Origin: Zeimonas arvi
GTDB lineage: Bacteria > Pseudomonadota > Gammaproteobacteria > Burkholderiales > Burkholderiaceae_E
DNA length: 64,000 nucleotides
Reading direction: 5' to 3'
NCBI RefSeq assembly: GCF_008039575.1
Contig: NZ_VDUY01000002.1
Location: forward strand, 62,001-126,000
Both the position numbers and the translations under genes were made by a program. Below the pieces are notes generated by a model, which saw only the letters and a program-made list of their open reading frames with translations, had not been told where the DNA came from and searched no databases. Every line of letters starts with the position of its first letter. The first letter of the stretch is position 1. This document shows positions 1-64,000 of this stretch, piece by piece.

Positions 1-243
1 CGGATAGATCCGGCGGGGCAGGGCGGCCGACACGAAAAGCGAGTTCGCCTGGAGCCGGCGCAACACCTCGTTGCCCAGCTCGGTCGCGAGCGGCGAACCG
101 TCCTCGAGCTGCAGGTTGCGCTTGACCGACCGGGCCAGCGTGCCGGCGGTGGCGAGCCCGTCCCGCCACGAGGCCGCGTCGAGCCGGGCCCGGAAGGCGG
201 CGACCTCGTCGCGCGTGAGCACTCTTTCTACGGGGATCAGCAT
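1..243 (-). CDS. piuC: PKHD-type Fe(II)/2-oxoglutarate dioxygenase (PiuC/YbiX family), 3' part cut by window edge
   Basis: Only the first 81 residues are present; the reading frame is open to base 1 of the window. The N-terminus begins [10 protein letters not shown] and continues with VKRNLQL, SPLA and FVSAALPRR, the conserved opening of PiuC/YbiX proteins. The iron ligands (HxD...H) would lie outside the window. These are cytoplasmic Fe(II)/2-oxoglutarate oxygenases usually encoded beside catecholate siderophore receptors and induced by iron starvation. It is the last gene seen of a minus-strand operon behind the receptor and the FMN oxidase, 16 bases after the latter's stop. Assignment rests on the N-terminus and context only. 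Confidence 0.85.
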
Positions 244-259
244 CGTCGGTGTTCCGGGA

Positions 260-1462
260 TCAGGATGCGTGGTGTTCCTGGTGGTCGACGAGCGCCGGGC
301 GCGGCCAGCGATGGATCGACGTTTCGCCGATGTCGGCCAGCGTGGGGCAGCCGGCCAGCGCCATGCAGAGCTCCAGCTCTTCGCGCAGCAGCTTGATCAG
401 GTGGGCGACGCCCAGCGCGCCGGCCGCCGCCAGCGCGTAGACCTGCAGACGGCCGATCATCACCGCATCGGCGCCGAGCGCGATCGCCTTGAAGACGTCG
501 TCGCCCGCGCGGATGCCGCCGTCGAGCAGCAGCGGGTAGTCGTCACCGACCGCCTGCCTGATCGCCGGCAGCGCGTCGATGCTGGCCTGAGCCCCGTCCA
601 GCGCCCGGCCGCCATGGTTGGAGACGACGAGCCCCGCGACGCCGGCCCGCTTCAGCACCTTCGCGTCGCAGGGGTGGAGCACCCCCTTGGCCAGCACCGG
701 CAGCCGGGTCTGGCCGAGCAGCCAGGGCAGGTCGCGCCAGCCCGGCGCCTGCGCCATGATCCCCTGGAAGATCCGGCTCGCGCCGCGGGCGGCAGTCGGC
801 AAGGGTGGCGCCGGCGGATGCGTGGCCAGGTTCGCGGGCTGCAGGCTGTCGGGTAACCGGAAGCCCGCCCGCAGCGCGCGCAGGCTGGGCGCCTGGGCCG
901 GAGCATCGAGCGTGACCACCAGCGCCCCGTAGCCGGCCGCCTCGGCGCGCCGCACCAGTTCCAGCGTGTCCTCGCGGCGAGGCTGGAGGTACAGCTGGAA
1001 CCAGCGCTCCGGGCCGGCCTCGGTGGCGATGGCCTCCAGGCTGCACGAGGACAGCGTGCTCGCGACGATGCAGGTGTCCGTAGCGGCGGCGCCCTGAGCC
1101 GTCGCGCGCTCGGCCTGCGGGTGTGCGAGCGCCTGGAACGCCACTGGCGCCAGCAGGACCGGGTGGGCGAGCTCGCGGCCGAGAAGCGTCAGCCGCGTGT
1201 GGCCGGCGCGCGCGTCGCGCAGCACGCGCGGCTGGATGCCGAGCTCGTCGAAGGCGCGCGAGTTCGCCTCGATCGTCCGTTCGCGGCCGCTGCCGCCTGC
1301 GACATAGGCGTGAACCGGTGCGTCGAGGAACCGCGAGGCCAGCGCCTCGTAGTCCTGGGCGCAGTGGATCCCCTCGGGCACGCGCAGGGCCTGCCCTGGG
1401 GCCGCCGCATGCGCGCCTTTCGCGGCCGCGCGTGCGCCTTCGGCTATCCCGTCAGAAGTCAT
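260..1462 (-). CDS. FMN-dependent alpha-hydroxy-acid oxidase (L-lactate dehydrogenase/oxidase-like)
   Basis: A 400-residue TIM-barrel flavoprotein of the glycolate oxidase/lactate dehydrogenase family. The active-site segment [10 protein letters not shown], with catalytic His and Arg, is visible, as is the C-terminal FMN-phosphate region [20 protein letters not shown] followed by MIGR. The likely reaction is oxidation of a 2-hydroxy acid to a 2-oxo acid; the substrate cannot be read. I chose the ATG at 1462 (MTSDGIAEG), which overlaps the receptor stop by 11 bases; a longer in-frame start exists at 1483. No signal peptide is evident, so it is probably cytoplasmic or peripheral. Its position between a siderophore receptor and a piuC-type gene is unusual and suggests iron-regulated expression. 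Confidence 0.85.
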
Positions 1463-3887
1463 AGTTGAGCGTGAGCTGGGCATTGCGCGCGTCGCCCTTG
1501 TACAGGAAGGCTCCCGAGCGATAGCCGGCCAGGTAGTAGTCGCGGTCGGTCACGTTGCCCACGTTGAGCCGAAGGTCCATGTTCCGGTTCACCCGGTAGC
1601 TGGCGAACAGGTTGAAGACTGTGTACGAGGGAATCGGCTGGCTGTACTCGCCACTGGCGGTGTAGCCTGGCGCCGAATCCGGCTGGCCGGCGAACTTCTC
1701 GCTCTCGTACTTCGCGCCGACGCCGAAGGCGAACTTGCCCGTGGCCTGGTACCGGAGCTGTGCGTAGGCGCTCTGATCCGCGAAGTTGCTCAGCGTCTTG
1801 CCGATGTTGGCCGCCACGTTGGACTCCAGCACCTCGGCCCGCATCAGCGCGAGGCCGCCCTGGGCGGTGAGCCGGTCGGTCAGTTTGCCGACCAGCCCGA
1901 ACTCGATGCCCCGCACCCGGTTCTTGCCGGTGTTCAGCGCGCCTACCGAGGAGTAGCCGGTGCTGTTGGGCGCCTGCTCCATCACGTCGTGCTTGGTGAT
2001 CTGGAAGAGGGCCGCGGTCGCGAGCAGCTTGCCGCCCGCCAGGTTCCACTTGGTTCCCAGCTCGATGCTGCGGGTGGTCTCCGGCTTGCTCGACGCGATG
2101 CCCACGTTGTTGGCGGAGTCGATGCAGATGCCGCCGTAGCCGCAGCTCGTGCCCACGTCGGACTCGCCGCCGTTGACGTCGCTGGCGGTCGCGTAGCTGA
2201 AATACAAGTTGGCATCGGGCCGGAACTGCCAGGTCGCGCCCGCGTGACCGTTGAGCAGCGTGTCCGAGTACTGGAAGTTCGTCGTCTGCAGCGACGCGTC
2301 CTGCGCCGTGGTGTCGAAGTCGAAGCGGTCGTAGCGAAGGCCGCCGAAGGCGGTCCAGGTGTCGCTCAGCTTCACCGTGTCCATCGCCGACAGGGAGACC
2401 GTCTTCACGTTCCAGTCGAGATCCCAGCGATCCTTCGTGATCTGGCGATTCATGATCGTGTTCAGTCCGTTCACCGGGGCGCCGCTGGCGTCGGTGATGC
2501 ACCAGCCGGGCGAGGTGCCCCCGCGCCCCGGGACGATGCAGTTCTCGCCGGAGTTGTTCACGTCGTAGGTGCCGTTGACCACCCTGTGGTCGGTGTACTC
2601 GAGACCGAAGATGAATTCGTGCTTCTTGCCCGCGATGGTCTTGTTGACGAACAGATTGGTCTGGTTCGCCACGTAGTCGACGTCCTGCCAGCCCTGGTGC
2701 GTGCTCAGCGAGGCCGTGTCGTAGACGCCGCCCGGGTTGCTCGGATCGGTGGTGACGCCGCGCGCCCCGGTGGCCACGTAGCCGTTGGCCGACTTGCCGA
2801 CCCGGGTCAGGTTGGTGATCCTCACGTCCGGCGAGATCTGGTAGCGGATCCGCCCGGTCAGCGTGTCCACGTCGGAGTTCAGGAAATCCGGCTGCTGCGC
2901 GTAGACCGGCACGTTCGTGGCCGGTCGCCGGTTCGGCAGGGTACCCACCAGATAGCCGCCCAGGTCCGGGTTGTCGCGGGCACGCATGCCGTAGTAATCG
3001 AGAACCACTTGCAGCCGGTCGGTGGGCAGGAAGAGCCCGGATACCGCGATGCCCTTGCGCTCGCGGTCGGCAGGCGCCCGGTCGGGCACGTTCTCGTAGC
3101 CGTAGAGCAGGTTCGCGCGGATCGCCGCGCGGTCGTTCAGGACCTTGTTCGCGTCGAGCGTCGTGCGCGTGTATCGGTCGGTGCCGAGGCCGGTCGAGAA
3201 CTTGGCGTAGTCGAAGTCGGTCGTCGCCTGCTTGGTCACCGAGTTGATCGCGCCGCCCGAGGTGCCGCGGCCGGCGAAACTCGAACTGGGTCCCTTGGTG
3301 ATCTCGACCTGCTCGGTGGCGAAGCTCTCGCGGATCGTCATGCCCGGGTCGCGCAGGCCGTCCACGAAGACGTCGCTGCGGGCCTCCTGGCCGCGGATGA
3401 TGTAGCGGTCGCCGAAGGCGTTCCCGTTCTCGCCGGTGCCCAGCGTGATGCCGGGCTGCGCGTCGACGATGTCGCGCAGGTCGGTGTAGCCGGAGTCCTC
3501 GATCTGCGGCTTGGTCAGCACGGTGATGTTGCTCGGCGTCTCCGCGATCGGGCGCCTGTGGCGCTCGTCGCCCGAGGTCCGGGCCTTGTAGGGCACGCCG
3601 GGTTCGGCATTCGGATTGGGCTCGATCGGCGCGGCCTCCACGGTGACCGGGGCGAGATTCGAAGGCCGAGGGGCGGCCTCTTCGGCCGCCAGCGCCTGAA
3701 GCGGAGCCAGCATCGCGGCGGAGAGACCGAGGGCCGCGCCGGTCCGCAGGAGGGGGCTCGGGGAGGCGTCGGTGGCGGCCGGGCCGCCGCATTGCGTGGT
3801 GCGTGCGCTGGCGGGAGGCAGCATTCTGAAGCTCAGAGGCAGGCAGAGGGGACGGCGGGGAGGCGGAGCGGGCGGCATGTCGGTCAT
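1452..3887 (-). CDS. TonB-dependent siderophore receptor (catecholate/Fiu-like)
   Basis: Outer-membrane beta-barrel receptor of about 811 residues. A hydrophobic export segment (LLRTGAALGLSAAMLAP) is followed by a plug domain (SNITVLTKPQIEDSGYTDLRD, then YIIRGQ and DVFVDGLRDPG) and a long barrel ending in NYDF, the terminal aromatic needed for Bam insertion. The PiuC neighbour favours a catecholate ferric-siderophore or related iron-chelate ligand. The start at 3887 (MTDMPPAPP) is preferred; the frame stays open to 4073, and an internal Met nearer the signal peptide is also possible. The unusually long N-terminal lead before the hydrophobic segment makes the start uncertain. A Fur-like box lies about 40 bases upstream. 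Confidence 0.9.
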   Translation of the reverse strand: MTDMPPAPPPRRPLCLPLSFRMLPPASARTTQCGGPAATDASPSPLLRTGAALGLSAAMLAPLQALAAEEAAPRPSNLAPVTVEAAPIEPNPNAEPGVPYKARTSGDERHRRPIAETPSNITVLTKPQIEDSGYTDLRDIVDAQPGITLGTGENGNAFGDRYIIRGQEARSDVFVDGLRDPGMTIRESFATEQVEITKGPSSSFAGRGTSGGAINSVTKQATTDFDYAKFSTGLGTDRYTRTTLDANKVLNDRAAIRANLLYGYENVPDRAPADRERKGIAVSGLFLPTDRLQVVLDYYGMRARDNPDLGGYLVGTLPNRRPATNVPVYAQQPDFLNSDVDTLTGRIRYQISPDVRITNLTRVGKSANGYVATGARGVTTDPSNPGGVYDTASLSTHQGWQDVDYVANQTNLFVNKTIAGKKHEFIFGLEYTDHRVVNGTYDVNNSGENCIVPGRGGTSPGWCITDASGAPVNGLNTIMNRQITKDRWDLDWNVKTVSLSAMDTVKLSDTWTAFGGLRYDRFDFDTTAQDASLQTTNFQYSDTLLNGHAGATWQFRPDANLYFSYATASDVNGGESDVGTSCGYGGICIDSANNVGIASSKPETTRSIELGTKWNLAGGKLLATAALFQITKHDVMEQAPNSTGYSSVGALNTGKNRVRGIEFGLVGKLTDRLTAQGGLALMRAEVLESNVAANIGKTLSNFADQSAYAQLRYQATGKFAFGVGAKYESEKFAGQPDSAPGYTASGEYSQPIPSYTVFNLFASYRVNRNMDLRLNVGNVTDRDYYLAGYRSGAFLYKGDARNAQLTLNYDF

Positions 3888-3927
3888 GGGTGAGCGGGAA
3901 GTTCTCGGGAAGGCTCGGAGTGTAAAC

Positions 3928-3946
3928 ACGAACGATTCGCATTCGC
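3928..3946 (-). promoter_or_regulatory. Fur-box-like element upstream of the siderophore receptor
   Basis: On the minus strand this reads as two GCGAAT hexamers followed by an inverted GTTCGT. By eye it matches 11 of 19 positions of the classical GATAATGATAATCATTATC Fur box. It lies 41-59 bases before the receptor start in the 155-base divergent region shared with the aldehyde dehydrogenase gene. The match is moderate; placement before an iron-uptake operon is the main support. Confidence 0.5.
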
Positions 3947-4042
3947 AACCAAAGCACGCCCGAGGCCGAAGCGCGTCGTTCCGGAATCGCGACGCTTCCC
4001 GTCTATAGTTCGCGGCGAGAGACGATCCGAGACTCGACACCG

Positions 4043-5491
4043 ATGACAACCAAATCCCGCGCCGATCGCGCATCCGCGACAGCGCTCCCGGAATCCGAGC
4101 TGGCCTTGTTCCGCCGCCAGCAGGCCTTCGCGCCCAGCCTCCGGTCCACCACCGCGCGCGAGCGCATCGACAAGCTCGAACGGCTTGGCGCGGCGCTGCG
4201 GGCCCGGCAGCGCGAGATCGAGCGCGCGGCGGCCGAGGACTTCGGCAAGCCGCCCGAGGAGGTGGCGCTGAGCGAGCTGTTCCCGGTGCTGCACGAGATC
4301 GCTCACGCGAAGCGCCACCTGAAGAAGTGGATGAAGCCCCGGCGGGTGCCGCCCACCATGGCCATGTTCGGCACGCGCGCCGAGGTCCGCTACGTGCCGC
4401 GGGGCGTCTGCCTGATCGTGTCGCCGTGGAACTACCCGTTCAACCTGAGCTTCGGGCCGCTGGTCTCGGCCATCGCGGCCGGCAATACGGCCATCCTCAA
4501 GCCCTCCGAGCTCACGCCGAGCTGCTCGCGGCTGATCGCCGCGATCGTGGCGGACACCTTCGCGCCCGACGAGGTCGCGGTCGTCGAGGGCAATGCCGAG
4601 GTCGCTTCCCGCCTGCTCGCGCTGCCCTTCAACCACATCTTCTTCACCGGCAGCACGACGGTCGGGCGCATCGTGATGAAGGCCGCGGCCGAGCACTTGA
4701 GCTCGGTCACCCTCGAGCTGGGCGGCAAGTCGCCCTTCATCGTCGACGCGAGCGCGGACCTGGATCGGACGGTGCGCAACCTGGTGGGCACCAAGTTCGC
4801 GAACAAGGGCCAGACCTGCGTGGCGCCGGACCTGGTCTACGTCCACGAGAGCGTCCGCGAGGATTTCCTCGCGCGGCTGAAGGCGCGCATCGCGCATGTC
4901 TACGGGGCCGACGCGCAGGCGCAGCGCGCCAGCCCGGACTACGCCCGGGTGGTCAACACCCGGCACTTCGAGCGCGTCAAGGGCCTGCTCGACGACGCCC
5001 TGGCCCGCGGCGCCAGGCTGGTGGCCGGCGGCGACACCGATGCGGCCAGCCGCTTCATCGCACCCACGGTGCTGACCGACCTGGCGCCGGGCAGCCGGAT
5101 CCTCGAGGAGGAGATCTTCGGGCCGCTGCTGCCGGTGATCGGCTACCGAAACCTCGACGCGGTGATCCGCGAGATCGACGCGCGCCCGACGCCGCTCGCT
5201 CTCTACGTGTTCGGCCGCGACCGCAAGCGGATCGAGAAGGTGCTGGCGGGAACCGTCTCGGGCGGCAGCTGCGTGAACCACAGCGTGGTCCACTTCCTGC
5301 ACGGCAACCTGCCTTTCGGCGGCCTGAATGCCAGCGGGATCGGCAACGCGCACGGCGTCCACGGCTTCCGGGCCTTCTCGCACGAGCGCGCGGTGCTGGT
5401 CGATCGCTTCAGCATCGCGCACCTGCTGTTCCCGCCGTACACCCCCCGGGTCAAGGCCTTGATCCGGATGACCGCCCGTTACTTCACCTGA
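4043..5491 (+). CDS. NAD(P)-dependent aldehyde dehydrogenase (coniferyl/fatty aldehyde type, short class 3 form)
   Basis: A 482-residue class-3-like aldehyde dehydrogenase that oxidises an aldehyde to the acid. The oxyanion Asn is in SPWN (residue 130), the general-base Glu is at about 225 in LELGGKSP, and the catalytic Cys is at about 259 in NKGQTCVAPD. The C-terminus (LLFPPYTPRVKALIRMTARYF) resembles the hydrophobic tail of fatty/coniferyl aldehyde dehydrogenases, so loose membrane association is possible. The GMC alcohol dehydrogenase gene follows after 7 bases. Together they form an obvious alcohol-aldehyde-acid oxidation pair. Confidence 0.9.
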   Translation: MTTKSRADRASATALPESELALFRRQQAFAPSLRSTTARERIDKLERLGAALRARQREIERAAAEDFGKPPEEVALSELFPVLHEIAHAKRHLKKWMKPRRVPPTMAMFGTRAEVRYVPRGVCLIVSPWNYPFNLSFGPLVSAIAAGNTAILKPSELTPSCSRLIAAIVADTFAPDEVAVVEGNAEVASRLLALPFNHIFFTGSTTVGRIVMKAAAEHLSSVTLELGGKSPFIVDASADLDRTVRNLVGTKFANKGQTCVAPDLVYVHESVREDFLARLKARIAHVYGADAQAQRASPDYARVVNTRHFERVKGLLDDALARGARLVAGGDTDAASRFIAPTVLTDLAPGSRILEEEIFGPLLPVIGYRNLDAVIREIDARPTPLALYVFGRDRKRIEKVLAGTVSGGSCVNHSVVHFLHGNLPFGGLNASGIGNAHGVHGFRAFSHERAVLVDRFSIAHLLFPPYTPRVKALIRMTARYFT

Positions 5492-5498
5492 GCCGGAA

Positions 5499-7121
5499 AT
5501 GCCGATCGCCCGCAGCGACCTCACTGTGCAGGAATTCGACTACCTGATCGTGGGCGGCGGATCGGCCGGCTGCGTGCTCGCCGCCCGGCTGTCCGAAGAT
5601 GCCGACGCCAGCGTCTGCCTGCTGGAGGCGGGCAAGCCGGACACCAGCCTGTTCGTGCGGGTGCCCGCGGGGACCGCGGCCATGCTCCCGACCCGCCACA
5701 ACAACTGGGCCTTCGAGACCGAGCCGCAGCCAGGACTGAACGGACGGCGGGGCTACCAGCCGCGCGGACGCACGCTGGGCGGCAGCAGCGCGATCAACGC
5801 GATGATCTACACGCGCGGCCATCCGTCCGACTACGACGGCTGGGCAGAGGCGGGCAACCCGGGCTGGAGCTGGAGCGAGGTGCTGCCGTGGTTTCGCCGC
5901 TCCGAGGACAATTCGCGCGGCGCGGACGCCTGGCACGGGGTGGGCGGCCCGCTGTCGGTGTCGGACCTTCGCTCGCCGAACCCGATCTGCGAGGACTTCC
6001 TGAGGGCCGCCGAGCAGGCCGGCTTCGCGCGCAACCCGGACTTCAACGGCGCGGAGCAGGAGGGCGTCGGCCTGTACCAGGTGACCCAGCGAAACGGCGA
6101 GCGCTGGAGCGCGGCGCGTGCCTTCCTGGCGCCGGCGCGCGAGCGTCCGAACCTGACCGTGCTCACCCGGGCCCGCGCGACGCGCATCCTGTTCGAGGGG
6201 CGGCGCGCGGTCGGCGTCGAGTATCGGCAAGGTCAGGCCACGATGGTCCTGCGCGCGCGCCGCGAGGTGCTGCTCGCTTCCGGCGCGCTGCAGTCGCCGC
6301 AACTGCTGATGCTGTCCGGGGTGGGGCCCCGCGAGGAGCTGCGCCACCACGGCATCCCGGTCCTGCACGAGCGGCCGGGCGTGGGCCGCGACCTGCACGA
6401 CCACCTCGACTACGTGAGCTGCTACCGCTCGGCGCGCCGCGAGCTGTTCGGCTTCTCGGTGCGCGGCGCCGCCCGGACGCTGGGCGCCATGCTCGAGTTC
6501 CGCCGGCAGCGCACCGGGATGATGACCACCAACTTCGCCGAGGCGGGCGGCTTCCTGAAGACCGATCCGGGGCTGGCCGCGCCGGACGTGCAGCTTCACT
6601 TCGTGGTCGGCATCGTCGACGACCACAGCCGCAAGCTTCACTGGGGGCACGGTTACAGCTGCCACGTCTGCATCCTGCGACCGAAGAGCCGCGGGCGCGT
6701 GGGCCTGCGCAGCGCGGACCCGATGGCGGCGCCGCTGGTGGACCCGAATTTCCTCGGCGACTCCGACGATCTGGAGGTCCTGGTTCGCGGCTACAAGGCG
6801 CTGCGCGAGATCATGCAGGCCGATGCGCTGGCGCCCTGGCGCGGCGCCGACATCTATGGCGCCTCGCTCACGACCGATGACCGGATCCGCGAAGCGATCC
6901 GCCAGCGGGCCGACACCGTCTACCACCCGGTCGGCAGCTGCCGGATGGGCCCGGACGAAGGCGCGGTCGTCGACACCCGGCTGAGGGTCCACGGCCTGGA
7001 AGGCCTGCGGGTGGTCGACGCCTCGATCATGCCGGCGGTGGTGGGCGGAAACACCAACGCGCCGACGATCATGATCGCGGAACGGGCGGCTGCGATGATC
7101 GCCGAGGACGCGCGGACCTGA
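5499..7121 (+). CDS. GMC family FAD-dependent alcohol dehydrogenase (AlkJ/choline dehydrogenase-like)
   Basis: A 540-residue flavoprotein. The FAD-binding GGGSAG is at residues 19-24, the GMC signature region around RGRTLGGSSAINAMIYTRG follows, and the C-terminus carries HPVGSCRMG and GGNTNAP with the active-site His/Asn region. Family members oxidise alcohols (choline, aliphatic or polyethylene glycols) and pass electrons to quinone or cytochrome; the substrate here is not readable. It is translationally close to the upstream aldehyde dehydrogenase, so a two-step alcohol oxidation is the natural inference. Confidence 0.88.
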   Translation: MPIARSDLTVQEFDYLIVGGGSAGCVLAARLSEDADASVCLLEAGKPDTSLFVRVPAGTAAMLPTRHNNWAFETEPQPGLNGRRGYQPRGRTLGGSSAINAMIYTRGHPSDYDGWAEAGNPGWSWSEVLPWFRRSEDNSRGADAWHGVGGPLSVSDLRSPNPICEDFLRAAEQAGFARNPDFNGAEQEGVGLYQVTQRNGERWSAARAFLAPARERPNLTVLTRARATRILFEGRRAVGVEYRQGQATMVLRARREVLLASGALQSPQLLMLSGVGPREELRHHGIPVLHERPGVGRDLHDHLDYVSCYRSARRELFGFSVRGAARTLGAMLEFRRQRTGMMTTNFAEAGGFLKTDPGLAAPDVQLHFVVGIVDDHSRKLHWGHGYSCHVCILRPKSRGRVGLRSADPMAAPLVDPNFLGDSDDLEVLVRGYKALREIMQADALAPWRGADIYGASLTTDDRIREAIRQRADTVYHPVGSCRMGPDEGAVVDTRLRVHGLEGLRVVDASIMPAVVGGNTNAPTIMIAERAAAMIAEDART

Positions 7122-7217
7122 GCCTCGCCGGCGCGGGGCTATCATGTGGGCCCGCGGCAATGGAAATCGGCCGCGGCAATCGACCTGCGATCCTCGGCGT
7201 CATCCACGTCCCCAGAG

Positions 7218-8171
7218 ATGCTCTCCTTCCTGCCCCCGGTCCTGCGCGGCGTGGTCGCCGCGACGCTGCTCGCGCTGAACACGCTGCTGTGGTGCGGCCT
7301 GCTGTTCCTGCTGGCCCTGGTCAAGCTGCTGCTGCCCTTTGCGGCGGTGCGCCGGGTCATCGACCCGATGCTCAACGGCGTCGCCGCGAACTGGATCTCG
7401 GGCAACAGCGCCTGGATGCGGCTCACTCAGAAATCGGCCTGGGACGTGGCCGGCGTCGAGGGCCTGGACTACCGGGGCTGGTACATGGTCAGCGCCAATC
7501 ACCAGAGCTGGGTCGACATCTTCGTGCTGCAGCACTTGCTGAACCGGCGCATTCCGCTGCTCAAGTTCTTCCTCAAGCAGCAGCTGATCTGGGTGCCAGT
7601 CATGGGCCTGGCCTGGTGGGCGCTCGACTTCCCGTTCATGCGCCGCCATTCGGACGCCTACCTGAAGAAGCACCCCGAGAAGCGGTTCGAGGACCTGGAA
7701 ACCTCGCGGCGCGCCTGCGAGAAGTTCGCACTGGTGCCCACCAGCGTGATGAACTTCCCCGAAGGCACGCGCTTCACCGCGCAGAAGCACGCCGACCAGC
7801 GCTCGCCCTATCGGCACCTGCTCAAGCCGAAGGCCGGGGCGATGGCGCTCGCCCTCAGCGTGCTGGGCGCGAAGTTCCGCTCCTTCGTCGACGTCACGAT
7901 CGTGTACCCGGAAGGCGTTCCGACCTTCTGGGACTTCCTGTGCGGGCGGATGGAGAAGGTCGTCGTGCGGGTTCGCCTGCTGGAGGTGCCCGCCGACATG
8001 CTGGCGGGCGACTACGCGACCGATCCGCGCTTTCGCAAGGCGATCCAGCGCTGGCAGCAGGAACGCTGGCGCGAGAAGGACGGGCAGATCGAGGCGCTGC
8101 TCGTTGCCGAAGGCAAGATCGCTCCCGCGCCCGAAGTCAGCCCGCCAGCCGACGACCCCACAGCATCTTGA
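7218..8171 (+). CDS. Lysophospholipid acyltransferase family protein (YihG-like)
   Basis: A 317-residue PlsC-superfamily membrane acyltransferase. An N-terminal hydrophobic segment (residues 8-40) precedes the HX4D catalytic motif NHQSWVD (His95/Asp100) and the FPEGTR substrate motif (180-185). Length and the NHQSWVDI/FPEGTRFT pattern resemble E. coli YihG, which acylates lysophosphatidic acid. I chose the ATG at 7218, where the protein begins with the expected hydrophobic segment; upstream in-frame starts give a non-conserved lead. The 3' end overlaps the convergent P-type ATPase gene by 35 bases. Confidence 0.85.
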   Translation: MLSFLPPVLRGVVAATLLALNTLLWCGLLFLLALVKLLLPFAAVRRVIDPMLNGVAANWISGNSAWMRLTQKSAWDVAGVEGLDYRGWYMVSANHQSWVDIFVLQHLLNRRIPLLKFFLKQQLIWVPVMGLAWWALDFPFMRRHSDAYLKKHPEKRFEDLETSRRACEKFALVPTSVMNFPEGTRFTAQKHADQRSPYRHLLKPKAGAMALALSVLGAKFRSFVDVTIVYPEGVPTFWDFLCGRMEKVVVRVRLLEVPADMLAGDYATDPRFRKAIQRWQQERWREKDGQIEALLVAEGKIAPAPEVSPPADDPTAS

Positions 8172-10776
8172 GCAGGTCCAGCGCGATCGCCAGCGCGATC
8201 GCCGCGCCGGTGCCGATCGCCAGGTCGCGCCAGTGGAAGCTTCCGAACCGGAACACCTGCTGCGCGGGCGGCCAGGCGAGGGCGAGCGCGGTGAGCCCGC
8301 CGGCGGCCACCAGCACCCAGACCAGCGCGCGATTGGGTCGCAGCAACAACCCCACCGGGTCCACCCGATAGGATCGGTTCACCAGGATCAGCGCCAGGTT
8401 CACCAGGATCAGGGTCACGAAGCCGATCGCCCGGATGTCCCCCTCGGGCAGGCCGGCCCGGGCCGCGCCCAGGTAGGCGGCGGCGACCACGGCGAAGGCG
8501 AGCAGGCCCTGGAGCAGCGCCCAGCCCAGCACCTGCGCGGACAGGATGCGGCTTTCGGGGTCGCGCGGTGGCCGGCCCATCACGTCGGACTCCTCCTTCT
8601 CCGCCTCGAACACGATCGAGCAGACCGGGTCGATCACCATCTCCAGGAAGGCGATGTGGATGGGCCAGAACACGATCGGCAGGCCGGTCAGCAGCGGCAG
8701 CAGGGCCATGCCGGCGATCGGCACGTGGATCGCCAGGATGTAGGTCATCGCCTTGCGCAGGTTGTCGTAGATGCGCCGGCCCAGCCGCACGGTGCGGACG
8801 ATCGAGCCGAAGTCGTCGTCGAGCAGCACGATGGCCGAGGCCTCGCGGGCGACGTCGGTGCCGCGGCCGCCCATCGCGATCCCGATGTCGGCGGCCTTGA
8901 GCGCCGGCGCGTCGTTCACGCCGTCGCCGGTCATCGCCACCACCTCGCCCGAGCTGCGAAGCGCCTGGACCAGTTGCAGCTTCTGCTCCGGCATGATCCG
9001 GGCGAAGACCGACACCCCCGCGATCGCGCCGGCCAGCGCCGCGTCGCCGAGGCGGGCCATTTCGGTTCCGGTCATCACGCTGCCCGAGTCGATGCCCGCC
9101 TTCCCGGCGATCGCCCGGGCGGTCTGCGGATAGTCGCCGGTGATCATCACCACCCGGATGCCCGCGCTGCGGCACTCGGCCACGGCCTCGGGCACGCTGT
9201 CGCGCACGGGATCCTCGAGCCCGACCAGGCCGGCGTACTGGAAATCGAGCCCGGTCAGGTCCGCGGGCATGGGATCGGCCGAGGCCCCGCTTCCGGACCG
9301 GACCCCGGCCGGCATCGCAGCGGGCCTGGCCTCCGCCACGCCGAGCACGCGCAGGCCCGCCCGGGCCAGCCGGTCGACGTCGGCCTGCAGCGTCCCGCGC
9401 CGCGCGGCGTCGAAACGGCACAGCTCGGCGATCGCCTCCGGCGCCCCCTTGGCGGCCACGACGAGCGTGCCGCCGGACTGTTCCCAGGCCTGGCCGACCG
9501 CCAGCAGCGCCGGGCGCAGCGGCCACACGTGGCGAAGCGCGTCGGGGTCGGGAAGCTCGCCGCCCCACTGTTGGTGCAGCGCGTGAAAGGCTTTTTCCAT
9601 CGGATCGTGCGGCTCGGGCGCGCAGGCCAGCGCGCCCAGGCCGAGCAGGCGCCGCGCGCCAGCCGGCGCAGCCGGCGAATCGCCGTCGATCCACAGCGAT
9701 TCGCCACCGGCCGGCTGCAGCGCGGCGATCGCCATCCGGTTCTCGGTCAGCGTACCGGTCTTGTCGGTGCACAGCACGGTGGCCGCGCCCAGGGTCTCGA
9801 TCGCGGCGGCCCGGCGGGTCAGCACCCGCGCGCGGGACAGCCTCCAGGCGCCCATCACCATGAACACGGTGAGCACCAGCGGAAACTCCTCGGGCAGCAT
9901 CGACATGCCCAGGGCGATGCCGGCCAGCACCGCGTCCAGCCAGGACCCTCGCAACAGGCCGAAGAGCAGCACCGCCACCAGGCAGCAGGCGAGCCCGACC
10001 AGGGCCACGGTGCGGACGATCGCGCGGGTCTCGCGGGTCAGCCGAGGCGTGGCGGTCTCGATGCCGCCGAGCGCCTGGCCGATGCGGCCGATCCGGCTCG
10101 CAGCGCCGGTGGCGTTCACCTCGGCGATGCCCTGGCCGCGCACGACCAGGGTGCCCGCGAACACGGCGGGCAGGTCGTCGCCGCCGGGGGGCAGGGCGGC
10201 CAGCTCCACGCGGTCGTCGGCGGCGGAAAGGGAACGCTTGCGAACCGGCACCGACTCGCCGGTCAGCAGGGACTCGTCGAGCTGGAGGTCCTCGCTGCGG
10301 CGCAGGATCGCGTCGGCAGCCACACGGTCGCCTTCGGCCAGCACGATCAGGTCGCCGCGGACCACGTCGCGGCCGGGGATCCTGCGCCGCTCGCCGTTCC
10401 GGATGACCAGCGCGCGCGGGCTGGTCAGGTCGCGCAGGGCTTCCAGCACGCGCTCGCTGCGATGCTCCTGCACGATCGCGATGCCCACCGACAGCGAGGC
10501 AAAGGCCAGCAGCATCATGGCTTCGGCCAGGTCGCCGAGCACGAAGTAGATCGCTCCCGCGGCCAGCAGCAGGCCGAACATCGGTTCGCGGATCACGTCG
10601 AGGGTCACGCGCCGCAGCGTGCGGGTGCCGGGGCGGGGCAGCTCGTTGGGCCCGTCCAGGGCCAGGCGCCGGTCCGCCTCGGCAGCGTCGAGCCCGGCGT
10701 CGCCCGTGGAACGCCCGGTGCCCGAAGCGGGGGAACCGGCTTCGGCGCTGGCACGAGATCCTGACGGCTTCGGCAC
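8137..10776 (-). CDS. P-type cation-transporting ATPase (P2-like) with non-canonical M4/M6 ion-site motifs
   Basis: An 879-residue P-type ATPase. The actuator TGES is at residues 172-175, the phosphorylation loop CTDKTGTLT has Asp338, and the hinge reads MTGDGVNDAPALKAADIGIAMG. The order is N-terminal cation ATPase domain, two TM pairs and a C-terminal TM bundle. The M4 motif is PEEFP (295-299) instead of PEGLP of Ca pumps, and the M6 region reads FLEMVIDP in place of the usual NxxTD-type motif. The transported ion therefore cannot be assigned from SERCA rules. Translation appears to start with GTG at 10776. The 160 bases upstream (10777-10938) hold no recognisable gene. Confidence 0.88.
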   Translation of the reverse strand: MPKPSGSRASAEAGSPASGTGRSTGDAGLDAAEADRRLALDGPNELPRPGTRTLRRVTLDVIREPMFGLLLAAGAIYFVLGDLAEAMMLLAFASLSVGIAIVQEHRSERVLEALRDLTSPRALVIRNGERRRIPGRDVVRGDLIVLAEGDRVAADAILRRSEDLQLDESLLTGESVPVRKRSLSAADDRVELAALPPGGDDLPAVFAGTLVVRGQGIAEVNATGAASRIGRIGQALGGIETATPRLTRETRAIVRTVALVGLACCLVAVLLFGLLRGSWLDAVLAGIALGMSMLPEEFPLVLTVFMVMGAWRLSRARVLTRRAAAIETLGAATVLCTDKTGTLTENRMAIAALQPAGGESLWIDGDSPAAPAGARRLLGLGALACAPEPHDPMEKAFHALHQQWGGELPDPDALRHVWPLRPALLAVGQAWEQSGGTLVVAAKGAPEAIAELCRFDAARRGTLQADVDRLARAGLRVLGVAEARPAAMPAGVRSGSGASADPMPADLTGLDFQYAGLVGLEDPVRDSVPEAVAECRSAGIRVVMITGDYPQTARAIAGKAGIDSGSVMTGTEMARLGDAALAGAIAGVSVFARIMPEQKLQLVQALRSSGEVVAMTGDGVNDAPALKAADIGIAMGGRGTDVAREASAIVLLDDDFGSIVRTVRLGRRIYDNLRKAMTYILAIHVPIAGMALLPLLTGLPIVFWPIHIAFLEMVIDPVCSIVFEAEKEESDVMGRPPRDPESRILSAQVLGWALLQGLLAFAVVAAAYLGAARAGLPEGDIRAIGFVTLILVNLALILVNRSYRVDPVGLLLRPNRALVWVLVAAGGLTALALAWPPAQQVFRFGSFHWRDLAIGTGAAIALAIALDLLKMLWGRRLAG

Positions 10777-10938
10777 TCGACGATCGGGCAGTAATCGATG
10801 ACGGACGAAACGATACAGGCTAGGCAGGAAGACGAGCCTCTGCCCGGCCGAGGCGCGCTCGCAGGCCTGGCGGGCTGTCGCTGGCCGCCGCGATGATGCG
10901 CGCCAGCCTGGCGATGACCCTGATCGCCGTCGCCCTGG

Positions 10939-11361
10939 TCACGCCGGTGGCTTGGCCGGTGCTGCCGCTGCTTCGGTCCTGAAATCGGCCGGGGACACGA
11001 TCTCGATCAGCTCCAGGTCCGGCGAGTGCGCGATCTCGCGGTGCCGGATGCCGGGCGGCTGGTGCACGCAGGAGCCGGCCTCGAGCAGCACCTCGCCGAC
11101 CCCTTCGTACTCGAAGCGCACCCAGCCCTTCAGCACGTAGACCAGTTGCAGGTCGACTTCGTGCCGGTGCCACTCGCCGGTGGCGTGGGTGCCTTCGCGG
11201 GCGCGGATCACGTGCATGACGGCCTTGCCGTCGGTGGCGGTCCGGATGCCCAGGTCGCGGTACTCGAAGTACTGCCTCAGGCCGTCGGTTTCGAAGCGGC
11301 CGTCGCGGGCGTGCTGGACGCTGAATCTCATCGAGAGGTCTCCCATGTCGGTTTTCCGCAT
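10939..11361 (-). CDS. Cupin-domain protein
   Basis: A 140-residue single-domain cupin. Motif 1 is visible as EWHRHEVDLQLVYVLKGWVRF, supplying His/His/Glu-type metal ligands. Motif 2 is around GSCVHQPPGIRHREI, with the final His. It is probably a small metal-binding cytoplasmic enzyme or sensor; no substrate can be named. The start could be 11361 or the Met five residues in (MGDLSMRFS). It is divergent from the TRAP transporter operon at 11495, so a sensory role in that operon is possible but unproven. Confidence 0.75.
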   Translation of the reverse strand: MRKTDMGDLSMRFSVQHARDGRFETDGLRQYFEYRDLGIRTATDGKAVMHVIRAREGTHATGEWHRHEVDLQLVYVLKGWVRFEYEGVGEVLLEAGSCVHQPPGIRHREIAHSPDLELIEIVSPADFRTEAAAAPAKPPA

Positions 11362-11494
11362 GCCGGCCGGGCCGCGCGAAATTGTCGTTCGCGAGACCTT
11401 TCGCGGCGGCGGGTTCTGGGGCTAAACTGCCCCGAGAAAAATCGCCGGGCCGTCCTGGAGCCTCCGTGGCGGCCCGGTCAAACCCAGAGGAGAC

Positions 11495-12502
11495 ATGATG
11501 CACCGCAGATCCTTCATCGGCGCAGCGTCCGCGACCGCCGCGGCGTCCGCATTCGGCACTTTCGGAATCATCGGCCGGGCGAGCGCCCAGACGCTGACGC
11601 TCAACGGCGCCTCCCAGTTCGACGACAGCCATCCCTACACGATGGCCATGCAGCGCTTCGCCGAGCTGGTCCAGAAGTACTACGGCAAGCCGATCAACTT
11701 CGTCATCCACAAGAACAGCGCGCTGGGCCTGGAGAAGCAGTACGTCGAGTACATGGCGCAGGGCAGGGCGGTCGACTTCGCGGTGGCCTCGCCGGCCCAC
11801 ATGTCCACGTTCTCCCGCTCGGCGCCCTTCATCGACGCCCCCTTCCTGTTCCGCGACCTCGCGCACTGGAACAAGGTGCTCGACCAGGACCTGTTCAAGC
11901 CGATCGCCGACGACATCGCGGCCAAGGCCGGCGTCATGCTGATCGGCTATGGCGGCGGCGGCGTTCGCAACATTTTCGCGACGAAGCCGGTCACGAATCT
12001 CGCCGAGATGAAGGGGCTCAAGGTGCGGGTGCAGGGCGCGCCCATCTGGAGCAAGACCTTCGCGGCGACGGGCATGGCGCCCACGGTCATCGCGTACAAC
12101 GAGGTCTACAACGCGATACAGAACGGCGTCATCGAGGCCGGCGAGAACGAGGCGGCCGGTGTCGAGCAGATGAAGTTCTACGAGGTGGCGCCGCAGTTGA
12201 ACATGACCCAGCACGCGATCACGATCCGGCCGCTGTGCTTCTCGGCCAAGACCTTCAAGGGCCTGCCCAAGGACCTTCAGGACGCCGTTGTCCGGGCCGG
12301 CAAGGAGGCCGCCACCTACGGCCGCGAGGTCGAGTCGGGCGGCGACGGCAAGCGGCTCGAGACCCTCGAGGCGGCCGGCAAGCTCAAGCGGATCGCCTTC
12401 AACGACCGGGATGCCATGAAGAAGCTGGTCGACCCGGTGATGGCCGCCTACGCCAGGGAAATCGGCGCCGAGGGCATCCTCGCGAAGATCAACGCCATCT
12501 GA
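11495..12502 (+). CDS. TRAP transporter substrate-binding protein (DctP family)
   Basis: A 335-residue periplasmic solute receptor. The signal peptide begins MMHRRSFIGAASA and cleaves around GRASA-Q; the Arg pair before the hydrophobic run suggests possible Tat export. The DctP fold is recognisable from FAVASPAHMSTFS and from the carboxylate-binding Arg in LKVRVQGAPIW. It delivers an organic acid to the DctQM membrane pair encoded directly downstream. The TauD-type dioxygenase at the end of the operon may act on the imported compound, or on a precursor of it. Confidence 0.9.
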   Translation: MMHRRSFIGAASATAAASAFGTFGIIGRASAQTLTLNGASQFDDSHPYTMAMQRFAELVQKYYGKPINFVIHKNSALGLEKQYVEYMAQGRAVDFAVASPAHMSTFSRSAPFIDAPFLFRDLAHWNKVLDQDLFKPIADDIAAKAGVMLIGYGGGGVRNIFATKPVTNLAEMKGLKVRVQGAPIWSKTFAATGMAPTVIAYNEVYNAIQNGVIEAGENEAAGVEQMKFYEVAPQLNMTQHAITIRPLCFSAKTFKGLPKDLQDAVVRAGKEAATYGREVESGGDGKRLETLEAAGKLKRIAFNDRDAMKKLVDPVMAAYAREIGAEGILAKINAI

Positions 12503-12514
12503 CGGCGCCTCTCG

Positions 12515-13042
12515 ATGTCTCCTGACCAGGCCCGCGCTCCGCGCGGCGCCTGGCGGCGCTTCACGGCCGCCTGGCACCGCTTGCTCTCGTTCCTGCTCGT
12601 GATCTCGGTGGCGATCCTGGTCGTCCCGGTCAGCCTGCAGATCTTCTCGCGCTACACCTCGCTGATCCCGTCCTACATCTGGACGGAGGAGATGGCGCGC
12701 TTCCTGTTCGTCTGGCTGATCATGATCGGCTCGATGGTCGGGATGCGCGAGGGCACGCACTTCATCGTCGACATGTGGCCGCGGCTCTCCCCGCGCGCCG
12801 ATGCGGTCCTGCAGCTCGTCTCGGGCATCGCGGTGCTGGTGTTCGCAGTGGTCTTCGTGATTGCCGGCTGGGAGTTCACCGAGTTCGCGTTCAACCGGAT
12901 CTCGGAGCTGGCCGAGTTGCCGCTGTGGATGATCCATATCGCCTGGCCGCTCCTCGGGCTGAGCTGGCTCGCGTTCCACGGCGAGCGGATGGTCGACCTC
13001 TGGCGCGTCGCCACCGGCCGGGAAGGGGGCGCGCGCGCATGA
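12515..13042 (+). CDS. TRAP transporter small permease (DctQ)
   Basis: A 175-residue membrane protein with four predicted hydrophobic helices, the normal DctQ architecture. Conserved features are the RYTSLIPSYIWTEEMARFLFVW segment (split here by FLF) and WMIHIAWPLLGLSWLAFHG near the C-terminus. It pairs with the large DctM subunit whose ATG overlaps its TGA (ATGA at 13039). It starts 12 bases after the receptor gene, with no terminator between. Confidence 0.9.
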   Translation: MSPDQARAPRGAWRRFTAAWHRLLSFLLVISVAILVVPVSLQIFSRYTSLIPSYIWTEEMARFLFVWLIMIGSMVGMREGTHFIVDMWPRLSPRADAVLQLVSGIAVLVFAVVFVIAGWEFTEFAFNRISELAELPLWMIHIAWPLLGLSWLAFHGERMVDLWRVATGREGGARA

Positions 13043-14358
13043 GCAGCCTCATCTTCTCGCCCGGAGGGGCCTCGGCCGTCCTGTTCGGCATCTTCTTCGT
13101 GCTGCTGTTCCTGCGCGTGCCGGTGGCGGTCGCGCTCGGCCTGGCCTGCCTGCCGATGCTCGTCATCGAGCCGCACCTGTCGCTCATGGTCCTCGCCCAG
13201 GAGACCTTCAACGCCTACAACTCGTTCATCCTGCTGGCGGTGCCCTTCTTCTTGCTCACCGCCAACCTGATGAACACCGGCGGGATCACCGACCGGCTGG
13301 TCCGCCTGTCGCGCGCGCTGGTCGGGCAGTTGCCGGGAAGCCTCGCGCAGATCAACATCGTCCTGTCGATCTTCTTCGCGGGCATTTCCGGTTCGGCCAC
13401 GGCCGACGCGGCCAGCCAGGGCAAGCTGTTCATCGAGGCCCAGGTCAAGGAGGGCTACGACACCAGTTTCTCGGTGGCGATCACCGCGGTGTCGGCGGTC
13501 ATGGCGGTCATCATCCCGCCGTCGATCCTGATGATCGTCTGGGGCGGGGTGCTCACCACGTCGATCGGCGCGCTCTTCCTGGCGGGCATCATTCCGGGCC
13601 TGCTGATGGGCCTGGTCCAGATGGCCACCGTTCACGTCTACGCGAAGCGGCGTGGCTACCCGACCTACGAGGCCTCGTCCGCGGGGGAGATCGTGCGGGC
13701 CCTGTACGTGGCGGTGCCCGCGCTGCTGACGCCGGTGATCATCATCGGCGGCAAGATCTTCGGCTGGTTCACCGCCACCGAGTCCGCGTGCATCGCGGTG
13801 CTCTATGCCGCGATCCTGTCCCTCGTCGCGTATCGCGAGATGAGCCTCAAGGGGCTCTACGAGGCGTTGCTCGACACCGGCCGGCTCGCCGGCGCCACCT
13901 TGTTCTGTGTGGGCACGGCCAGCGCCTTCGGCTGGCTGATGGCCTTCTACCAGATCCCGCATGCGATCCTGGGCGGCGTGAATGCCTGGGAGATGGGCCC
14001 CATCGCCACCGGCTTCTTCGTGGCGGCCGTGTTCCTGGTGGTGGGCTGCTTCCTGGACGCGATTCCGGCGATCATCATCGTCGGGACCATCCTCCAGCCA
14101 GTCGCCAGGACGGCGGGCCTGGACCCGGTGCACTTCGCGATGATCGGCATCGTTTCGCTCGCTTTCGGCCTCGTGACGCCGCCCTACGGCCTGTGCCTGA
14201 TGATCTCCTGTTCGATCGCCGGCGTGCGCCTCGGTGACGTGCTCAAGGACACGATGATCATGCTCATGCCGATGTTCGGCGTACTGATCCTCGTCATCCT
14301 CTGGCCGCAGGTCACGCTCTTCGTGCCCAGCCTGATCTCCCCGGAGTTCCTCAGATGA
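13039..14358 (+). CDS. TRAP transporter large permease (DctM)
   Basis: A 439-residue DctM subunit with about 12 hydrophobic helices. Typical conserved segments are SGSATADAASQGKL, IIPPSILMIVWGG and the C-terminal VTPPYGLCL. It forms the sodium-driven channel that accepts ligand from the DctP receptor. The frame is open upstream to 12775, but ATG 13039 (MSSLIFSPGG) gives the normal N-terminus and a four-base overlap with dctQ. Its own stop overlaps the start of the dioxygenase gene, so the four genes form one operon. Confidence 0.92.
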   Translation: MSSLIFSPGGASAVLFGIFFVLLFLRVPVAVALGLACLPMLVIEPHLSLMVLAQETFNAYNSFILLAVPFFLLTANLMNTGGITDRLVRLSRALVGQLPGSLAQINIVLSIFFAGISGSATADAASQGKLFIEAQVKEGYDTSFSVAITAVSAVMAVIIPPSILMIVWGGVLTTSIGALFLAGIIPGLLMGLVQMATVHVYAKRRGYPTYEASSAGEIVRALYVAVPALLTPVIIIGGKIFGWFTATESACIAVLYAAILSLVAYREMSLKGLYEALLDTGRLAGATLFCVGTASAFGWLMAFYQIPHAILGGVNAWEMGPIATGFFVAAVFLVVGCFLDAIPAIIIVGTILQPVARTAGLDPVHFAMIGIVSLAFGLVTPPYGLCLMISCSIAGVRLGDVLKDTMIMLMPMFGVLILVILWPQVTLFVPSLISPEFLR

Positions 14359-15194
14359 CGCTCGACATTCGTCCGCTCGGAAGCTTCGGCGCCGAGCTGC
14401 GCGGGGTGGACCTTTCGCAGCCCATGCCGGACACGCTGTTTGCCGCGATCGAGCGGGCCTTCTACGACGCCCACCTGCTGGTCGTGCGCGGCCAGCGGCT
14501 CGACGCGCCGGCCTTCCACCGCTGGGCCTCGCGCTTCGGCCGGCCCGAGCCGCACGTGATCGATCAGTTCCATCATCCGGAGATCCCGGACATCCTTCGC
14601 CTGTCCAACGTCGTGAAGGATGGCGTCGCCCAGGGGCTGGCCGACGCCGGCACCTACTTCCACACCGACTACTCCTATCTGGCCGAACCCGCCAGGGCGA
14701 CCACGCTGTACTCGATCGAGGTGCCGGCGGTGGGCGGCGCCACGCTGTTCGCCGACCAGACTGCGGCGTGGGAAGACCTGTCCGTTGCCGCGAAGTCGAG
14801 GCTCGAGGGGCTCACGGTGCTGCATCACTACGGCAACCGGGACGATCTCGACGAAGCCTCGCGCACGGTGGCCTCGGTGCTGAGCGACGCGCAGAAGGCG
14901 CGGATGCAGTGGGTTCGCCATCCGCTGGTGCTCGAGCACTGGTACACCGGCCGCAAGGCGTTGTACGCGGTGTCGGGCAGCTCCTTCGGCATCGAAGGCA
15001 TGGGCGAGCCCGAGGGCAGGGCCTTGCTCGACGAGCTCAAGGCACATTCCACGCAGGCCCGCTACCAGTACCGGCTTTCCTACGAGGTGGGCGACGTGGT
15101 CATCTGGGACAACGCCGCCTTGCTGCATTCGGCCACGCTGACCGACCCGAGGCATCCGCGCAGCCTCTGGCGGATCACGCTCAAGCCGGCATGA
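14355..15194 (+). CDS. TauD/TfdA-family Fe(II)/2-oxoglutarate dioxygenase
   Basis: A 279-residue dioxygenase. The HxD iron ligands are in YFHTDYSYLAEP, the distal His is in LLHSAT, and the 2-oxoglutarate-binding Arg is in RSLWRITL. TauD/TfdA enzymes hydroxylate sulfonates, aryloxyacetates or related acids, releasing the oxidised product. Its ATG overlaps the dctM stop, so it is co-translated with the TRAP transporter. The natural inference is that the imported acid is its substrate; which acid cannot be told from sequence. Confidence 0.88.
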   Translation: MTLDIRPLGSFGAELRGVDLSQPMPDTLFAAIERAFYDAHLLVVRGQRLDAPAFHRWASRFGRPEPHVIDQFHHPEIPDILRLSNVVKDGVAQGLADAGTYFHTDYSYLAEPARATTLYSIEVPAVGGATLFADQTAAWEDLSVAAKSRLEGLTVLHHYGNRDDLDEASRTVASVLSDAQKARMQWVRHPLVLEHWYTGRKALYAVSGSSFGIEGMGEPEGRALLDELKAHSTQARYQYRLSYEVGDVVIWDNAALLHSATLTDPRHPRSLWRITLKPA

Positions 15195-15195
15195 G

Positions 15196-15219
15196 GCCCG
15201 GGGCCTGGCGACCCCGGGC
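15196..15219. terminator. GC-rich hairpin between convergent genes
   Basis: A perfect 8-base-pair stem (GCCCGGGG / CCCCGGGC) with an 8-base loop sits in the 36-base gap between the stops of the TauD-type gene (+) and the dehydrogenase gene (-). It lacks a clear T-tract on either side, so it may be a weak bidirectional or factor-assisted terminator. Confidence 0.4.
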
Positions 15220-15230
15220 TTGCGTCGCGC

Positions 15231-16127
15231 TCAGCCCGGCACGATCTTCGCGCCGGTGAGCTGCTCCTGCGCCAGCACCAGCGCCGGCACGAACTTCTTG
15301 CCCTGGCCCATCGCGCTGGCCATGGCCAGGCTCTGGTGCACCGCCTCGCCGACGATCGAGGGCACGGTCAGCCCTTCGGCCAGGTGGGTGTAGTAGCGCA
15401 CGTCCTTGCGGGCGTTGTCGAGCTCGAACTTCAGCCCCTCCAGGTCGCCCGACAGGGTCTTGGCCATGGCCTGGAAGATCCCCGAGTTCACCGCGCCGGC
15501 GGAAACCACCTCGACGAGCTTCCGGGGATCCACGCCCGCCCGCACGCCGACCGCGAAGGCCTCGGCGGTGGCCGTGCAGATCGCCTGGGCCACGAAGTTG
15601 TTCAGCAGCTTGATCACGTGCCCGGCGCCCGGGCCGCCCACGTGGAAGATGTTCTCGCAATAGCCCTCGAGCACGGGCCGGATCGCGGCGAAGGTGGCAT
15701 CGTCGGCGCCGACCATCGTGTTCAGCCGGCCCTGCTCGGCCTCGACGGGGGTGCGGGCGAGCGGCGCGTCGACCAGGGTGACCCCCTTCGCCGCGCAGGC
15801 CTCGCGCAGGCGGGCGGTGGAGTCGGGCTCGCTGGTCGAGGTCTCGATCACGACCAGCCCCTTGCGCGGGGCGCTCAGCACGCCGTCCGGACCGGCGAGC
15901 ACCTGCTCGACCTGGGGCGAGCCGGTCACGCAGACGATCACGACCTCGCAGGTCTTGCCGAGCTCGGCCGGCGTGGCGGCCTGGGTCGCGCCGGCCTCGA
16001 GCAGGTCGGCCACGCGCGCGCGGTTGCGGTGCACCGTCAGGCCGACCTGGAAGCCCTTGGCGAGCAGGCTGCGCGCCATGCCGTGGCCCATGAGGCCCGA
16101 CGCGCCGATGAATCCGATCTTCTTCAT
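15231..16127 (-). CDS. NAD(P)-dependent beta-hydroxyacid dehydrogenase (3-hydroxyisobutyrate dehydrogenase family)
   Basis: A 298-residue enzyme with an N-terminal Rossmann motif GASGLMG (residues 8-14), close to the family FIGLGxMG but with an Ala-Ser in place of Leu-Gly. A DAPLAR segment stands where the family has DAPVSGG. The catalytic Lys is at about 173 in GHVIKLLNNF. It would oxidise a beta-hydroxy acid to the semialdehyde or keto acid, or reduce the latter. It is monocistronic here and divergent from the SUMF1-like lipoprotein, with 44 bases between starts. The altered substrate-binding segment argues against calling it mmsB. Confidence 0.85.
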   Translation of the reverse strand: MKKIGFIGASGLMGHGMARSLLAKGFQVGLTVHRNRARVADLLEAGATQAATPAELGKTCEVVIVCVTGSPQVEQVLAGPDGVLSAPRKGLVVIETSTSEPDSTARLREACAAKGVTLVDAPLARTPVEAEQGRLNTMVGADDATFAAIRPVLEGYCENIFHVGGPGAGHVIKLLNNFVAQAICTATAEAFAVGVRAGVDPRKLVEVVSAGAVNSGIFQAMAKTLSGDLEGLKFELDNARKDVRYYTHLAEGLTVPSIVGEAVHQSLAMASAMGQGKKFVPALVLAQEQLTGAKIVPG

Positions 16128-16171
16128 GGTTATCCTCCCTGGAGGGGCGAGGGTGCCCCAAGGGGGCGCAG

Positions 16172-17227
16172 ATGAGCAAGCACACGAGTTCCGGAAGGAA
16201 ACGCGCGGCAGGAACGCTGCTTGCCGCGCTGCTCCTCGCGACTGCCGGCTGTGCGAGCCGGGGCGGCGAACAAGGCGCAGGCGGCCCCGCGACGATCGTC
16301 GACCGGCTGGGCCTGGCCTTCGTCCTGGTGCCGGCGGGGGAGTTCATGATGGGCAGCGAGGAATCGGCCGGCGCGCTGGAGGCCGCGTTCCCGACGATCG
16401 GACGCGAGCGGATCGCCGAGCTGCACGACGAGGCGCCCCGCCATCGTGTGCGAATCACCCGCGGCTTCTACCTCGCCCGGCACGAGGTCACCGTAGGCCA
16501 GTTCCGGCGCTTCGTCGAAGCTTCGGGCCATGTGCCCGAGTCGATCGCGGACGGGACTGGCGCTTACGGGTTCCGAAGCGACTACGACCCTGCGCGATCG
16601 CCGCGCGGTGACGCCTTCGAGGGACGCGATCCGGCCTACTCGTGGCGCAATCCGGGTTTTCCGCAGGGCGACGATCATCCGGTGGTGAACGTCAGCTGGA
16701 ACGACGCGATGGCGATGGCGCGCTGGCTTGGCGAGATCGAGGGCGTGCCCTATCGGCTTCCGACCGAGGCGGAGTGGGAATACGCGTGCCGTGCCGGCAG
16801 CCGCACCCGCTATCACTGGGGCGACGCGCCGGTGCCGCAGACGAGCGCCGCCAACCTGTTCGACCTGGACGCCTCGACGCACTGGCCGCGCTGGCAGGCC
16901 CAGGCGCTGCCGGCGCGGGACGGCTTTGTCTTCACCGCGCCGGTCGGGAGCTTCGCCCCGAACGCATGGGGCCTCCACGACATGCACGGCAATGTCTGGG
17001 AGTGGGTGGCCGACTGGTACGAGGAAGCCTATTACCGTGTCTCGCCGCTCGAGGACCCAGGAGGTCCGCCGGACGGCCGGCTCAAGGTGCGCCGAGGCGG
17101 GTCCTGGCACACCTGGCCTTTCTACGCGCGGGCCTCGTTCCGGAACTGGAACACGCCCGAGACGCGCTACACGCTGGTCGGGTTTCGCCTGCTCAGGGAG
17201 ACCGGCGCCGTCGCGGCCGCTCACTGA
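16172..17227 (+). CDS. SUMF1/formylglycine-generating-enzyme-like lipoprotein, catalytic cysteines absent
   Basis: A 351-residue protein with a lipoprotein signal ending LATAGC (Cys about residue 27), then an FGE-sulfatase fold: GEFMMGSEES, YLARHEVTVGQF, YRLPTEAEWEYACRAG, NVWEWVADWY and RRGGSWHTW ... GFRLL. In true formylglycine-generating enzymes two copper-binding cysteines follow the RRGGSW motif. Here the segment reads HTWPFYARASF with no Cys, so sulfatase activation is unlikely. It is probably a periplasmic membrane-anchored protein of binding or structural role. Its stop overlaps the convergent lipoprotein gene by 7 bases. Confidence 0.85.
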   Translation: MSKHTSSGRKRAAGTLLAALLLATAGCASRGGEQGAGGPATIVDRLGLAFVLVPAGEFMMGSEESAGALEAAFPTIGRERIAELHDEAPRHRVRITRGFYLARHEVTVGQFRRFVEASGHVPESIADGTGAYGFRSDYDPARSPRGDAFEGRDPAYSWRNPGFPQGDDHPVVNVSWNDAMAMARWLGEIEGVPYRLPTEAEWEYACRAGSRTRYHWGDAPVPQTSAANLFDLDASTHWPRWQAQALPARDGFVFTAPVGSFAPNAWGLHDMHGNVWEWVADWYEEAYYRVSPLEDPGGPPDGRLKVRRGGSWHTWPFYARASFRNWNTPETRYTLVGFRLLRETGAVAAAH

Positions 17228-17709
17228 CGCCAGACGACCAGCGTGTCCGAGGCCGAGTGTCCGCCCGCGTCGCTGGCCGTGACCACGATCGGATTGGATC
17301 CGGTGGCGAGCGTCAACGCGCCGGCGTCCCAGCGCAGCGCCAGGGGGTCGAGGCAGTCGAGTCGGGCTGCCGCGAGGCCGGCCTGTCCGGTGGCGGAATT
17401 CAGCCAGGCGATCCGGTAGCCGGGCGCGATGGTGCCGGCGGGACCGGCGCATTGCGAACCCTCGGGTACGAAGGCCCCGCCGGCGACGACCACGGCCGGC
17501 GCGGTTGTGTGCCATTCGGCGAGCGAGGTCGGCGACTCGATCCGGATCCACCACGAGGAGGGATCCGAATCGGTCAGCAGGATCGAGATCTCCGCATAGC
17601 CGCAGCCGGCAAGCAGCGCGAAGAGCGTCAGCGCAGCTCGGCGCAGCCCTGGGCGCAGGCGCCCGCTCCCGCGCGGGCGCCCGATCGGGCGGGTCCGCTT
17701 GCCCGCCAT
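17221..17709 (-). CDS. Small lipoprotein of unknown function
   Basis: A 162-residue protein beginning MAGKRTRP at 17709. An Arg-rich n-region and hydrophobic stretch end in the lipobox LFALLAGC. The mature part has two Cys pairs of possible disulfide use and a C-terminal beta-rich segment, NPIVVTASDAGGHSASDTL, reminiscent of immunoglobulin-like repeats. No family is recognised. The start lies 4 bases after the SDR stop on the same strand, so it is probably the second gene of that operon; an in-frame start at 17751 would run into the SDR gene. Confidence 0.7.
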   Translation of the reverse strand: MAGKRTRPIGRPRGSGRLRPGLRRAALTLFALLAGCGYAEISILLTDSDPSSWWIRIESPTSLAEWHTTAPAVVVAGGAFVPEGSQCAGPAGTIAPGYRIAWLNSATGQAGLAAARLDCLDPLALRWDAGALTLATGSNPIVVTASDAGGHSASDTLVVWRQ

Positions 17710-17713
17710 CAGC

Positions 17714-18490
17714 TCAGTCTCCGCGCGCCAGCCCGGCCAGTCGGCCGCCATCGATCACGAAGGTCTGGCCGGTCGTGTAGCGGCCGGCGGGCGCGGCGAG
17801 GAAGACCGCCGCGCCGGCGATCTCGTCGGGCTCGCCGATCCGGCGCAGCGCGGTGTTGGACACGCTCTGCTCGAGGATCTTCGGGTCTTCCCACAGCGCG
17901 CGCGCGAAATCGGTCTTGATCAGGCCCGGTGCGATGCAGTTGGCGCGCACGTTCTTCCGGCCCCATTCCACCGCCAGGTTGCGGGCCAGCTGCATGTCGG
18001 CGGCCTTGGAGATGCAGTACACGCCGATCACGTCGGAGCCCTGGAATCCGCCGATCGAGGACACGATGATGATCGAGCCGTCGCCGCGCTCGGCCATCTG
18101 CGGGGCCACCATGTTGCACAGCCAGAAGTTGCTGCGCACGTTGCTGTTCATGATCCGGTCGTAGGCCTCGTCGGGCATGTCCACCGACGGACCGAAGTAG
18201 GGGTTGACCGCGGCGTTGCACACCAGGATGTCGATCCGGCCCCACCTGGCGTTGGTGGCGTCGACCAGGGCTTGCAGTTCTTCCTTGCGGCCGATGTTGC
18301 AGGCGACCGCGATGGCCTCGCCGCCGCGCGCCCGGATGCCCTCGACCACGGTCTCGCAGGCCGCGAGCTTGCGGCTCGACACCACCACCTTCGCCCCCTG
18401 TTCGGCCATCCGCTCGGCGATCGCCCGCCCGATTCCCCGGCTGGCGCCGGTAATGACTGCGACCTTGCCGGTCAGATCGAATAGCGACAT
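17714..18490 (-). CDS. Short-chain dehydrogenase/reductase (SDR)
   Basis: A 258-residue classical SDR. The cofactor motif TGASRGIG is at residues 14-21, CNAA at 91-94, the catalytic Ser at about 145 and YxxxK at Tyr158/Lys162, with the C-terminal TGQTFVIDGG. An NAD(P)-linked oxidoreductase of FabG-like type is indicated; the substrate is unknown. The ATG at 18490 is preceded by a purine-rich GGGGGAACAG ribosome site. The longer open frame upstream is a Pro/Arg-rich low-complexity extension of non-coding GC-rich DNA and is not used. Confidence 0.88.
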   Translation of the reverse strand: MSLFDLTGKVAVITGASRGIGRAIAERMAEQGAKVVVSSRKLAACETVVEGIRARGGEAIAVACNIGRKEELQALVDATNARWGRIDILVCNAAVNPYFGPSVDMPDEAYDRIMNSNVRSNFWLCNMVAPQMAERGDGSIIIVSSIGGFQGSDVIGVYCISKAADMQLARNLAVEWGRKNVRANCIAPGLIKTDFARALWEDPKILEQSVSNTALRRIGEPDEIAGAAVFLAAPAGRYTTGQTFVIDGGRLAGLARGD

Positions 18491-18736
18491 CTGTTCCCCC
18501 TCGTTGCTGGACTGGTTTGCACACGCGGAAGGATGACAGCAAACCCGTGCGGCTGCTGGCCGGCGCGGGCGGTCCCGGACCCCGGAGGGCCGGCCCCGGA
18601 CGGTGGTGGGTCGGCCCCGGGCCCCGACGGGCCGGCCATCGCCCGATGCGGGCGCTTCGTCGGGCGGGACGAGCGGCGGCAGGGCCGAAGGACGACAGTG
18701 CTCCCAGTGCGGCGATAGCGCCATGGAGAGTCCACG
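18491..18736. other. GC-rich intergenic region with repeated GGCCGGCCC-type tracts
   Basis: A 246-base divergent gap between the SDR gene and the 169-residue protein. Between about 18560 and 18650 it is made of imperfect G/C runs (GGGCCGGCCCCGG and similar) on both strands. These could fold into several alternative hairpins. It is open in multiple frames but gives only Pro/Arg/Gly-rich translations, so it is treated as non-coding. Confidence 0.5.
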
Positions 18737-19246
18737 ATGACAGCCTACGCAGGCGATACCCTTCTATACCGGGACCGGGTGTTCCGGCTGGGATCGCGTC
18801 CGCTCGAGGCGTGGTTTCGGCTGATCGGCCAACGGCCCGGGTTGCGGCGCGCGAGCGGCCTGTCCGCCGATGCCCCGGACTACGCGGCCACCTGGGAGAT
18901 CGGCGACGACGGCCTGCTGCGCCTCGTCGGGCTCACCGGCAGCTGGCCGGACACCAATCCGCTGGCGTTGGGGCACTTGTTCCCGTTCGCCGAGGAATCG
19001 GTCGTCGCCGGCTGGTACACCGGCATCCTGCGCGGCATTCGCGCAGGATCGGTCGGGACGGCCCTGGCTGCGGTCCAGGAACCCTGCCATCTGGCTTCGT
19101 TCCCGCGCCATGGCGTGCCGGGACTGATGCTCGCCGACCTGGCGCTCGAGGTCCGCTGCGGCCGCCTGCTCGATGCGAGCGGCGAGACGCTGGGCCCGGG
19201 CCGCCCGGGCGACGAATCGCCGCGCTGGGCCGCCACGCTGGTCTAG
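18737..19246 (+). CDS. Hypothetical protein, 169 aa
   Basis: I do not recognise the family. The protein starts MTAYAGDTLLYRDRVF, has no signal peptide or membrane helix, and contains ATWEIGDDGLLRLVGLTGSW and a Trp/Tyr/Gly-rich middle. Codon usage matches the neighbours, which supports a real gene. ATG 18737 is preceded by a weak purine-rich stretch (GGAGAG). It is convergent with the MFS gene, whose stop lies 13 bases beyond. Confidence 0.6.
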   Translation: MTAYAGDTLLYRDRVFRLGSRPLEAWFRLIGQRPGLRRASGLSADAPDYAATWEIGDDGLLRLVGLTGSWPDTNPLALGHLFPFAEESVVAGWYTGILRGIRAGSVGTALAAVQEPCHLASFPRHGVPGLMLADLALEVRCGRLLDASGETLGPGRPGDESPRWAATLV

Positions 19247-19258
19247 CGGCCCCTTGCG

Positions 19259-20506
19259 CTACGCTTGCCGCGGCGCCATCCGCATCACGCGCCAGGCACA
19301 GAAGGTCGCCAGCACCGAGCCGGTCGCGCACAGGGCCATGGCCCAGCCGTAGTGGCCGTGAGCGTCGAACAGCGCGCCGGCCGCCACCGGTCCGAGCAGG
19401 GCGCCGAAGGCGGCGCCGGTGTAGAGCAGGCCGATGATCCCCGAAACCGCCCTGAGGCCATAGAGATCGCTGCAGATCGGCGGCAATAGCGAGACGATGC
19501 CCCCATACGAAAGGCCGAAGACGAGCGCGAAGACGGCAAAGGCCGGATAGCCGTCGGCGCTCGCCCAGATCAGGAAGGACGCGCCGAGCATGGCTTCGAC
19601 GATGATCCGGGTCTGCAATCGCCCGAGCCGATCGGCGAACCCGCCGATCCCGAAGCGGCCCAGCAGGCTGCCGATGCCGATCAGCCCGACCAGCGCGACC
19701 GCCTCGGTGTCGGCGATGCCTGCGTCGCGCGCCGACGCGGACAGGTGCGCGAATGGCACGAACATCGGGACGCCGGCGGCCAGCGTGCTCGCGTACAGCC
19801 ATCGGAAGCTCGGGGCGCGCAGGGCCTCGCGCAGCGTCAGCCCCGCCGGCGCCCCGCGACGCGTGGTGGCGTCGGCGGCGAGGCCACTCGCTGCCGACAG
19901 GGGCAGGCCGTCGGGCGCCAGTCCGTGACGGGCGGGGTCCCGGTCCAGGAACCAGGCAGCGGCGAAGCCCGCCAGCACGACCCCCAGCGCCAGCCAGCGC
20001 ATCGCCTCGCGCCAATCGAGGTTGGCGATCAGCCAACTGGCCAGGATCGGCACGACCAGCGTGCCGGCGCCGATGCCCGAGCTGGCAATGCCCGAGGCCA
20101 GGCCGCGCCGCCTGGCGAACCAGGGCTGGACCGCGCCCATCGAGGGCGTGTAGACCAGCGCGACGCCGAGGCCGATGCCCAGCCCGTAGGCCAGGTAGAT
20201 GCTGGCCAGGTCCGTCGCGAAACTGGAGGCCAGCAGGCCGGCCGCCAGGCAGCTCATGCCGGCCAGGCCGGTGGCGCGCGGCCCGAAACGGTCGGCCAGC
20301 GCGCCGCCCACCGCGCCCAGCGAGAAGTAGAGCAGCGAGGACAGGCCGAACACCCAGGACACGTCGGCGCGCTGGGCGTCGAACTCGACCGACCAGGGCT
20401 GGAAGAAGGCCGCGAAGGAATAGGCGACCCCGAAGATCACCGTCATGGCGGCGAAGGCCGCCCAGACGACGTACCAGCCGCGGAAGAGGGTCGCCCGGCC
20501 GACCAC
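19259..20506 (-). CDS. MFS transporter (monocarboxylate/oxalate-formate antiporter-like)
   Basis: A 415-residue, 12-helix major facilitator. The loop 2-3 motif is ADRFGPR, with the repeat GFADRLGRLQTR in the second half; FRGWYVVWAAFAAMTVIFG opens helix 1. The N-terminal style and length resemble OFA/monocarboxylate transporters. Translation probably starts with GTG at 20506, 8 bases after the stop of the ThDP-enzyme gene. The two genes look co-transcribed, so it may import or export that enzyme's substrate or product. Confidence 0.82.
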   Translation of the reverse strand: MVGRATLFRGWYVVWAAFAAMTVIFGVAYSFAAFFQPWSVEFDAQRADVSWVFGLSSLLYFSLGAVGGALADRFGPRATGLAGMSCLAAGLLASSFATDLASIYLAYGLGIGLGVALVYTPSMGAVQPWFARRRGLASGIASSGIGAGTLVVPILASWLIANLDWREAMRWLALGVVLAGFAAAWFLDRDPARHGLAPDGLPLSAASGLAADATTRRGAPAGLTLREALRAPSFRWLYASTLAAGVPMFVPFAHLSASARDAGIADTEAVALVGLIGIGSLLGRFGIGGFADRLGRLQTRIIVEAMLGASFLIWASADGYPAFAVFALVFGLSYGGIVSLLPPICSDLYGLRAVSGIIGLLYTGAAFGALLGPVAAGALFDAHGHYGWAMALCATGSVLATFCAWRVMRMAPRQA

Positions 20507-20514
20507 GGTCGGAC

Positions 20515-22065
20515 TCAAGGCAGCTGTGCTTCGATCAGGAACGGGCCCTTCTTCCGAAGCGCCGCGGCCAGCAGGTCGTTGAAGCCTTCGGCGGTGTCCG
20601 TCGCCGCGGCCTCGACGCCCATTCCCCTGGCCAGCGCGACCCAGTCGAGCTCGGGGTCTTCGACCGCGAGCATCCGCTTCGCGCGCTCGCCGGGGTTCTC
20701 CACGCCCACGCCCTTTAGCTCGCCCTGGAGGATCCGGTAGCCACGATTGGCCAGCACCACGGTGACCACGTCGAGCCGCTCGCGCGCCTGGGTCCAGAGA
20801 GCCTGCAGCGTGTACATGCCGCTGCCGTCCCCTTCGAGGCTCACTACCTTGCGGTCGGGGCAGGCGATTGCCGCGCCGGTGGCCATGGGCAGGCCCTCGC
20901 CGATCGCGCCGCCAGTGAGCTGCAGGTAGTCGTGCGGCGCCGAGCCGTCCGTGTAGCGGAACAGCGCGCGGCCCGAAGACACCGATTCGTCGCACAGGAT
21001 GGCCTGCTCGGGGAGCATGGCAGCCACCGACTGCATGACCGCTTCGGCGGTCAGCCGCCCGGGCTGGGCGGGCGTCATGCAGATCGCGTCGTTGGCCAGC
21101 GGCGCCGCCGCGGTCGCCCCGAGCTCGTCGGCGAGCCAGCGCAGGGCGTGCTCCAGGTCGTCGTCGGGGCCGGCCACGCGGAGGGTCTCGCAGCCGGGCG
21201 ACGTCATCATCGACGGCTTGCCCGGGTAGGCGAAGAAGGAGGCAGGTGGATTGGCCCCGAGCAGCAGCAGCACGTCGATGTCGGCCAGCGCGGCGAGCGC
21301 CTGGTCGACCGGGTAGGGGACCCGCGGCACGACCACGCGGCCCGCGCCCCGCTCGACCCGGGCATTGGACTGTTGCGACAGCAGTCGCACGCCGGTCGCG
21401 GCGGCGATCCGCGCGGCCAGGCCCAGGCAGGGCTCGCGCAGCGCGCGGCCGGACATCATCAGCGTGACCCGCTTGCCGGACCGGATCGCGGCCACGGCCT
21501 GCGAGATCGCACCCGGATCCGCCTTGCCTCGCGGCGGCGGCTCCCGCGGCGCGGCAGGTCCGTCGGCCTCGTTCCAGGCGGTGTCGGCAGGCAGCGCCAG
21601 CGTGGCGACCTTGCCGGCGCCGCTGCGCGCCTGTCGCACTGCCTCGGCCGCGTCGCCGGCCACCGAGCGGGCGTCGCCCGACATCCGGAACCAGTGCGAA
21701 ACCGGGCGCGCGATGCCTTCGAGGTCGCTGGCCAGTGGCGTTTCGTAGCCGCGATGATGGATCGCGTGCTCGCCGACGATGTTGACCACCGGGCTGCGCG
21801 CCTTGCGGGCGTTGTGCAGGTTGGCCAGCCCGTTGGCCAGCCCGGGGCCGAGGTGAAGCAGCGTGGCGGCCGGCCGGTCGGCCATCCGCGCGTAGCCGTC
21901 TGCGGCGCCGGTGACCACGCCCTCGAAGAGCCCGAGCACGCAGCGCATGCCGGGCACCGTGTCGAGCGCGGCCACGAAATGCATCTCGGACGTGCCGGGA
22001 TTGGTGAAGCAGACCTCGACCTTCGAGGCAAGCAGCGTGCGGACCAGCGATTCGGCACCGTTCAT
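20515..22065 (-). CDS. Thiamine-diphosphate-dependent enzyme, acetolactate synthase large-subunit-like
   Basis: A 516-residue ThDP enzyme of the acetohydroxyacid synthase superfamily. The N-terminal catalytic Glu is at about 48 in LGLFEGVVTGAADGYAR. The C-terminal ThDP motif runs from EGDGSGMYTLQALW to VVLANRGYRIL (GDG...N). The ATG at 22065 has a GGAG ribosome site that overlaps the stop of the upstream small gene; a GTG at 22083 is the alternative. It forms an operon with the MFS gene downstream. Candidate reactions are benzoylformate-type decarboxylation or acetolactate-like carboligation; no ilvN-type small subunit is adjacent, so it is probably not biosynthetic IlvB. Confidence 0.82.
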   Translation of the reverse strand: MNGAESLVRTLLASKVEVCFTNPGTSEMHFVAALDTVPGMRCVLGLFEGVVTGAADGYARMADRPAATLLHLGPGLANGLANLHNARKARSPVVNIVGEHAIHHRGYETPLASDLEGIARPVSHWFRMSGDARSVAGDAAEAVRQARSGAGKVATLALPADTAWNEADGPAAPREPPPRGKADPGAISQAVAAIRSGKRVTLMMSGRALREPCLGLAARIAAATGVRLLSQQSNARVERGAGRVVVPRVPYPVDQALAALADIDVLLLLGANPPASFFAYPGKPSMMTSPGCETLRVAGPDDDLEHALRWLADELGATAAAPLANDAICMTPAQPGRLTAEAVMQSVAAMLPEQAILCDESVSSGRALFRYTDGSAPHDYLQLTGGAIGEGLPMATGAAIACPDRKVVSLEGDGSGMYTLQALWTQARERLDVVTVVLANRGYRILQGELKGVGVENPGERAKRMLAVEDPELDWVALARGMGVEAAATDTAEGFNDLLAAALRKKGPFLIEAQLP

Positions 22066-22079
22066 TGCGGGTGTCTCCG

Positions 22080-22388
22080 TCACAGGCCCAGGATGCGGCC
22101 GATCTGGGCGATGTAGCGGCTGCCCTCGAATGCATCCGAGATCAGTTCGTCGCCGAGCTTGTGCATCGCATCGCGCAGGCCCGAAAGCCCGCGGTGGACA
22201 TCGCCGTCCTCGGGCGACTCGGCGCCGAGCGCGGCGCGCAGCTGCTCGACCTCGGCGCGCAGGGCGTCGATCCGCGAGGAGTCGCTGCGGGCCCTGGCGA
22301 GGTCGTCTTCGAGCGCGTCGACGAGGCGACCGACCTCGTCGAGGTCGATGTTCTGCGGGGCGGAACCGGGGCGGGGTGTCTCGTTCAC
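22080..22388 (-). CDS. Small coiled-coil hypothetical protein, 102 aa
   Basis: A short acidic soluble protein starting MNETPRPGSAPQ. Its heptad-like Leu/Ala pattern (DALRAEVEQLRAALG) predicts a coiled coil at residues 20-55, followed by a helical C-terminus, SRYIAQIGRILGL. No family is recognised. It lies immediately upstream of the ThDP-enzyme gene; its TGA is followed within 15 bases by that gene's ATG, so the three genes form one minus-strand operon. Confidence 0.65.
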   Translation of the reverse strand: MNETPRPGSAPQNIDLDEVGRLVDALEDDLARARSDSSRIDALRAEVEQLRAALGAESPEDGDVHRGLSGLRDAMHKLGDELISDAFEGSRYIAQIGRILGL

Positions 22389-22492
22389 GGCGGTATCCCG
22401 GCGCGAGCCGGGTGTCGGGTGGGTCTGCGGCCGATTCTAGACCGCGGGGCCCTGCCGGGCGACCCGGGGCCGTGCCGGAATGCGCGAAGGCG

Positions 22493-23749
22493 TCAGTCGT
22501 AGTCCCAGAGCAGGTGCACGTCGAGCAGCAGCCGCGCCCGGCGCTGGAGGGCCTCGATGCGCGCCTCGAGGCTCGCCAGCGCTGCCTGCTTCGCCTGCCT
22601 GCGGGCGATCAGGACCTCGCCCAGGCTCGCCTCGCCGAGGCGGTGCGCGGTCTCCAGCCGCTCGGCGACCCCCGCCTGCAGGGCGGCCGCCGCCTCGCTG
22701 ACCTGCCAGTTCGCGCGGCTCGACTCGACCGCGTGGATCAGCGCGCCGACCTCGGCCTCGAGTCGCCGTTGCGTGGCGGCGGCCCGGCGCGCGAGCGCAT
22801 CGGCCGTGGCCACGCTGGCGTCCGCCGCGGCCCGCCTGGCTTCGCCGCCGAACGGGATCGACAGGTAGACGCCGACCATGCCGTCGGCGCCGCTGCGCTC
22901 GCGCGCCATCCGCAGGCCGACGCTCGGATCCGGCCTGCGATCAGCCAGGGCGCGCCGGCTCTCGGCCAGACCGCGTGCCGCCGCGGCGCGCGCCAGCAAC
23001 AGGCCGTGGTCCCTCTCGATCGCTGCGCGGCCCAGCGCCGACAGGTCGGACGACAGCGTCTCCGGGCGCGGTGCCGGCCCGGGCATCGATCCGGGGCCGG
23101 CGAGCCTCGGAAATCGGTGCTCGAGCATGATCCGCGCCTGTTCGGCGCGCGCGAGCCCCTGGCTCGCGGCCGCCTGCGCCTCGGCGGCGGCTGCTCGGGC
23201 CCGGCTCAGGTCGAGCGCCGATGCGTCGCCCAGACTGTTGCGTCGCTCGACGACCGATGCTTCGCGCGTCGCCAGCTCGGACTGGTCGCGCAGCATCGTC
23301 GCCACCGTCCTGGCGCGCAGCCAGTCGTACCAGAGCGAGAGCAGCTCGCGGGCGGTTTCGTGCCGCGCATCGGCCAGCGCCACGTCGGCTTCCTCGACGC
23401 GGATGTCGCCGAGTTGCCGGTCCAGGTTCGCCTTGGTCGGCGAGCGCAGGGGGCGCTCCAGCGCAAGCTCCCAGTCGCTCGTGCGTTCGGAGTCGCCGCC
23501 CTGGGTCGCGCGCCGCCGCAGGTAATCCACCCGCGCCACCCATTCCTGGGGCCCGGCGACGAGCTGCCGACGGGTGGCGAGCCCCGCGTCGCGCATCGCG
23601 GCGGCGGCCTGAACGTCGGGCGCCTCGATGATCGCCTCGCGAACGAGCTCCGCGGGCGGAAGTTCCGAAGGATAGGGGGGCGCGCCCTCAGCATGGGCGA
23701 GCAGCGGCAGGGCGAGCGCAAGCGCGCTGATCAGGACAGGCAGTCTCAT
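22493..23749 (-). CDS. Outer-membrane efflux protein, TolC family (CzcC/CusC-like)
   Basis: A 418-residue outer-membrane channel subunit. The signal peptide is MRLPVLISALALALPLLAHA; two repeated long helical coiled-coil halves follow, with Ala/Arg-rich heptads around 120-215 and 300-410. It is the last gene of an RND heavy-metal efflux operon (fusion protein, pump, DUF3240 protein, channel). ATG 23749 overlaps the stop of the DUF3240 gene by four bases, which indicates translational coupling. Confidence 0.88.
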   Translation of the reverse strand: MRLPVLISALALALPLLAHAEGAPPYPSELPPAELVREAIIEAPDVQAAAAMRDAGLATRRQLVAGPQEWVARVDYLRRRATQGGDSERTSDWELALERPLRSPTKANLDRQLGDIRVEEADVALADARHETARELLSLWYDWLRARTVATMLRDQSELATREASVVERRNSLGDASALDLSRARAAAAEAQAAASQGLARAEQARIMLEHRFPRLAGPGSMPGPAPRPETLSSDLSALGRAAIERDHGLLLARAAAARGLAESRRALADRRPDPSVGLRMARERSGADGMVGVYLSIPFGGEARRAAADASVATADALARRAAATQRRLEAEVGALIHAVESSRANWQVSEAAAALQAGVAERLETAHRLGEASLGEVLIARRQAKQAALASLEARIEALQRRARLLLDVHLLWDYD

Positions 23750-24063
23750 TGGAGGCTTCCGAAGTCGAGGATCGGCATCGTCCAGAAATGGATCGGGGCA
23801 GCGGGCATGGCTTGCCGGATCGCATCGAGCAGCGTGGACAGGGCGGCAGACGCGAGCGCAATCTCGATGCGGACCCGCTTCCCGCGGCCGCGGACGTTCT
23901 CGTCGGCCCCGACCAGCGGGACGCGCGTGCCGTGGCCGTCGGCAGGGCTGCTGGTGAAACCACCCGCGAGTTCCGGCATGGCCAGCAGGAGATCGACCAG
24001 CGGCTCCTCGAGCGCCGCCGGCGCGACGAGCGTGAGCACGATGTCGGTGCGGCCTTGCGTCAT
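23746..24063 (-). CDS. DUF3240-family small protein of a metal RND operon
   Basis: A 105-residue cytoplasmic protein with a PII-like ferredoxin fold expected from family membership. It begins MTQGRTDIVLTLVAPAALEE and ends HFWTMPILDFGSLQ. DUF3240 proteins are found almost only inside CzcA-type RND operons; a regulatory or metal-sensing role has been proposed, but I know of no firm assignment. The ATG overlaps the RND pump stop and its TGA overlaps the outer-membrane channel ATG, so all three are translationally coupled. Confidence 0.8.
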   Translation of the reverse strand: MTQGRTDIVLTLVAPAALEEPLVDLLLAMPELAGGFTSSPADGHGTRVPLVGADENVRGRGKRVRIEIALASAALSTLLDAIRQAMPAAPIHFWTMPILDFGSLQ

Positions 24064-27000
24064 CGCGGTGCTCCCTCGAGGGCGGCCGGGGTGCGATCGA
24101 GCCCGAACCGACGAAAGAGAATCGGCAGCAACAAGAGGGTCAACAGGGTCGAGCTGACAAGCCCGCCGATCACGACGACGGCAAGCGGCCGCTGGATCTC
24201 CGAGCCGGGCCCGCTGGCGAACAGCAGCGGCACCAGGCCGAAGGCCGCGATCGACGCAGTCATCATCACCGGGCGAAGCCTGCGTCGAGCGCCTTCGACG
24301 ACCGCCTCGGTGGCTGTCATCCCCTTGTCGATCAGCTGATTGAACTGCGTGACGAGCACGACGCCGTTGAGCACCGCGATGCCGAGCAGGGCGATGAAGC
24401 CGACCGAGGCCGGCACCGACAGGTACTCGCCCGACAGCAGCAGCGCGAAGATGCCTCCGACCAGCGCGAAGGGCACGTTCGCCAGGACCAGTGCCGCCTG
24501 CCGGACCGATCCGAAGGTCGAGAACAGCAGCAGGAAGATCAGGAGCAGGGCGACCGGCACGACGACCGCCAGCCGGGCCGCGGCGCGCTGCTGGTTCTCG
24601 AACTGCCCGCTCCACTCCAGGCGGTAGCCTGCGGGCAGCGGGACGTCCGTGGCCACCCGGGCCCGCGCTTCCTCGACGAAGCCGACCAGGTCGCGTCCGC
24701 GCACGTTCGCCTGGACCGTAGCGTAGCGCGCGCCGTTCTCGCGGTCGATCTTCACCGGACCGTCGATGCGCTCCAGGTGCGCCACCGCCGACAGCGGCAC
24801 GGCGCCGCCGCCGTCGAGGCCCAGCCTCAGGTCGGCGAAGCGTGCGGCGCTTGCGCGGAAGTCCTCGTCGGCGCGGATCAGGATCGGGACGCGACGGCCC
24901 CCCTCGACCAGCGAGCCCGCTTCCTGGCCCTGGACCACGGTGCGCAGCGACGACTCGATCTCGTCCACGGACAGGCCCAGGCGCCCGGCGGCGAGGCGGT
25001 CGATCCGTACGCGCAGGTACTGCATGCCCTCGTTCTTCGCGGTGAACACGTCCTCGGCCCCCGGGATCTCGCCGAGCAGCCTCTCGATCCGGGCGGCCGC
25101 GCCGGCGAGCTCGCGCAGGTCGTTGCCGAAGACCTTGACGGCCACGTCGCCGCGCACGCCGGTCAGCATCTCCGACACCCGCATCTCGATCGGCTGGGTG
25201 AAGGTCGCCTGCACGCCCGGGAAGGCGGCCGCCACCGCACGCAACTGGTCGGTGAGCCAGGCCTTGTCCGGACGGCGCCATTCGGCGATCGGCGCCAGCA
25301 CCAGGAAGCTGTCCGTCTGGTTCAGGCCCATGGGATCCAGGCCGAGCTCGTCGGAGCCCGAACGGGCCACGATGCTGCGGACTTCGGGGACCCGCTCGAG
25401 GATGGCCCGCTGGATCCGTGTGTCGATCTCGACCGTCTGCGCCAGGCCGATCGAGGGCAGCTTCTCCAGCTGCATGATGATGTCGCCCTCGTCCATGGTC
25501 GGCATGAAGCTCTTGCCGACCCGGACGTAGGCGCCGCCGGCCAGCAGCAGCAGGGCCAGCGCCGCCACGAAGACGGCGCGGGAATGGGCCATGGCCCAGG
25601 CCAGCGACGGACGATAGATCGCGTCGAGCTTGCGCACCAGCCAGGGCGCGTGGGCCGGTCCGCGCCTGAGCAGCAGCGAAGCGAGGACCGGGATCACGGT
25701 CAGGGCGAGCACCAGCGACACCGACAGCGCGTAGACGATCGACAGAGCGACCGGGATGAACAGCTTTCCCTCGAGCCCCTGCAGCGTGAGGAGCGGCAGG
25801 AACACGATCACGATGATGCACACGCCCGAAGTGACCGGGACCGCGACCTCGCGCACCGCGCGATAGACGAGGTGAAGGGCCGACACCGGCGCGAGCGCGC
25901 CGCCCTCGGCCAGCCGGGTCTCCAGGTTCTCGACGACCACGACCGAAGCGTCCACCAGCAGGCCGATCGCGATCGCCAGGCCGCCCAGGCTCATCAGGTT
26001 CGCGGACAGGCCGGTGTAGCGCATCAGCACGAATGTGCCGAGCGCCGCGAGGGGCAGGGTGAGCGCCACCACCAGGGCGGCCCGCAGGTTGCCCAGGAAA
26101 GCCACCAGCAACACGAGCACCAGGACGATCGCCTCGAGCAGCGCCCGCGACACGGTGCCGATCGCGCGCTCGACCAGCGTGGACCGGTCGTAGAAGGGCT
26201 CGATGCGCGTGCCGGCTGGCAGGTTTGTCGAGATCTCCGCCAGCCGCGCCTTCACGCCGTCGATCACCGCCTGGGCGTTGGCGCCGCGCAAGGCCAGCAC
26301 GAGGCCCTGCACCGCCTCGCCGGCGCCGTCGCGGGTCACCGCGCCGTTTCGCGTGAGGCTGCCGATGTGCACCTGGGCGACGTCGCCCACCCGGACCGGA
26401 ACACCGTCGCGCCGATCGATGACGATCTCGGCGAGGTCGTCCAGGCCGACGACCGCGCCCTCGACGCGGACGATGAGCGCCTCCTCGCCGTCGGCGAGCC
26501 GGCCGGCGCCATCGTTTCGGCTGTTGCGCTCCACCGCGCTTCGGAGCTGGTCGAGGCCGATGCCGCGCGCCGCGAGAAGCTGCGGATTGGGAACGATCTC
26601 GAAGGCCCGGGAGTGCCCGCCGAGGCTGTTGACGTCGGCCACGCCAGGGATCGTGCGCAGCTGCGGGCGGATCACCCATTCGAGCAGGGTTCGCTTCTCC
26701 TCGAGGGACAACGGGCCCTCGATCGTGAACATGAACATTTCGCTGAGCGGGGTGGTGATCGGGGCAAGGCCGCCGCTGGCCTGAGGGGGAAGCGCGTCCA
26801 TCGCGGCCGCCAGGCGCTCGGCCACCTGCTGCCGGGCCCAATAGATTTCGGTGCCGTCCTCGAAGTCCAGGGTGAGGTCCGTGAGGCCGTACTTCGAGAC
26901 CGCGCGCAGGATGCGCTGCCGCGGGATGCCGAGCAGCTCCTGCTCGATCGGCAGGGTGATCCGGCTCTCGACTTCCTCGGGCGTCATGCCGGGCGCTTTC

Positions 27001-27152
27001 ACGATGACCTTGACCTGGGTCGTCGAGACGTCGGGGAAGGCGTCGATCGGCAGCGCCCGGATCGAGACGACCCCCGCGCCCACCAGCAGGGCGGTCAGGA
27101 CCAGCATCAGCAGCCGCTGGGTCAGCGCGAATTCGATGATCCGGGACAGCAT
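24060..27152 (-). CDS. Heavy-metal-efflux RND pump (CzcA/CusA family)
   Basis: A 1030-residue inner-membrane RND transporter with two repeats of one helix, a large periplasmic porter domain and five helices. The TM4 motif reads AIAIGLLVDASVVVVEN (393-409). It keeps the Asp401/Glu408 pair but has Ala395 where CzcA-type pumps have an extra Asp, as CusA does. The CusA methionine triad in the porter domain seems not conserved (Gln/Gln/Glu by eye alignment). Metal specificity is therefore left open. ATG 27152 lies 5 bases beyond the fusion-protein stop. Confidence 0.9.
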   Translation of the reverse strand: MLSRIIEFALTQRLLMLVLTALLVGAGVVSIRALPIDAFPDVSTTQVKVIVKAPGMTPEEVESRITLPIEQELLGIPRQRILRAVSKYGLTDLTLDFEDGTEIYWARQQVAERLAAAMDALPPQASGGLAPITTPLSEMFMFTIEGPLSLEEKRTLLEWVIRPQLRTIPGVADVNSLGGHSRAFEIVPNPQLLAARGIGLDQLRSAVERNSRNDGAGRLADGEEALIVRVEGAVVGLDDLAEIVIDRRDGVPVRVGDVAQVHIGSLTRNGAVTRDGAGEAVQGLVLALRGANAQAVIDGVKARLAEISTNLPAGTRIEPFYDRSTLVERAIGTVSRALLEAIVLVLVLLVAFLGNLRAALVVALTLPLAALGTFVLMRYTGLSANLMSLGGLAIAIGLLVDASVVVVENLETRLAEGGALAPVSALHLVYRAVREVAVPVTSGVCIIVIVFLPLLTLQGLEGKLFIPVALSIVYALSVSLVLALTVIPVLASLLLRRGPAHAPWLVRKLDAIYRPSLAWAMAHSRAVFVAALALLLLAGGAYVRVGKSFMPTMDEGDIIMQLEKLPSIGLAQTVEIDTRIQRAILERVPEVRSIVARSGSDELGLDPMGLNQTDSFLVLAPIAEWRRPDKAWLTDQLRAVAAAFPGVQATFTQPIEMRVSEMLTGVRGDVAVKVFGNDLRELAGAAARIERLLGEIPGAEDVFTAKNEGMQYLRVRIDRLAAGRLGLSVDEIESSLRTVVQGQEAGSLVEGGRRVPILIRADEDFRASAARFADLRLGLDGGGAVPLSAVAHLERIDGPVKIDRENGARYATVQANVRGRDLVGFVEEARARVATDVPLPAGYRLEWSGQFENQQRAAARLAVVVPVALLLIFLLLFSTFGSVRQAALVLANVPFALVGGIFALLLSGEYLSVPASVGFIALLGIAVLNGVVLVTQFNQLIDKGMTATEAVVEGARRRLRPVMMTASIAAFGLVPLLFASGPGSEIQRPLAVVVIGGLVSSTLLTLLLLPILFRRFGLDRTPAALEGAPR

Positions 27153-27157
27153 CGCGA

Positions 27158-28318
27158 TCAGTCCCCCGAGCCAGGCCCGAGCGCGGCCTTCAGCTGGCTC
27201 GTGCCACGAGAGACGACCCGGTCGCCGGCGTCGAGGCCGCCCCTGACCACTCGCTCCTGATCCGAGCCGGAGATCAGTTCGACCGGAACCACCACGTACC
27301 GGCCGTTGCGCTCGGCGAATACCACGGGCCGCGAGTCGGTGCCGGCGAGCCTGACGAGCGCGCTGCCGGGGATGCGCCAGGCCGGCCGCGTACCTTCGCG
27401 CGGCGGGACGGCGATCTCCGCCTCGACTTGCTGGCCCGGATTGAGCGTGGCGAGGCGCGTGTCGAGCTGCGCGCGCACGACGATCGTCTGTCCGACGCCC
27501 ACGGCGCGCCCGACCGCGATCACCCTGCCTTCCGAGCCGCTCGCGGGGATCCGCACCGCCCGTCCCGCCGCCAGACCGCCGGCGAGCGCGACCGGCACGT
27601 CGATCTCGAGCGCCAGCGGCTCCAGTCGCGCCACCTGGAACAGCGTGGTCGCCGGGTCGACCCGCTCGCCGGCGCGCACCTGCTGCGACAGCAGCACGCC
27701 GTCGATCGGCGACTTCACCGTCAGTTCGGCGCTGCCTCCGGGGGCGGCGCCGGCCAGTTGCAGCAGGGCGCGGCGCTCGGCGAGCAGCGCCGCGGCCTGC
27801 CGGTCGGCGGCGCGGCTGGCCTCGACCCGGGATGCGGGAATCAGACCCTCGGAGAACAGGGCCTGGTCGCGAGCGAACGCTCGTGCCGCGCGATCGCGCT
27901 CGGCGCTCGCCTGGACGAGGTCGCGGCGCAAACCGATCAGCTCGGCGCTGGACAAGGTCGCCAGCGGCTGCCCGGCCTTCACGGAGTCGCCCGTGCCGAC
28001 GAGGATTGCGATGACCCGTGCGCTCACCGGAGCGGCGACGAATCGCAGCTGTGCGTCGGGCACCGTCACGCGGGCCGGCAGGTGACCGAGCCAGCCGGCA
28101 TCGGCGCTCAGGACCGGCGCGGTCTGGATGCCGGCTGCCGCGAATCGGGCCACCTCCAGCGATGCCGGCGTTGCCGACGATCGGGGAGATGCCGACGAGG
28201 TCGACGATGCGGGCGGTTCGGCCGCCCGGGCGAGCCCCGCGTGCGAGAGCGAGCCGGCTGTCGACGCGGCGAGCAGGAGGGCGAGAAGGCGGCAGGAGGG
28301 CATGAGGCGTGCGGGCAT
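27158..28318 (-). CDS. RND periplasmic adaptor (membrane fusion protein, CzcB/CusB-like)
   Basis: A 386-residue membrane fusion protein. The signal peptide is followed by a Ser/Ala/Pro-rich linker, then a lipoyl/barrel-sandwich half (ARVIAILVGTGDSVKAGQPL), a helical hairpin (about 130-195) and the second half (TVKSPIDGVLLSQQVRAGERV). It links the pump to the outer-membrane channel. It is the first gene of the four-gene efflux operon. No Met-rich or His-rich metal-binding extension is visible at either end. The divergent gap to the ferredoxin gene (159 bases) should hold its promoter. Confidence 0.88.
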   Translation of the reverse strand: MPARLMPSCRLLALLLAASTAGSLSHAGLARAAEPPASSTSSASPRSSATPASLEVARFAAAGIQTAPVLSADAGWLGHLPARVTVPDAQLRFVAAPVSARVIAILVGTGDSVKAGQPLATLSSAELIGLRRDLVQASAERDRAARAFARDQALFSEGLIPASRVEASRAADRQAAALLAERRALLQLAGAAPGGSAELTVKSPIDGVLLSQQVRAGERVDPATTLFQVARLEPLALEIDVPVALAGGLAAGRAVRIPASGSEGRVIAVGRAVGVGQTIVVRAQLDTRLATLNPGQQVEAEIAVPPREGTRPAWRIPGSALVRLAGTDSRPVVFAERNGRYVVVPVELISGSDQERVVRGGLDAGDRVVSRGTSQLKAALGPGSGD

Positions 28319-28477
28319 GAGTTCGAGGCACCGGATCGATGTCGGACTCTATGACCGTGACCCTGAATCCTGGCTGAACGTGGGCCGGATCGACGCCGGG
28401 CCGCATTGCGGCGAGAATGCCGGCAGCGGCCCGCTCGCATGCGGGCGAATCGTGGATGCCAGCGACGCTCCAGCGAC

Positions 28478-28765
28478 ATGAGCACGGAAAGCTGCCGGGG
28501 TGCCCCGGGCAAGATCGTCCCCGCAATCGACCGGAACCTTTGCGAAGGCAAGGCGGCCTGCGTCGCCGTCTGCCCGTTCGGCGTGTTCGAGATCCGCGTG
28601 CTTTCGAGCGACGACCGGGCGTCACTCTCGTTGCGCGGGCGGCTGAAGGCCTGGGCGCACGGCGGCAGGCAGGCCTACGTCGTGCGCCCCGACGATTGCC
28701 ACGCCTGCGGCCGCTGCGCGCCCGCCTGCCCCGAGGGCGCGATCACCCTGGGCAGGGCGACCTGA
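28478..28765 (+). CDS. Ferredoxin with one complete and one Cys-deficient cluster motif
   Basis: A 95-residue small iron-sulfur protein. The C-terminal motif CHACGRCAPACP (Cys74, 77, 80, 84) is a standard 4Fe-4S site. The N-terminal motif CEGKAACVAVCP (Cys22, 28, 32) lacks the second Cys, with Lys at position 25. The first cluster would therefore have three Cys ligands and could be 3Fe-4S or a modified 4Fe-4S. A 30-residue insert separates the motifs. It probably acts as an electron carrier in the cytoplasm; the partner is unknown. The ATG at 28478 removes a non-conserved lead. Confidence 0.85.
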   Translation: MSTESCRGAPGKIVPAIDRNLCEGKAACVAVCPFGVFEIRVLSSDDRASLSLRGRLKAWAHGGRQAYVVRPDDCHACGRCAPACPEGAITLGRAT

Positions 28766-28780
28766 GGGTCGCGCCCGCGC

Positions 28781-30166
28781 TCAGGCGAAAACGTGCGCCA
28801 GCACCAGCTGCTTGAAGGCGGTGGCCCCGACCTTCCCTGCAGGCAGCAGGTCGCCGCGCGAGCTGATCACCAGCGGACCGTGCGCCGGATCGCCGGTGAT
28901 CCGCCCATGCGAACCCTTCACGAGCTGCACGTCCTTCAGCGAGATCACGTCCATCAGCGTGCGCAGGCCGAACTTGCGCTTGGCGAGCCGCCAGGCCGTG
29001 GCCAGCATCGGCAGGCGCAGCTCGGGATCGACGAACAGCTCCACCGGGTCGTAGCCCGGCTTGCGATGGATGTCGACCGTGCGGGCGAAATCGGGGGCAA
29101 GCCGGTCGTCCAGCCAGTAGTAGTAGCTGAACCAGCGATCGGCCCTCGAGATCGCGACGAGCTCGCCCGAGCGCTCGTGATCCAGGCCGGCGGCGCGCTT
29201 GCCGGCCTCGTCGAGGACGGTCTCGACGCCATCGAGCCGCTCGACGATCGTGCGCACCTCGGCGATGCGCGAGGGGTCGTTCACGTAGACGTGCGCGACC
29301 TGGTGATCGGCGAGCGCGAAGGCGACGCTGGCGCCCGGGTCGAGGATCTCGCGGCCGAACTCCTCCGGGCGGACCTGGATCAGGCCCGCCTCGCGCAGCG
29401 CCCGGTTGATGGGAATCGCATCGGTGACCGGTGTGATGCCGTACTCGGACACCACGATCACATCGCGGCCGGTGGCGTCGGCGAAGTCGATCAGCTTGCC
29501 GCACTCGGCGTCGAGCTCGCGCAGGTCGGCCTGCACCCGAGAATGGGCCAGGTCGGGCCCGAGGCGCTGCAGGTTGTAGTCGAGGTGGGGCAGGTAGGTC
29601 AGGGTCAGGGTGGGATCGCGCGTCTGCATCACGTGCAGCGTGGCATCGGCGATCCAGGCCGTCGACGAGATGTCGGTCATCGGCCCCCAGAACTTGAACA
29701 GCGGGAACGGTCCGAGCTTCGCGTCGAGCTCGTCGTGCAGCGCGTAGGGGTGCGCGTAGTGATCGGGGATCTTGCGGCCGTCGGCGGGGTACATGGGACG
29801 CGGCGTCGCGCTCCAGTCGGCGCTGGCGTACATGTTGTACCACCAGAACATCTTCGCGCAGGTGAAGGACGGATCGCGGCGCCTGCCCGCTTCCCAGACC
29901 TTCTCGCCGGCGACCAGCCGGTTCGACTGCCGCCACAGCCAGATCTCGCTCAGGTCCCGGAAGTACCAGCCGTTGGCGACTATGCCGTGGCCCGAGGGCG
30001 GCAGCCCGGTGAGCAGCGTCGACTGGACCGTGCAGGTGACCGCCGGCGCCACCGTGTCCAGTGGCCTTTGCCCGCCGCGATCCGCGAGACGCCTCAGGTT
30101 CGGGGTGTGCTCGCCGACCAGGGCCGGAGACAGGCCGACGGCGAGGATGACCAGGCACGGTTTCAT
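28781..30166 (-). CDS. eboF: EboF-like nucleotide pyrophosphatase/phosphodiesterase (alkaline phosphatase superfamily)
   Basis: A 461-residue metal-dependent hydrolase of the nucleotide pyrophosphatase/phosphodiesterase branch. The nucleophile region is TVAPAVTCTVQSTLLTGLPP, with zinc-ligand segments YLPHLDYNLQRLG and VVSEYGITPV. No signal peptide is obvious; the N-terminus MKPCLVILAVGLSPALVGEHTPN is the first beta-strand. Members of this type accompany ebo genes (EboF) in cyanobacteria, eustigmatophyte algae and some proteobacteria. Here it is divergent from eboA across a 164-base gap. The substrate is unknown; the family usually cleaves phosphodiester or pyrophosphate bonds. Confidence 0.82.
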   Translation of the reverse strand: MKPCLVILAVGLSPALVGEHTPNLRRLADRGGQRPLDTVAPAVTCTVQSTLLTGLPPSGHGIVANGWYFRDLSEIWLWRQSNRLVAGEKVWEAGRRRDPSFTCAKMFWWYNMYASADWSATPRPMYPADGRKIPDHYAHPYALHDELDAKLGPFPLFKFWGPMTDISSTAWIADATLHVMQTRDPTLTLTYLPHLDYNLQRLGPDLAHSRVQADLRELDAECGKLIDFADATGRDVIVVSEYGITPVTDAIPINRALREAGLIQVRPEEFGREILDPGASVAFALADHQVAHVYVNDPSRIAEVRTIVERLDGVETVLDEAGKRAAGLDHERSGELVAISRADRWFSYYYWLDDRLAPDFARTVDIHRKPGYDPVELFVDPELRLPMLATAWRLAKRKFGLRTLMDVISLKDVQLVKGSHGRITGDPAHGPLVISSRGDLLPAGKVGATAFKQLVLAHVFA

Positions 30167-30330
30167 CGGATCGGGGCGCTCCGGGGCGAGCCCGGAGGCC
30201 GGGCGGGCAGATTGCGAACCGGGCGAGTGTAATACCATTTGCCTGGGCGTCGGACCGTTGGCAATATCCCCCGAAAACGGCCTCGGCAAACGTCCTCCAG
30301 GCGGCCGAAACCGATCCGAGAGGGGGAGAA

Positions 30331-31191
30331 ATGAGCGAGCCGGCCCGGAACATTCTTCGCGAATGCCTTCGCGCGCGCCTCGACCAGGAGCGGGATCGCT
30401 GGCTCGACGAGCAGCTTCGATCGATCGCCGCCGCCCCCACCGACAAGTTCCTGCACGTCGCGCTCGGCATGGCGCCGCGCCGGCTCGGCAAGGCCGCGCT
30501 CGCCGTGGATGCCGAGCCGCGCGCGCGGCTGGCCGCCGAGGTGCCTGGCTGGTCTCTGGAAGGCTGGAGCGTGTCCGACGCGGCGCGCGTGCTGATGCTC
30601 GCGGCGCTGCCGCCCGAGGGCTTCGCCGAGCGGTTCAGGGGGCTGTGCCAGACCGCCGACGTGGCCGAGTCGATCGCCCTCTATCGTGGCCTGCCCCTCT
30701 ACCCGGGCTCCGACGCGCTCGAGCACCAGGTGGGCGAAGGCCTGCGAGGCAACGTCCAGGCGGTGTTCGAGGCGATCGCCCACCGCAATCCCTATCCGAG
30801 GCAATGCTTCGACCAGCACCGCTGGAACCACATGGTCCTGAAGGCGCTCTTCATCGGCAGCAGGCTGGGCCCGATCGTGGGCCTCGACGAGCGCGCCAAC
30901 GAAGAGCTCGCCCGGATCATGATCGACTTCTCGCACGAGAGGAGGGCGGCCGCGCGGCCGGTCCCGTGGGAGATCTGGCGCTGCGTCGGGCCCTTCGCAA
31001 GGGGGGCGATGGTCGACGACCTGGCCCGGGCGCTGGACGACGGCGACTGCTTCCGCGAGGCTGCGGCGCTCGGGCTGTCGGCCAGCCCCGACCCGGCCGC
31101 GGCGGCCGTGCTCGACCGCGCGCCCGAGCTGCGCGAGGCCATCGCCCGCGGCGAACTCGACTGGAGCGCGCTGGCCGCCCGCTGCGGCTGA
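30331..31191 (+). CDS. eboA: EboA-domain protein
   Basis: A 286-residue soluble protein of unknown biochemical function that defines the ebo cluster. Recognition comes from the family-typical core HRNPYPRQCFDQHRWNHMVL followed by KALFIG and LDERANEELARIMIDFSHER. The N-terminal third is helical. A strong ribosome site (GAGAGGGGGAGAA) precedes ATG 30331. It is the first gene of the plus-strand arm, 44 bases before eboB. No catalytic residues are known for the family. Confidence 0.88.
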   Translation: MSEPARNILRECLRARLDQERDRWLDEQLRSIAAAPTDKFLHVALGMAPRRLGKAALAVDAEPRARLAAEVPGWSLEGWSVSDAARVLMLAALPPEGFAERFRGLCQTADVAESIALYRGLPLYPGSDALEHQVGEGLRGNVQAVFEAIAHRNPYPRQCFDQHRWNHMVLKALFIGSRLGPIVGLDERANEELARIMIDFSHERRAAARPVPWEIWRCVGPFARGAMVDDLARALDDGDCFREAAALGLSASPDPAAAAVLDRAPELREAIARGELDWSALAARCG

Positions 31192-31235
31192 GACGCGCAG
31201 AACCGCATCATGCACAGAGACCCTGGAGACGACAG

Positions 31236-32162
31236 ATGATGTTCATCGACCCCCATGCGCACATGGTGTCGCGCACGACCGACGACTACGAGGCGATGGC
31301 CGCGGCCGGCGTCGTGGCGGTCATCGAGCCGGCCTTCTGGCTCGGCCAGCCGCGTACCAACGTCGGCGCCTACCTCGACTACCTGTCCACGCTGGTCGGC
31401 TTCGAGCGCTTCCGCGCCGGCCAGTTCGGCATCCGCCACTACTGCACGATCGGCCTGAACTCGAAGGAGGCGAACAACGAGGCGCTGGCCGAGGGCGTCA
31501 TGGAGCTGATCCCGCGCTTCGCGCTGAAGGAAGGGGTGGTCGCGATCGGGGAGATCGGCTACGACGAGCAGACCGCGCTCGAGGACAAGTACTTCCGGCT
31601 GCAGCTCGACCTGGCGAAGGAGCTCGACCTGCCGGTCATGATCCACACCCCGCATCGCGACAAGAAGCGCGGCACCTCGCGCTCGATGGACGTCTGCATC
31701 GAGCACGGCCTGGCGCCTTCGAAGGTGGTGATCGACCACAACAACGAGGAGACGGTCCGCGAGTGCCTGGACCGCGGCTTCTGGGCCGCCTTCTCGATCT
31801 ATCCGAGCACCAAGATGGGCAATGAGCGGATGGTCGAGATCCTTCGCCAGTACGGCGCCCGCCAGATCATCGTGGACTCGGCCTGCGACTGGGGCATCTC
31901 CGAGCCGCTCGGCGTGGCCAAGACCGCCCGGCTCGCGCTGCAGCGCGGCATCCCCGAGGAGCAGGTCAGGCTGGCCTGCTACCAGAACGCGCTCGACGCC
32001 TACGGGCAAAGCGGGCAGATGAAGGAAGCGGACTGGCTGAACCCGGTCGACATCGATCAGCGCGCGCTTTACGAGGGCAACTCGATCCTGCGCGGCGGGC
32101 GCGAACCGCGTGTCGAGAAGCTCGCCAACCGTCGGTCGATGGACGACCTGATCATCAAGTGA
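31236..32162 (+). CDS. eboB: EboB, TatD-like metal-dependent hydrolase
   Basis: A 308-residue amidohydrolase-superfamily protein. Metal-binding candidates are the HxH in DPHAHM (His7, His9), the Glu of VAIGEIGYDEQ, the two His of MIHTPHRDKK and the late Asp of IVDSACDWG, a complete TatD-type set. TatD proteins are hydrolases or 3'-exonucleases, but EboB forms its own branch associated with ebo genes. Two adjacent ATGs (31236 and 31239) are possible starts. It is the second gene after eboA. Confidence 0.87.
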   Translation: MMFIDPHAHMVSRTTDDYEAMAAAGVVAVIEPAFWLGQPRTNVGAYLDYLSTLVGFERFRAGQFGIRHYCTIGLNSKEANNEALAEGVMELIPRFALKEGVVAIGEIGYDEQTALEDKYFRLQLDLAKELDLPVMIHTPHRDKKRGTSRSMDVCIEHGLAPSKVVIDHNNEETVRECLDRGFWAAFSIYPSTKMGNERMVEILRQYGARQIIVDSACDWGISEPLGVAKTARLALQRGIPEEQVRLACYQNALDAYGQSGQMKEADWLNPVDIDQRALYEGNSILRGGREPRVEKLANRRSMDDLIIK

Positions 32163-32203
32163 AGGCGCCGGCTGGCCCGGCTTCGCGCCCCCTCCGATTT
32201 GCG

Positions 32204-32233
32204 TTGTTCGACTGAAGTCGGCTGATCTATACT
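32204..32233 (+). promoter_or_regulatory. Sigma-70 promoter candidate before the PQQ-type dehydrogenase gene
   Basis: A -35-like TTGTTC (32204-32209) and -10-like TATACT (32228-32233) are separated by 18 bases, in the 208-base gap after eboB. This would give the sugar dehydrogenase and cytochrome genes transcription separate from eboAB. The call is by eye. Confidence 0.5.
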
Positions 32234-32370
32234 CGATTCACGGGTCGCGCCGGAGAGAAGCGTTTTCGGCGCGTGTCCTGCCGGTGCGGAAGAACCCGTC
32301 GCTGGGCTCATCGTTGCGCCGGACCACGAGCGCCGGATCCATTCCGGCGAAACAATGATCAGGAGGAGCA

Positions 32371-33672
32371 ATGAGTCCCATCAAACTGGGGGCCGCGCTG
32401 GTCGCCGCGCTTGGCATCGCCTTCGGCAGCGGTGCCGCGGTGGCGGGCCCGAAGATCAAGCTGGAGCCCTTCGTCACCAAAGTCAACACGCCGCTGGCGA
32501 TGGTCCAGCCGCCGGGTGACAACCGGATGTTCGTCATCGAGCAGTTCGGCCGGGTGCGAGTGATCGAGAACGGCAAGATGCTGCCCACGCCCTTCCTCGA
32601 CATCCGAAGCAAGATCGTCAAGCAGCACCACGATTTCGACGAGCGCGGGCTTCTCGGCATCGCCTTCCACCCGAAGTTCAGGGAGAACGGCAAGTTCTAC
32701 GTCGCGTTCAGCACGCACCTGGACTTCCAGCAGGATCTCGGCCAGATGCTCTGGTACGACCACAGCAACGTGGTCGAGGAATACACGGTCTCCAGGAGCG
32801 ACCCGAACATGGCCGATCCGAGCACGGCCCGCCGGATCAGCTCGATCGCCTGGCCGCAGTTCAACCACAACGGCCACTGGATCGGCTTCGGCCCCGACGG
32901 CATGCTTTACATCTCCACCGGCGACGGCGGCTACGCGAACGACTGGGGCATCGGCCACAACGTGACCGACGGCAACGGCCAGGACCTGACCACGCTGCTG
33001 GGCAAGATGCTTCGCATCGACGTCGACAAGCGCACCGGCGACAAGCCCTACGGCATTCCCGACGACAATCCGTTCGCCAAGGATCGCAACGCCATGCCCG
33101 AGATCTGGGCCTATGGCCTGCGCAACCCGTGGCGCTGCTCCTTCGACACCGGCAGCGGCGCCCTGTTCTGCGGCGACGTGCAGCAGAACAGCTACGAGGA
33201 AGTCAGCATCGTGGGCAAGGGGCAGAACATGGGCTGGCGCCGGATGGAAGCCACCCACTGCTTCGACTACACGAAGCCCGACAACCATCCGGCCAGTTGC
33301 GACAAGAACGGCCTGACCCTGCCGATCCTGGAATACAAGAACTGCACGGCCAAGCCCGACGGATGCATGGGGATCTCGGTCACCGGCGGCTATGTCTACC
33401 AGGGCGCGAACGCGGCCTGGAAGGGCAAGTACATCTTCGGCGACTGGAGCAAGTCCTTTGCAGAGATGGACGGTCAGATCTTCGTGGGCACCAAGGGCGC
33501 CGACGGCAAGTGGACGATGGAACTCGCCGAGGTCGTCGGGATGTCGGGCAAGCTGCCCTACATCCTGGCCTTCGCGCAGGACGCGAACGGCGAGGTCTAT
33601 GCGCTGACCTCCGTGACCACCGGCCCGAACGGCTCGCTGGACACGATCTACAAGATCGTTCCGGCGCAGTGA
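32371..33672 (+). CDS. PQQ-dependent sugar dehydrogenase (glucose/sorbosone dehydrogenase family), exported
   Basis: A 433-residue periplasmic beta-propeller enzyme. The signal peptide is roughly residues 1-25 (MSPIKLGAALVAALGIAFGS), cut near AVA-GP. Family features include ERGLLGIAFHPKF, the FNHNGHWIGFGPDGMLYISTGD segment (here interrupted for length at GFGPDG), WAYGLRNPWRCSFD and GGYVYQG near the C-terminus. It has six cysteines in the second half, possibly disulfides. Soluble PQQ-type dehydrogenases oxidise sugars or alcohols and pass electrons to a cytochrome; one is encoded next. Its position between eboB and eboD is unusual. Confidence 0.85.
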   Translation: MSPIKLGAALVAALGIAFGSGAAVAGPKIKLEPFVTKVNTPLAMVQPPGDNRMFVIEQFGRVRVIENGKMLPTPFLDIRSKIVKQHHDFDERGLLGIAFHPKFRENGKFYVAFSTHLDFQQDLGQMLWYDHSNVVEEYTVSRSDPNMADPSTARRISSIAWPQFNHNGHWIGFGPDGMLYISTGDGGYANDWGIGHNVTDGNGQDLTTLLGKMLRIDVDKRTGDKPYGIPDDNPFAKDRNAMPEIWAYGLRNPWRCSFDTGSGALFCGDVQQNSYEEVSIVGKGQNMGWRRMEATHCFDYTKPDNHPASCDKNGLTLPILEYKNCTAKPDGCMGISVTGGYVYQGANAAWKGKYIFGDWSKSFAEMDGQIFVGTKGADGKWTMELAEVVGMSGKLPYILAFAQDANGEVYALTSVTTGPNGSLDTIYKIVPAQ

Positions 33673-33687
33673 TCGCGGCCTGATCGC

Positions 33688-33725
33688 CCTGGGGCATCGT
33701 CGGCCACGGCCCGCGATGCCCCAGG
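33688..33725 (+). terminator. Hairpin downstream of the PQQ-type dehydrogenase gene
   Basis: A perfect 12-base-pair stem, CCTGGGGCATCG paired with CGATGCCCCAGG, with a 14-base loop, followed by TTGCTTCG. It lies between the dehydrogenase stop and the cytochrome start. The weak T-tract suggests partial termination or mRNA protection rather than a full stop. Confidence 0.45.
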
Positions 33726-33812
33726 TTGCTTCGAGCCAGCGATTCTTTCCAGGTCCGGCGGCGGCAGCGCCGGACCGTTCCCGATCCGACGAGTTGTGCA
33801 GGTGAAAGGCTG

Positions 33813-34172
33813 ATGAGAAAAAGTCTCGCGTTCGCGGCGGTGTCGCTGCTCCTTGTGTCTGTCGGCGCGCATGCCCAAGGCAAGCCCGCCGAGGAAGAGA
33901 AACCGCCGGTCTTCGAGAAAGCCTTCCTGGAAGACCCCGCCAACATCGAGATGGGCAAGCAGGTCTGGCAACAGCAATGCCGCCACTGCCACGGTGCCAG
34001 CGCCTACCCGGGCAAGGCGCCCAAGCTGGTGCCGGGACGGATGGACGCCGATTTCATCTACGACCGGGTCACCTACGGCTTCCGGAAGATGCCCGGATGG
34101 AAGGAAGTGTTCTCGCAGCAGCAGCGGATGGCGGTCGCGGCCTACATCAAGAGCCACGAGTTCTCGCCCTGA
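33813..34172 (+). CDS. Exported monohaem cytochrome c
   Basis: A 119-residue class I cytochrome c. The signal peptide is MRKSLAFAAVSLLLVSVGAHA; the haem motif is CRHCH (Cys56, Cys59, His60) and the probable axial Met93 is in FRKMPGW. It should be soluble in the periplasm. Directly following the PQQ-type dehydrogenase, it is the obvious electron acceptor linking that enzyme to the respiratory chain. ATG 33813 was chosen because it places the signal peptide at the N-terminus; the frame is open further upstream. Confidence 0.88.
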   Translation: MRKSLAFAAVSLLLVSVGAHAQGKPAEEEKPPVFEKAFLEDPANIEMGKQVWQQQCRHCHGASAYPGKAPKLVPGRMDADFIYDRVTYGFRKMPGWKEVFSQQQRMAVAAYIKSHEFSP

Positions 34173-34192
34173 GCGCGCGCCGCGCCAAGGCG

Positions 34193-34212
34193 GCGGGCAC
34201 CGGTGTGCCCGC
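34193..34212. terminator. Short GC hairpin between convergent cytochrome and TMEM220-like genes
   Basis: An 8-base-pair stem (GCGGGCAC / GTGCCCGC) with a four-base loop, in the 47-base gap between two convergent stops. There is no U-tract, so it is a weak terminator candidate. Confidence 0.3.
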
Positions 34213-34219
34213 GCGGCGT

Positions 34220-34585
34220 TCAGACCCGGCCGACGGCAGCGCCGCCTCGCAGCGAGCTGACCCAGGCGACCAGCAGCACGATCAGGAGAAGCATCACGCC
34301 CATCCCTTCACGCGCGGTTTCCTCGTTCCACCAGACTTCCTTGTGCCAGAAGCCCGGCATCTGCGGCCAGTAGTACGCGACTGCGGCAACGCCGGCGAGC
34401 ACGCTGAGCTGCAGCAGGCGGCTGCCGAGCGGCGTGCGCAGCAGGGGCAGGCGGAAGGCGGCGAGAAAGGCCCAGATCATCGGCACCGAGTAGATCGCCA
34501 TCCACAGCGGCCCGTCCGGGTCGTTGTACTGGACCGCGACGAAGGCGAGCATCAGGATTCCCAACAGGACGTTCAGGTAGCGCAT
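34220..34585 (-). CDS. TMEM220-family small membrane protein
   Basis: A 121-residue protein with four predicted membrane helices. The family's QYNDPDGPLWMAIYSVPMIW segment follows the first helix, and a Trp-rich loop (FWHKEVWWNEETAREGMG) precedes the last helix. TMEM220 proteins are conserved from bacteria to animals without known function. It is the only minus-strand gene inside the ebo cluster apart from eboF, divergent from eboD across a 128-base gap. Its location may indicate a link to the Ebo pathway or simple insertion. Confidence 0.78.
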   Translation of the reverse strand: MRYLNVLLGILMLAFVAVQYNDPDGPLWMAIYSVPMIWAFLAAFRLPLLRTPLGSRLLQLSVLAGVAAVAYYWPQMPGFWHKEVWWNEETAREGMGVMLLLIVLLVAWVSSLRGGAAVGRV

Positions 34586-34713
34586 GGCGGCGAAAGTCTC
34601 CGGTTGTACGGGCCGGTCGCGCCGGCCGTGAGCGCATTCTCCATCCTCGTCTGTTCGTACACAATGACGATCGAAAGCGGCCGCCGCGCGGCCGGAAACA
34701 CAGGGCGGCAGCG

Positions 34714-35910
34714 ATGAGCATCCCAGTCACGAAGTCCGCGGTCGAGAGGCAGACGGTCTGGCAGCGGTTTTCCGTGCCCTTCGAGTTCCCGGTGGTGTTC
34801 ACCGAGGACCTGTTCGCGCCCGGGAACGTCGCGCTGCGCGACGCGATCGCCCGGCTCGAGCCACACAAGCGCCACCGCCTGATCGTCTTCATCGACGACG
34901 GCCTCGCTGCCGCGCGGCCCGAACTGGCGGACCAGGTGCAGGCCTACGTGGCAGGGCACGCCGACGCCCTGGAGCTCGTCTGCAAGCCGGTGCTGGTGCC
35001 CGGCGGCGAGAAGATCAAGGCCGACCTGCACTTCATCGAGGCGATCCAGCAATCGTTGTTCGACTTCCACATCGACCGCCACTCCTGCGTCGTGGCGATC
35101 GGGGGCGGGGCCGTGCTCGATGCCGTCGGGCTGGTGTCCGCCACCACGCACCGCGGCATCCGGCACGTCCGCGTTCCCACCACGGTCCTGGCCCAGAACG
35201 ACTCGGGGGTGGGCGTCAAGAACGGCGTCAACCTGCATGGCGTGAAGAACTTCGTGGGGACTTTCGCGCCGCCGTTCGCGGTGCTCAACGATCTCGACTT
35301 CGCGATGAGCCTGCCCGATCGGGACAAGATCGCGGGCATGGCCGAGGCGGTCAAGGTCGCGCTGATTCGCGACGCCGGTTTCTTCGCGTGGCTCGAGCAG
35401 CACTCCGAGCACCTCGCCACCTTCGAGCGCGAGGCAATGGCCACCATGATCCGCCGATGCGCGGAGCTGCACATGCGCCAGATCGCGCACGGCGGCGATC
35501 CCTTCGAGACGGGCAGCGCGCGGCCGCTCGACTACGGCCACTGGTCGGCGCACAAGCTCGAAAGCATCACGCGCCACCACGTCAGGCATGGCGAGGCGGT
35601 CGCGATCGGCATGGCGCTCGATGCACGCTATTCGGTGCTGAGCGGCCTGCTCGAGGCGGGGCAGGAAGATCGCATCTGCGCCTTGCTCGAGTTCCTCGGC
35701 TTCGACCTCTGGCACCCGGGCCTGCTGCGCACCGAGCCCGATGGCGAGCTGGCGATCCTGGCGGGCCTGCGCGAGTTCCGCGAGCACCTGGGCGGCGAGC
35801 TCACGATCACGCTGCTCGCAGGCATCGGCACTGGCGTGGAACTCCACGAGATCGACGTGGACCGCATGAAGGAATCGATCGCCTGGCTCGAGCGGCGCCT
35901 GGAGGCCTGA
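34714..35910 (+). CDS. eboD: EboD, 3-dehydroquinate-synthase-like sugar-phosphate cyclase
   Basis: A 398-residue member of the sugar-phosphate cyclase superfamily. The NAD-binding GGGAVLD is at about 130-136. Candidate metal ligands are Glu211 (GMAEAVKV), His276 (DYGHWSAHKLE) and His292 (RHGEAVAIGM), with the 16-residue His-His spacing of dehydroquinate synthases. The DYGHWSAHKLE segment differs from the NLGHTFGHAIE of true AroB, which marks the EboD branch. The substrate is unknown; a heptulose or related sugar phosphate is plausible. Its stop overlaps the eboE start (TGATG). Confidence 0.9.
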   Translation: MSIPVTKSAVERQTVWQRFSVPFEFPVVFTEDLFAPGNVALRDAIARLEPHKRHRLIVFIDDGLAAARPELADQVQAYVAGHADALELVCKPVLVPGGEKIKADLHFIEAIQQSLFDFHIDRHSCVVAIGGGAVLDAVGLVSATTHRGIRHVRVPTTVLAQNDSGVGVKNGVNLHGVKNFVGTFAPPFAVLNDLDFAMSLPDRDKIAGMAEAVKVALIRDAGFFAWLEQHSEHLATFEREAMATMIRRCAELHMRQIAHGGDPFETGSARPLDYGHWSAHKLESITRHHVRHGEAVAIGMALDARYSVLSGLLEAGQEDRICALLEFLGFDLWHPGLLRTEPDGELAILAGLREFREHLGGELTITLLAGIGTGVELHEIDVDRMKESIAWLERRLEA

Positions 35911-37103
35911 TGCGGATTCGCGGCACGGTCACCGACTGCCACCTGAGCTACTGCACGAACATCCACGCGGGCGAAACACTCGACGAGGTGATGGCGGGGT
36001 TGCGGGAGCACCTGCCGGCGGTGCGAGCCCAGGTCTGCCCCGGCGAACCGATGGGCGTCGGCCTTCGACTGGGTGCGACGGCGCTCGCGGCGCTCCAGGA
36101 TCCCGCGCGCTTCGAGGCGCTGAAGGGTTTCCTCGACGACGGCGGCTTCTACGTGTTCACGGTCAACGGCTTTCCGTACGGGACCTTCCACGGCGCCACC
36201 GTGAAGGAAGGCGCCTACCGACCCGACTGGAGCGATCCGCTCCGACTGGCGTACACGAATGCGCTGGCCGAGCTCTTCGCCCGGCTGCTGCCGGATGGCC
36301 TGGAGGGCAGCCTGAGCACGGTGCCGGGCACCTTCAGGCCCTGGGCCGCGGGGCGGCTCGACACGATCACCGCGAACCTGATCGCGCATGTCGCGCGGCT
36401 GGTGGAGATCGAGCGCGCCACCGGCAAGACGATCTGCCTGGCCCTGGAGCCCGAGCCCTGCTGCCTCCTCGAGACCGTCGACGAAACCATCGCGTACTTC
36501 GAGGGGCATCTGTTCGGCGAGGCCGCACGGGCGCAACTGGCGGCCGCCACCGGCTTGTCGGGAACGGCGCTGGAGGCCGCGATGCGCCGGCACCTGGGGG
36601 TCTGCTACGACGTCTGCCACGCGGCGGTCGAGTTCGAGGATCCGGCGGCCAGCATCGCCGCCTTGCGCGCGCGCGGCATCCGGATCGCCAAGGCCCAGCT
36701 CAGTTCGGCGCTCCGGGTGCCGGCTCTCGACGAAGCGAGCGCGGCCCGGCTCGAGGCCTTCGCCGAGCCGGTCTACCTGCACCAGGTGGTCGAGCGGCGC
36801 GACGGCCAGCTGCGGCGCTTCCTGGACCTGCCCGAGGCGCTCGCGGCGCGCGACACCGCCCGGGGCGCCGAATGGCGCGTGCACTTTCACGTGCCGGTCT
36901 TCCTGCCGGAAATGATCGGATTCGGCACCACGCAGTCCTTCCTGGCGGAGGTGCTCGCACTGCATGCGTCCGACCCGGTGTCCGGACATCTCGAGGTCGA
37001 GACCTATACCTGGGACGTGCTGCCCGAGGCCTATCGCAAGGTTCCGCTGGGCGCGGCGATTGCCCGCGAGCTCGACTGGGTCCTGCAGAGAATCGGGGGC
37101 TGA
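35910..37103 (+). CDS. eboE: EboE, xylose-isomerase-like TIM-barrel protein
   Basis: A 397-residue TIM-barrel protein annotated in other genomes as metabolite traffic protein EboE. Recognisable segments are DCHLSYCTNIHAGETLDE at the N-terminus, FTVNGFPYGTFHG near 85, LALEPEPCCLLETVDET, GVCYDVCHAAVEFEDP and HFHVPVF. The Glu/Asp/His residues in these loops could form a metal site as in sugar isomerases. It is translationally coupled to eboD (shared A in TGATG) and followed 4 bases later by eboC. Confidence 0.9.
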   Translation: MRIRGTVTDCHLSYCTNIHAGETLDEVMAGLREHLPAVRAQVCPGEPMGVGLRLGATALAALQDPARFEALKGFLDDGGFYVFTVNGFPYGTFHGATVKEGAYRPDWSDPLRLAYTNALAELFARLLPDGLEGSLSTVPGTFRPWAAGRLDTITANLIAHVARLVEIERATGKTICLALEPEPCCLLETVDETIAYFEGHLFGEAARAQLAAATGLSGTALEAAMRRHLGVCYDVCHAAVEFEDPAASIAALRARGIRIAKAQLSSALRVPALDEASAARLEAFAEPVYLHQVVERRDGQLRRFLDLPEALAARDTARGAEWRVHFHVPVFLPEMIGFGTTQSFLAEVLALHASDPVSGHLEVETYTWDVLPEAYRKVPLGAAIARELDWVLQRIGG

Positions 37104-37107
37104 GCCC

Positions 37108-37980
37108 ATGAAACCGAAGACCGTGCTGAAGCTCGGGCGGGTGTCCAACCTTCCCACCGTATGGACGAACACGCTGGCCGGCGCGGTGCTGGCCGGCGCC
37201 ACCGCCTTCGGCGCACAGATGGCGGTGATGCTGGTCGCATTCTCGCTGTTCTACGTGGGCGGGATGTTCCTGAACGACGCCTTCGACGCCGAGTACGACG
37301 CCCGCGAGCGCCCCGAGCGGCCGATCCCGTCGGGAGAGGTGTCGCGGAGCAGCGTCTTCCTCGCCGGTTACGCGCAGATGGCGCTCGGCCTCCTGCTGCT
37401 GGCCTGGGCGGGCTACGGGTTCGGGACCGGCGCCGGCATCGCGCCGGTGCTGGCCGGCGTCGGGCTGGCGGCGGCGATCACCTTGTACGATGCCTGGCAC
37501 AAGGGCAATCCGCTCAGCCCGCTGCTGATGGGCCTGTGCCGGGTCCTCGTCTATCTCGGGGCAGGGCTCTGCGTGACCCTGGTCCTGCCCGGCGCGCTCT
37601 GGCTGGGCGCGGGGTTGCTGCTCTGCTACCTGATCGGGCTCACCTACGTGGCCAAGCAGGAGAACCTCGGCGAGGTCCGCAACCTGTGGCCCTTGCTCTT
37701 CCTGGCGGCGCCGGTGCTGCACGGCGCCTGGCTGGCCGCGCAGTCGGCGGTGGTGGCGCCTTTCCTGCTGCTGTTCGTCGTCTGGATGCTCGTCGCGCTC
37801 TGGTTCCTGCGTCGCCGACAGCGCGGCGACATCCCGCGCGCCGTGGTCAGCCTGATCGCCGGCATCTCGCTGCTCGACGCGATGCTGATCGCGGGCGCCG
37901 GCGCGCCGGCCCTGGCGCTGCTGGCGCTGGCAGGCTTTGCCGTGACGCTTTTCCTGCAGCGCTACATCTCGGGAACCTGA
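37108..37980 (+). CDS. eboC: EboC, UbiA-family prenyltransferase
   Basis: A 290-residue integral membrane prenyltransferase with eight to nine helices. The first Asp-rich motif NDAFDAEYD (56-64) followed by RPERPIPSG binds prenyl diphosphate. The second region YDAWHKGNPLSPLLMGLCR lacks a full second DxxxD, as in other EboC proteins. It would attach a prenyl group to an acceptor in the cytoplasmic membrane; the acceptor is unknown. ATG 37108 lies 4 bases after the eboE stop. It is the last gene of eboDEC, followed by a compound hairpin. Confidence 0.9.
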   Translation: MKPKTVLKLGRVSNLPTVWTNTLAGAVLAGATAFGAQMAVMLVAFSLFYVGGMFLNDAFDAEYDARERPERPIPSGEVSRSSVFLAGYAQMALGLLLLAWAGYGFGTGAGIAPVLAGVGLAAAITLYDAWHKGNPLSPLLMGLCRVLVYLGAGLCVTLVLPGALWLGAGLLLCYLIGLTYVAKQENLGEVRNLWPLLFLAAPVLHGAWLAAQSAVVAPFLLLFVVWMLVALWFLRRRQRGDIPRAVVSLIAGISLLDAMLIAGAGAPALALLALAGFAVTLFLQRYISGT

Positions 37981-38025
37981 GCGCCCGCCCCGGGTTCCCG
38001 AGCGCCCGTGTCGGGAAGCGGGCGC
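37981..38025. terminator. Nested hairpin at the end of eboDEC
   Basis: Directly after the eboC stop, an outer 8-base-pair stem (GCGCCCGC / GCGGGCGC) encloses an inner 7-base-pair stem (TTCCCGA / TCGGGAA). It sits between eboC (+) and the convergent monooxygenase gene (-). No T-tract; probable bidirectional stabiliser or terminator. Confidence 0.5.
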
Positions 38026-38055
38026 CGGCGATGCCCGGGGCGCGGGTCCTGCGGC

Positions 38056-38367
38056 TCAGGCCGCCGGGGAAAGGACGTGGATCGCGCGACTGGCGACCAG
38101 ATCCCTGGTCTGCGCCGCGTAGGCGGCCATGTGCGGGGCGCGGGCATGCGCCTTCAACGCATCCAGGTCGCGCCACTTCTCGATGACCACGAAGGTGTCC
38201 GGGCCGAAAGGCGCCTGGAAGCCCAGCACCGGGTCGACGTCGACGGCCGCGCCGTACTCGATGCAGCCGTCCTCGGCGAGCACGTTGGCGCGATTGGCGC
38301 GGAAGGCTTCGAGCACGGCCTTCCGCTGTCCGGGTTTGGCGGTGATGACGGCGATGACGTTGATCAT
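38056..38367 (-). CDS. Antibiotic-biosynthesis-monooxygenase (ABM) domain protein
   Basis: A 103-residue ferredoxin-like alpha/beta barrel protein of the ABM/YgiN type. Typical features are the start MINVIAVITAKPGQRKAVLE, the GCIEYG segment and FVVIEKWRDLDALKAHARAP with a conserved Trp and His. Members are cofactor-independent monooxygenases, for example on quinols, or are quinone-interacting proteins. It follows the Baeyer-Villiger monooxygenase gene on the same strand after 40 bases and may be co-transcribed with it. Confidence 0.85.
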   Translation of the reverse strand: MINVIAVITAKPGQRKAVLEAFRANRANVLAEDGCIEYGAAVDVDPVLGFQAPFGPDTFVVIEKWRDLDALKAHARAPHMAAYAAQTRDLVASRAIHVLSPAA

Positions 38368-38407
38368 GTTCGGGGAGAAGGGAGAGGGGGAAGAGGAAGG
38401 AGTTCGG

Positions 38408-40135
<1,728 letters not shown>

Positions 40136-40272
40136 CACGTCTCCGGGTGTCGTTCTCGGAACGATGATAGACGCGTGTCGAGCGCGCCGCGAACCCGCCG
40201 CGCCGGGAATCGGCACGTGATGCCCACCGCGGCAAGCGGGACCCGCCGGGCCCGCGCGGGACCGGCGCGCAA

Positions 40273-40836
40273 TCAGCGCCGGCAGCGCACCAGCCAGGAG
40301 CCCTGGACGATCAGATAGTCCGAAGGCGGCCCGCCGGCGGGCGCTTGCCGCTCGAAACTGCGGCTGAGCCCGCGCTCGCGCCAGTCGGGAATGAAGCGGT
40401 AGGCCTGCCCGCCGGGGCCGAGCGGCGGCTCCGCGCGGGCGGCCACCTTGTTGACCGGCAGCCTGTCGTTGTCGCCGCGGTCCGCGACCGCCAGTACCAG
40501 CGCGCGATCGCCGGGCGCATCGAAGCCCGGAGGCAGGATCGCGAGGCTGTCCCACCAGCCGTCGGTCATCACCGCGCACTGGACCCGGAGCACGCGCCCG
40601 GCCGCGATCTCGGCCGGGCCGATCCCGGCCGCCTGAAGCGCGGGGCGCGCCGCCGCGACATCGCGACGGGTCTCGAGGTCCTGGGCGGTGACCGGGCGTC
40701 CGACGGAGACCGTCACCGTCTCGCCGGGGCCGGGCATCGAGGCGCAACCGGCCAGGCCCAGGATCAGGACACAGGCGGCGAGTGGTGCGGCGGTCAGGGC
40801 CGAGGGTCGAAACAGGGAGGCGAGCGGACCGGGCAT
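40273..40836 (-). CDS. Lipoprotein of unknown function, 187 aa
   Basis: The protein has a clear lipobox, LILGLAGC, after a hydrophobic stretch; the mature part begins CASMPGPGETVTVSVG. A central ADRGDNDRLPVNKV and the two Cys (VQCAV, VRCRR) may pair as a disulfide. No family is recognised. ATG 40836 (MPGPLASLF) gives a normal signal length; the open frame to 41010 adds a non-conserved lead. It is alone on its strand and divergent from the histidine kinase gene across 245 bases in which I see no further gene. Confidence 0.7.
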   Translation of the reverse strand: MPGPLASLFRPSALTAAPLAACVLILGLAGCASMPGPGETVTVSVGRPVTAQDLETRRDVAAARPALQAAGIGPAEIAAGRVLRVQCAVMTDGWWDSLAILPPGFDAPGDRALVLAVADRGDNDRLPVNKVAARAEPPLGPGGQAYRFIPDWRERGLSRSFERQAPAGGPPSDYLIVQGSWLVRCRR

Positions 40837-41081
40837 CGATGGGCTCCATAGCAGCGAGCCGGCAGCGTAACCGGGCGCCCCGCAATCCGCAAAGCGGTGC
40901 CGCGGCTTGCCGATGCGATTGCCGGATTCGATGATCACTTCCCGGCACCTGGCCTGTTGCGGGGGTACCCGCATTGGTCTGTGCCCGCAGGGTGCCGAAC
41001 CGTGCGGCAAATCCTGGTGTATCGTCGTGGTTCGACCTGCTCGTTGTCGCCGGTAGTCGCCTCATCGGGGGCAAGCGCAAC

Positions 41082-42380
41082 ATGGACACGGCGGAATCGA
41101 TCTACGAAGCGTTTGCCCAGCGCACCCAGGCGCTGGCTGAAGCGCTCGAGCAGCAGGCGGCCACCGCCGAGATCCTGCGCGCGATCTCTCGCTCCCCCGG
41201 CGATGCACAGCCGGTATTCGACACCATCGCGGCGGCCGCTCTGTCTCTGTGCCGCGCGCGCTCCGCGAACGTCTTCACGTTCGACGGCACACTGCTGCAC
41301 ATCGCGGCTCTGGCCATCGTCGACCCGCGGGGCATCGATGCGATGCGCAGCATCTTTCCGCGGCCGGTCAGCCGGGACACGGCGGCCTGCCGGGCAGTGC
41401 TGACCCGAGAGGTCGTGGCCATCCCGGACGTGCTCGAAGACCCGGAATTTGCGCCTCGCCAAGCCGCTGTCGCCGCAGGTTTTCGGAGCAGCCTGGGCGT
41501 GCCCTTGCTGCGCGACGGCCGGCCGATCGGCGCGATCGCTGTTGGCCGGGCTGAGCCGGGTCCGTTTCCGGCATCCCAGCTCGCGATGCTGCAATCCTTC
41601 GCCGACCAGGCCGTGATCGCGATCGAGAATGCGCGCCTCTTTCGGGAGGTCGCCGACAAGAGCCATCAGCTGGAGGTCGCAAGCCGACACAAGAGCGCGT
41701 TCCTGGCGAACATGTCCCACGAACTGCGCACGCCGCTCAGTGCGATCATCGGATTCACCCGCATCGTTCTGCGGTCCACCCGGGATCAGATAGACGTCCG
41801 GCAGGCCGAGAACCTGGAGAAGATCCTGACCAGCGCGCAGCACCTGCTCTCGCTGATCAACGCCACGCTGGATCTGGCGCGCATCGAGGCAGGCCGGATC
41901 GAGATCCAGGTTTCCGATGTCCAGCTCTCCTTCTTGCTGCGAGATTGCCTGCGCACGGTGGAGCCACTGCTGGCCGACGGCGTGCGCCTGCGCGCGCAGT
42001 TCGATCCAGGCTTGCCGGTGATGCGGGTGGACGAGGCGAAACTGCGCCAGATCGTGATCAACCTGCTGAGCAACGCCGTCAAGTTCACCGAGCGCGGCTG
42101 CATCGACCTGCGGGCCGGCTGGCGCGATGGCACGGTCGAGATCGCCGTCGCCGACACCGGCATCGGCATTCCGGCCGAGTTGCTCGAATCGATCTTCGAG
42201 GAGTTCGAGCAGGTCGACGCCAGTAGCTCCCGCGTCCATGGTGGAACGGGGCTCGGACTGGCCATCGCGCGGCGCTTGGCCCGGGCCCTGGATTGCGAGC
42301 TCGTCGCGCAGTCCGTTCCCGGCGCAGGATCGACCTTCACGCTGACCTTGCCGCAGCGCTGTCGCCCCGATGCACCCTGA
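41082..42380 (+). CDS. Soluble GAF-domain sensor histidine kinase
   Basis: A 432-residue kinase with no membrane helix. An N-terminal coiled coil (1-38) leads to a GAF domain (about 42-186), then the HisKA dimerisation domain with H-box SHELRTP (His213), N-box INLLSNAVKF, G1 DTGIGIP and G2 GGTGLGLAIA. It senses a cytoplasmic or diffusible signal through the GAF domain. Its last 11 bases overlap the response-regulator gene, so the two form a two-component pair. Confidence 0.9.
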   Translation: MDTAESIYEAFAQRTQALAEALEQQAATAEILRAISRSPGDAQPVFDTIAAAALSLCRARSANVFTFDGTLLHIAALAIVDPRGIDAMRSIFPRPVSRDTAACRAVLTREVVAIPDVLEDPEFAPRQAAVAAGFRSSLGVPLLRDGRPIGAIAVGRAEPGPFPASQLAMLQSFADQAVIAIENARLFREVADKSHQLEVASRHKSAFLANMSHELRTPLSAIIGFTRIVLRSTRDQIDVRQAENLEKILTSAQHLLSLINATLDLARIEAGRIEIQVSDVQLSFLLRDCLRTVEPLLADGVRLRAQFDPGLPVMRVDEAKLRQIVINLLSNAVKFTERGCIDLRAGWRDGTVEIAVADTGIGIPAELLESIFEEFEQVDASSSRVHGGTGLGLAIARRLARALDCELVAQSVPGAGSTFTLTLPQRCRPDAP

Positions 42381-43779
42381 TGCCGCCACGGTGCTGATCG
42401 TCGACGTTCAGCCACTCAACGTCGACCTGCTCGAGCAGGAGCTCGAGGCCGCCGGCTACCGAACCCTGGCTGCGACCGATGGCGAACAGGCGCTGGCTAG
42501 AGCCATCGAGCGGGCGCCTGACCTGATCCTGCTGGATGTGATGATGCCGGGCATCGACGGCTACGAGACCTGCCGCCGTTTGAAAGCGGCCGAAGCGACC
42601 CGCGCCATTCCCGTCATCTTCCTGACCGCGCTGAAGGAAACCTTCGACAAGGTCCGTGCCTTCGAGATCGGTGCCGTCGACTACGTCACGAAGCCTTTCG
42701 AGACCGCGGAGCTGCTTGCACGGGTCGGCACCCACGTCGCGTTGCGTCGCGAGATCGCAGCCCACCAACGCTCGAAGGCCACGATACGCGGGCTGGTCGA
42801 GCAGCAGCGGCACGACGCCGGTGTCCTGGTCGGCGACTCGGCGGCACTGTCACGGGTGCGCGGGCTCATCGCGCAGGTGGCCGCCACCGACAGCACCGTC
42901 CTGATTGCCGGCGAGACTGGCACCGGCAAGGAACTGGTCGCGCGCGCCGTTCATGAGCAGAGCGCTCGCCGCGACCGTGCGCTGGTGACGCTCAATTGCG
43001 CGGCGCTGCCAGGCGCGCTCGTGGAGAGCGAGTTGTTCGGGCACGAGAAGGGCGCATTCACCGGTGCCCACCAGCAAAGGCGCGGCCGTTTCGAGCTGGC
43101 CGACGGCGGAAGCCTGTTTCTCGACGAGGTCGGGGAGCTCCCTCTCGAAGCCCAGGCAAAGCTGCTGCGCGCACTTCAGGAGCGCGAGTTCGAGCGGGTC
43201 GGCGGCACGCGGGCGCTGCGCGTCGATGTGCGCGTGATCGCGGCAACCAACCGCGACCTGCGGGCGGAAGTAGCTGCCGGGCGCTTTCGCGCCGATCTCT
43301 ACTTCCGTCTCAGCGTGTTTCCGATCACGCTACCGCCGCTGCGGGAGCGTCGGGGCGACATTCCACAACTGGTTCGACATGTCGTCGCCCGCGTTGCGAG
43401 ACGGCTCGGCCGGCAGGCGGACCATGTTTCGCCGGCCTTCATCGCCTGGGCGTGCGCCTACGACTGGCCTGGTAACGTGCGCGAACTCGAGAATGCCGTG
43501 GAGCGCGCGCTGATCCTTTCGAGCGGCGGCCTGCTCGAGGCTGTGGATGGTTTGGCAGCATCTCCCATCGAGAATCGGGCGGATCCGCAAATGCCGTCGG
43601 CGATCGCGTCGCTGCAGGTGGTCGAGCAGACCCATATCCGCCGCGCGCTGGACGCCACCGGCTGGACCATCGAAGGCGACAACGGTGCCGCTCGCCTGCT
43701 CGGCCTGAATGCGAGCACCCTGCGCGGACGCATGCGCAAGTACGGGATTCGAAAGCCGACCGGTCGCGAATCCCGCTGA
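42370..43779 (+). CDS. Sigma-54-dependent response regulator (NtrC family)
   Basis: A 469-residue activator: receiver (1-120), AAA+ domain (about 150-385) and a C-terminal Fis-type helix-turn-helix. Walker A GETGTGKE is at 181-188, the sigma-54 contact loop GAFTGA at 228-233 and Walker B SLFLDE at 248-253. The phosphate-accepting Asp56, Thr86 and Lys108 are present. However, the acidic pair before the first loop reads Asp12-Val13, not Asp-Asp, which may weaken Mg binding and phosphorylation. It is encoded directly after its kinase. A strong sigma-54 promoter match precedes the next gene downstream, its likely target. Confidence 0.92.
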   Translation: MHPDAATVLIVDVQPLNVDLLEQELEAAGYRTLAATDGEQALARAIERAPDLILLDVMMPGIDGYETCRRLKAAEATRAIPVIFLTALKETFDKVRAFEIGAVDYVTKPFETAELLARVGTHVALRREIAAHQRSKATIRGLVEQQRHDAGVLVGDSAALSRVRGLIAQVAATDSTVLIAGETGTGKELVARAVHEQSARRDRALVTLNCAALPGALVESELFGHEKGAFTGAHQQRRGRFELADGGSLFLDEVGELPLEAQAKLLRALQEREFERVGGTRALRVDVRVIAATNRDLRAEVAAGRFRADLYFRLSVFPITLPPLRERRGDIPQLVRHVVARVARRLGRQADHVSPAFIAWACAYDWPGNVRELENAVERALILSSGGLLEAVDGLAASPIENRADPQMPSAIASLQVVEQTHIRRALDATGWTIEGDNGAARLLGLNASTLRGRMRKYGIRKPTGRESR

Positions 43780-43850
43780 CCTGCCCGCCGCCTGCGACGG
43801 GCGCCACCGTCACATCCGGCGGTCGGGTGCGCCAGGGCCGCAGACCAACT

Positions 43851-43861
43851 GGCCTGAGGCC
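43851..43861. repeat. 11-base palindrome upstream of the sigma-54 promoter
   Basis: GGCCT-G-AGGCC is a perfect palindrome centred about 52 bases upstream of the -24 element of the downstream promoter. It is a candidate activator-binding site, although NtrC-type sites usually lie farther upstream; GC richness makes chance occurrence possible. Confidence 0.3.
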
Positions 43862-43906
43862 TGGCAAGCCATTGATTGCGAAGGCGTGTCTTCTCCGAAC
43901 CACATC

Positions 43907-43922
43907 TGGCATGGAACCTGCA
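43907..43922 (+). promoter_or_regulatory. Sigma-54 (-24/-12) promoter
   Basis: The sequence TGGCATGGAACCTGCA matches the sigma-54 consensus TGGCACG-N4-TTGCW at all but two positions. The invariant GG (43908-43909) and GC (43920-43921) have the exact ten-base spacing. Transcription would start near 43933, about 45 bases before the ATG of the small exported protein gene. Placement just downstream of a sigma-54 activator gene strengthens the call. Confidence 0.75.
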
Positions 43923-43978
43923 CAAGCGTCTGTGCACGGCGAATCGGTCGATTCCAGACGTGCGCAAAGGAGAACGTC

Positions 43979-44377
43979 ATGGCACAGGACCTCGTTTCGA
44001 TGGGAAGCGGACAGACTCGGGTGACGCGAGCGGTGGCGACGATCGCGGTTGCGGGCGCACTGGGCGCACTGGGCGGTTTGGGCGGTATGGGCGGACAGAG
44101 CGCCGCACAGGCTCAGGGAAGCCTTGCCGGCGAGAGCATCGAATCGCTTGAAAGGCTCTTCTGGATCTGCGACTACGGCTCCATTCACGAACCGTTCGAC
44201 GCTGGCTTCGCCATGGAGTGCAGCGTCGTATGGGAGGCGCTGAAGGCACGAAAGTTCAATGGCGACTTCGACTCGTTTCTGGCCTGGTGGCGTCAGAAGA
44301 AGGACGATGAGCACGGAGCGCTTGCCAACTCCCGCCGGCCAGGAGCGCCGGAAATGGCGGACCTCCGCAGACGCTGA
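43979..44377 (+). CDS. Small exported protein of unknown function, 132 aa
   Basis: Starts at ATG 43979 behind a strong AAAGGAGAAC ribosome site. Residues 15-48 form an export signal containing a Gly/Ala/Leu tandem stretch and ending around SAAQAQG. The mature part (SLERLFWICDYGSIHEPFD, then CSVVWEALKARKFNGDFDSF and LAWWRQKKDDEH) has two Cys that may pair and a charged helical C-terminus. I recall similar short exported proteins in other betaproteobacteria but know no function. Regulation by the upstream sigma-54 activator is likely. A 9-base tandem repeat lies in the signal region. Confidence 0.78.
   Translation: MAQDLVSMGSGQTRVTRAVATIAVAGALGALGGLGGMGGQSAAQAQGSLAGESIESLERLFWICDYGSIHEPFDAGFAMECSVVWEALKARKFNGDFDSFLAWWRQKKDDEHGALANSRRPGAPEMADLRRR
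44054..44095 (+). repeat. Imperfect 9-base tandem repeat in a signal-peptide coding region
   Basis: Four full in-frame units, GGCGCACTG, GGCGCACTG, GGCGGTTTG and GGCGGTATG, plus a partial GGCGGA. They encode Gly-Ala-Leu, Gly-Ala-Leu, Gly-Gly-Leu, Gly-Gly-Met and Gly-Gly. Copy-number change would lengthen or shorten the hydrophobic core by three residues without a frameshift. Confidence 0.75.
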
Positions 44378-44433
44378 CCTGGAGGCCTTCGGCGGGGTAC
44401 CGGGCGCAGCCCGGCCGAAGGCCACCGATGCGC

Positions 44434-44470
44434 AAAAAAAAAGGGCTTAGAGATTTCTCTCTAAGCCCTT
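44434..44470 (-). terminator. Rho-independent terminator of tRNA-Arg
   Basis: A perfect 13-base-pair stem (AAGGGCTTAGAGA at 44441-44453, TCTCTAAGCCCTT at 44458-44470) with a four-base loop. On the minus strand it is followed by a run of nine Ts (44434-44442). It lies 17 bases downstream of the tRNA gene on that strand. It may also terminate the plus-strand transcript ending at 44377. Confidence 0.9.
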
Positions 44471-44487
44471 GATTTTGCTGAATAAGG

Positions 44488-44564
44488 TGGCGCGGCTGGC
44501 AGGATTCGAACCCACGACCCCTTGGTTCGTAGCCAAGTACTCTATCCAACTGAGCTACAGCCGC
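44488..44564 (-). tRNA. tRNA-Arg (anticodon ACG)
   Basis: A 77-nucleotide cloverleaf on the minus strand with an encoded CCA end. The acceptor stem is GCGGCTG/CAGCCGC, the anticodon stem CTTGG/CCAAG encloses the loop CTACGAA (anticodon ACG, read as ICG), and the T-loop is GGTTCGAATCC. The discriminator base is G. It decodes CGU/CGC/CGA arginine codons. Confidence 0.95.
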
Positions 44565-44618
44565 GCAGAAGCGAAATTATAACAGTTTTTTTGAGCTTGT
44601 CAGCCGCCCGCGCGTGCC

Positions 44619-45503
44619 TCAGGCATCGCCGCCTGCATTCGGGAAGAAGAGCTGCTCGCCGTCGAACTTGTAGCCGCCGATCGCCGCCTGGCCCTCTGGG
44701 GAGAGCAACCAGTCGATGAAGGCCTGGCCGGCCTTCTGCTTCACGTGCGCATGCCTGGCGGGATTGACCAGCATCACGCCGTACTGGTTGAACAGGCGCT
44801 TGTCGCCCTCGACCGAGACCACCAGGTCGGCCCGGTTCTTGAACGAGAGCCAGGTGCCCCGGTCGGCCAGGACGTAGGCGTTCATGCCGGCGGCGCTGTT
44901 CAGCGCCGGGCCCATGCCGGAGCCGGTCTCGCGGTACCAGCTGCCCGACCCGGTCCTCGGGTCCACCCCGGCCATCTTCCAGAAGCGCATCTCGGCCGCG
45001 TGGGTGCCGCTGCGGTCGCCGCGGGACACGAAGGGCGCCCTGGCTGCGGCGATCTTCTTCAGCGCGCCCACCACGTCCTTGCTGCCGCCCACCCTGGCCG
45101 GATCCGCCTTCGGTCCGATCAGCACGAAGTCGTTGTACATGACAGGCTGCCGCTTCACCCCGAAGCCCTCGGCCACGAACTTCTCCTCGGCGGCCCGGTC
45201 GTGGACGAACACGACGTCGGCGTCGCCGCGCCGGCCGATGTCCAGCGCCTGGCCCGTGCCCACCGCGACGACCTTGACCGAGATGCCGGTCTTTTTCTCG
45301 AAGATCGGCAAGATGTGCCTGAACAGCCCCGACTGCTCGGTCGAGGTGGTCGAGGAAACGGTGATCGATTCGGCCGTCTGTGCGGTGACGGCACCGAGCG
45401 ACAGGAGCGCGGCGAGCGCGGCCCCGGCGCCGAGGAGGAACGCCGCGAGCCGCCCGCGGGCGATCGACTGGCTCAGCAATCGCAGGCCGCCTCGGGTTGC
45501 CAT
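44619..45503 (-). CDS. tupA: Tungstate ABC transporter, substrate-binding protein TupA
   Basis: A 294-residue periplasmic receptor. The Arg-containing signal ends around AVTAQTA. The oxyanion-binding TupA signature is visible as TVSSTTSTEQSGLF and VGTGQALDIGRRGDADVV, with SRGDRSGTH further on. TupA binds tungstate with very high affinity, with molybdate as weaker ligand. Its start overlaps the ATPase gene by 31 bases. It is the last gene of tupB-tupC-tupA. Its product supplies tungsten or molybdenum for molybdopterin-type enzymes. Confidence 0.88.
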   Translation of the reverse strand: MATRGGLRLLSQSIARGRLAAFLLGAGAALAALLSLGAVTAQTAESITVSSTTSTEQSGLFRHILPIFEKKTGISVKVVAVGTGQALDIGRRGDADVVFVHDRAAEEKFVAEGFGVKRQPVMYNDFVLIGPKADPARVGGSKDVVGALKKIAAARAPFVSRGDRSGTHAAEMRFWKMAGVDPRTGSGSWYRETGSGMGPALNSAAGMNAYVLADRGTWLSFKNRADLVVSVEGDKRLFNQYGVMLVNPARHAHVKQKAGQAFIDWLLSPEGQAAIGGYKFDGEQLFFPNAGGDA

Positions 45504-46219
45504 GGCAGTTCTCCTTGAAGGAAGCCTTGCGCCTCTACGGTACGGGGGGCGCGGAAGAAATCGCCGGTCCGGCCGCGCTCGAGCAGCCGGCCGGCATTCA
45601 GGAACAGGACCTCGTCGGCGAGCCTGGCCACCTGGCCCAGGTTGTGCGAGGTCATCAGCACGCGGCATCCACTGGCGGCGATCTCCCGGATCAGCGCTTC
45701 GATCGATTCGCGGGCGGCGGGGTCCAGGCTGGCGGTCGGCTCGTCGAGCATCAGCAGCCGCGGCCCGGTGAGCCAGGCGCGGGCGATCGCCAGGCGCTGG
45801 CGTTCGCCGCCCGAGAGCTTCAGCGCCGGCGCGCGGACCAGGGCCGACAGGCCGACCCGCTCGAGCATCGTGAGCGCGTGCGCGCGCACGGTCTTCTCAG
45901 GCAGCCCCGCCGCGTGGCGGGCGAGCATCAGGTTGTCCAGCACGCTGCCCCGGAACAGCGACGGGTGCTGGAATACCAGGGCCTGGCCTTCGAAGGCGGT
46001 GTCGTCGCGCGGGGGCGTGCGGCCTTCGAAGCGCACGCGGCCGGCATCGGGTTGCAGCAGCCCGTGGGCGATGCGCAGCGTGAGCGTCTTGCCGGCGCCG
46101 TTCGGGCCGATCAGGGCGCAGATCGACCCATCGCCCCAGGTGAAGTCGATGCGGTCGAGCAGGGTCCGGCCGCCAGGCCGGAAGCAGACGCCATCGAGCT
46201 CGAGGAGGGGCGCGCTCAT
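45473..46219 (-). CDS. tupC: Tungstate ABC transporter ATP-binding protein TupC
   Basis: A 248-residue ABC ATPase. Walker A GPNGAGKT, Q-loop FQHPSLF, signature LSGGERQRLAIARAW, Walker B LLMLDEPT and the switch His in MTSHNLGQ are all intact. ATG 46219 (MSAPLLELDG) sits 5 bases after the permease stop. It drives the TupB permease; no separate regulatory TOBE domain is present, as is usual for TupC. Confidence 0.88.
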   Translation of the reverse strand: MSAPLLELDGVCFRPGGRTLLDRIDFTWGDGSICALIGPNGAGKTLTLRIAHGLLQPDAGRVRFEGRTPPRDDTAFEGQALVFQHPSLFRGSVLDNLMLARHAAGLPEKTVRAHALTMLERVGLSALVRAPALKLSGGERQRLAIARAWLTGPRLLMLDEPTASLDPAARESIEALIREIAASGCRVLMTSHNLGQVARLADEVLFLNAGRLLERGRTGDFFRAPRTVEAQGFLQGELPWQPEAACDC

Positions 46220-46224
46220 GACGC

Positions 46225-46926
46225 TCAGGCTCCGAAGCGTCGCATCGCCAGGCCGCGACTCGCGCTGGCCACCAGGTTCAGCCCGAGCACGATGGTCATC
46301 AGCAGCATGCCGAGCGCCAGCGCCAGCGCCAGGTCGCCCTTGCTGGTCTCCAGCGCGATCGCGGTGGTCATCGTGCGCGTGATCCCGTCGATGTTCCCAC
46401 CGACGATCATCACGGCGCCGACCTCGGAGATCGCTCGGCCCAGGCCGGCCAGCAGGATCGCCACCAGCGAGAAGCGGGTGTGCCACAGGAGCACGCGGAC
46501 CCGGCTGGGCAGCGACAGGCGGAGCGAGCGCAAGGCCTCGCCGTGCTCGCGCCAGGCGTCGTCGACCATCTGCCGGGTGAGCGCCGCGATCAGCGGCAGC
46601 GTCAGGCAGGTCTGCGCGACCACCATTGCCGTCGGCGTGAAGAGGAGCCCCATGGGGCCGAGCGGGCCGCTGCGGGACAGCAGCAGGTAGACCAGCACGC
46701 CGACGATCACGGAGGGCAGGCCCATGAAGGTGTTCATCGCCACGGTGACTGCCGGCTTGCCGGGGAAGCGCGCGATCGCCACCAGCGCGCCCAGGGGCAG
46801 GCCGAGTGCGGCGCCGAGCGCGACCGCGCTGAGGCTCACCTCGAGGGAGAGCAGCGCGATGTCCGCGACGTCGCCTTCGAAGTGGCGCAGCAGGACCAGC
46901 GCTTCGCGCAGTGCCTCGGGGATCAT
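46225..46926 (-). CDS. tupB: Tungstate ABC transporter permease TupB
   Basis: A 233-residue permease with five to six membrane helices and the cytoplasmic coupling segment EHGEALRSLRLSLPSR followed by AISEVGAVMIVGGNIDG, typical of TupB/ModB/CysT-type proteins. It is the first gene of the operon and is divergent from the ModE-like regulator gene, 70 bases away. Confidence 0.88.
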   Translation of the reverse strand: MIPEALREALVLLRHFEGDVADIALLSLEVSLSAVALGAALGLPLGALVAIARFPGKPAVTVAMNTFMGLPSVIVGVLVYLLLSRSGPLGPMGLLFTPTAMVVAQTCLTLPLIAALTRQMVDDAWREHGEALRSLRLSLPSRVRVLLWHTRFSLVAILLAGLGRAISEVGAVMIVGGNIDGITRTMTTAIALETSKGDLALALALGMLLMTIVLGLNLVASASRGLAMRRFGA

Positions 46927-46937
46927 CGGTGCAGTAT

Positions 46938-46954
46938 ATGAATGGGGCTTTCAT
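46938..46954. promoter_or_regulatory. Inverted repeat in the tup/regulator divergent promoter
   Basis: ATGAA-N7-TTCAT lies in the AT-rich 70-base gap between tupB and the regulator gene; TATAT tracts flank it on both sides. It is a reasonable operator candidate for the divergently encoded regulator, but the arms are only five bases long. Confidence 0.35.
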
Positions 46955-46996
46955 GCCTTACCATTCGGCAATTGTTTGCATATATCGGACGACCGG

Positions 46997-48067
46997 ATGA
47001 AACCTCGCGCATCCACTGCGTCCCGCGGCCGGGGAGACGCGGAATCGGCCGGGTCCGGCGCGCCCGCTCCGCGGGTACGGCTCGCGGTGCAGATCGCCGA
47101 TGGCGACCAGGCGCCGGATCTCACCGGCCTGGCGCGCCTGCTCGCGGCGCTCGAATCCTCGCCCCGGATGGCGGCCGCCGCCCGTGAGCTCGACGTGTCC
47201 TACCGGACGGCGTGGAGCAGGGTGGTGGAGGCCGAGCGGCTCACTGGCTTTCACCTCGTCGAACGAGTGAAGGGGCACGGGACTCGCCTGACCGAGACCG
47301 GCCGCGCGGTCGTCGCGGCGGTCGCTGCATTCGAGCAAGAGGCGGAACGAGGCCTTCGAAGGCCGATCGACAGGCTGGCCGCCCGGCTGGCCGCGGTCTC
47401 GTCGAGCGCCGCCCGCCGGCCGCTGCGGCTTGCGGCCAGCCACGACCTGCTGCTGCAGCGCTGCCTGGCCGAGCGTCTCGCTGCGGGGGTCCAGGTGCGC
47501 TTCGTGGGATCCGAAGAGGCGCTGGAGGCGTTCGCTCGGGGCGAAGTCGAGCTTGCGGGCTTTCATGTGCCGGCCGGCCAACGTCCGGCCGCGCCGGCGC
47601 GGCCGGGCGGCGCAGCGAGCTTCGTGGCCCCGCTGGCGCGCCGCGAGCAAGGCCTGATCGTGGCGCCGGGCAATCCGCGTCGAATCCGGGACGTGGCCGA
47701 CCTGGCGCGCACGGGCTTGCGCTTCGTGAACCGCCAGCGTGGCGCCGCCACCCGCAGCTGGCTCGACCGCCTGCTTCGGGAACAGGGGATCAGTCCGGAG
47801 CGCATCGCGGGCTACGAGATCGAGGAGGCCTCGCACCTGGCGGTGGCGGCCACGGTTGCCGCCGGCGACGCCGACGCGGGCTTCGGCCTGAAGGCCGCCG
47901 CGCTTCGCTTCGGCCTGGGCTTCGTGTCGATCGGGGTCGAGACCTACTGGCTGGCCGGCGACGACGCGCTTGCGCGCGATGGCCGGGTGCGGGAACTGAT
48001 CGCGGCGGTCCGGAGGCTGGCGGCGGAGACCGAGGGTTACATGACGCCACCTTCGAGCGGCAAGTGA
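46997..48067 (+). CDS. ModE-like transcriptional regulator fused to a periplasmic-binding-protein-like sensor domain
   Basis: A 356-residue regulator. The N-terminal winged helix (about 30-115) has the ModE/LysR-type recognition segment SYRTAWSRVVEAERLTGFHL. The C-terminal 230 residues form a type 2 binding-protein-like domain (QRGAATRSWLDRLLREQGIS and EEASHLAVAATVAAGDADAG), as in one class of tungstate/molybdate-responsive regulators. It lacks the Mop/TOBE oxyanion domain of classical ModE. Divergence from tupBCA makes it the probable regulator of tungstate uptake. Confidence 0.82.
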   Translation: MKPRASTASRGRGDAESAGSGAPAPRVRLAVQIADGDQAPDLTGLARLLAALESSPRMAAAARELDVSYRTAWSRVVEAERLTGFHLVERVKGHGTRLTETGRAVVAAVAAFEQEAERGLRRPIDRLAARLAAVSSSAARRPLRLAASHDLLLQRCLAERLAAGVQVRFVGSEEALEAFARGEVELAGFHVPAGQRPAAPARPGGAASFVAPLARREQGLIVAPGNPRRIRDVADLARTGLRFVNRQRGAATRSWLDRLLREQGISPERIAGYEIEEASHLAVAATVAAGDADAGFGLKAAALRFGLGFVSIGVETYWLAGDDALARDGRVRELIAAVRRLAAETEGYMTPPSSGK

Positions 48068-48122
48068 GACATCAGGACCTGCACGGAGTGGACATCTCGT
48101 TAACCATAATATGAAATATCAA

Positions 48123-48135
48123 TTCAGATTCTGAA
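48123..48135. promoter_or_regulatory. 13-base palindrome upstream of the aceE promoter
   Basis: TTCAGA-T-TCTGAA is a perfect palindrome in a conspicuously AT-rich stretch (about 48100-48150), ending 8 bases before the -35 element. It is a candidate operator for the pyruvate dehydrogenase operon. It does not match the E. coli PdhR site by eye. Confidence 0.45.
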
Positions 48136-48143
48136 AATTTTTC

Positions 48144-48172
48144 TTGTCTTTTGCAAGGGGCCTTCCTAGAAT
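48144..48172 (+). promoter_or_regulatory. Sigma-70 promoter of aceE-aceF-lpdA
   Basis: A -35-like TTGTCT (48144-48149) and -10-like TAGAAT (48167-48172) are 17 bases apart in an AT-rich island. The start of transcription would be about 35 bases before the aceE ATG at 48215. Confidence 0.65.
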
Positions 48173-48214
48173 TCGGCGAACCACCCAGCCGATCGCAACG
48201 AGAGAGGAGAAGCC

Positions 48215-50926
<2,712 letters not shown>

Positions 50927-50955
50927 GCGACGCCTTCACGAGAGAGACGAGAACG

Positions 50956-51119
50956 ATGAGCACGATCGAAGTGAAGGTTCCGGACATCGGCGACTTCAAG
51001 GAAGTCGAAGTCATCGAGGTCCTGGTCAAGGCGGGCGACGCGATCGCGGTCGAGCAGTCGCTGATCACCGTGGAGTCGGACAAGGCCTCGATGGAGATCC
51101 CGTCCTCGGCAGCCGGCGT
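50956..51119 (+). repeat. Lipoyl-domain repeat copy 1 (aceF 5' end)
   Basis: The first 164 bases of aceF match the first 164 bases of lpdA (52355-52518) with about three substitutions, all but one at silent sites. The sequences diverge sharply after the codons for SSAAGV, then share a further run (GTCAAGGTCGGCGACAAGG). Adjacent intact copies in one operon are a substrate for recombination or gene conversion. Confidence 0.9.
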
Positions 51120-52317
51120 CCTGAAGGACCTGAGGGTCAAGGTCGGCGACAAGGTGTCCGAGGGCATGCTGCTCGCGATCGTCGAGGCCGGCGAGGGGGC
51201 CGCGGCAGCGGCGCCGGCCTCCGAGGCGCCGAAGACCGCGCCGGCGCCGGCCGAGGCGGCGGCTGCCGCTTCCACCGTCGAAGCGCCGGTCGCAGCGGCG
51301 CCGACCCGCGCCGCGAGCCCGGTCGTCGAGACTGCGGTGCCGGCCCGCCCGCCGTCGCCGACCGCGACGCTCGCCGAAGAGCCCGATGGCTCGCGGGTAG
51401 CCAAGGCACACGCTTCGCCCTCGGTGCGCAAGTTTGCCCGCGAGCTCGGCGTTGACCTGTCCAGGGTCAAGGGCAGCGGGCCGAAGGAGCGGATCACTCA
51501 CGAGGACGTGCGCGCCTGGGTCAAGGCAGCGATCGCGCGGATCGAAGGCGGCGAGCCGGCCGCGGGCGGAGGCGAGGGCGCCGGCCTGGGCCTCATCCCC
51601 TGGCCCAGGGTCGACTTCGCGAAGTTCGGCCCCATCGAGACGAAGCCGGTCGCGCGCATCCGCAAGATCTCGGCGGCCAACCTGCATCGCAACTGGGTGA
51701 TGATTCCCCACGTCACGAATCACGACGAGGCGGACATCACCGAGCTGGAGGCCTTCCGTGTCCAGCTGAACCAGGAGCAGGGCAAGGCCGGCGTGAAGGT
51801 CACGATGCTGGCCTTCCTGATCAAGGCCTGCGTGTCGGCGCTGCAGAGGTTCCCCGAGTTCAATGCCTCGCTCGACGGCGAGAACGTGGTGCTGAAGAAC
51901 TACTGGCACATCGGTTTCGCGGCGGACACCCCCAACGGGCTGATGGTCCCGGTGATCCGCGATGCCGACAAGAAGGGCATCTTCCAGATCGCGCAGGAGA
52001 CCTCGGAGCTCGCGGCCAAGGCACGCGAAGGCAAGCTCTCGCCGGCCGACATGCAGGGCGGCACCTTCTCGATCTCCAGCCTGGGCGGCATCGGCGGCAC
52101 CTACTTCACGCCGATCATCAACGCCCCCGAGGTGGCCATCCTCGGCGTGTGCCGCTCCTTCACCAAGCCGGTGTGGAACGGCGAGAAGTTCAAACCGCGC
52201 TTGATCCTGCCGCTGTCGCTGTCCTGGGACCATCGAGTGGTCGACGGCGCCGCGGCCGCGCGCTTCAACGTCTACCTGGCGCAACTTCTGGCGGACTTCC
52301 GCCGCGTGATGCTCTGA
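50956..52317 (+). CDS. aceF: Dihydrolipoamide acetyltransferase E2
   Basis: A 453-residue E2 with a single lipoyl domain (lipoyl-Lys43 in [11 protein letters not shown]), an Ala/Pro-rich linker (80-125), a peripheral E1/E3-binding domain ([15 protein letters not shown]) and a catalytic core ending in the active-site motif [16 protein letters not shown]. coli AceF has three lipoyl domains; one is here and another is found on E3. Start 50956 was chosen over a much longer open frame that runs in the shadow of aceE. Its N-terminal coding sequence is almost identical to that of lpdA. Confidence 0.96.
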
Positions 52318-52354
52318 CCCGCAGCGAGCCGAACAGAACCCAACCGAGAAGACG

Positions 52355-52518
52355 ATGAGCACGATCGAAGTGAAGATTCCGGACATCGGCGACTTCAAGG
52401 AAGTCGAGGTCATCGAGGTCCTGGTCAAGGCGGGCGACGCGATCGCGGTCGAGCAGTCGCTGATCACCGTGGAGTCGGACAAGGCCTCGATGGAGATCCC
52501 GTCCTCGGCAGCCGGCGT
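52355..52518 (+). repeat. Lipoyl-domain repeat copy 2 (lpdA 5' end)
   Basis: Second copy of the near-identical 164-base lipoyl-domain sequence described at the aceF start, in the same orientation about 1.4 kb downstream. Confidence 0.9.
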
Positions 52519-54178
52519 GATCAAGGCGCTGCGGGTCAAGGTCGGCGACAAGGTGTCCGAGGGCTCGGTGCTGCTCGAGCTCGAGCCCGCCGCCGCTCCG
52601 GCTCCCGCTGCCCAGCCGGCGGCCGCGCCGGCCGTGGTCGCCCAGGCTGCCGCGGCCCCCGCCGAGGCGAGCTCGCCGGCTGCCGCGGCGAGAGCGCCTG
52701 CGCCGGCCGCCGCGCCCGCGGCGAACCTGCCCCCGCCCGACCACCAGTGCCAGCTGGTCGTGCTGGGCGGTGGCCCCGGCGGCTACTCGGCGGCCTTCCG
52801 GGCGGCGGATCTGGGCATGGACGTGGTCCTGGTCGAACGCTATCCCACGCTCGGCGGCGTGTGCCTGAACGTGGGCTGCATCCCCTCCAAGGCCCTGCTG
52901 CACGTGGCGGCGGTCGTCGACGAGGCGCGGCATTTCTCGCGCTACGGCATCGAGTTCGGCGAGCCGAAGATCGACATCGACGCGCTGCGCGCCCACAAGG
53001 AGCGGGTGGTCGGCAAGCTCACCGGCGGTCTGGCCAGCATGGCCAAGGGGCGCAAGGTCAGGGTGATCCGGGGCTACGGGCATTTCGTGGACCCGACGCA
53101 CCTGGAGATCGAGCTCACCGAAGGCGATGGCCAGGAGAAGACCGGCAAGACCGAGCTGCTGCGCTTCGAGCAGGCGATCGTCGCGGCCGGCTCGTCCGCG
53201 GTGCGGCTGCCTTTCCTGCCCAACGACCCGCGTATCGTCGACTCCACCGGGGCGCTGCAGCTGCGCCAGGTGCCGAAGAAGATGCTGGTCATCGGCGGCG
53301 GCATCATCGGCCTGGAGATGGCCTCGGTCTACTCCACGCTGGGGTCCCGGATCGACGTCGTCGAGATGCTGGACGGTCTGATGGCCGGTGCCGACCGTGA
53401 CCTGGTCCGCGTGTGGCAGAAGCACAACGAGAAGCGCTTCGACCGGGTCATGCTGCGTACGAAGACAGTCAAGGCCACTGCGCGCGAGGACGGCATCCAC
53501 GTCTGGTTCGAGGGCGAGAACGCGCCCCAAGGCGAGGGCCCGCAGGTCTACGATCTGGTGCTGAGCGCGGTCGGCCGCAGCCCGAACGGCAACAAGATCG
53601 GCGCCGAGCGGGCCGGCATCGCGGTGAACGAGCGCGGCTTCGTCCCGGTGGATCGCCAGATGCGCACCAACCTGCCGCACATCTTCGCGATCGGCGACGT
53701 CGTGGGCCAGCCCATGCTCGCGCACAAGGCGGTTCACGAAGGGCACGTGGCGGCAGAGGTCGCCGCCGGCCACAAGGCCTTCTTCGACGCCCGGGTCATT
53801 CCTTCGGTCGCCTACACCGACCCCGAAGTGGCCTGGGTCGGCGTGACCGAGGACGAGGCGAAGAAACAGGGCCTGAAGGTCGGCAAGGCGGTCTTCCCCT
53901 GGGCGGCGTCCGGGCGGGCGATCGCCAACGGCCGCGACGAGGGCTTCACCAAGCTCTTGTTCGATGAGGAATCCCACCGCATCGTGGGCGGAGCCATCGT
54001 GGGCACGCATGCCGGCGACATGATCGGCGAGGTCGCGCTGGCGATCGAGATGGGAGCCGACGCCACCGACATCGGGCGGACGATCCATCCGCACCCGACC
54101 CTCGGCGAGTCCATCGGCATGGCCGCTGAGGTGTTCGAGGGTGTCTGCACCGACATCGCCCCGCCGCGCAAGCGCTGA
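52355..54178 (+). CDS. lpdA: Dihydrolipoyl dehydrogenase E3 with N-terminal lipoyl domain
   Basis: A 607-residue flavoprotein. A lipoyl domain (1-75, Lys43) and an Ala/Pro-rich linker (78-125) precede the dehydrogenase: FAD motif GGGPGGY (138-144), redox-active Cys170 and Cys175 in [14 protein letters not shown], an NAD motif GGGIIGLE, and the C-terminal His/Glu pair in [11 protein letters not shown]. Lipoyl-bearing E3 is typical of Neisseria and Burkholderiales. It completes aceE-aceF-lpdA, 37 bases after aceF. Confidence 0.96.
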
Positions 54179-54398
54179 CTCGGGGCGAGGGCCGGTGCCC
54201 GGGAGGCACCCGCCGCCTCGGTGACATTTGTCGCGGGTCCTGGCGCTGCGGGTGGTCAGCGCGCGAGAAGCCGGTTAGGATCGCGAACCCGGAGCGTTTA
54301 CAATTCGCCTCCGTCGACCGGCCACTGCGCGACCAGCGAAGCCGTGGCAACCGGATTGCCGGCCGGTCTCAACGATTCGTTCCAAGGAGACACCGTAC

Positions 54399-55496
54399 AT
54401 GGATCGCCGTTCCGCACTGAAGAAGACCCTGACCGCCGGCGCAGCCGCCGGCGCGGCCACGCTGGCCGCCCCCGCCATCTCGCAGGGCAAGATCGAGTGG
54501 CGCATGGTCACGACCTGGCCGAAGAACTTCCCGGGCCTGGGCGTGGGCGCCGAGAACCTGGCCAAGCGCATCACCACGATGTCCGGCGGCCGCCTGACGA
54601 TCAAGGTGTTCGCGGCGGGTGAAATGGTTCCGCCTCTGCAGGCGCTCGACGCGGTCATCAACGGCACCGCCGAGATGAGCCACGGCGCCGCCTACTACTG
54701 GCAGAACAAGAACCCGGGCCTGTCCTTCTTCACTGGCGTGCCCTACGGCATGACCTCGCGCGAACTGGCGGCCTGGGTCCGCTTCCTCGGCGGCCAGCAG
54801 ATCTGGGACGAGATCTACGACCAGTTCGGCGTGCAGGGCTTCCTGTCCGGCGATACCGGCACCCAGACGGGCGGCTGGTTCCGCAAGGAGCTGAAGAGCC
54901 TGGCCGACATCAAGGGCCTTCGCTTCCGCACGCCGGGCCTGGGCGGCCAGGTGTGGGCGAAGCTGGGCGCCTCGGTCACCAACCTGGCGGCCGGAGAGAT
55001 CTTCCAGGCCCTGCAGAGCGGCACGCTCGACGCGGCCGAGTTCGTGGGCCCGTACAACGACCTGGCCCTGGGCTTCCACCAGGTGGCGAAGAACTACTAC
55101 ATGTCGAGCTTCGTCGAGCCGGGCCTGGCCACCGAGGCCGTGGTCAACAAGTCGAAGTTCAAGGCCCTGCCTGCCGACCTGCAGGAGATCGTCCGCACCG
55201 CCTGCCAGGCCGAGTACGACCAGGTCGCCTCGGACTTCTACGCCAACGACCCGCGCGCCCTGGAAACGCTGATGACCAAGCATGGCGTGACCATCCGCCA
55301 GTTCCCGGACGACATCGTCGAGGCCGGCGCCAAGGCCGCCGTCGAGGTCATGACGGCGCTGCGCAGCAGCGACAACGCGCTGGCCAAGAAGACGGTCGAG
55401 AGCTTCCTGTCCGCGCTCAACCTGATGCGCGCGCGTGCCGAGGCGACCGACCTTCCGTACCTGCTGGCCCGCCAGAAGTACTTCAAGCTGAAGTAA
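54399..55496 (+). CDS. TRAP transporter substrate-binding protein, 2-oxoacid (TakP)-like
   Basis: A 365-residue receptor with an Arg-pair signal (MDRRSALKKTLTAGAAAGA) suggesting possible Tat export. The DctP subgroup that binds pyruvate or other 2-oxo acids is recognised from VTTWPKNFPGLG, KGLRFRTPGLGGQVW and EFVGPYNDLALGFHQVAKN. It is followed by the dctQM pair after a hairpin. Position behind the pyruvate dehydrogenase operon fits a pyruvate importer. The 220-base gap upstream has a possible -10 (TACAAT, 54299-54304) but no clear -35. Confidence 0.85.
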   Translation: MDRRSALKKTLTAGAAAGAATLAAPAISQGKIEWRMVTTWPKNFPGLGVGAENLAKRITTMSGGRLTIKVFAAGEMVPPLQALDAVINGTAEMSHGAAYYWQNKNPGLSFFTGVPYGMTSRELAAWVRFLGGQQIWDEIYDQFGVQGFLSGDTGTQTGGWFRKELKSLADIKGLRFRTPGLGGQVWAKLGASVTNLAAGEIFQALQSGTLDAAEFVGPYNDLALGFHQVAKNYYMSSFVEPGLATEAVVNKSKFKALPADLQEIVRTACQAEYDQVASDFYANDPRALETLMTKHGVTIRQFPDDIVEAGAKAAVEVMTALRSSDNALAKKTVESFLSALNLMRARAEATDLPYLLARQKYFKLK

Positions 55497-55546
55497 GGGC
55501 AGGCCTTTCCGGCCAGCCGCCTTCCCCGGCGGCGCGGCCGGAGATC

Positions 55547-55576
55547 CCGAAGGCCGCGGCACCCCGCGGCCTTCGG
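55547..55576 (+). terminator. Attenuator-like hairpin between TRAP receptor and permease genes
   Basis: A perfect 13-base-pair stem, CCGAAGGCCGCGG paired with CCGCGGCCTTCGG, with a four-base loop, followed by TCGTTTCG. It sits in the 130-base gap between the receptor stop and dctQ. Such hairpins let binding-protein mRNA accumulate above that of the permeases by partial termination or 3' protection. Confidence 0.6.
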
Positions 55577-55626
55577 TCGTTTCGAGAGCCCGGACCCGGA
55601 ATGCCATCCCCCGGGAGGCAGCAAAC

Positions 55627-56172
55627 ATGAAGTCGCTCGCATTGATCGTCACCGCCATCGGGCGCCTGAACGGGCTCGTCGGCAAGACCTTTTCCTGGCT
55701 CGCGTTCGCCGCGGTCGTCGTCTGCTTCACCGTCGTCGTCCAGCGCTACGTGTTCTCGACCACGCAGTTGTGGATGCAGGATCTCTACGTCTGGCTGAAC
55801 GGCGCCATGTTCATGGCCGTGGCCGGCTACGCGCTGCTCACCGACAGCCATGTGCGCGTCGACATCTTCTATCGGCCGGCCCCGCTGCGAAAGAAGGCGG
55901 TGCTCGACATGGTCGGCGTGATCGTCTTCCTGCTCCCGTTCTGCGCGGTCGTCTGGCTCTGGGGCTTCGAGTACGTGCAGCGCTCGTGGATGCTCAAGGA
56001 GGGCTCGGCGAACCCGGGCGGCATGCCCGGCCTGTTCATCCTGAAGGCCTTCATCCTCGCGTTCGTCGTCCTGGTCGGATTGCAGGGAATCGCGATGCTC
56101 GCGCGCAGCATCCTCGTACTCGCCGGGCGGGAACACCTGCTGCCCGCGCAGTTCCGCTACGGTCAGGGATAA
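55627..56172 (+). CDS. TRAP transporter small permease (DctQ)
   Basis: A 181-residue, four-helix DctQ. Characteristic segments are VVQRYVFSTTQLWMQDLYVW near helix 1 and RVDIFYRP before helix 3. The receptor gene precedes it; the dctM start follows 6 bases after its stop. It forms the sodium-dependent membrane complex with DctM. Confidence 0.9.
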   Translation: MKSLALIVTAIGRLNGLVGKTFSWLAFAAVVVCFTVVVQRYVFSTTQLWMQDLYVWLNGAMFMAVAGYALLTDSHVRVDIFYRPAPLRKKAVLDMVGVIVFLLPFCAVVWLWGFEYVQRSWMLKEGSANPGGMPGLFILKAFILAFVVLVGLQGIAMLARSILVLAGREHLLPAQFRYGQG

Positions 56173-56178
56173 GCCACG

Positions 56179-57570
56179 ATGGATTCCGTCCTGCTCGGCG
56201 AGATCCTCGCCGTCTTCATGTTCCTCGGCGTCATCGCGACGCTGCTCATCGGCTTCCCGGTCTCGTTCTCGCTGGCCGGCACCTCGCTGATATTCGCGCT
56301 GGTCGGCTGGCTGCTCGGGGTCTTCGATCCATCGAACTTCGGGGCGCTCGCCTCGCGCTACGTCGGCTTCATGACCAACGAGGTCCTGGTCGCGGTGCCC
56401 CTGTTCATCTTCATGGGCACGGTGCTCGAGCGATCGCAGATCGCGGAGGAACTGCTGACCACGATGGGGCGCGTCTTCGGCACCCTGCGCGGCGGGCTGG
56501 CCTTCTCGGTCATCGCGGTCGGCGCGCTGCTCGCGGCCTCGACCGGCGTGGTCGGCGCCACCGTCGTGACCATGGGCCTGATCAGCCTGCCGGCCATGAT
56601 GCGCGCTGGCTACGACCCGAAGCTCGCCTCGGGCGTGATCTGCGCGTCGGGCACGCTGGGCCAGATCATTCCGCCGTCCACCGTGCTGATCTTCATGGGC
56701 GACATGCTGGCAGGCATCAACGCCCAGGTTCAGATGGCCAAGGGCAACTTCGCGCCCACGCCCGTGTCGGTCGGCGATCTGTTCGCCGGCGCGATGATCC
56801 CCGGATTGCTGCTCGTCGGCCTGTACTTCCTGTACACGATCTACAAGGCGGTCTTCGATCCCAAATCCTGTCCGGCGATGGTCGTCACCGAAGCGGAGAA
56901 GGCCGCGCTCGGTCGCGACGTGCTGACCGCGCTGCTCCCGCCGCTCGCCCTGATCGTCGCGGTGCTCGGCTCGATCCTGGGCGGCATTGCCACGCCGACC
57001 GAGTCGGCCTCGGTCGGTGCCGTCGGCGCGATGATCCTCGCGATCGCCAAGAAGCGGTTCAGCTTTGCGATGCTGCGCGAGTCGACGATCGCTACCGCCA
57101 CCGTCACCTCGATGGTCTTCGTGATCCTGCTCGGCGCTGCGGTGTTCTCGATCGTGTTCCGGATGATGGGCGGCGACGACCTGGTACACGAGTTCCTGAC
57201 CGACCTGCCGGGCGGAGCGATCGGGGCGCTGATCGTCGTGATGTTCGTGATGTTCCTGCTCGGGTTCATCCTCGACACCTTCGAGATCATCTTCATCGTG
57301 ATCCCGATCACCGCGCCGGTGCTGCTGAACCTGGGCGTCGATCCGGTCTGGCTCGGGGTGCTGGTGGGCGTGAACCTGCAGACCAGCTTCCTGACGCCGC
57401 CCTTCGGGTTCTCCCTCTTCTATCTTCGCGGGGTCGCGCCGTCCAGCGTGTCCACGGGAATGATCTACAAGGGAGTGGTTCCCTTCGTCGCGCTGCAGAT
57501 CGTGGCGATCGCACTGCTGCTCAGCTTCCCGGCCCTGGCCACCTGGCTGCCGAAGGTCATCTACCAGTAA
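56179..57570 (+). CDS. TRAP transporter large permease (DctM)
   Basis: A 463-residue DctM with about 12 helices. Conserved segments are STGVVGATVVTMGLISLPAM, IIPPSTVLIFMGDMLAG and FLTPPFGFSLFYLRGVAP. The loop near residues 180-235 is longer than in the other DctM in this window, as in the mannitol/2-oxoacid TRAP subgroup. ATG 56179 is the expected N-terminus. It is the last gene of the operon. Confidence 0.92.
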   Translation: MDSVLLGEILAVFMFLGVIATLLIGFPVSFSLAGTSLIFALVGWLLGVFDPSNFGALASRYVGFMTNEVLVAVPLFIFMGTVLERSQIAEELLTTMGRVFGTLRGGLAFSVIAVGALLAASTGVVGATVVTMGLISLPAMMRAGYDPKLASGVICASGTLGQIIPPSTVLIFMGDMLAGINAQVQMAKGNFAPTPVSVGDLFAGAMIPGLLLVGLYFLYTIYKAVFDPKSCPAMVVTEAEKAALGRDVLTALLPPLALIVAVLGSILGGIATPTESASVGAVGAMILAIAKKRFSFAMLRESTIATATVTSMVFVILLGAAVFSIVFRMMGGDDLVHEFLTDLPGGAIGALIVVMFVMFLLGFILDTFEIIFIVIPITAPVLLNLGVDPVWLGVLVGVNLQTSFLTPPFGFSLFYLRGVAPSSVSTGMIYKGVVPFVALQIVAIALLLSFPALATWLPKVIYQ

Positions 57571-57630
57571 GGGGCCACGCTCCCGCGGCGCGCATTCCGG
57601 GCCCTGCGGGCCAAGCGTCGCCGGGAACGC

Positions 57631-57987
57631 TCAGCGCTGCGGCCGATCGGGGCCGGGGTCATCGGCCGATCGGGACCGCTCGCTCTCCTTCGGCTCGCTT
57701 GCCGGGCTGCGGGTGCTGCCCGGTTCGATCTCGCGCATCTCGACGTCGATCACCGCGCCCCCGGGCCGGCTCCCGGCCGAACCGCGGCCGAACGGACCGT
57801 CGGCAGGCCCCTGGGAGGCGCTGCGGCGGCCCCGGGCGCCGAACCAGGCGGCGATCGCCGCGACCAGCCCGATCGCCAGGCCCGACAGCAGGGTGAAAAG
57901 GCCCAGCACGACGGCAAGCGCCGCGCCGAGGAGCAGGGCGGCAACCGCCGCGACGCGCGCGAGCGCGCGCTGGAGCATGGCAATCAT
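57631..57987 (-). CDS. Small membrane protein of unknown function, 118 aa
   Basis: Two hydrophobic segments lie in residues 10-48, followed by a Ser/Arg/Pro/Glu-rich hydrophilic tail with no recognisable domain. ATG 57987 follows an AGAGGAAAGC ribosome site. It lies 36 bases downstream of the CorC-family gene on the same strand and is probably co-transcribed. No family is recognised; codon usage is like that of its neighbours. Confidence 0.6.
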   Translation of the reverse strand: MIAMLQRALARVAAVAALLLGAALAVVLGLFTLLSGLAIGLVAAIAAWFGARGRRSASQGPADGPFGRGSAGSRPGGAVIDVEMREIEPGSTRSPASEPKESERSRSADDPGPDRPQR

Positions 57988-58023
57988 CGGCTTTCCTCTC
58001 GTCCGGCAGGCCGGCGGCGCGCG

Positions 58024-59346
58024 TCAGGCGCCGGCGTCCTCGCCCGAATCTTCGTCCGGCGGGAGCGAGACCTGGCTGGCCAGCACCTTGTCGATCCGCT
58101 TGCCGTCCATGTCGACGACCTCGAATCGCCAGTTCTCCCAGACCACGGTATCGCCCGTTTGCGGCATCCGGCCGAGCAGGAGCATCAGCATGCCGGCCAG
58201 CGCCTGGTAGCGTGCGCGTTCCTCGTCGGGTGCCGCGCGCAGTTCGAGCCGGTCCTTCAGCTCGGGAATCGGGATCAGGCCGTCGAGCAGCCAGGAGCCG
58301 TCCTCGCGCTGCACCGCCCAGCTGGTTTCCTCGTCGGGGGCGCCGAACTCGCCGGTGATCGCCTCGAGGAGGTCCTGCAGCGTGATCAGGCCCTGGATCT
58401 CGCCGAACTCGTCGACGACCAGCGCGCAGTGCGCATTCGACGAGCGGAAGTTCTCGAGCAATTCCATTCCGGTGAGCGTCTCGGGCACGAAGAGCGCGGG
58501 CTGCAGGTCCTGGGTCAGGTCGAAGCTCTTTCCGGTCAAGGAACGCGCCAGCAGCTGCTTGGTGTGGATGATCCCGCGCACGTTGTTGAGCTCTCCGTCG
58601 CAGACCGGGAAGCGCGAGTGCACGGTGTTCGCCACCGTCGCCAGGTTGTCCTCGATCGGGTCGCTCAGGTCCAGCCAGACGATGTCCGGGCGCGGCACCA
58701 TCAGCGAGGAGATCTGCCGGTCGTCGAGCCGGAACACATTGCGAACCATCGCGTGCTCGCTCTGCTCGATGACGCCGCTCTGCGAGCCCTCGGCCAGCAT
58801 CGCGTGGATTTCCTCCTCGGTGACCGAGGGGCCGGCTTCGCGGTTCGCACCCATCACCCGGAGCAGCAGCTCGGTCGACTTCGAGAGCAGCCAGACGAAG
58901 GGTTTGGAGGCGAGCGACAGGAAGGTCATCGGCCGCGCCACGAAGCGGGCGATGCCTTCGGGACTGAACTGGCCGAGCCGCTTGGGCACCAGCTCGCCGA
59001 CCACAATCGACACGTAGGTGACCACCACGACGACCAGCGCGGTGGCGGCGTAGTCAGACCAGGGCTGTGTGGCACCGAGCGTTTCGAGCCAGTCCGCGAA
59101 GGGCGCGGCGAGCGCCGCCTCGCCGACGATGCCGTTCAGGATGCCGATCGAGGTGATCCCGATCTGGATCGTGGACAGAAAGCGATTCGGGTCTTCGCCC
59201 AGCGCCAGCGCCACGGCCGCCGATTTGTCGCCGTCGTCCTTGAGCTTCTGCAGGCGCGCGCGCCGCGCGGTGACCAGTGCGATCTCGGACATCGCGAACA
59301 GGCCGTTCAGCACGATGAGGCCGAGCAGGATGAAGATCTCGGTCAT
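58024..59346 (-). CDS. CorC/HlyC-family membrane protein with DUF21 and CBS domains
   Basis: A 440-residue protein: an N-terminal DUF21 domain with four hydrophobic segments (MTEIFILLGLIVLNGLFAM and following to about 160), two CBS domains (about 195-335), and a C-terminal CorC_HlyC domain (about 355-435). Members are putative magnesium/cobalt exporters or regulators, long called hemolysin-related. The start at 59346 (MTEIFILLGL) is the canonical N-terminus; the longer open frame upstream is discarded. Confidence 0.87.
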   Translation of the reverse strand: MTEIFILLGLIVLNGLFAMSEIALVTARRARLQKLKDDGDKSAAVALALGEDPNRFLSTIQIGITSIGILNGIVGEAALAAPFADWLETLGATQPWSDYAATALVVVVVTYVSIVVGELVPKRLGQFSPEGIARFVARPMTFLSLASKPFVWLLSKSTELLLRVMGANREAGPSVTEEEIHAMLAEGSQSGVIEQSEHAMVRNVFRLDDRQISSLMVPRPDIVWLDLSDPIEDNLATVANTVHSRFPVCDGELNNVRGIIHTKQLLARSLTGKSFDLTQDLQPALFVPETLTGMELLENFRSSNAHCALVVDEFGEIQGLITLQDLLEAITGEFGAPDEETSWAVQREDGSWLLDGLIPIPELKDRLELRAAPDEERARYQALAGMLMLLLGRMPQTGDTVVWENWRFEVVDMDGKRIDKVLASQVSLPPDEDSGEDAGA

Positions 59347-59482
59347 CGTTGCGGTGCCGTGAAGGCAGGGTGGGGAATGGCGCCGGGTCGGCGCGGCTCG
59401 GGCTCTGTGTCGTTCATCGTGTCGGGGTGCACCGCCGGCACCCGCCTGGCGATCGGCCCCGCGGGGGTTCCGGAACGGCCGA

Positions 59483-59893
59483 TTATAGCGGCTGGGCCGG
59501 CGCCACCATGGCGATCGCCTCCACCTCCAGCATAAGGTCCGGGTGGGCGAGCGACGACACCCCGACCATCGTGCTGGCGGGCAGGCGGTCCGGGGCCATG
59601 AATGGCGCTCGGGCCGCACGAACGATCCGTGCCTTCTCCGGATCGAGATCGCGGACGAACAGGGTGGTCTTGACCAGGTCGTCCAGGGTGGCGCCGACGG
59701 CGGCCAGCGCTTTCGCGAGATTCCCGTAGACCTGTCGCGTCTGCAAGGCGAGATCGCCACGGCCCACGATGGTGCCGTTGGCGTCGTAGGCGACCTGGCC
59801 CGAGACCAGGACCGTATCGCGGCCGGTGCTGCGCACCACGTGAACGAATCCGTTCGGTCGGGCGAGCGTGTCGGGGTCGAGGCGAAGATTCAA
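59483..59893 (-). CDS. ridA: RidA family protein (YjgF/YER057c/UK114)
   Basis: A 136-residue RidA-superfamily protein. The family pattern includes VLVSGQVAYDANGTIVG, QTRQVYGNLAKALAAVGA and STMVGVSSLAHPDLMLEVEA. RidA proteins deaminate reactive enamines. The usual catalytic Arg-containing segment near residue 105 is present as RLPASTMVG, with the Arg shifted, so the active type is uncertain. I prefer the TTG start at 59893, which has a GGAGAG ribosome site; a TTG at 59920 is the alternative. The gene starts 17 bases after argH and is probably co-transcribed. Confidence 0.82.
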   Translation of the reverse strand: MNLRLDPDTLARPNGFVHVVRSTGRDTVLVSGQVAYDANGTIVGRGDLALQTRQVYGNLAKALAAVGATLDDLVKTTLFVRDLDPEKARIVRAARAPFMAPDRLPASTMVGVSSLAHPDLMLEVEAIAMVAPAQPL

Positions 59894-59909
59894 GCTTCTC
59901 TCCGGTCGT

Positions 59910-61307
59910 TCAGCCGCCAAGCCGCTGCCGGTGCGCCGCGATCGCCTGCCGCACCTGTCCGGGGGCGGTGCCGCCGGGGTGGTTCCGGGCGTTCACCGAA
60001 CCCTCGAGCGTGAGCGCCTCGAACACGTCGGCCCCGACCAGCGGCGAGAAGGCCCGCAGTTCGTCGAGCGAAAGCTCGGAGAGGTCCACGCCGCGGTCGG
60101 AGGCAGCGCGCACCGCCCGCGCGACCGCCTCGTGGGCGTCGCGAAAGGGCAGGCCCTTGCGGACCAGGTAGTCGGCCAGGTCGGTGGCGGTGGAGAAGCC
60201 CTCGGCTGCGGCCTGGCGCATGCGATCGGCCCTCACGGCGATGCCGCCGCTCATGTCGGCAAAGATGCGCAGGGTTTCGAGCACGGTGTCGGCCGTGTCG
60301 AACAAAGGTTCCTTGTCCTCCTGGTTGTCCTTGTTGTAGGCCAGCGGCTGCCCTTTCATCAGGGTGAGCAGCGCGACCAGGTGGCCGTTGACCCGTCCGG
60401 TCTTGCCTCGGGCCAGCTCCGGGACGTCCGGATTCTTCTTCTGCGGCATGATCGACGAGCCGGTGCAGAAGCGGTCGGCCAGGTCGATGAACCCGACCCG
60501 CGGCGACATCCACAGGATCAGTTCCTCGGAGAGCCGCGACACGTGGGTCATGACCAGCGCCGCCGCGGCGCAGAACTCGATCGCGAAGTCGCGATCCGAG
60601 ACCGCGTCGAGCGAGTTGGCGCAGATGCCGTCGAAGCCGAGCGCGCGCGCGACCATCTCGCGGTCGATCGGGTAGCTGGTGCCGGCCAGGGCGGCGGCGC
60701 CCAGCGGCAGCCGGTTGACCCGCTTGCGGCAGTCCCGCATGCGCTCGGCATCGCGGGAGAACATCTCCACGTAGGCGAGCAGGTGGTGGCCGAAGGTCAC
60801 CGGCTGGGCCACCTGCAGGTGGGTGAAGCCGGGCATGATCGTGCCGGCGTGCTCGTCGGCCTTGGCGAGCAGCGCCTGCTGCAGCGCCTCGAGCGCCGCG
60901 ACGATGTCGTCGATCGTGCCGCGCAGCCAGAGGCGGATGTCGGTGGCGACCTGGTCGTTGCGCGAGCGTGCGGTGTGCAGGCGCTTGCCGGCGTCGCCGA
61001 CCAGCTCGGTCAGGCGCTTCTCGATGTTCAGATGGACGTCTTCGAGATCGATCGACCAGTGGAAGGCGCCGCTGGCGATCTCGCCCCGGATCGTTTCCAT
61101 GCCCGCGCGGATCGCCTTCAGGTCGTCGGCGGAGAGCAGGCCGACCGATTCGAGCATCGCCGCATGCGCCAGGGAGCCATCGATGTCGGCCATCGCGAGG
61201 CGCTTGTCGAAGCCCACCGACGCGGTGTAGCGCTTGACGAGCTCGCTCACCGGCTCGGAGAAGCGCGCGGACCAGGCCTCGGATTTCCTGGCGAATTGAT
61301 CTGTCAT
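59910..61307 (-). CDS. argH: Argininosuccinate lyase
   Basis: A 465-residue fumarase/aspartase-superfamily enzyme that splits argininosuccinate into arginine and fumarate. Motifs are [13 protein letters not shown], the TSYPIDREM segment and the signature loop [15 protein letters not shown] with the catalytic Ser. Length matches the family. It is divergent from algZ; argH next to algZ-algR-hemC is a conserved arrangement in beta- and gammaproteobacteria. Confidence 0.96.
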
Positions 61308-61369
61308 AATCGGTCGGATAAGGGGAAGGGGCGGCCGTGCACCGTGAGTCGGGCGGCGATCGGCCCTCG

Positions 61370-61375
61370 ATTATA
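61370..61375 (-). promoter_or_regulatory. -10 element (TATAAT) upstream of argH
   Basis: A perfect TATAAT on the minus strand, 63-68 bases before the argH ATG, in the 142-base gap shared with algZ. No good -35 partner is seen at normal spacing, so activation by a regulator or a weak promoter is possible. Confidence 0.5.
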
Positions 61376-61449
61376 CGGTTCGACCCGCGCGGGTCCTGGG
61401 CATGGCCCGAGCGCGGCGCGAACCGCGGCCAGGACGACAAGGACGATCG

Positions 61450-62547
61450 ATGAACGATGCCCAGCCGCCGGCACCGCGACGCCGGCGACTGACCGATGGT
61501 GCTGCCTTGCCGGTGCTCCCGGACTGCTGCAACCTCGGCACGGTGGCACGGGTGCTGCTGCCGCTGAACGTCGCGCTGGTGCTCGTCGCGCTGGTCGCGG
61601 CGCCGGACATCCGCTCGGTGCCCGCCGCCGCCATGCGCGCCGGCGCCGTCGCCAACCCGGTCGCGCTGCTGTCGCTGCTGGCATTCTGCTTCGCCCGCAG
61701 GATCGTCAATGGCTGGCCGCGGCCGGCGCAGTGGGCGGCGGCGCTGGCGCTTCCGTCGATGCTGGCGTTCGCGGTCGCGGTGTTCGTGGGCTGGGTGCAG
61801 GATGGCAATCGCAGCCTGCCGGACCTGCTGCTCGGCGCCTTCTACACGGTGCCGCTGACCGCCGCGATCACCTGGCTGATCGCCGAGTTCCTGCGCCTGC
61901 GCCTGGTCTCGCTGCAGCCCTCGCAGGCCGAGGGACGGTTGCAGGCGCTGCAGGCGCGCATCCGCCCGCACTTCCTCTTCAACAGCCTGAACACCGTGAT
62001 CGGGCTGATGCGCAGCGACCCGCGCCAGGCCGAGCGAACGCTCGAGAACCTGGCCGATCTGTTCCGCGTGTTCATGAAGGACAGCCGCGAGCTGGTGCCG
62101 CTGGACGACGAGGTGCTGCTCTGCAAGGAGTACCTGACCATCGAGAAGCTGCGGCTCACCGACCGGCTCGAGGTCCACTGGGATCTCGGCGCCATGCCGG
62201 GCGATGCGCTGTTGCCCTCGCTATTGTTGCAGCCGCTGGTGGAGAATGCGGTCCATCACGGCATCGAGCCGCGCACCGAGCCGGGCGAGGTCCGCATCCG
62301 GATCTCCCGCAACAGCGACCGGGTGCGGGTCGAGATCATGAACCCGCTGCCGGACGCGCCGCCGGTACGATCGGGCAACCACATGGCGCTGTCCAACGTT
62401 CGCGAACGTCTTGCGCTGACCTTCGATGTGGAAGGGCAGCTCGAAACCCAGGCGGAAGACGGCCTGTTCCGGGTCGTCGTCCAGTTTCCCTACCGCAAAG
62501 AGAGAAGACGCCGAGATGTCAGACGTACCTTCGATCCTGATCGTTGA
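61450..62547 (+). CDS. algZ: LytS/AlgZ-type sensor histidine kinase
   Basis: A 365-residue kinase with four to five hydrophobic segments between about 30 and 150. The kinase domain opens with the phospho-accepting His174 in RIRPHFLFNSLNT, followed by the GHKL ATPase part LLLQPLVENAVHHG. This is the atypical His-kinase class that pairs with LytTR regulators. It overlaps the algR gene by 32 bases. Start 61450 (MNDAQPPAP) is preferred over the further upstream Met. Confidence 0.88.
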   Translation: MNDAQPPAPRRRRLTDGAALPVLPDCCNLGTVARVLLPLNVALVLVALVAAPDIRSVPAAAMRAGAVANPVALLSLLAFCFARRIVNGWPRPAQWAAALALPSMLAFAVAVFVGWVQDGNRSLPDLLLGAFYTVPLTAAITWLIAEFLRLRLVSLQPSQAEGRLQALQARIRPHFLFNSLNTVIGLMRSDPRQAERTLENLADLFRVFMKDSRELVPLDDEVLLCKEYLTIEKLRLTDRLEVHWDLGAMPGDALLPSLLLQPLVENAVHHGIEPRTEPGEVRIRISRNSDRVRVEIMNPLPDAPPVRSGNHMALSNVRERLALTFDVEGQLETQAEDGLFRVVVQFPYRKERRRRDVRRTFDPDR

Positions 62548-63316
62548 CGACGAACCGGTCGCCCGCTCGCGGCTTCGCGAGCTGCTCGCCGACCTGGCGC
62601 CCGACTTCCCGCACCGCATCGTCGGCGAGGCGCCCAACGCGCCCGAGGCGCTCTCGCAGATCGAGGTCGCGCAGCCCCAGATCGTGCTGCTCGACATCCA
62701 GATGCCCGGCATGACCGGCATCGAGCTCGCCCGGCACATCTCGGCGCGCGCGCAGGCGGCAGAGTCGCCCCGGCAGATGCCGCTGATCATCTTCGTGACC
62801 GCCTACGACGAATTCGCGGTCGACGCCTTCGAAGTCCGCGCCATCGACTACCTGCTCAAGCCGGTCCGCGCCGAGCGGCTGGGCCAGGCGCTGCGCCGGG
62901 CGCTCACGCGGCTGCCCAGCGAGCACGCTCAGCAGATCGACGAGCTCGCCGTGGCCACCAACACCCGCCGCCGGCACCTGTCGGTGCACGAGCGGGGCCG
63001 CGTGATCCTGGTGCCGCTCGAGCAGGTCATCTACCTGAAGGCCGAGCTCAAGTACATCACCGTGCGCACCAAGGAACGCGAGTACCTGATCGAGGAGTCG
63101 CTGACCGGGCTCGAGGACGAGTTCAGCGACCGCTTCGTGCGCATCCACCGCAACGCGCTGGTCGCGCGCCCGTCGATCGCCGGCTTCGAGCGGGTGCAGC
63201 CGCAAGGCGACACCGAGGGCGGCGACCCGTACTGGCAGGTGGTGTTGCGCGACGTGACCGAGCGGCTGCCGGTCAGCCGGCGGCAGTGGTCCATCGTCAA
63301 GAACCTGGTCGGCTGA
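62516..63316 (+). CDS. algR: LytTR-family response regulator AlgR
   Basis: A 266-residue regulator: receiver domain (Asp11, Asp12, phospho-Asp60, TAYDEF and LLKPV) and a C-terminal LytTR DNA-binding domain (about 160-262, with [13 protein letters not shown]). The pair controls surface, stress or polysaccharide functions in relatives; the target here is unknown. It precedes hemC by 5 bases, so the three genes form an operon. Confidence 0.9.
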
Positions 63317-63321
63317 GCGGC

Positions 63322-64000
63322 ATGTCCACGACTCCGAGCGGCCTGCCGAAACGCCTGGTCATCGCCTCGCGCGAGAGCCGGCTCGCCATGTGGCAGGCCG
63401 AGCACGTCAGGGATCGCCTTCGCGCGCTGTACCCCGATTGCGAGGTCGCCATCCTCGGCATGACCACCCTCGGCGACCAGGTGCTCGACCGCGCCCTCAA
63501 CGAGATCGGCGGCAAGGGCCTGTTCATCAAGGAGCTGGAGGTCGCGCTGCTCGACGGCCGGGCCGACCTGGCGGTCCACTCGCTGAAGGACGTGCCGATG
63601 GAGCTGGCCCCGCAGTTCGCGCTGCCGATCGTCATGAAGCGCGAGGATCCTCGAGACGCCTTCGTCTCCGGTCGCTTCGCCTCGCTCGATGCGCTGCCGG
63701 CCGGCGCGCGGGTCGGTACCTCCAGCCTGCGCCGCGCCGCGCAGATCCGGCACCGTTATCCGGGCCTGGTGGTCCTGCCGCTGCGCGGCAACGTGAATAC
63801 CCGCCTGTCCAAACTCGACAGCGGCCAGTACGACGCCATCATCCTGGCGGCGGCGGGCCTCAAGCGGCTGGGGCTGGCCGACCGGATCCGGGCGATCGTG
63901 CCGCCCGAGCTCAGCCTGCCGGCCGCGGGGCAGGGTGCGCTCGGCATCGAGACCCTGGCCGGGCGCCCGGAGCTCGAGGCCTGGCTGGCGCCGCTGGCCG
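63322..64000 (+). CDS. hemC: Porphobilinogen deaminase (hydroxymethylbilane synthase), 3' end cut by window edge
   Basis: The first 226 residues are present, open at base 64000. Conserved parts are [65 protein letters not shown] and [12 protein letters not shown]. The dipyrromethane-binding Cys would lie past the edge. It assembles four porphobilinogens into hydroxymethylbilane for haem. It follows algR directly; a hemC/algR link also exists in pseudomonads. Confidence 0.95.

Follow-up and report, generated by a model that had tools for sequence, protein, structure and literature searches.

A complete ebo gene cluster with an embedded dehydrogenase-cytochrome module in the Burkholderiales bacterium Zeimonas arvi

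The stretch of Zeimonas arvi DNA that we analysed (64,000 nucleotides, hereafter the window) carries nine genes at positions 28781-37980, in the order eboF (minus strand), eboA, eboB, GSDH, cytochrome c, TMEM220 (minus strand), eboD, eboE and eboC. A sequence-only reading had claimed a full ebo set with an embedded periplasmic dehydrogenase module, and on both points it was right: eboA to eboF homologues were all found, physically clustered and with Pfam/NCBIfam matches, and the GSDH and cytochrome c genes lie between eboB and eboD. The TMEM220-like protein that had been placed in the same interval is also there (PF15071), encoded on the minus strand. The locus of this Lautropia-like Burkholderiales bacterium is a full ebo cluster, of a proteobacterial type that brings along an extracytoplasmic oxidation module of its own. 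Its features are:

28781-30166, minus strand: eboF, 461 aa, alkaline-phosphatase-superfamily protein with a putatively remodelled metal site (PF01663)
30331-31191, plus strand: eboA, 286 aa, all-helical (EboA domain)
31236-32162, plus strand: eboB, 308 aa, TatD-like metallo-hydrolase (PF01026)
32371-33672, plus strand: GSDH-type dehydrogenase, 433 aa, six-bladed propeller by family (PF07995)
33813-34172, plus strand: monohaem cytochrome c, 119 aa, CRHCH haem motif (PF13442)
34220-34585, minus strand: TMEM220-family membrane protein, 121 aa (PF15071)
34714-35910, plus strand: eboD, 398 aa, sugar-phosphate-cyclase superfamily (PF01761/PF24621)
35910-37103, plus strand: eboE, 397 aa, xylose-isomerase-like TIM barrel (NF035939 equivalog)
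37108-37980, plus strand: eboC, 290 aa, UbiA-superfamily prenyltransferase with NDxxDxxxD (PF01040)

The start of eboF is most likely at 30166, the ATG of MKPCLVIL, which we chose over the longer open reading frame starting at a TTG, and the start of eboE shares the final base of eboD (1-base overlap). An Rfam scan of the window gave a single tRNA and nothing else. A flavin monooxygenase gene adjoins the ebo cluster.

EboA matched the EboA domain with 159 bits (cut-off 50) and scored 195.5 against the stricter EboA_family model, below its cut-off of 320. Its predicted structure (pLDDT 97.2) is all-helical, and Foldseek found nothing like it in the PDB at E ≤ 0.001; most of the 50 entries listed are designed or helical-repeat proteins, with TM-scores, normalised to EboA length, of at most 0.42. 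The best E value of the sequence against PDB chains was 0.79. Therefore, neither the published TPR idea nor any other fold is supported. EboB matched TatD-like PF01026 (62 bits, cut-off 27) and scored 40.3 bits with TIGR00010 (TatD), as compared to a cut-off of 206. Its presumed metal ligands HxH, E, H and H are present in 53/53 sequences, and the presumed ligand Asp is found in 44/53 and is Asn in 9/53; the EboB of the window has all of them, Asp included. EboE belongs to the NF035939 equivalog (449.6 bits, cut-off 250). The best Foldseek match of its predicted structure is IolI, and IolE is among the 49 matches at E ≤ 0.001; the query-normalised TM-scores with IolI, xylose isomerases and IolE are all 0.50 or lower, and a sequence search of the PDB gave no relative at E ≤ 10.

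EboF has the fold and family of PF01663 (Type I phosphodiesterase/nucleotide pyrophosphatase, 204 bits). V9, T43, D195, Q199, E240, Y241 and H366 are invariant in 73/73 aligned sequences (72 distinct), which comprise 56 rows scoring >700 from the window and the 80 loci described below and 17 further loci taken without limit; V9 and H366 lie outside the printed alignments and were placed by ungapped offset and recall. The counterparts in Xac NPP are D54, T90, D210, H214, D257, H258 and H363, which we take to be the canonical two-metal-site residues. Four of these seven are substituted in EboF, identically in all 73 sequences, and alignment with a canonical member from the same genome agrees (D/H/DH as compared to D/Q/EY). 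Judged from these alignments, the catalytic motif of EboF is not intact, unlike the largely intact motifs of EboB and EboC, and the name "phosphodiesterase" probably misleads about its chemistry. The result is a warning on the use of that name.

EboD matched PRK06203, which bears the name 3-dehydroquinate synthase, with 569 bits (cut-off 333). The genome has a separate AroB, on contig C6. Its R126, N135 and K214, which we take to be substrate-site residues of 3-dehydroquinate synthase, stand opposite F252, D261 and F343 in 63/63 EboD sequences (rows >550 bits, n = 63; the alignment has gaps around F343), so that the substrate-site residues of the organism's own enzyme are absent from EboD throughout. 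The separate AroB and these substitutions rule out EboD as the shikimate AroB, and they speak against the grouping with AroB that the sequence-only reading had named as evidence against itself. On sequence grounds, EboD is not AroB, and the PRK06203 name looks like a carried-over annotation. This backs the view, already argued in 2016, that the name 3-dehydroquinate synthase is wrong; in that work EboD was placed in a sugar-phosphate-cyclase lineage of its own and sedoheptulose 7-phosphate was proposed as its substrate (PMC5133447).

Among 15 plasmid ebo loci, chosen by hand to be diverse (48 records matched EboE and 54 matched EboF), EboD is present in 7 and a myo-inositol-phosphate synthase (MIPS) in 8, and no locus has both or neither. 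Both MIPS Pfam domains were found in all 7 tested of the 8 proteins. The replacement of EboD by MIPS occurs in other phyla. Since either EboD or MIPS is present at these loci, the step probably makes a cyclitol. The MIPS product would retain its phosphate and the EboD product would not, which we count against the prenyl-cyclitol model set out below.

EboC scored 47.8 bits with PF01040 (UbiA, cut-off 34.2) and 127.5 bits with the EboC equivalog NF035940, below the cut-off of 250. We assign it because of the Pfam UbiA match, its position in the cluster and the NDxxDxxxD motif, conserved in 63/63 EboC sequences. An IPP isomerase gene lies within 3 kb of ebo in 15 of 71 relatives (6/30 among those fully covered) and a DedA/VTT gene in 6/71 (3/30); one protein of each kind was checked against curated libraries, the IPP isomerase scoring above its cut-off, and the rest were assigned by profiles built here. 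With these profiles neither IPP isomerase nor DedA was found in the window. The presence of both near ebo in some relatives suggests that the ebo product is prenylated and crosses a membrane.

As for the embedded module, the GSDH matched PF07995 (125 bits, cut-off 25) and scored 62.8 bits with TIGR03606, whose cut-off is 434.55; the cytochrome c matched PF13442 (56 bits, cut-off 27) and the TMEM220 protein PF15071 (48 bits, cut-off 27). By eye, the GSDH N-terminus is hydrophobic and resembles a Sec signal peptide, and that of the cytochrome is also signal-peptide-like. H166, R251 and N252 of the GSDH, presumably the catalytic His/Arg/Asn, are conserved in 27/27 linked type-1 proteins. Two positions that are Gln in 7/7 Asd-type proteins are Glu and Trp in this GSDH, in an alignment where the canonical proteins are truncated at the C terminus, the region of the PQQ-binding arginines. 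A search for PqqE gave nothing over the curated cut-off in the Z. arvi genome (98.9% complete) or in 7 of 11 type-1 module genomes tested, whose completeness is not given; a PQQ cofactor is therefore unsupported. Thus, of the earlier description "PQQ-type sugar dehydrogenase", the GSDH family match stands, while use of PQQ, which the label takes from the family only, is unproven. Uptake of PQQ is possible. In the GSDH tree, which omits rows <300 bits in the 80 loci, short rows, L137, L139, L133 and L097, the ebo-linked clade contains 27 linked and 2 unlinked rows, with support 90/98, below the starred level. One unlinked row, L135, sits close to the end of a contig in the L045 genome. As the ebo cluster of L045 is itself truncated at a contig end, the missing linkage may reflect a contig break.

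The recurrence of this module was analysed in the 80 closest EboE relatives among 497 loci found; this set is not a random sample, its members are not independent of one another, and it also served to train the profiles. Nine loci with a solo EboE were dropped, and of the remaining 71, 41 were not fully covered and 30 had 3 kb or more of flanking sequence on either side. The ebo genes cluster together in these relatives, contrary to the lack of co-occurrence that the sequence-only reading had named as evidence against itself. Counting each gene once, by its best model, a propeller is present in 40 of the 71 loci, a cytochrome c in 39, both in 37 and TMEM220 in 24; for the 30 fully covered loci the values are 18, 16, 16 and 9, and 12 contain none of the propellers searched for. 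Salinicola has no linked propeller in the loci seen. GSDH occurs in 14 of these 30 neighbourhoods, as compared to 0.32 expected from a base rate of 120 matches in 148 Mb (29 of these genomes), which rules out a chance neighbour. A type-1 GSDH lies beside ebo in 26 loci including the window, in 18 gene strings, which come down to about 11 gene orders after hand-pooling of strings that differ by no more than contig ends or a single small gene. Within the bacterial family, type-1 GSDH (>700 bits) is found in 4/4 genomes with EboE, three of them of one genus, versus 1/70 others, the latter genome being 77% complete; it is absent from G203 and G259, the two remaining genomes with EboE in the phylum sample. 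GSDH distances track those of EboE, EboD and EboF (r 0.80-0.84; 0/2000 permutations each), a correlation that shows shared descent and not function. The recurrence of the dehydrogenase-cytochrome module as a partner of ebo is a new finding of this analysis.

In the model that we propose, tentatively and at a little under an even chance, a prenyl-cyclitol is synthesised in the cytoplasm and, once across the inner membrane, is oxidised by a propeller that delivers the electrons to the cytochrome c. EboD would cyclise a sugar phosphate to a cyclitol, EboE (IolI/xylose-isomerase-like) and EboB (TatD-like) would rework it, and EboC, at the membrane, would prenylate it, with prenyl units provided by the IPP isomerase where this is linked. 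The lipid, or a cargo carried by it, would then cross the inner membrane, DedA/VTT acting as flippase where present, and the GSDH propeller would oxidise product or cargo in the periplasm, with the adjacent cytochrome c as its electron acceptor. The two non-canonical proteins, EboF and EboA, may serve as scaffolding or in carrier handling. The window cluster would thus be the proteobacterial counterpart of ebo with periplasmic ScyE in scytonemin synthesis.

The GSDH, cytochrome c and TMEM220 might instead form a periplasmic sugar-oxidation unit in its own right, one that accompanies ebo without acting on its product. A gsdh-cytc-TMEM220 unit does stand alone, without EboE, in one complete Burkholderiales genome, the gsdh-cytc pair of one Rhodobacteraceae ebo genome is on another contig than ebo, and a second-type GSDH of Z. 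arvi is not beside ebo. This explanation is nevertheless rather unlikely, given that the type-1 GSDH is beside ebo in about 11 different gene orders, pooled by hand, that other propeller and cytochrome pairs, and ScyE with a multicopper oxidase, adjoin ebo in other lineages, and that the two co-occur within the family, though mostly in one genus.

Ebo could also be a trafficking device, in which a lipid that is not the product binds and carries a pre-made aromatic compound, as proposed for the scytonemin monomer, and the module oxidises this cargo. In Nostoc, the ebo deletions made, which did not include eboD, all lead to a build-up of this monomer inside the cytoplasm, and a lipid conjugate was not detected (PMC6282210). 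In the window's cluster, Pfam/NCBIfam matches include no aromatic biosynthetic gene, with the flavin monooxygenase adjoining it, and we consider this reading unlikely; the published proposal needs a lipid carrier and so overlaps with the prenyl-cyclitol model. Alternatively, EboC could prenylate an aromatic acceptor to give a secreted meroterpenoid, the cyclitol being an aromatic precursor or absent. Three EboC proteins, from Maribacter, Algoriphagus and Zobellia, transfer a farnesyl group to 8-hydroxyquinoline-2-carboxylic acid in vitro, so that the relatives reported so far prenylate aromatic quinolines and not cyclitols, which also speaks against our own model; however, only 14 acceptors, all aromatic, were tried, and a cyclitol is not named among them in the part of the study considered (PMC9235831). 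MIPS in the place of EboD is hard to square with a shikimate-type aromatic, and we judge the meroterpenoid quite improbable.

Returning to the prenyl-cyclitol model, a bolder and more speculative extension, which we think improbable, is that ebo is a cross-phylum factory for a prenyl-cyclitol lipid, which delivers itself or a cargo to the outer side of the membrane for oxidation by a partner beta-propeller, namely GSDH with cytochrome c in Proteobacteria and ScyE-type proteins in Cyanobacteria and Streptomyces. EboD and MIPS would be unrelated, interchangeable cyclitol synthases, and EboF an alkaline-phosphatase-superfamily protein of a novel kind, its two-metal centre first rebuilt and then frozen. 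The ebo product has been a standing question since 2016, from algal plastids to soil bacteria, and the sequence-only reading was correct in leaving it open. Four clues from the genomes open it to direct test, namely a cyclitol synthase that can be replaced, linkage to an IPP isomerase, linkage to a DedA/VTT protein, and a propeller in the periplasm together with its likely electron acceptor.

The cluster is not the undescribed system suggested by the sequence-only reading, since ebo clusters, some with inserted genes, were published in 2016 (PMC5133447) and an export role in 2018 (PMC6282210). What was already known from the 2016, 2018 and 2022 papers is the ebo cluster; new are the recurrence of the module, the MIPS swap, the links with IPP isomerase and DedA and the EboF site. 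No publication on MIPS in ebo clusters was found in the literature searched, nor any that links ebo to GSDH, IPP isomerase or DedA, DedA and GSDH having had no ebo-paired search. The main text of PMC5133447 has no mention of cytochrome, sorbosone, isopentenyl, DedA, SNARE, inositol, zinc or active site. The operon described there in eustigmatophyte plastids, Cyanobacteria and Bacteroidetes likewise consists of six homologous clustered genes, eboA-F, with EboC in the UbiA superfamily; its order is ABCDEF, FABDEC and others also being recorded, whereas the window has F'AB-module-DEC, and the embedded GSDH, cytochrome c and TMEM220 are a feature of the window. In the scytonemin operon of Nostoc punctiforme, ebo also works with a signal-peptide periplasmic protein, namely ScyE, inferred to oxidise the scytonemin monomer (PMC6282210); the window has GSDH plus cytochrome c. 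The role proposed for ebo in moving a metabolite to the periplasm draws its genetic evidence from Nostoc only, where the deletions trap the monomer (PMC6282210). The EDB cluster of Pseudomonas fluorescens NZI7 has in common with the window a full ebo cluster, accompanied by further signal-peptide ORFs (via PMC6282210). Finally, the ebo-type clusters of Streptomyces (five NCBI-annotated plasmids) share EboA, EboB, EboE, EboF and the EboC-like SCO3242 prenyltransferase; unlike the window, which has EboD, 5/5 have MIPS in its place and an extra TIM barrel, and 3/5 contain a ScyD/ScyE-family protein and a multicopper oxidase.

The window (contig C2, 62001-126000) belongs to a genome of 3.83 Mb (98.9% complete); its ebo cluster comprises nine genes and is listed below with further features of the window.

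22493-28318 (-): RND efflux system adjoining ebo upstream (outer membrane efflux protein, AcrB-type pump, HlyD/CusB adaptor)
28781-37980: eboF (-), eboA, eboB, GSDH-type dehydrogenase (32371-33672), cytochrome c, TMEM220 (-), eboD, eboE, eboC
38056-41089 (-): ABM-domain protein and Baeyer-Villiger-type flavin monooxygenase, adjoining ebo downstream
44491-44564: tRNA gene, the window's only Rfam match at gathering thresholds

The sequence-only reading had claimed a complete ebo gene set with an embedded dehydrogenase module, and each of the nine genes was indeed matched by family models, with EboC scoring below its NCBI cut-off and EboA below that of the strict EboA model. The same gene order was present on a single contig of one genome of the same genus, and both of its halves, split over two contigs, in a second. 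The flavin monooxygenase scored 270 bits to PtlE (cut-off 1100). The Roseivivax ebo cluster is likewise preceded by an RND pump.

The occurrence of EboE is rare and patchy: of 74 genomes from the bacterial family, 4 carry it, as do 3 of 398 sampled from the phylum, the window's own genome being counted in both figures. Its closest match among named genomes (95% identity) was from Lautropia sp. SCN 70-15, which places the window's bacterium in the order Burkholderiales. A pattern scan of 84,980 genomes gave 497 EboE relatives, the best 80 of which were kept and mapped; EboE was the sole ebo gene in nine of these 80 loci, and the other 71 were used for counting. Granulosicoccus carries an EboE paralogue with no other ebo genes adjoining (loci L053, L058, L063, L065, L068, L069, L077 and L091), whose neighbours, by eye, resemble glycosyltransferases and transport proteins. 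Three assemblies with a solo EboE have an ebo cluster, complete or partial, on a second contig (L063/L079, L069/L085, L091/L076). Other ebo clusters enclose family-less proteins (L112 8823-9866, L114 8854-9180, L120 7809-8147), and a Pfam search of those in L112 and L114 gave no match; the Deinococcus ones, located where EboA is absent, may be EboG.

Within 3 kb of ebo genes, the 71 loci (from the best 80 of 497) contained a propeller dehydrogenase in 40 cases, a cytochrome c in 39 and both in 37; in the 30 loci covered for at least 3 kb on both sides, the figures were 18, 16 and 16. Genome-wide GSDH density (120 matches in 148 Mb, from 29 of the relatives' genomes) predicts 0.32 GSDH in these 30 neighbourhoods, an expectation raised by genes entered twice, as compared to the 14 observed; the Poisson significance of this difference is overstated because the loci are related. 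The variety of gene orders is a better argument for partnership: the ebo-linked GSDH subfamily to which the window's enzyme belongs (type 1) lies beside ebo in 26 loci, the window counted, giving 18 gene strings, or about 11 gene orders after hand pooling of strings differing by contig ends or one small gene. In the tree, the type-1 group holds 29 rows, 27 of them ebo-linked, with a support of 90/98, under the starred level. Within the bacterial family, type-1 GSDH occurred in 4/4 EboE genomes (three of one genus) vs. 1/70 others, and the two remaining EboE carriers in the phylum sample lacked it. A complete Burkholderiales genome carries the dehydrogenase, cytochrome c and TMEM220 genes alone (L147, 8182-10450), with no ebo genes in 19.9 kb and no EboE found anywhere in the genome, and no propeller was found in 12 of the 30 fully covered ebo loci. 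Gene content and correlations are direct observations, and recurrence beside ebo, together with the module without EboE and ebo without a propeller, shows that the module is a separable unit favouring ebo.

His, Arg and Asn, which we take to be the catalytic residues of GSDH, were kept in 27/27 ebo-linked type-1 enzymes. In a PDB sequence search, the nearest relatives of the window's GSDH were hedgehog-interacting proteins (150 bits), as compared to at most 65 bits for bacterial and archaeal GSDHs. PqqE did not exceed the cut-off in the window's own genome (98.9% complete) or in 7 of 11 type-1-module genomes, of unstated completeness, and did so in the other 4; PQQ is therefore no more than a possible cofactor. 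Other redox pairs also accompany ebo in other lineages: six loci carry a GSDH of a second type together with a MoxG-like cytochrome, Bradyrhizobium has a propeller weakly similar to ScyE (28 bits, cut-off 80) with another cytochrome, Dankookia has ScyE itself (170 bits, same cut-off), and 3/5 annotated Streptomyces clusters have ScyD/ScyE with a multicopper oxidase.

The sequence-only reading had named a grouping of EboD with AroB as evidence against it; in the part tested, EboD stood apart. AroB is encoded elsewhere in the genome, away from ebo, and in 63/63 EboD sequences F252, D261 and F343 lie opposite AroB R126, N135 and K214, the last pairing in a gapped stretch of the alignment. The NAD/metal and phosphate-handling residues, by the roles we presume for them in AroB, are retained. 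EboD is read as a putative cyclitol synthase. The strongest new evidence on its step is its exchange for a non-homologous cyclitol synthase: the 15 plasmid ebo loci examined, from Proteobacteria, Deinococcus, Actinomycetota and Gemmatimonadota, carried EboD (seven) or myo-inositol-1-phosphate synthase (MIPS; eight), never both or neither. Both MIPS Pfam domains were present in 7/7 of the MIPS loci tested, and the same profile found no MIPS in any of the 80 genome loci. The predicted EboE model (pLDDT 93.5) best matched IolI, and also IolE and xylose isomerases, which would fit cyclitol or sugar work and leaves the reaction undefined. In Ketogulonicigenium (L110, 6771-8817), two Gfo/Idh/MocA oxidoreductases directly precede eboD and a further TIM barrel follows eboB, as expected for such work.

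By its residues, EboF is not a canonical phosphodiesterase. In an alignment with Xanthomonas NPP from the PDB (NPP residue numbers given here are 39 above the chain numbering), D195, Q199, E240 and Y241 lie opposite metal ligands D210, H214, D257 and H258, and T43 opposite nucleophile T90; the ungapped offset puts D54 at V9, and H363 presumably corresponds to H366. Where it aligns with these residues, a canonical PF01663 member encoded in the window's genome reads D, H and DH, and by eye it has DG at the place of V9. All seven EboF letters were invariant in 73/73 sequences (72 of them distinct), a set that spans four phyla or more and lies outside cyanobacterial, Bacteroidetes and eukaryotic EboF. 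The protein as a whole is also well conserved across phyla, at 50.8-73.9% identity among the 40 plasmid rows listed. Since four of seven ligands are swapped and the swaps are frozen, the site is remodelled rather than decayed.

The NDxxDxxxD motif was kept in 63/63 EboC, and relatives of EboC farnesylated quinolines in vitro, according to PMC9235831. An IPP isomerase lies within 3 kb of ebo in 15 of the 71 loci (from the best 80 of 497), at a median of 31 bases (14 loci), and the single one tested scored above its curated cut-off. A VTT-domain (DedA superfamily) protein does so in 6/71; for the single one tested, the best NCBI match was the undecaprenyl-phosphate transporter UptA (31 vs. cut-off 250 bits), and PMC12893004 and PMC11474028 report a C55-P flippase role for DedA proteins. 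In the window, no IPP isomerase and no VTT-domain protein was found. These associations suggest that the ebo product may be prenylated and moved across the membrane.

The ebo system itself is already known; in the literature searched, we found no earlier account of the window's variant, of its recurrent pairing with a redox module, of MIPS standing in for EboD, of the links to IPP isomerase and DedA or of the EboF site. For substrate, product, transport and oxidation, we propose that EboD, EboE, EboB and EboC would make a prenyl-cyclitol lipid, which would be moved across the membrane and there, itself or through something it carries, be oxidised outside. This model draws on cytoplasmic trapping and a shared periplasmic compartment. 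In Nostoc, as PMC6282210 describes, the scytonemin monomer was trapped in the cytoplasm of each ebo mutant made, eboD not being among them, and its oxidation by periplasmic ScyE was proposed; the window's module would place in that same compartment a propeller with a putative signal peptide and an electron acceptor.
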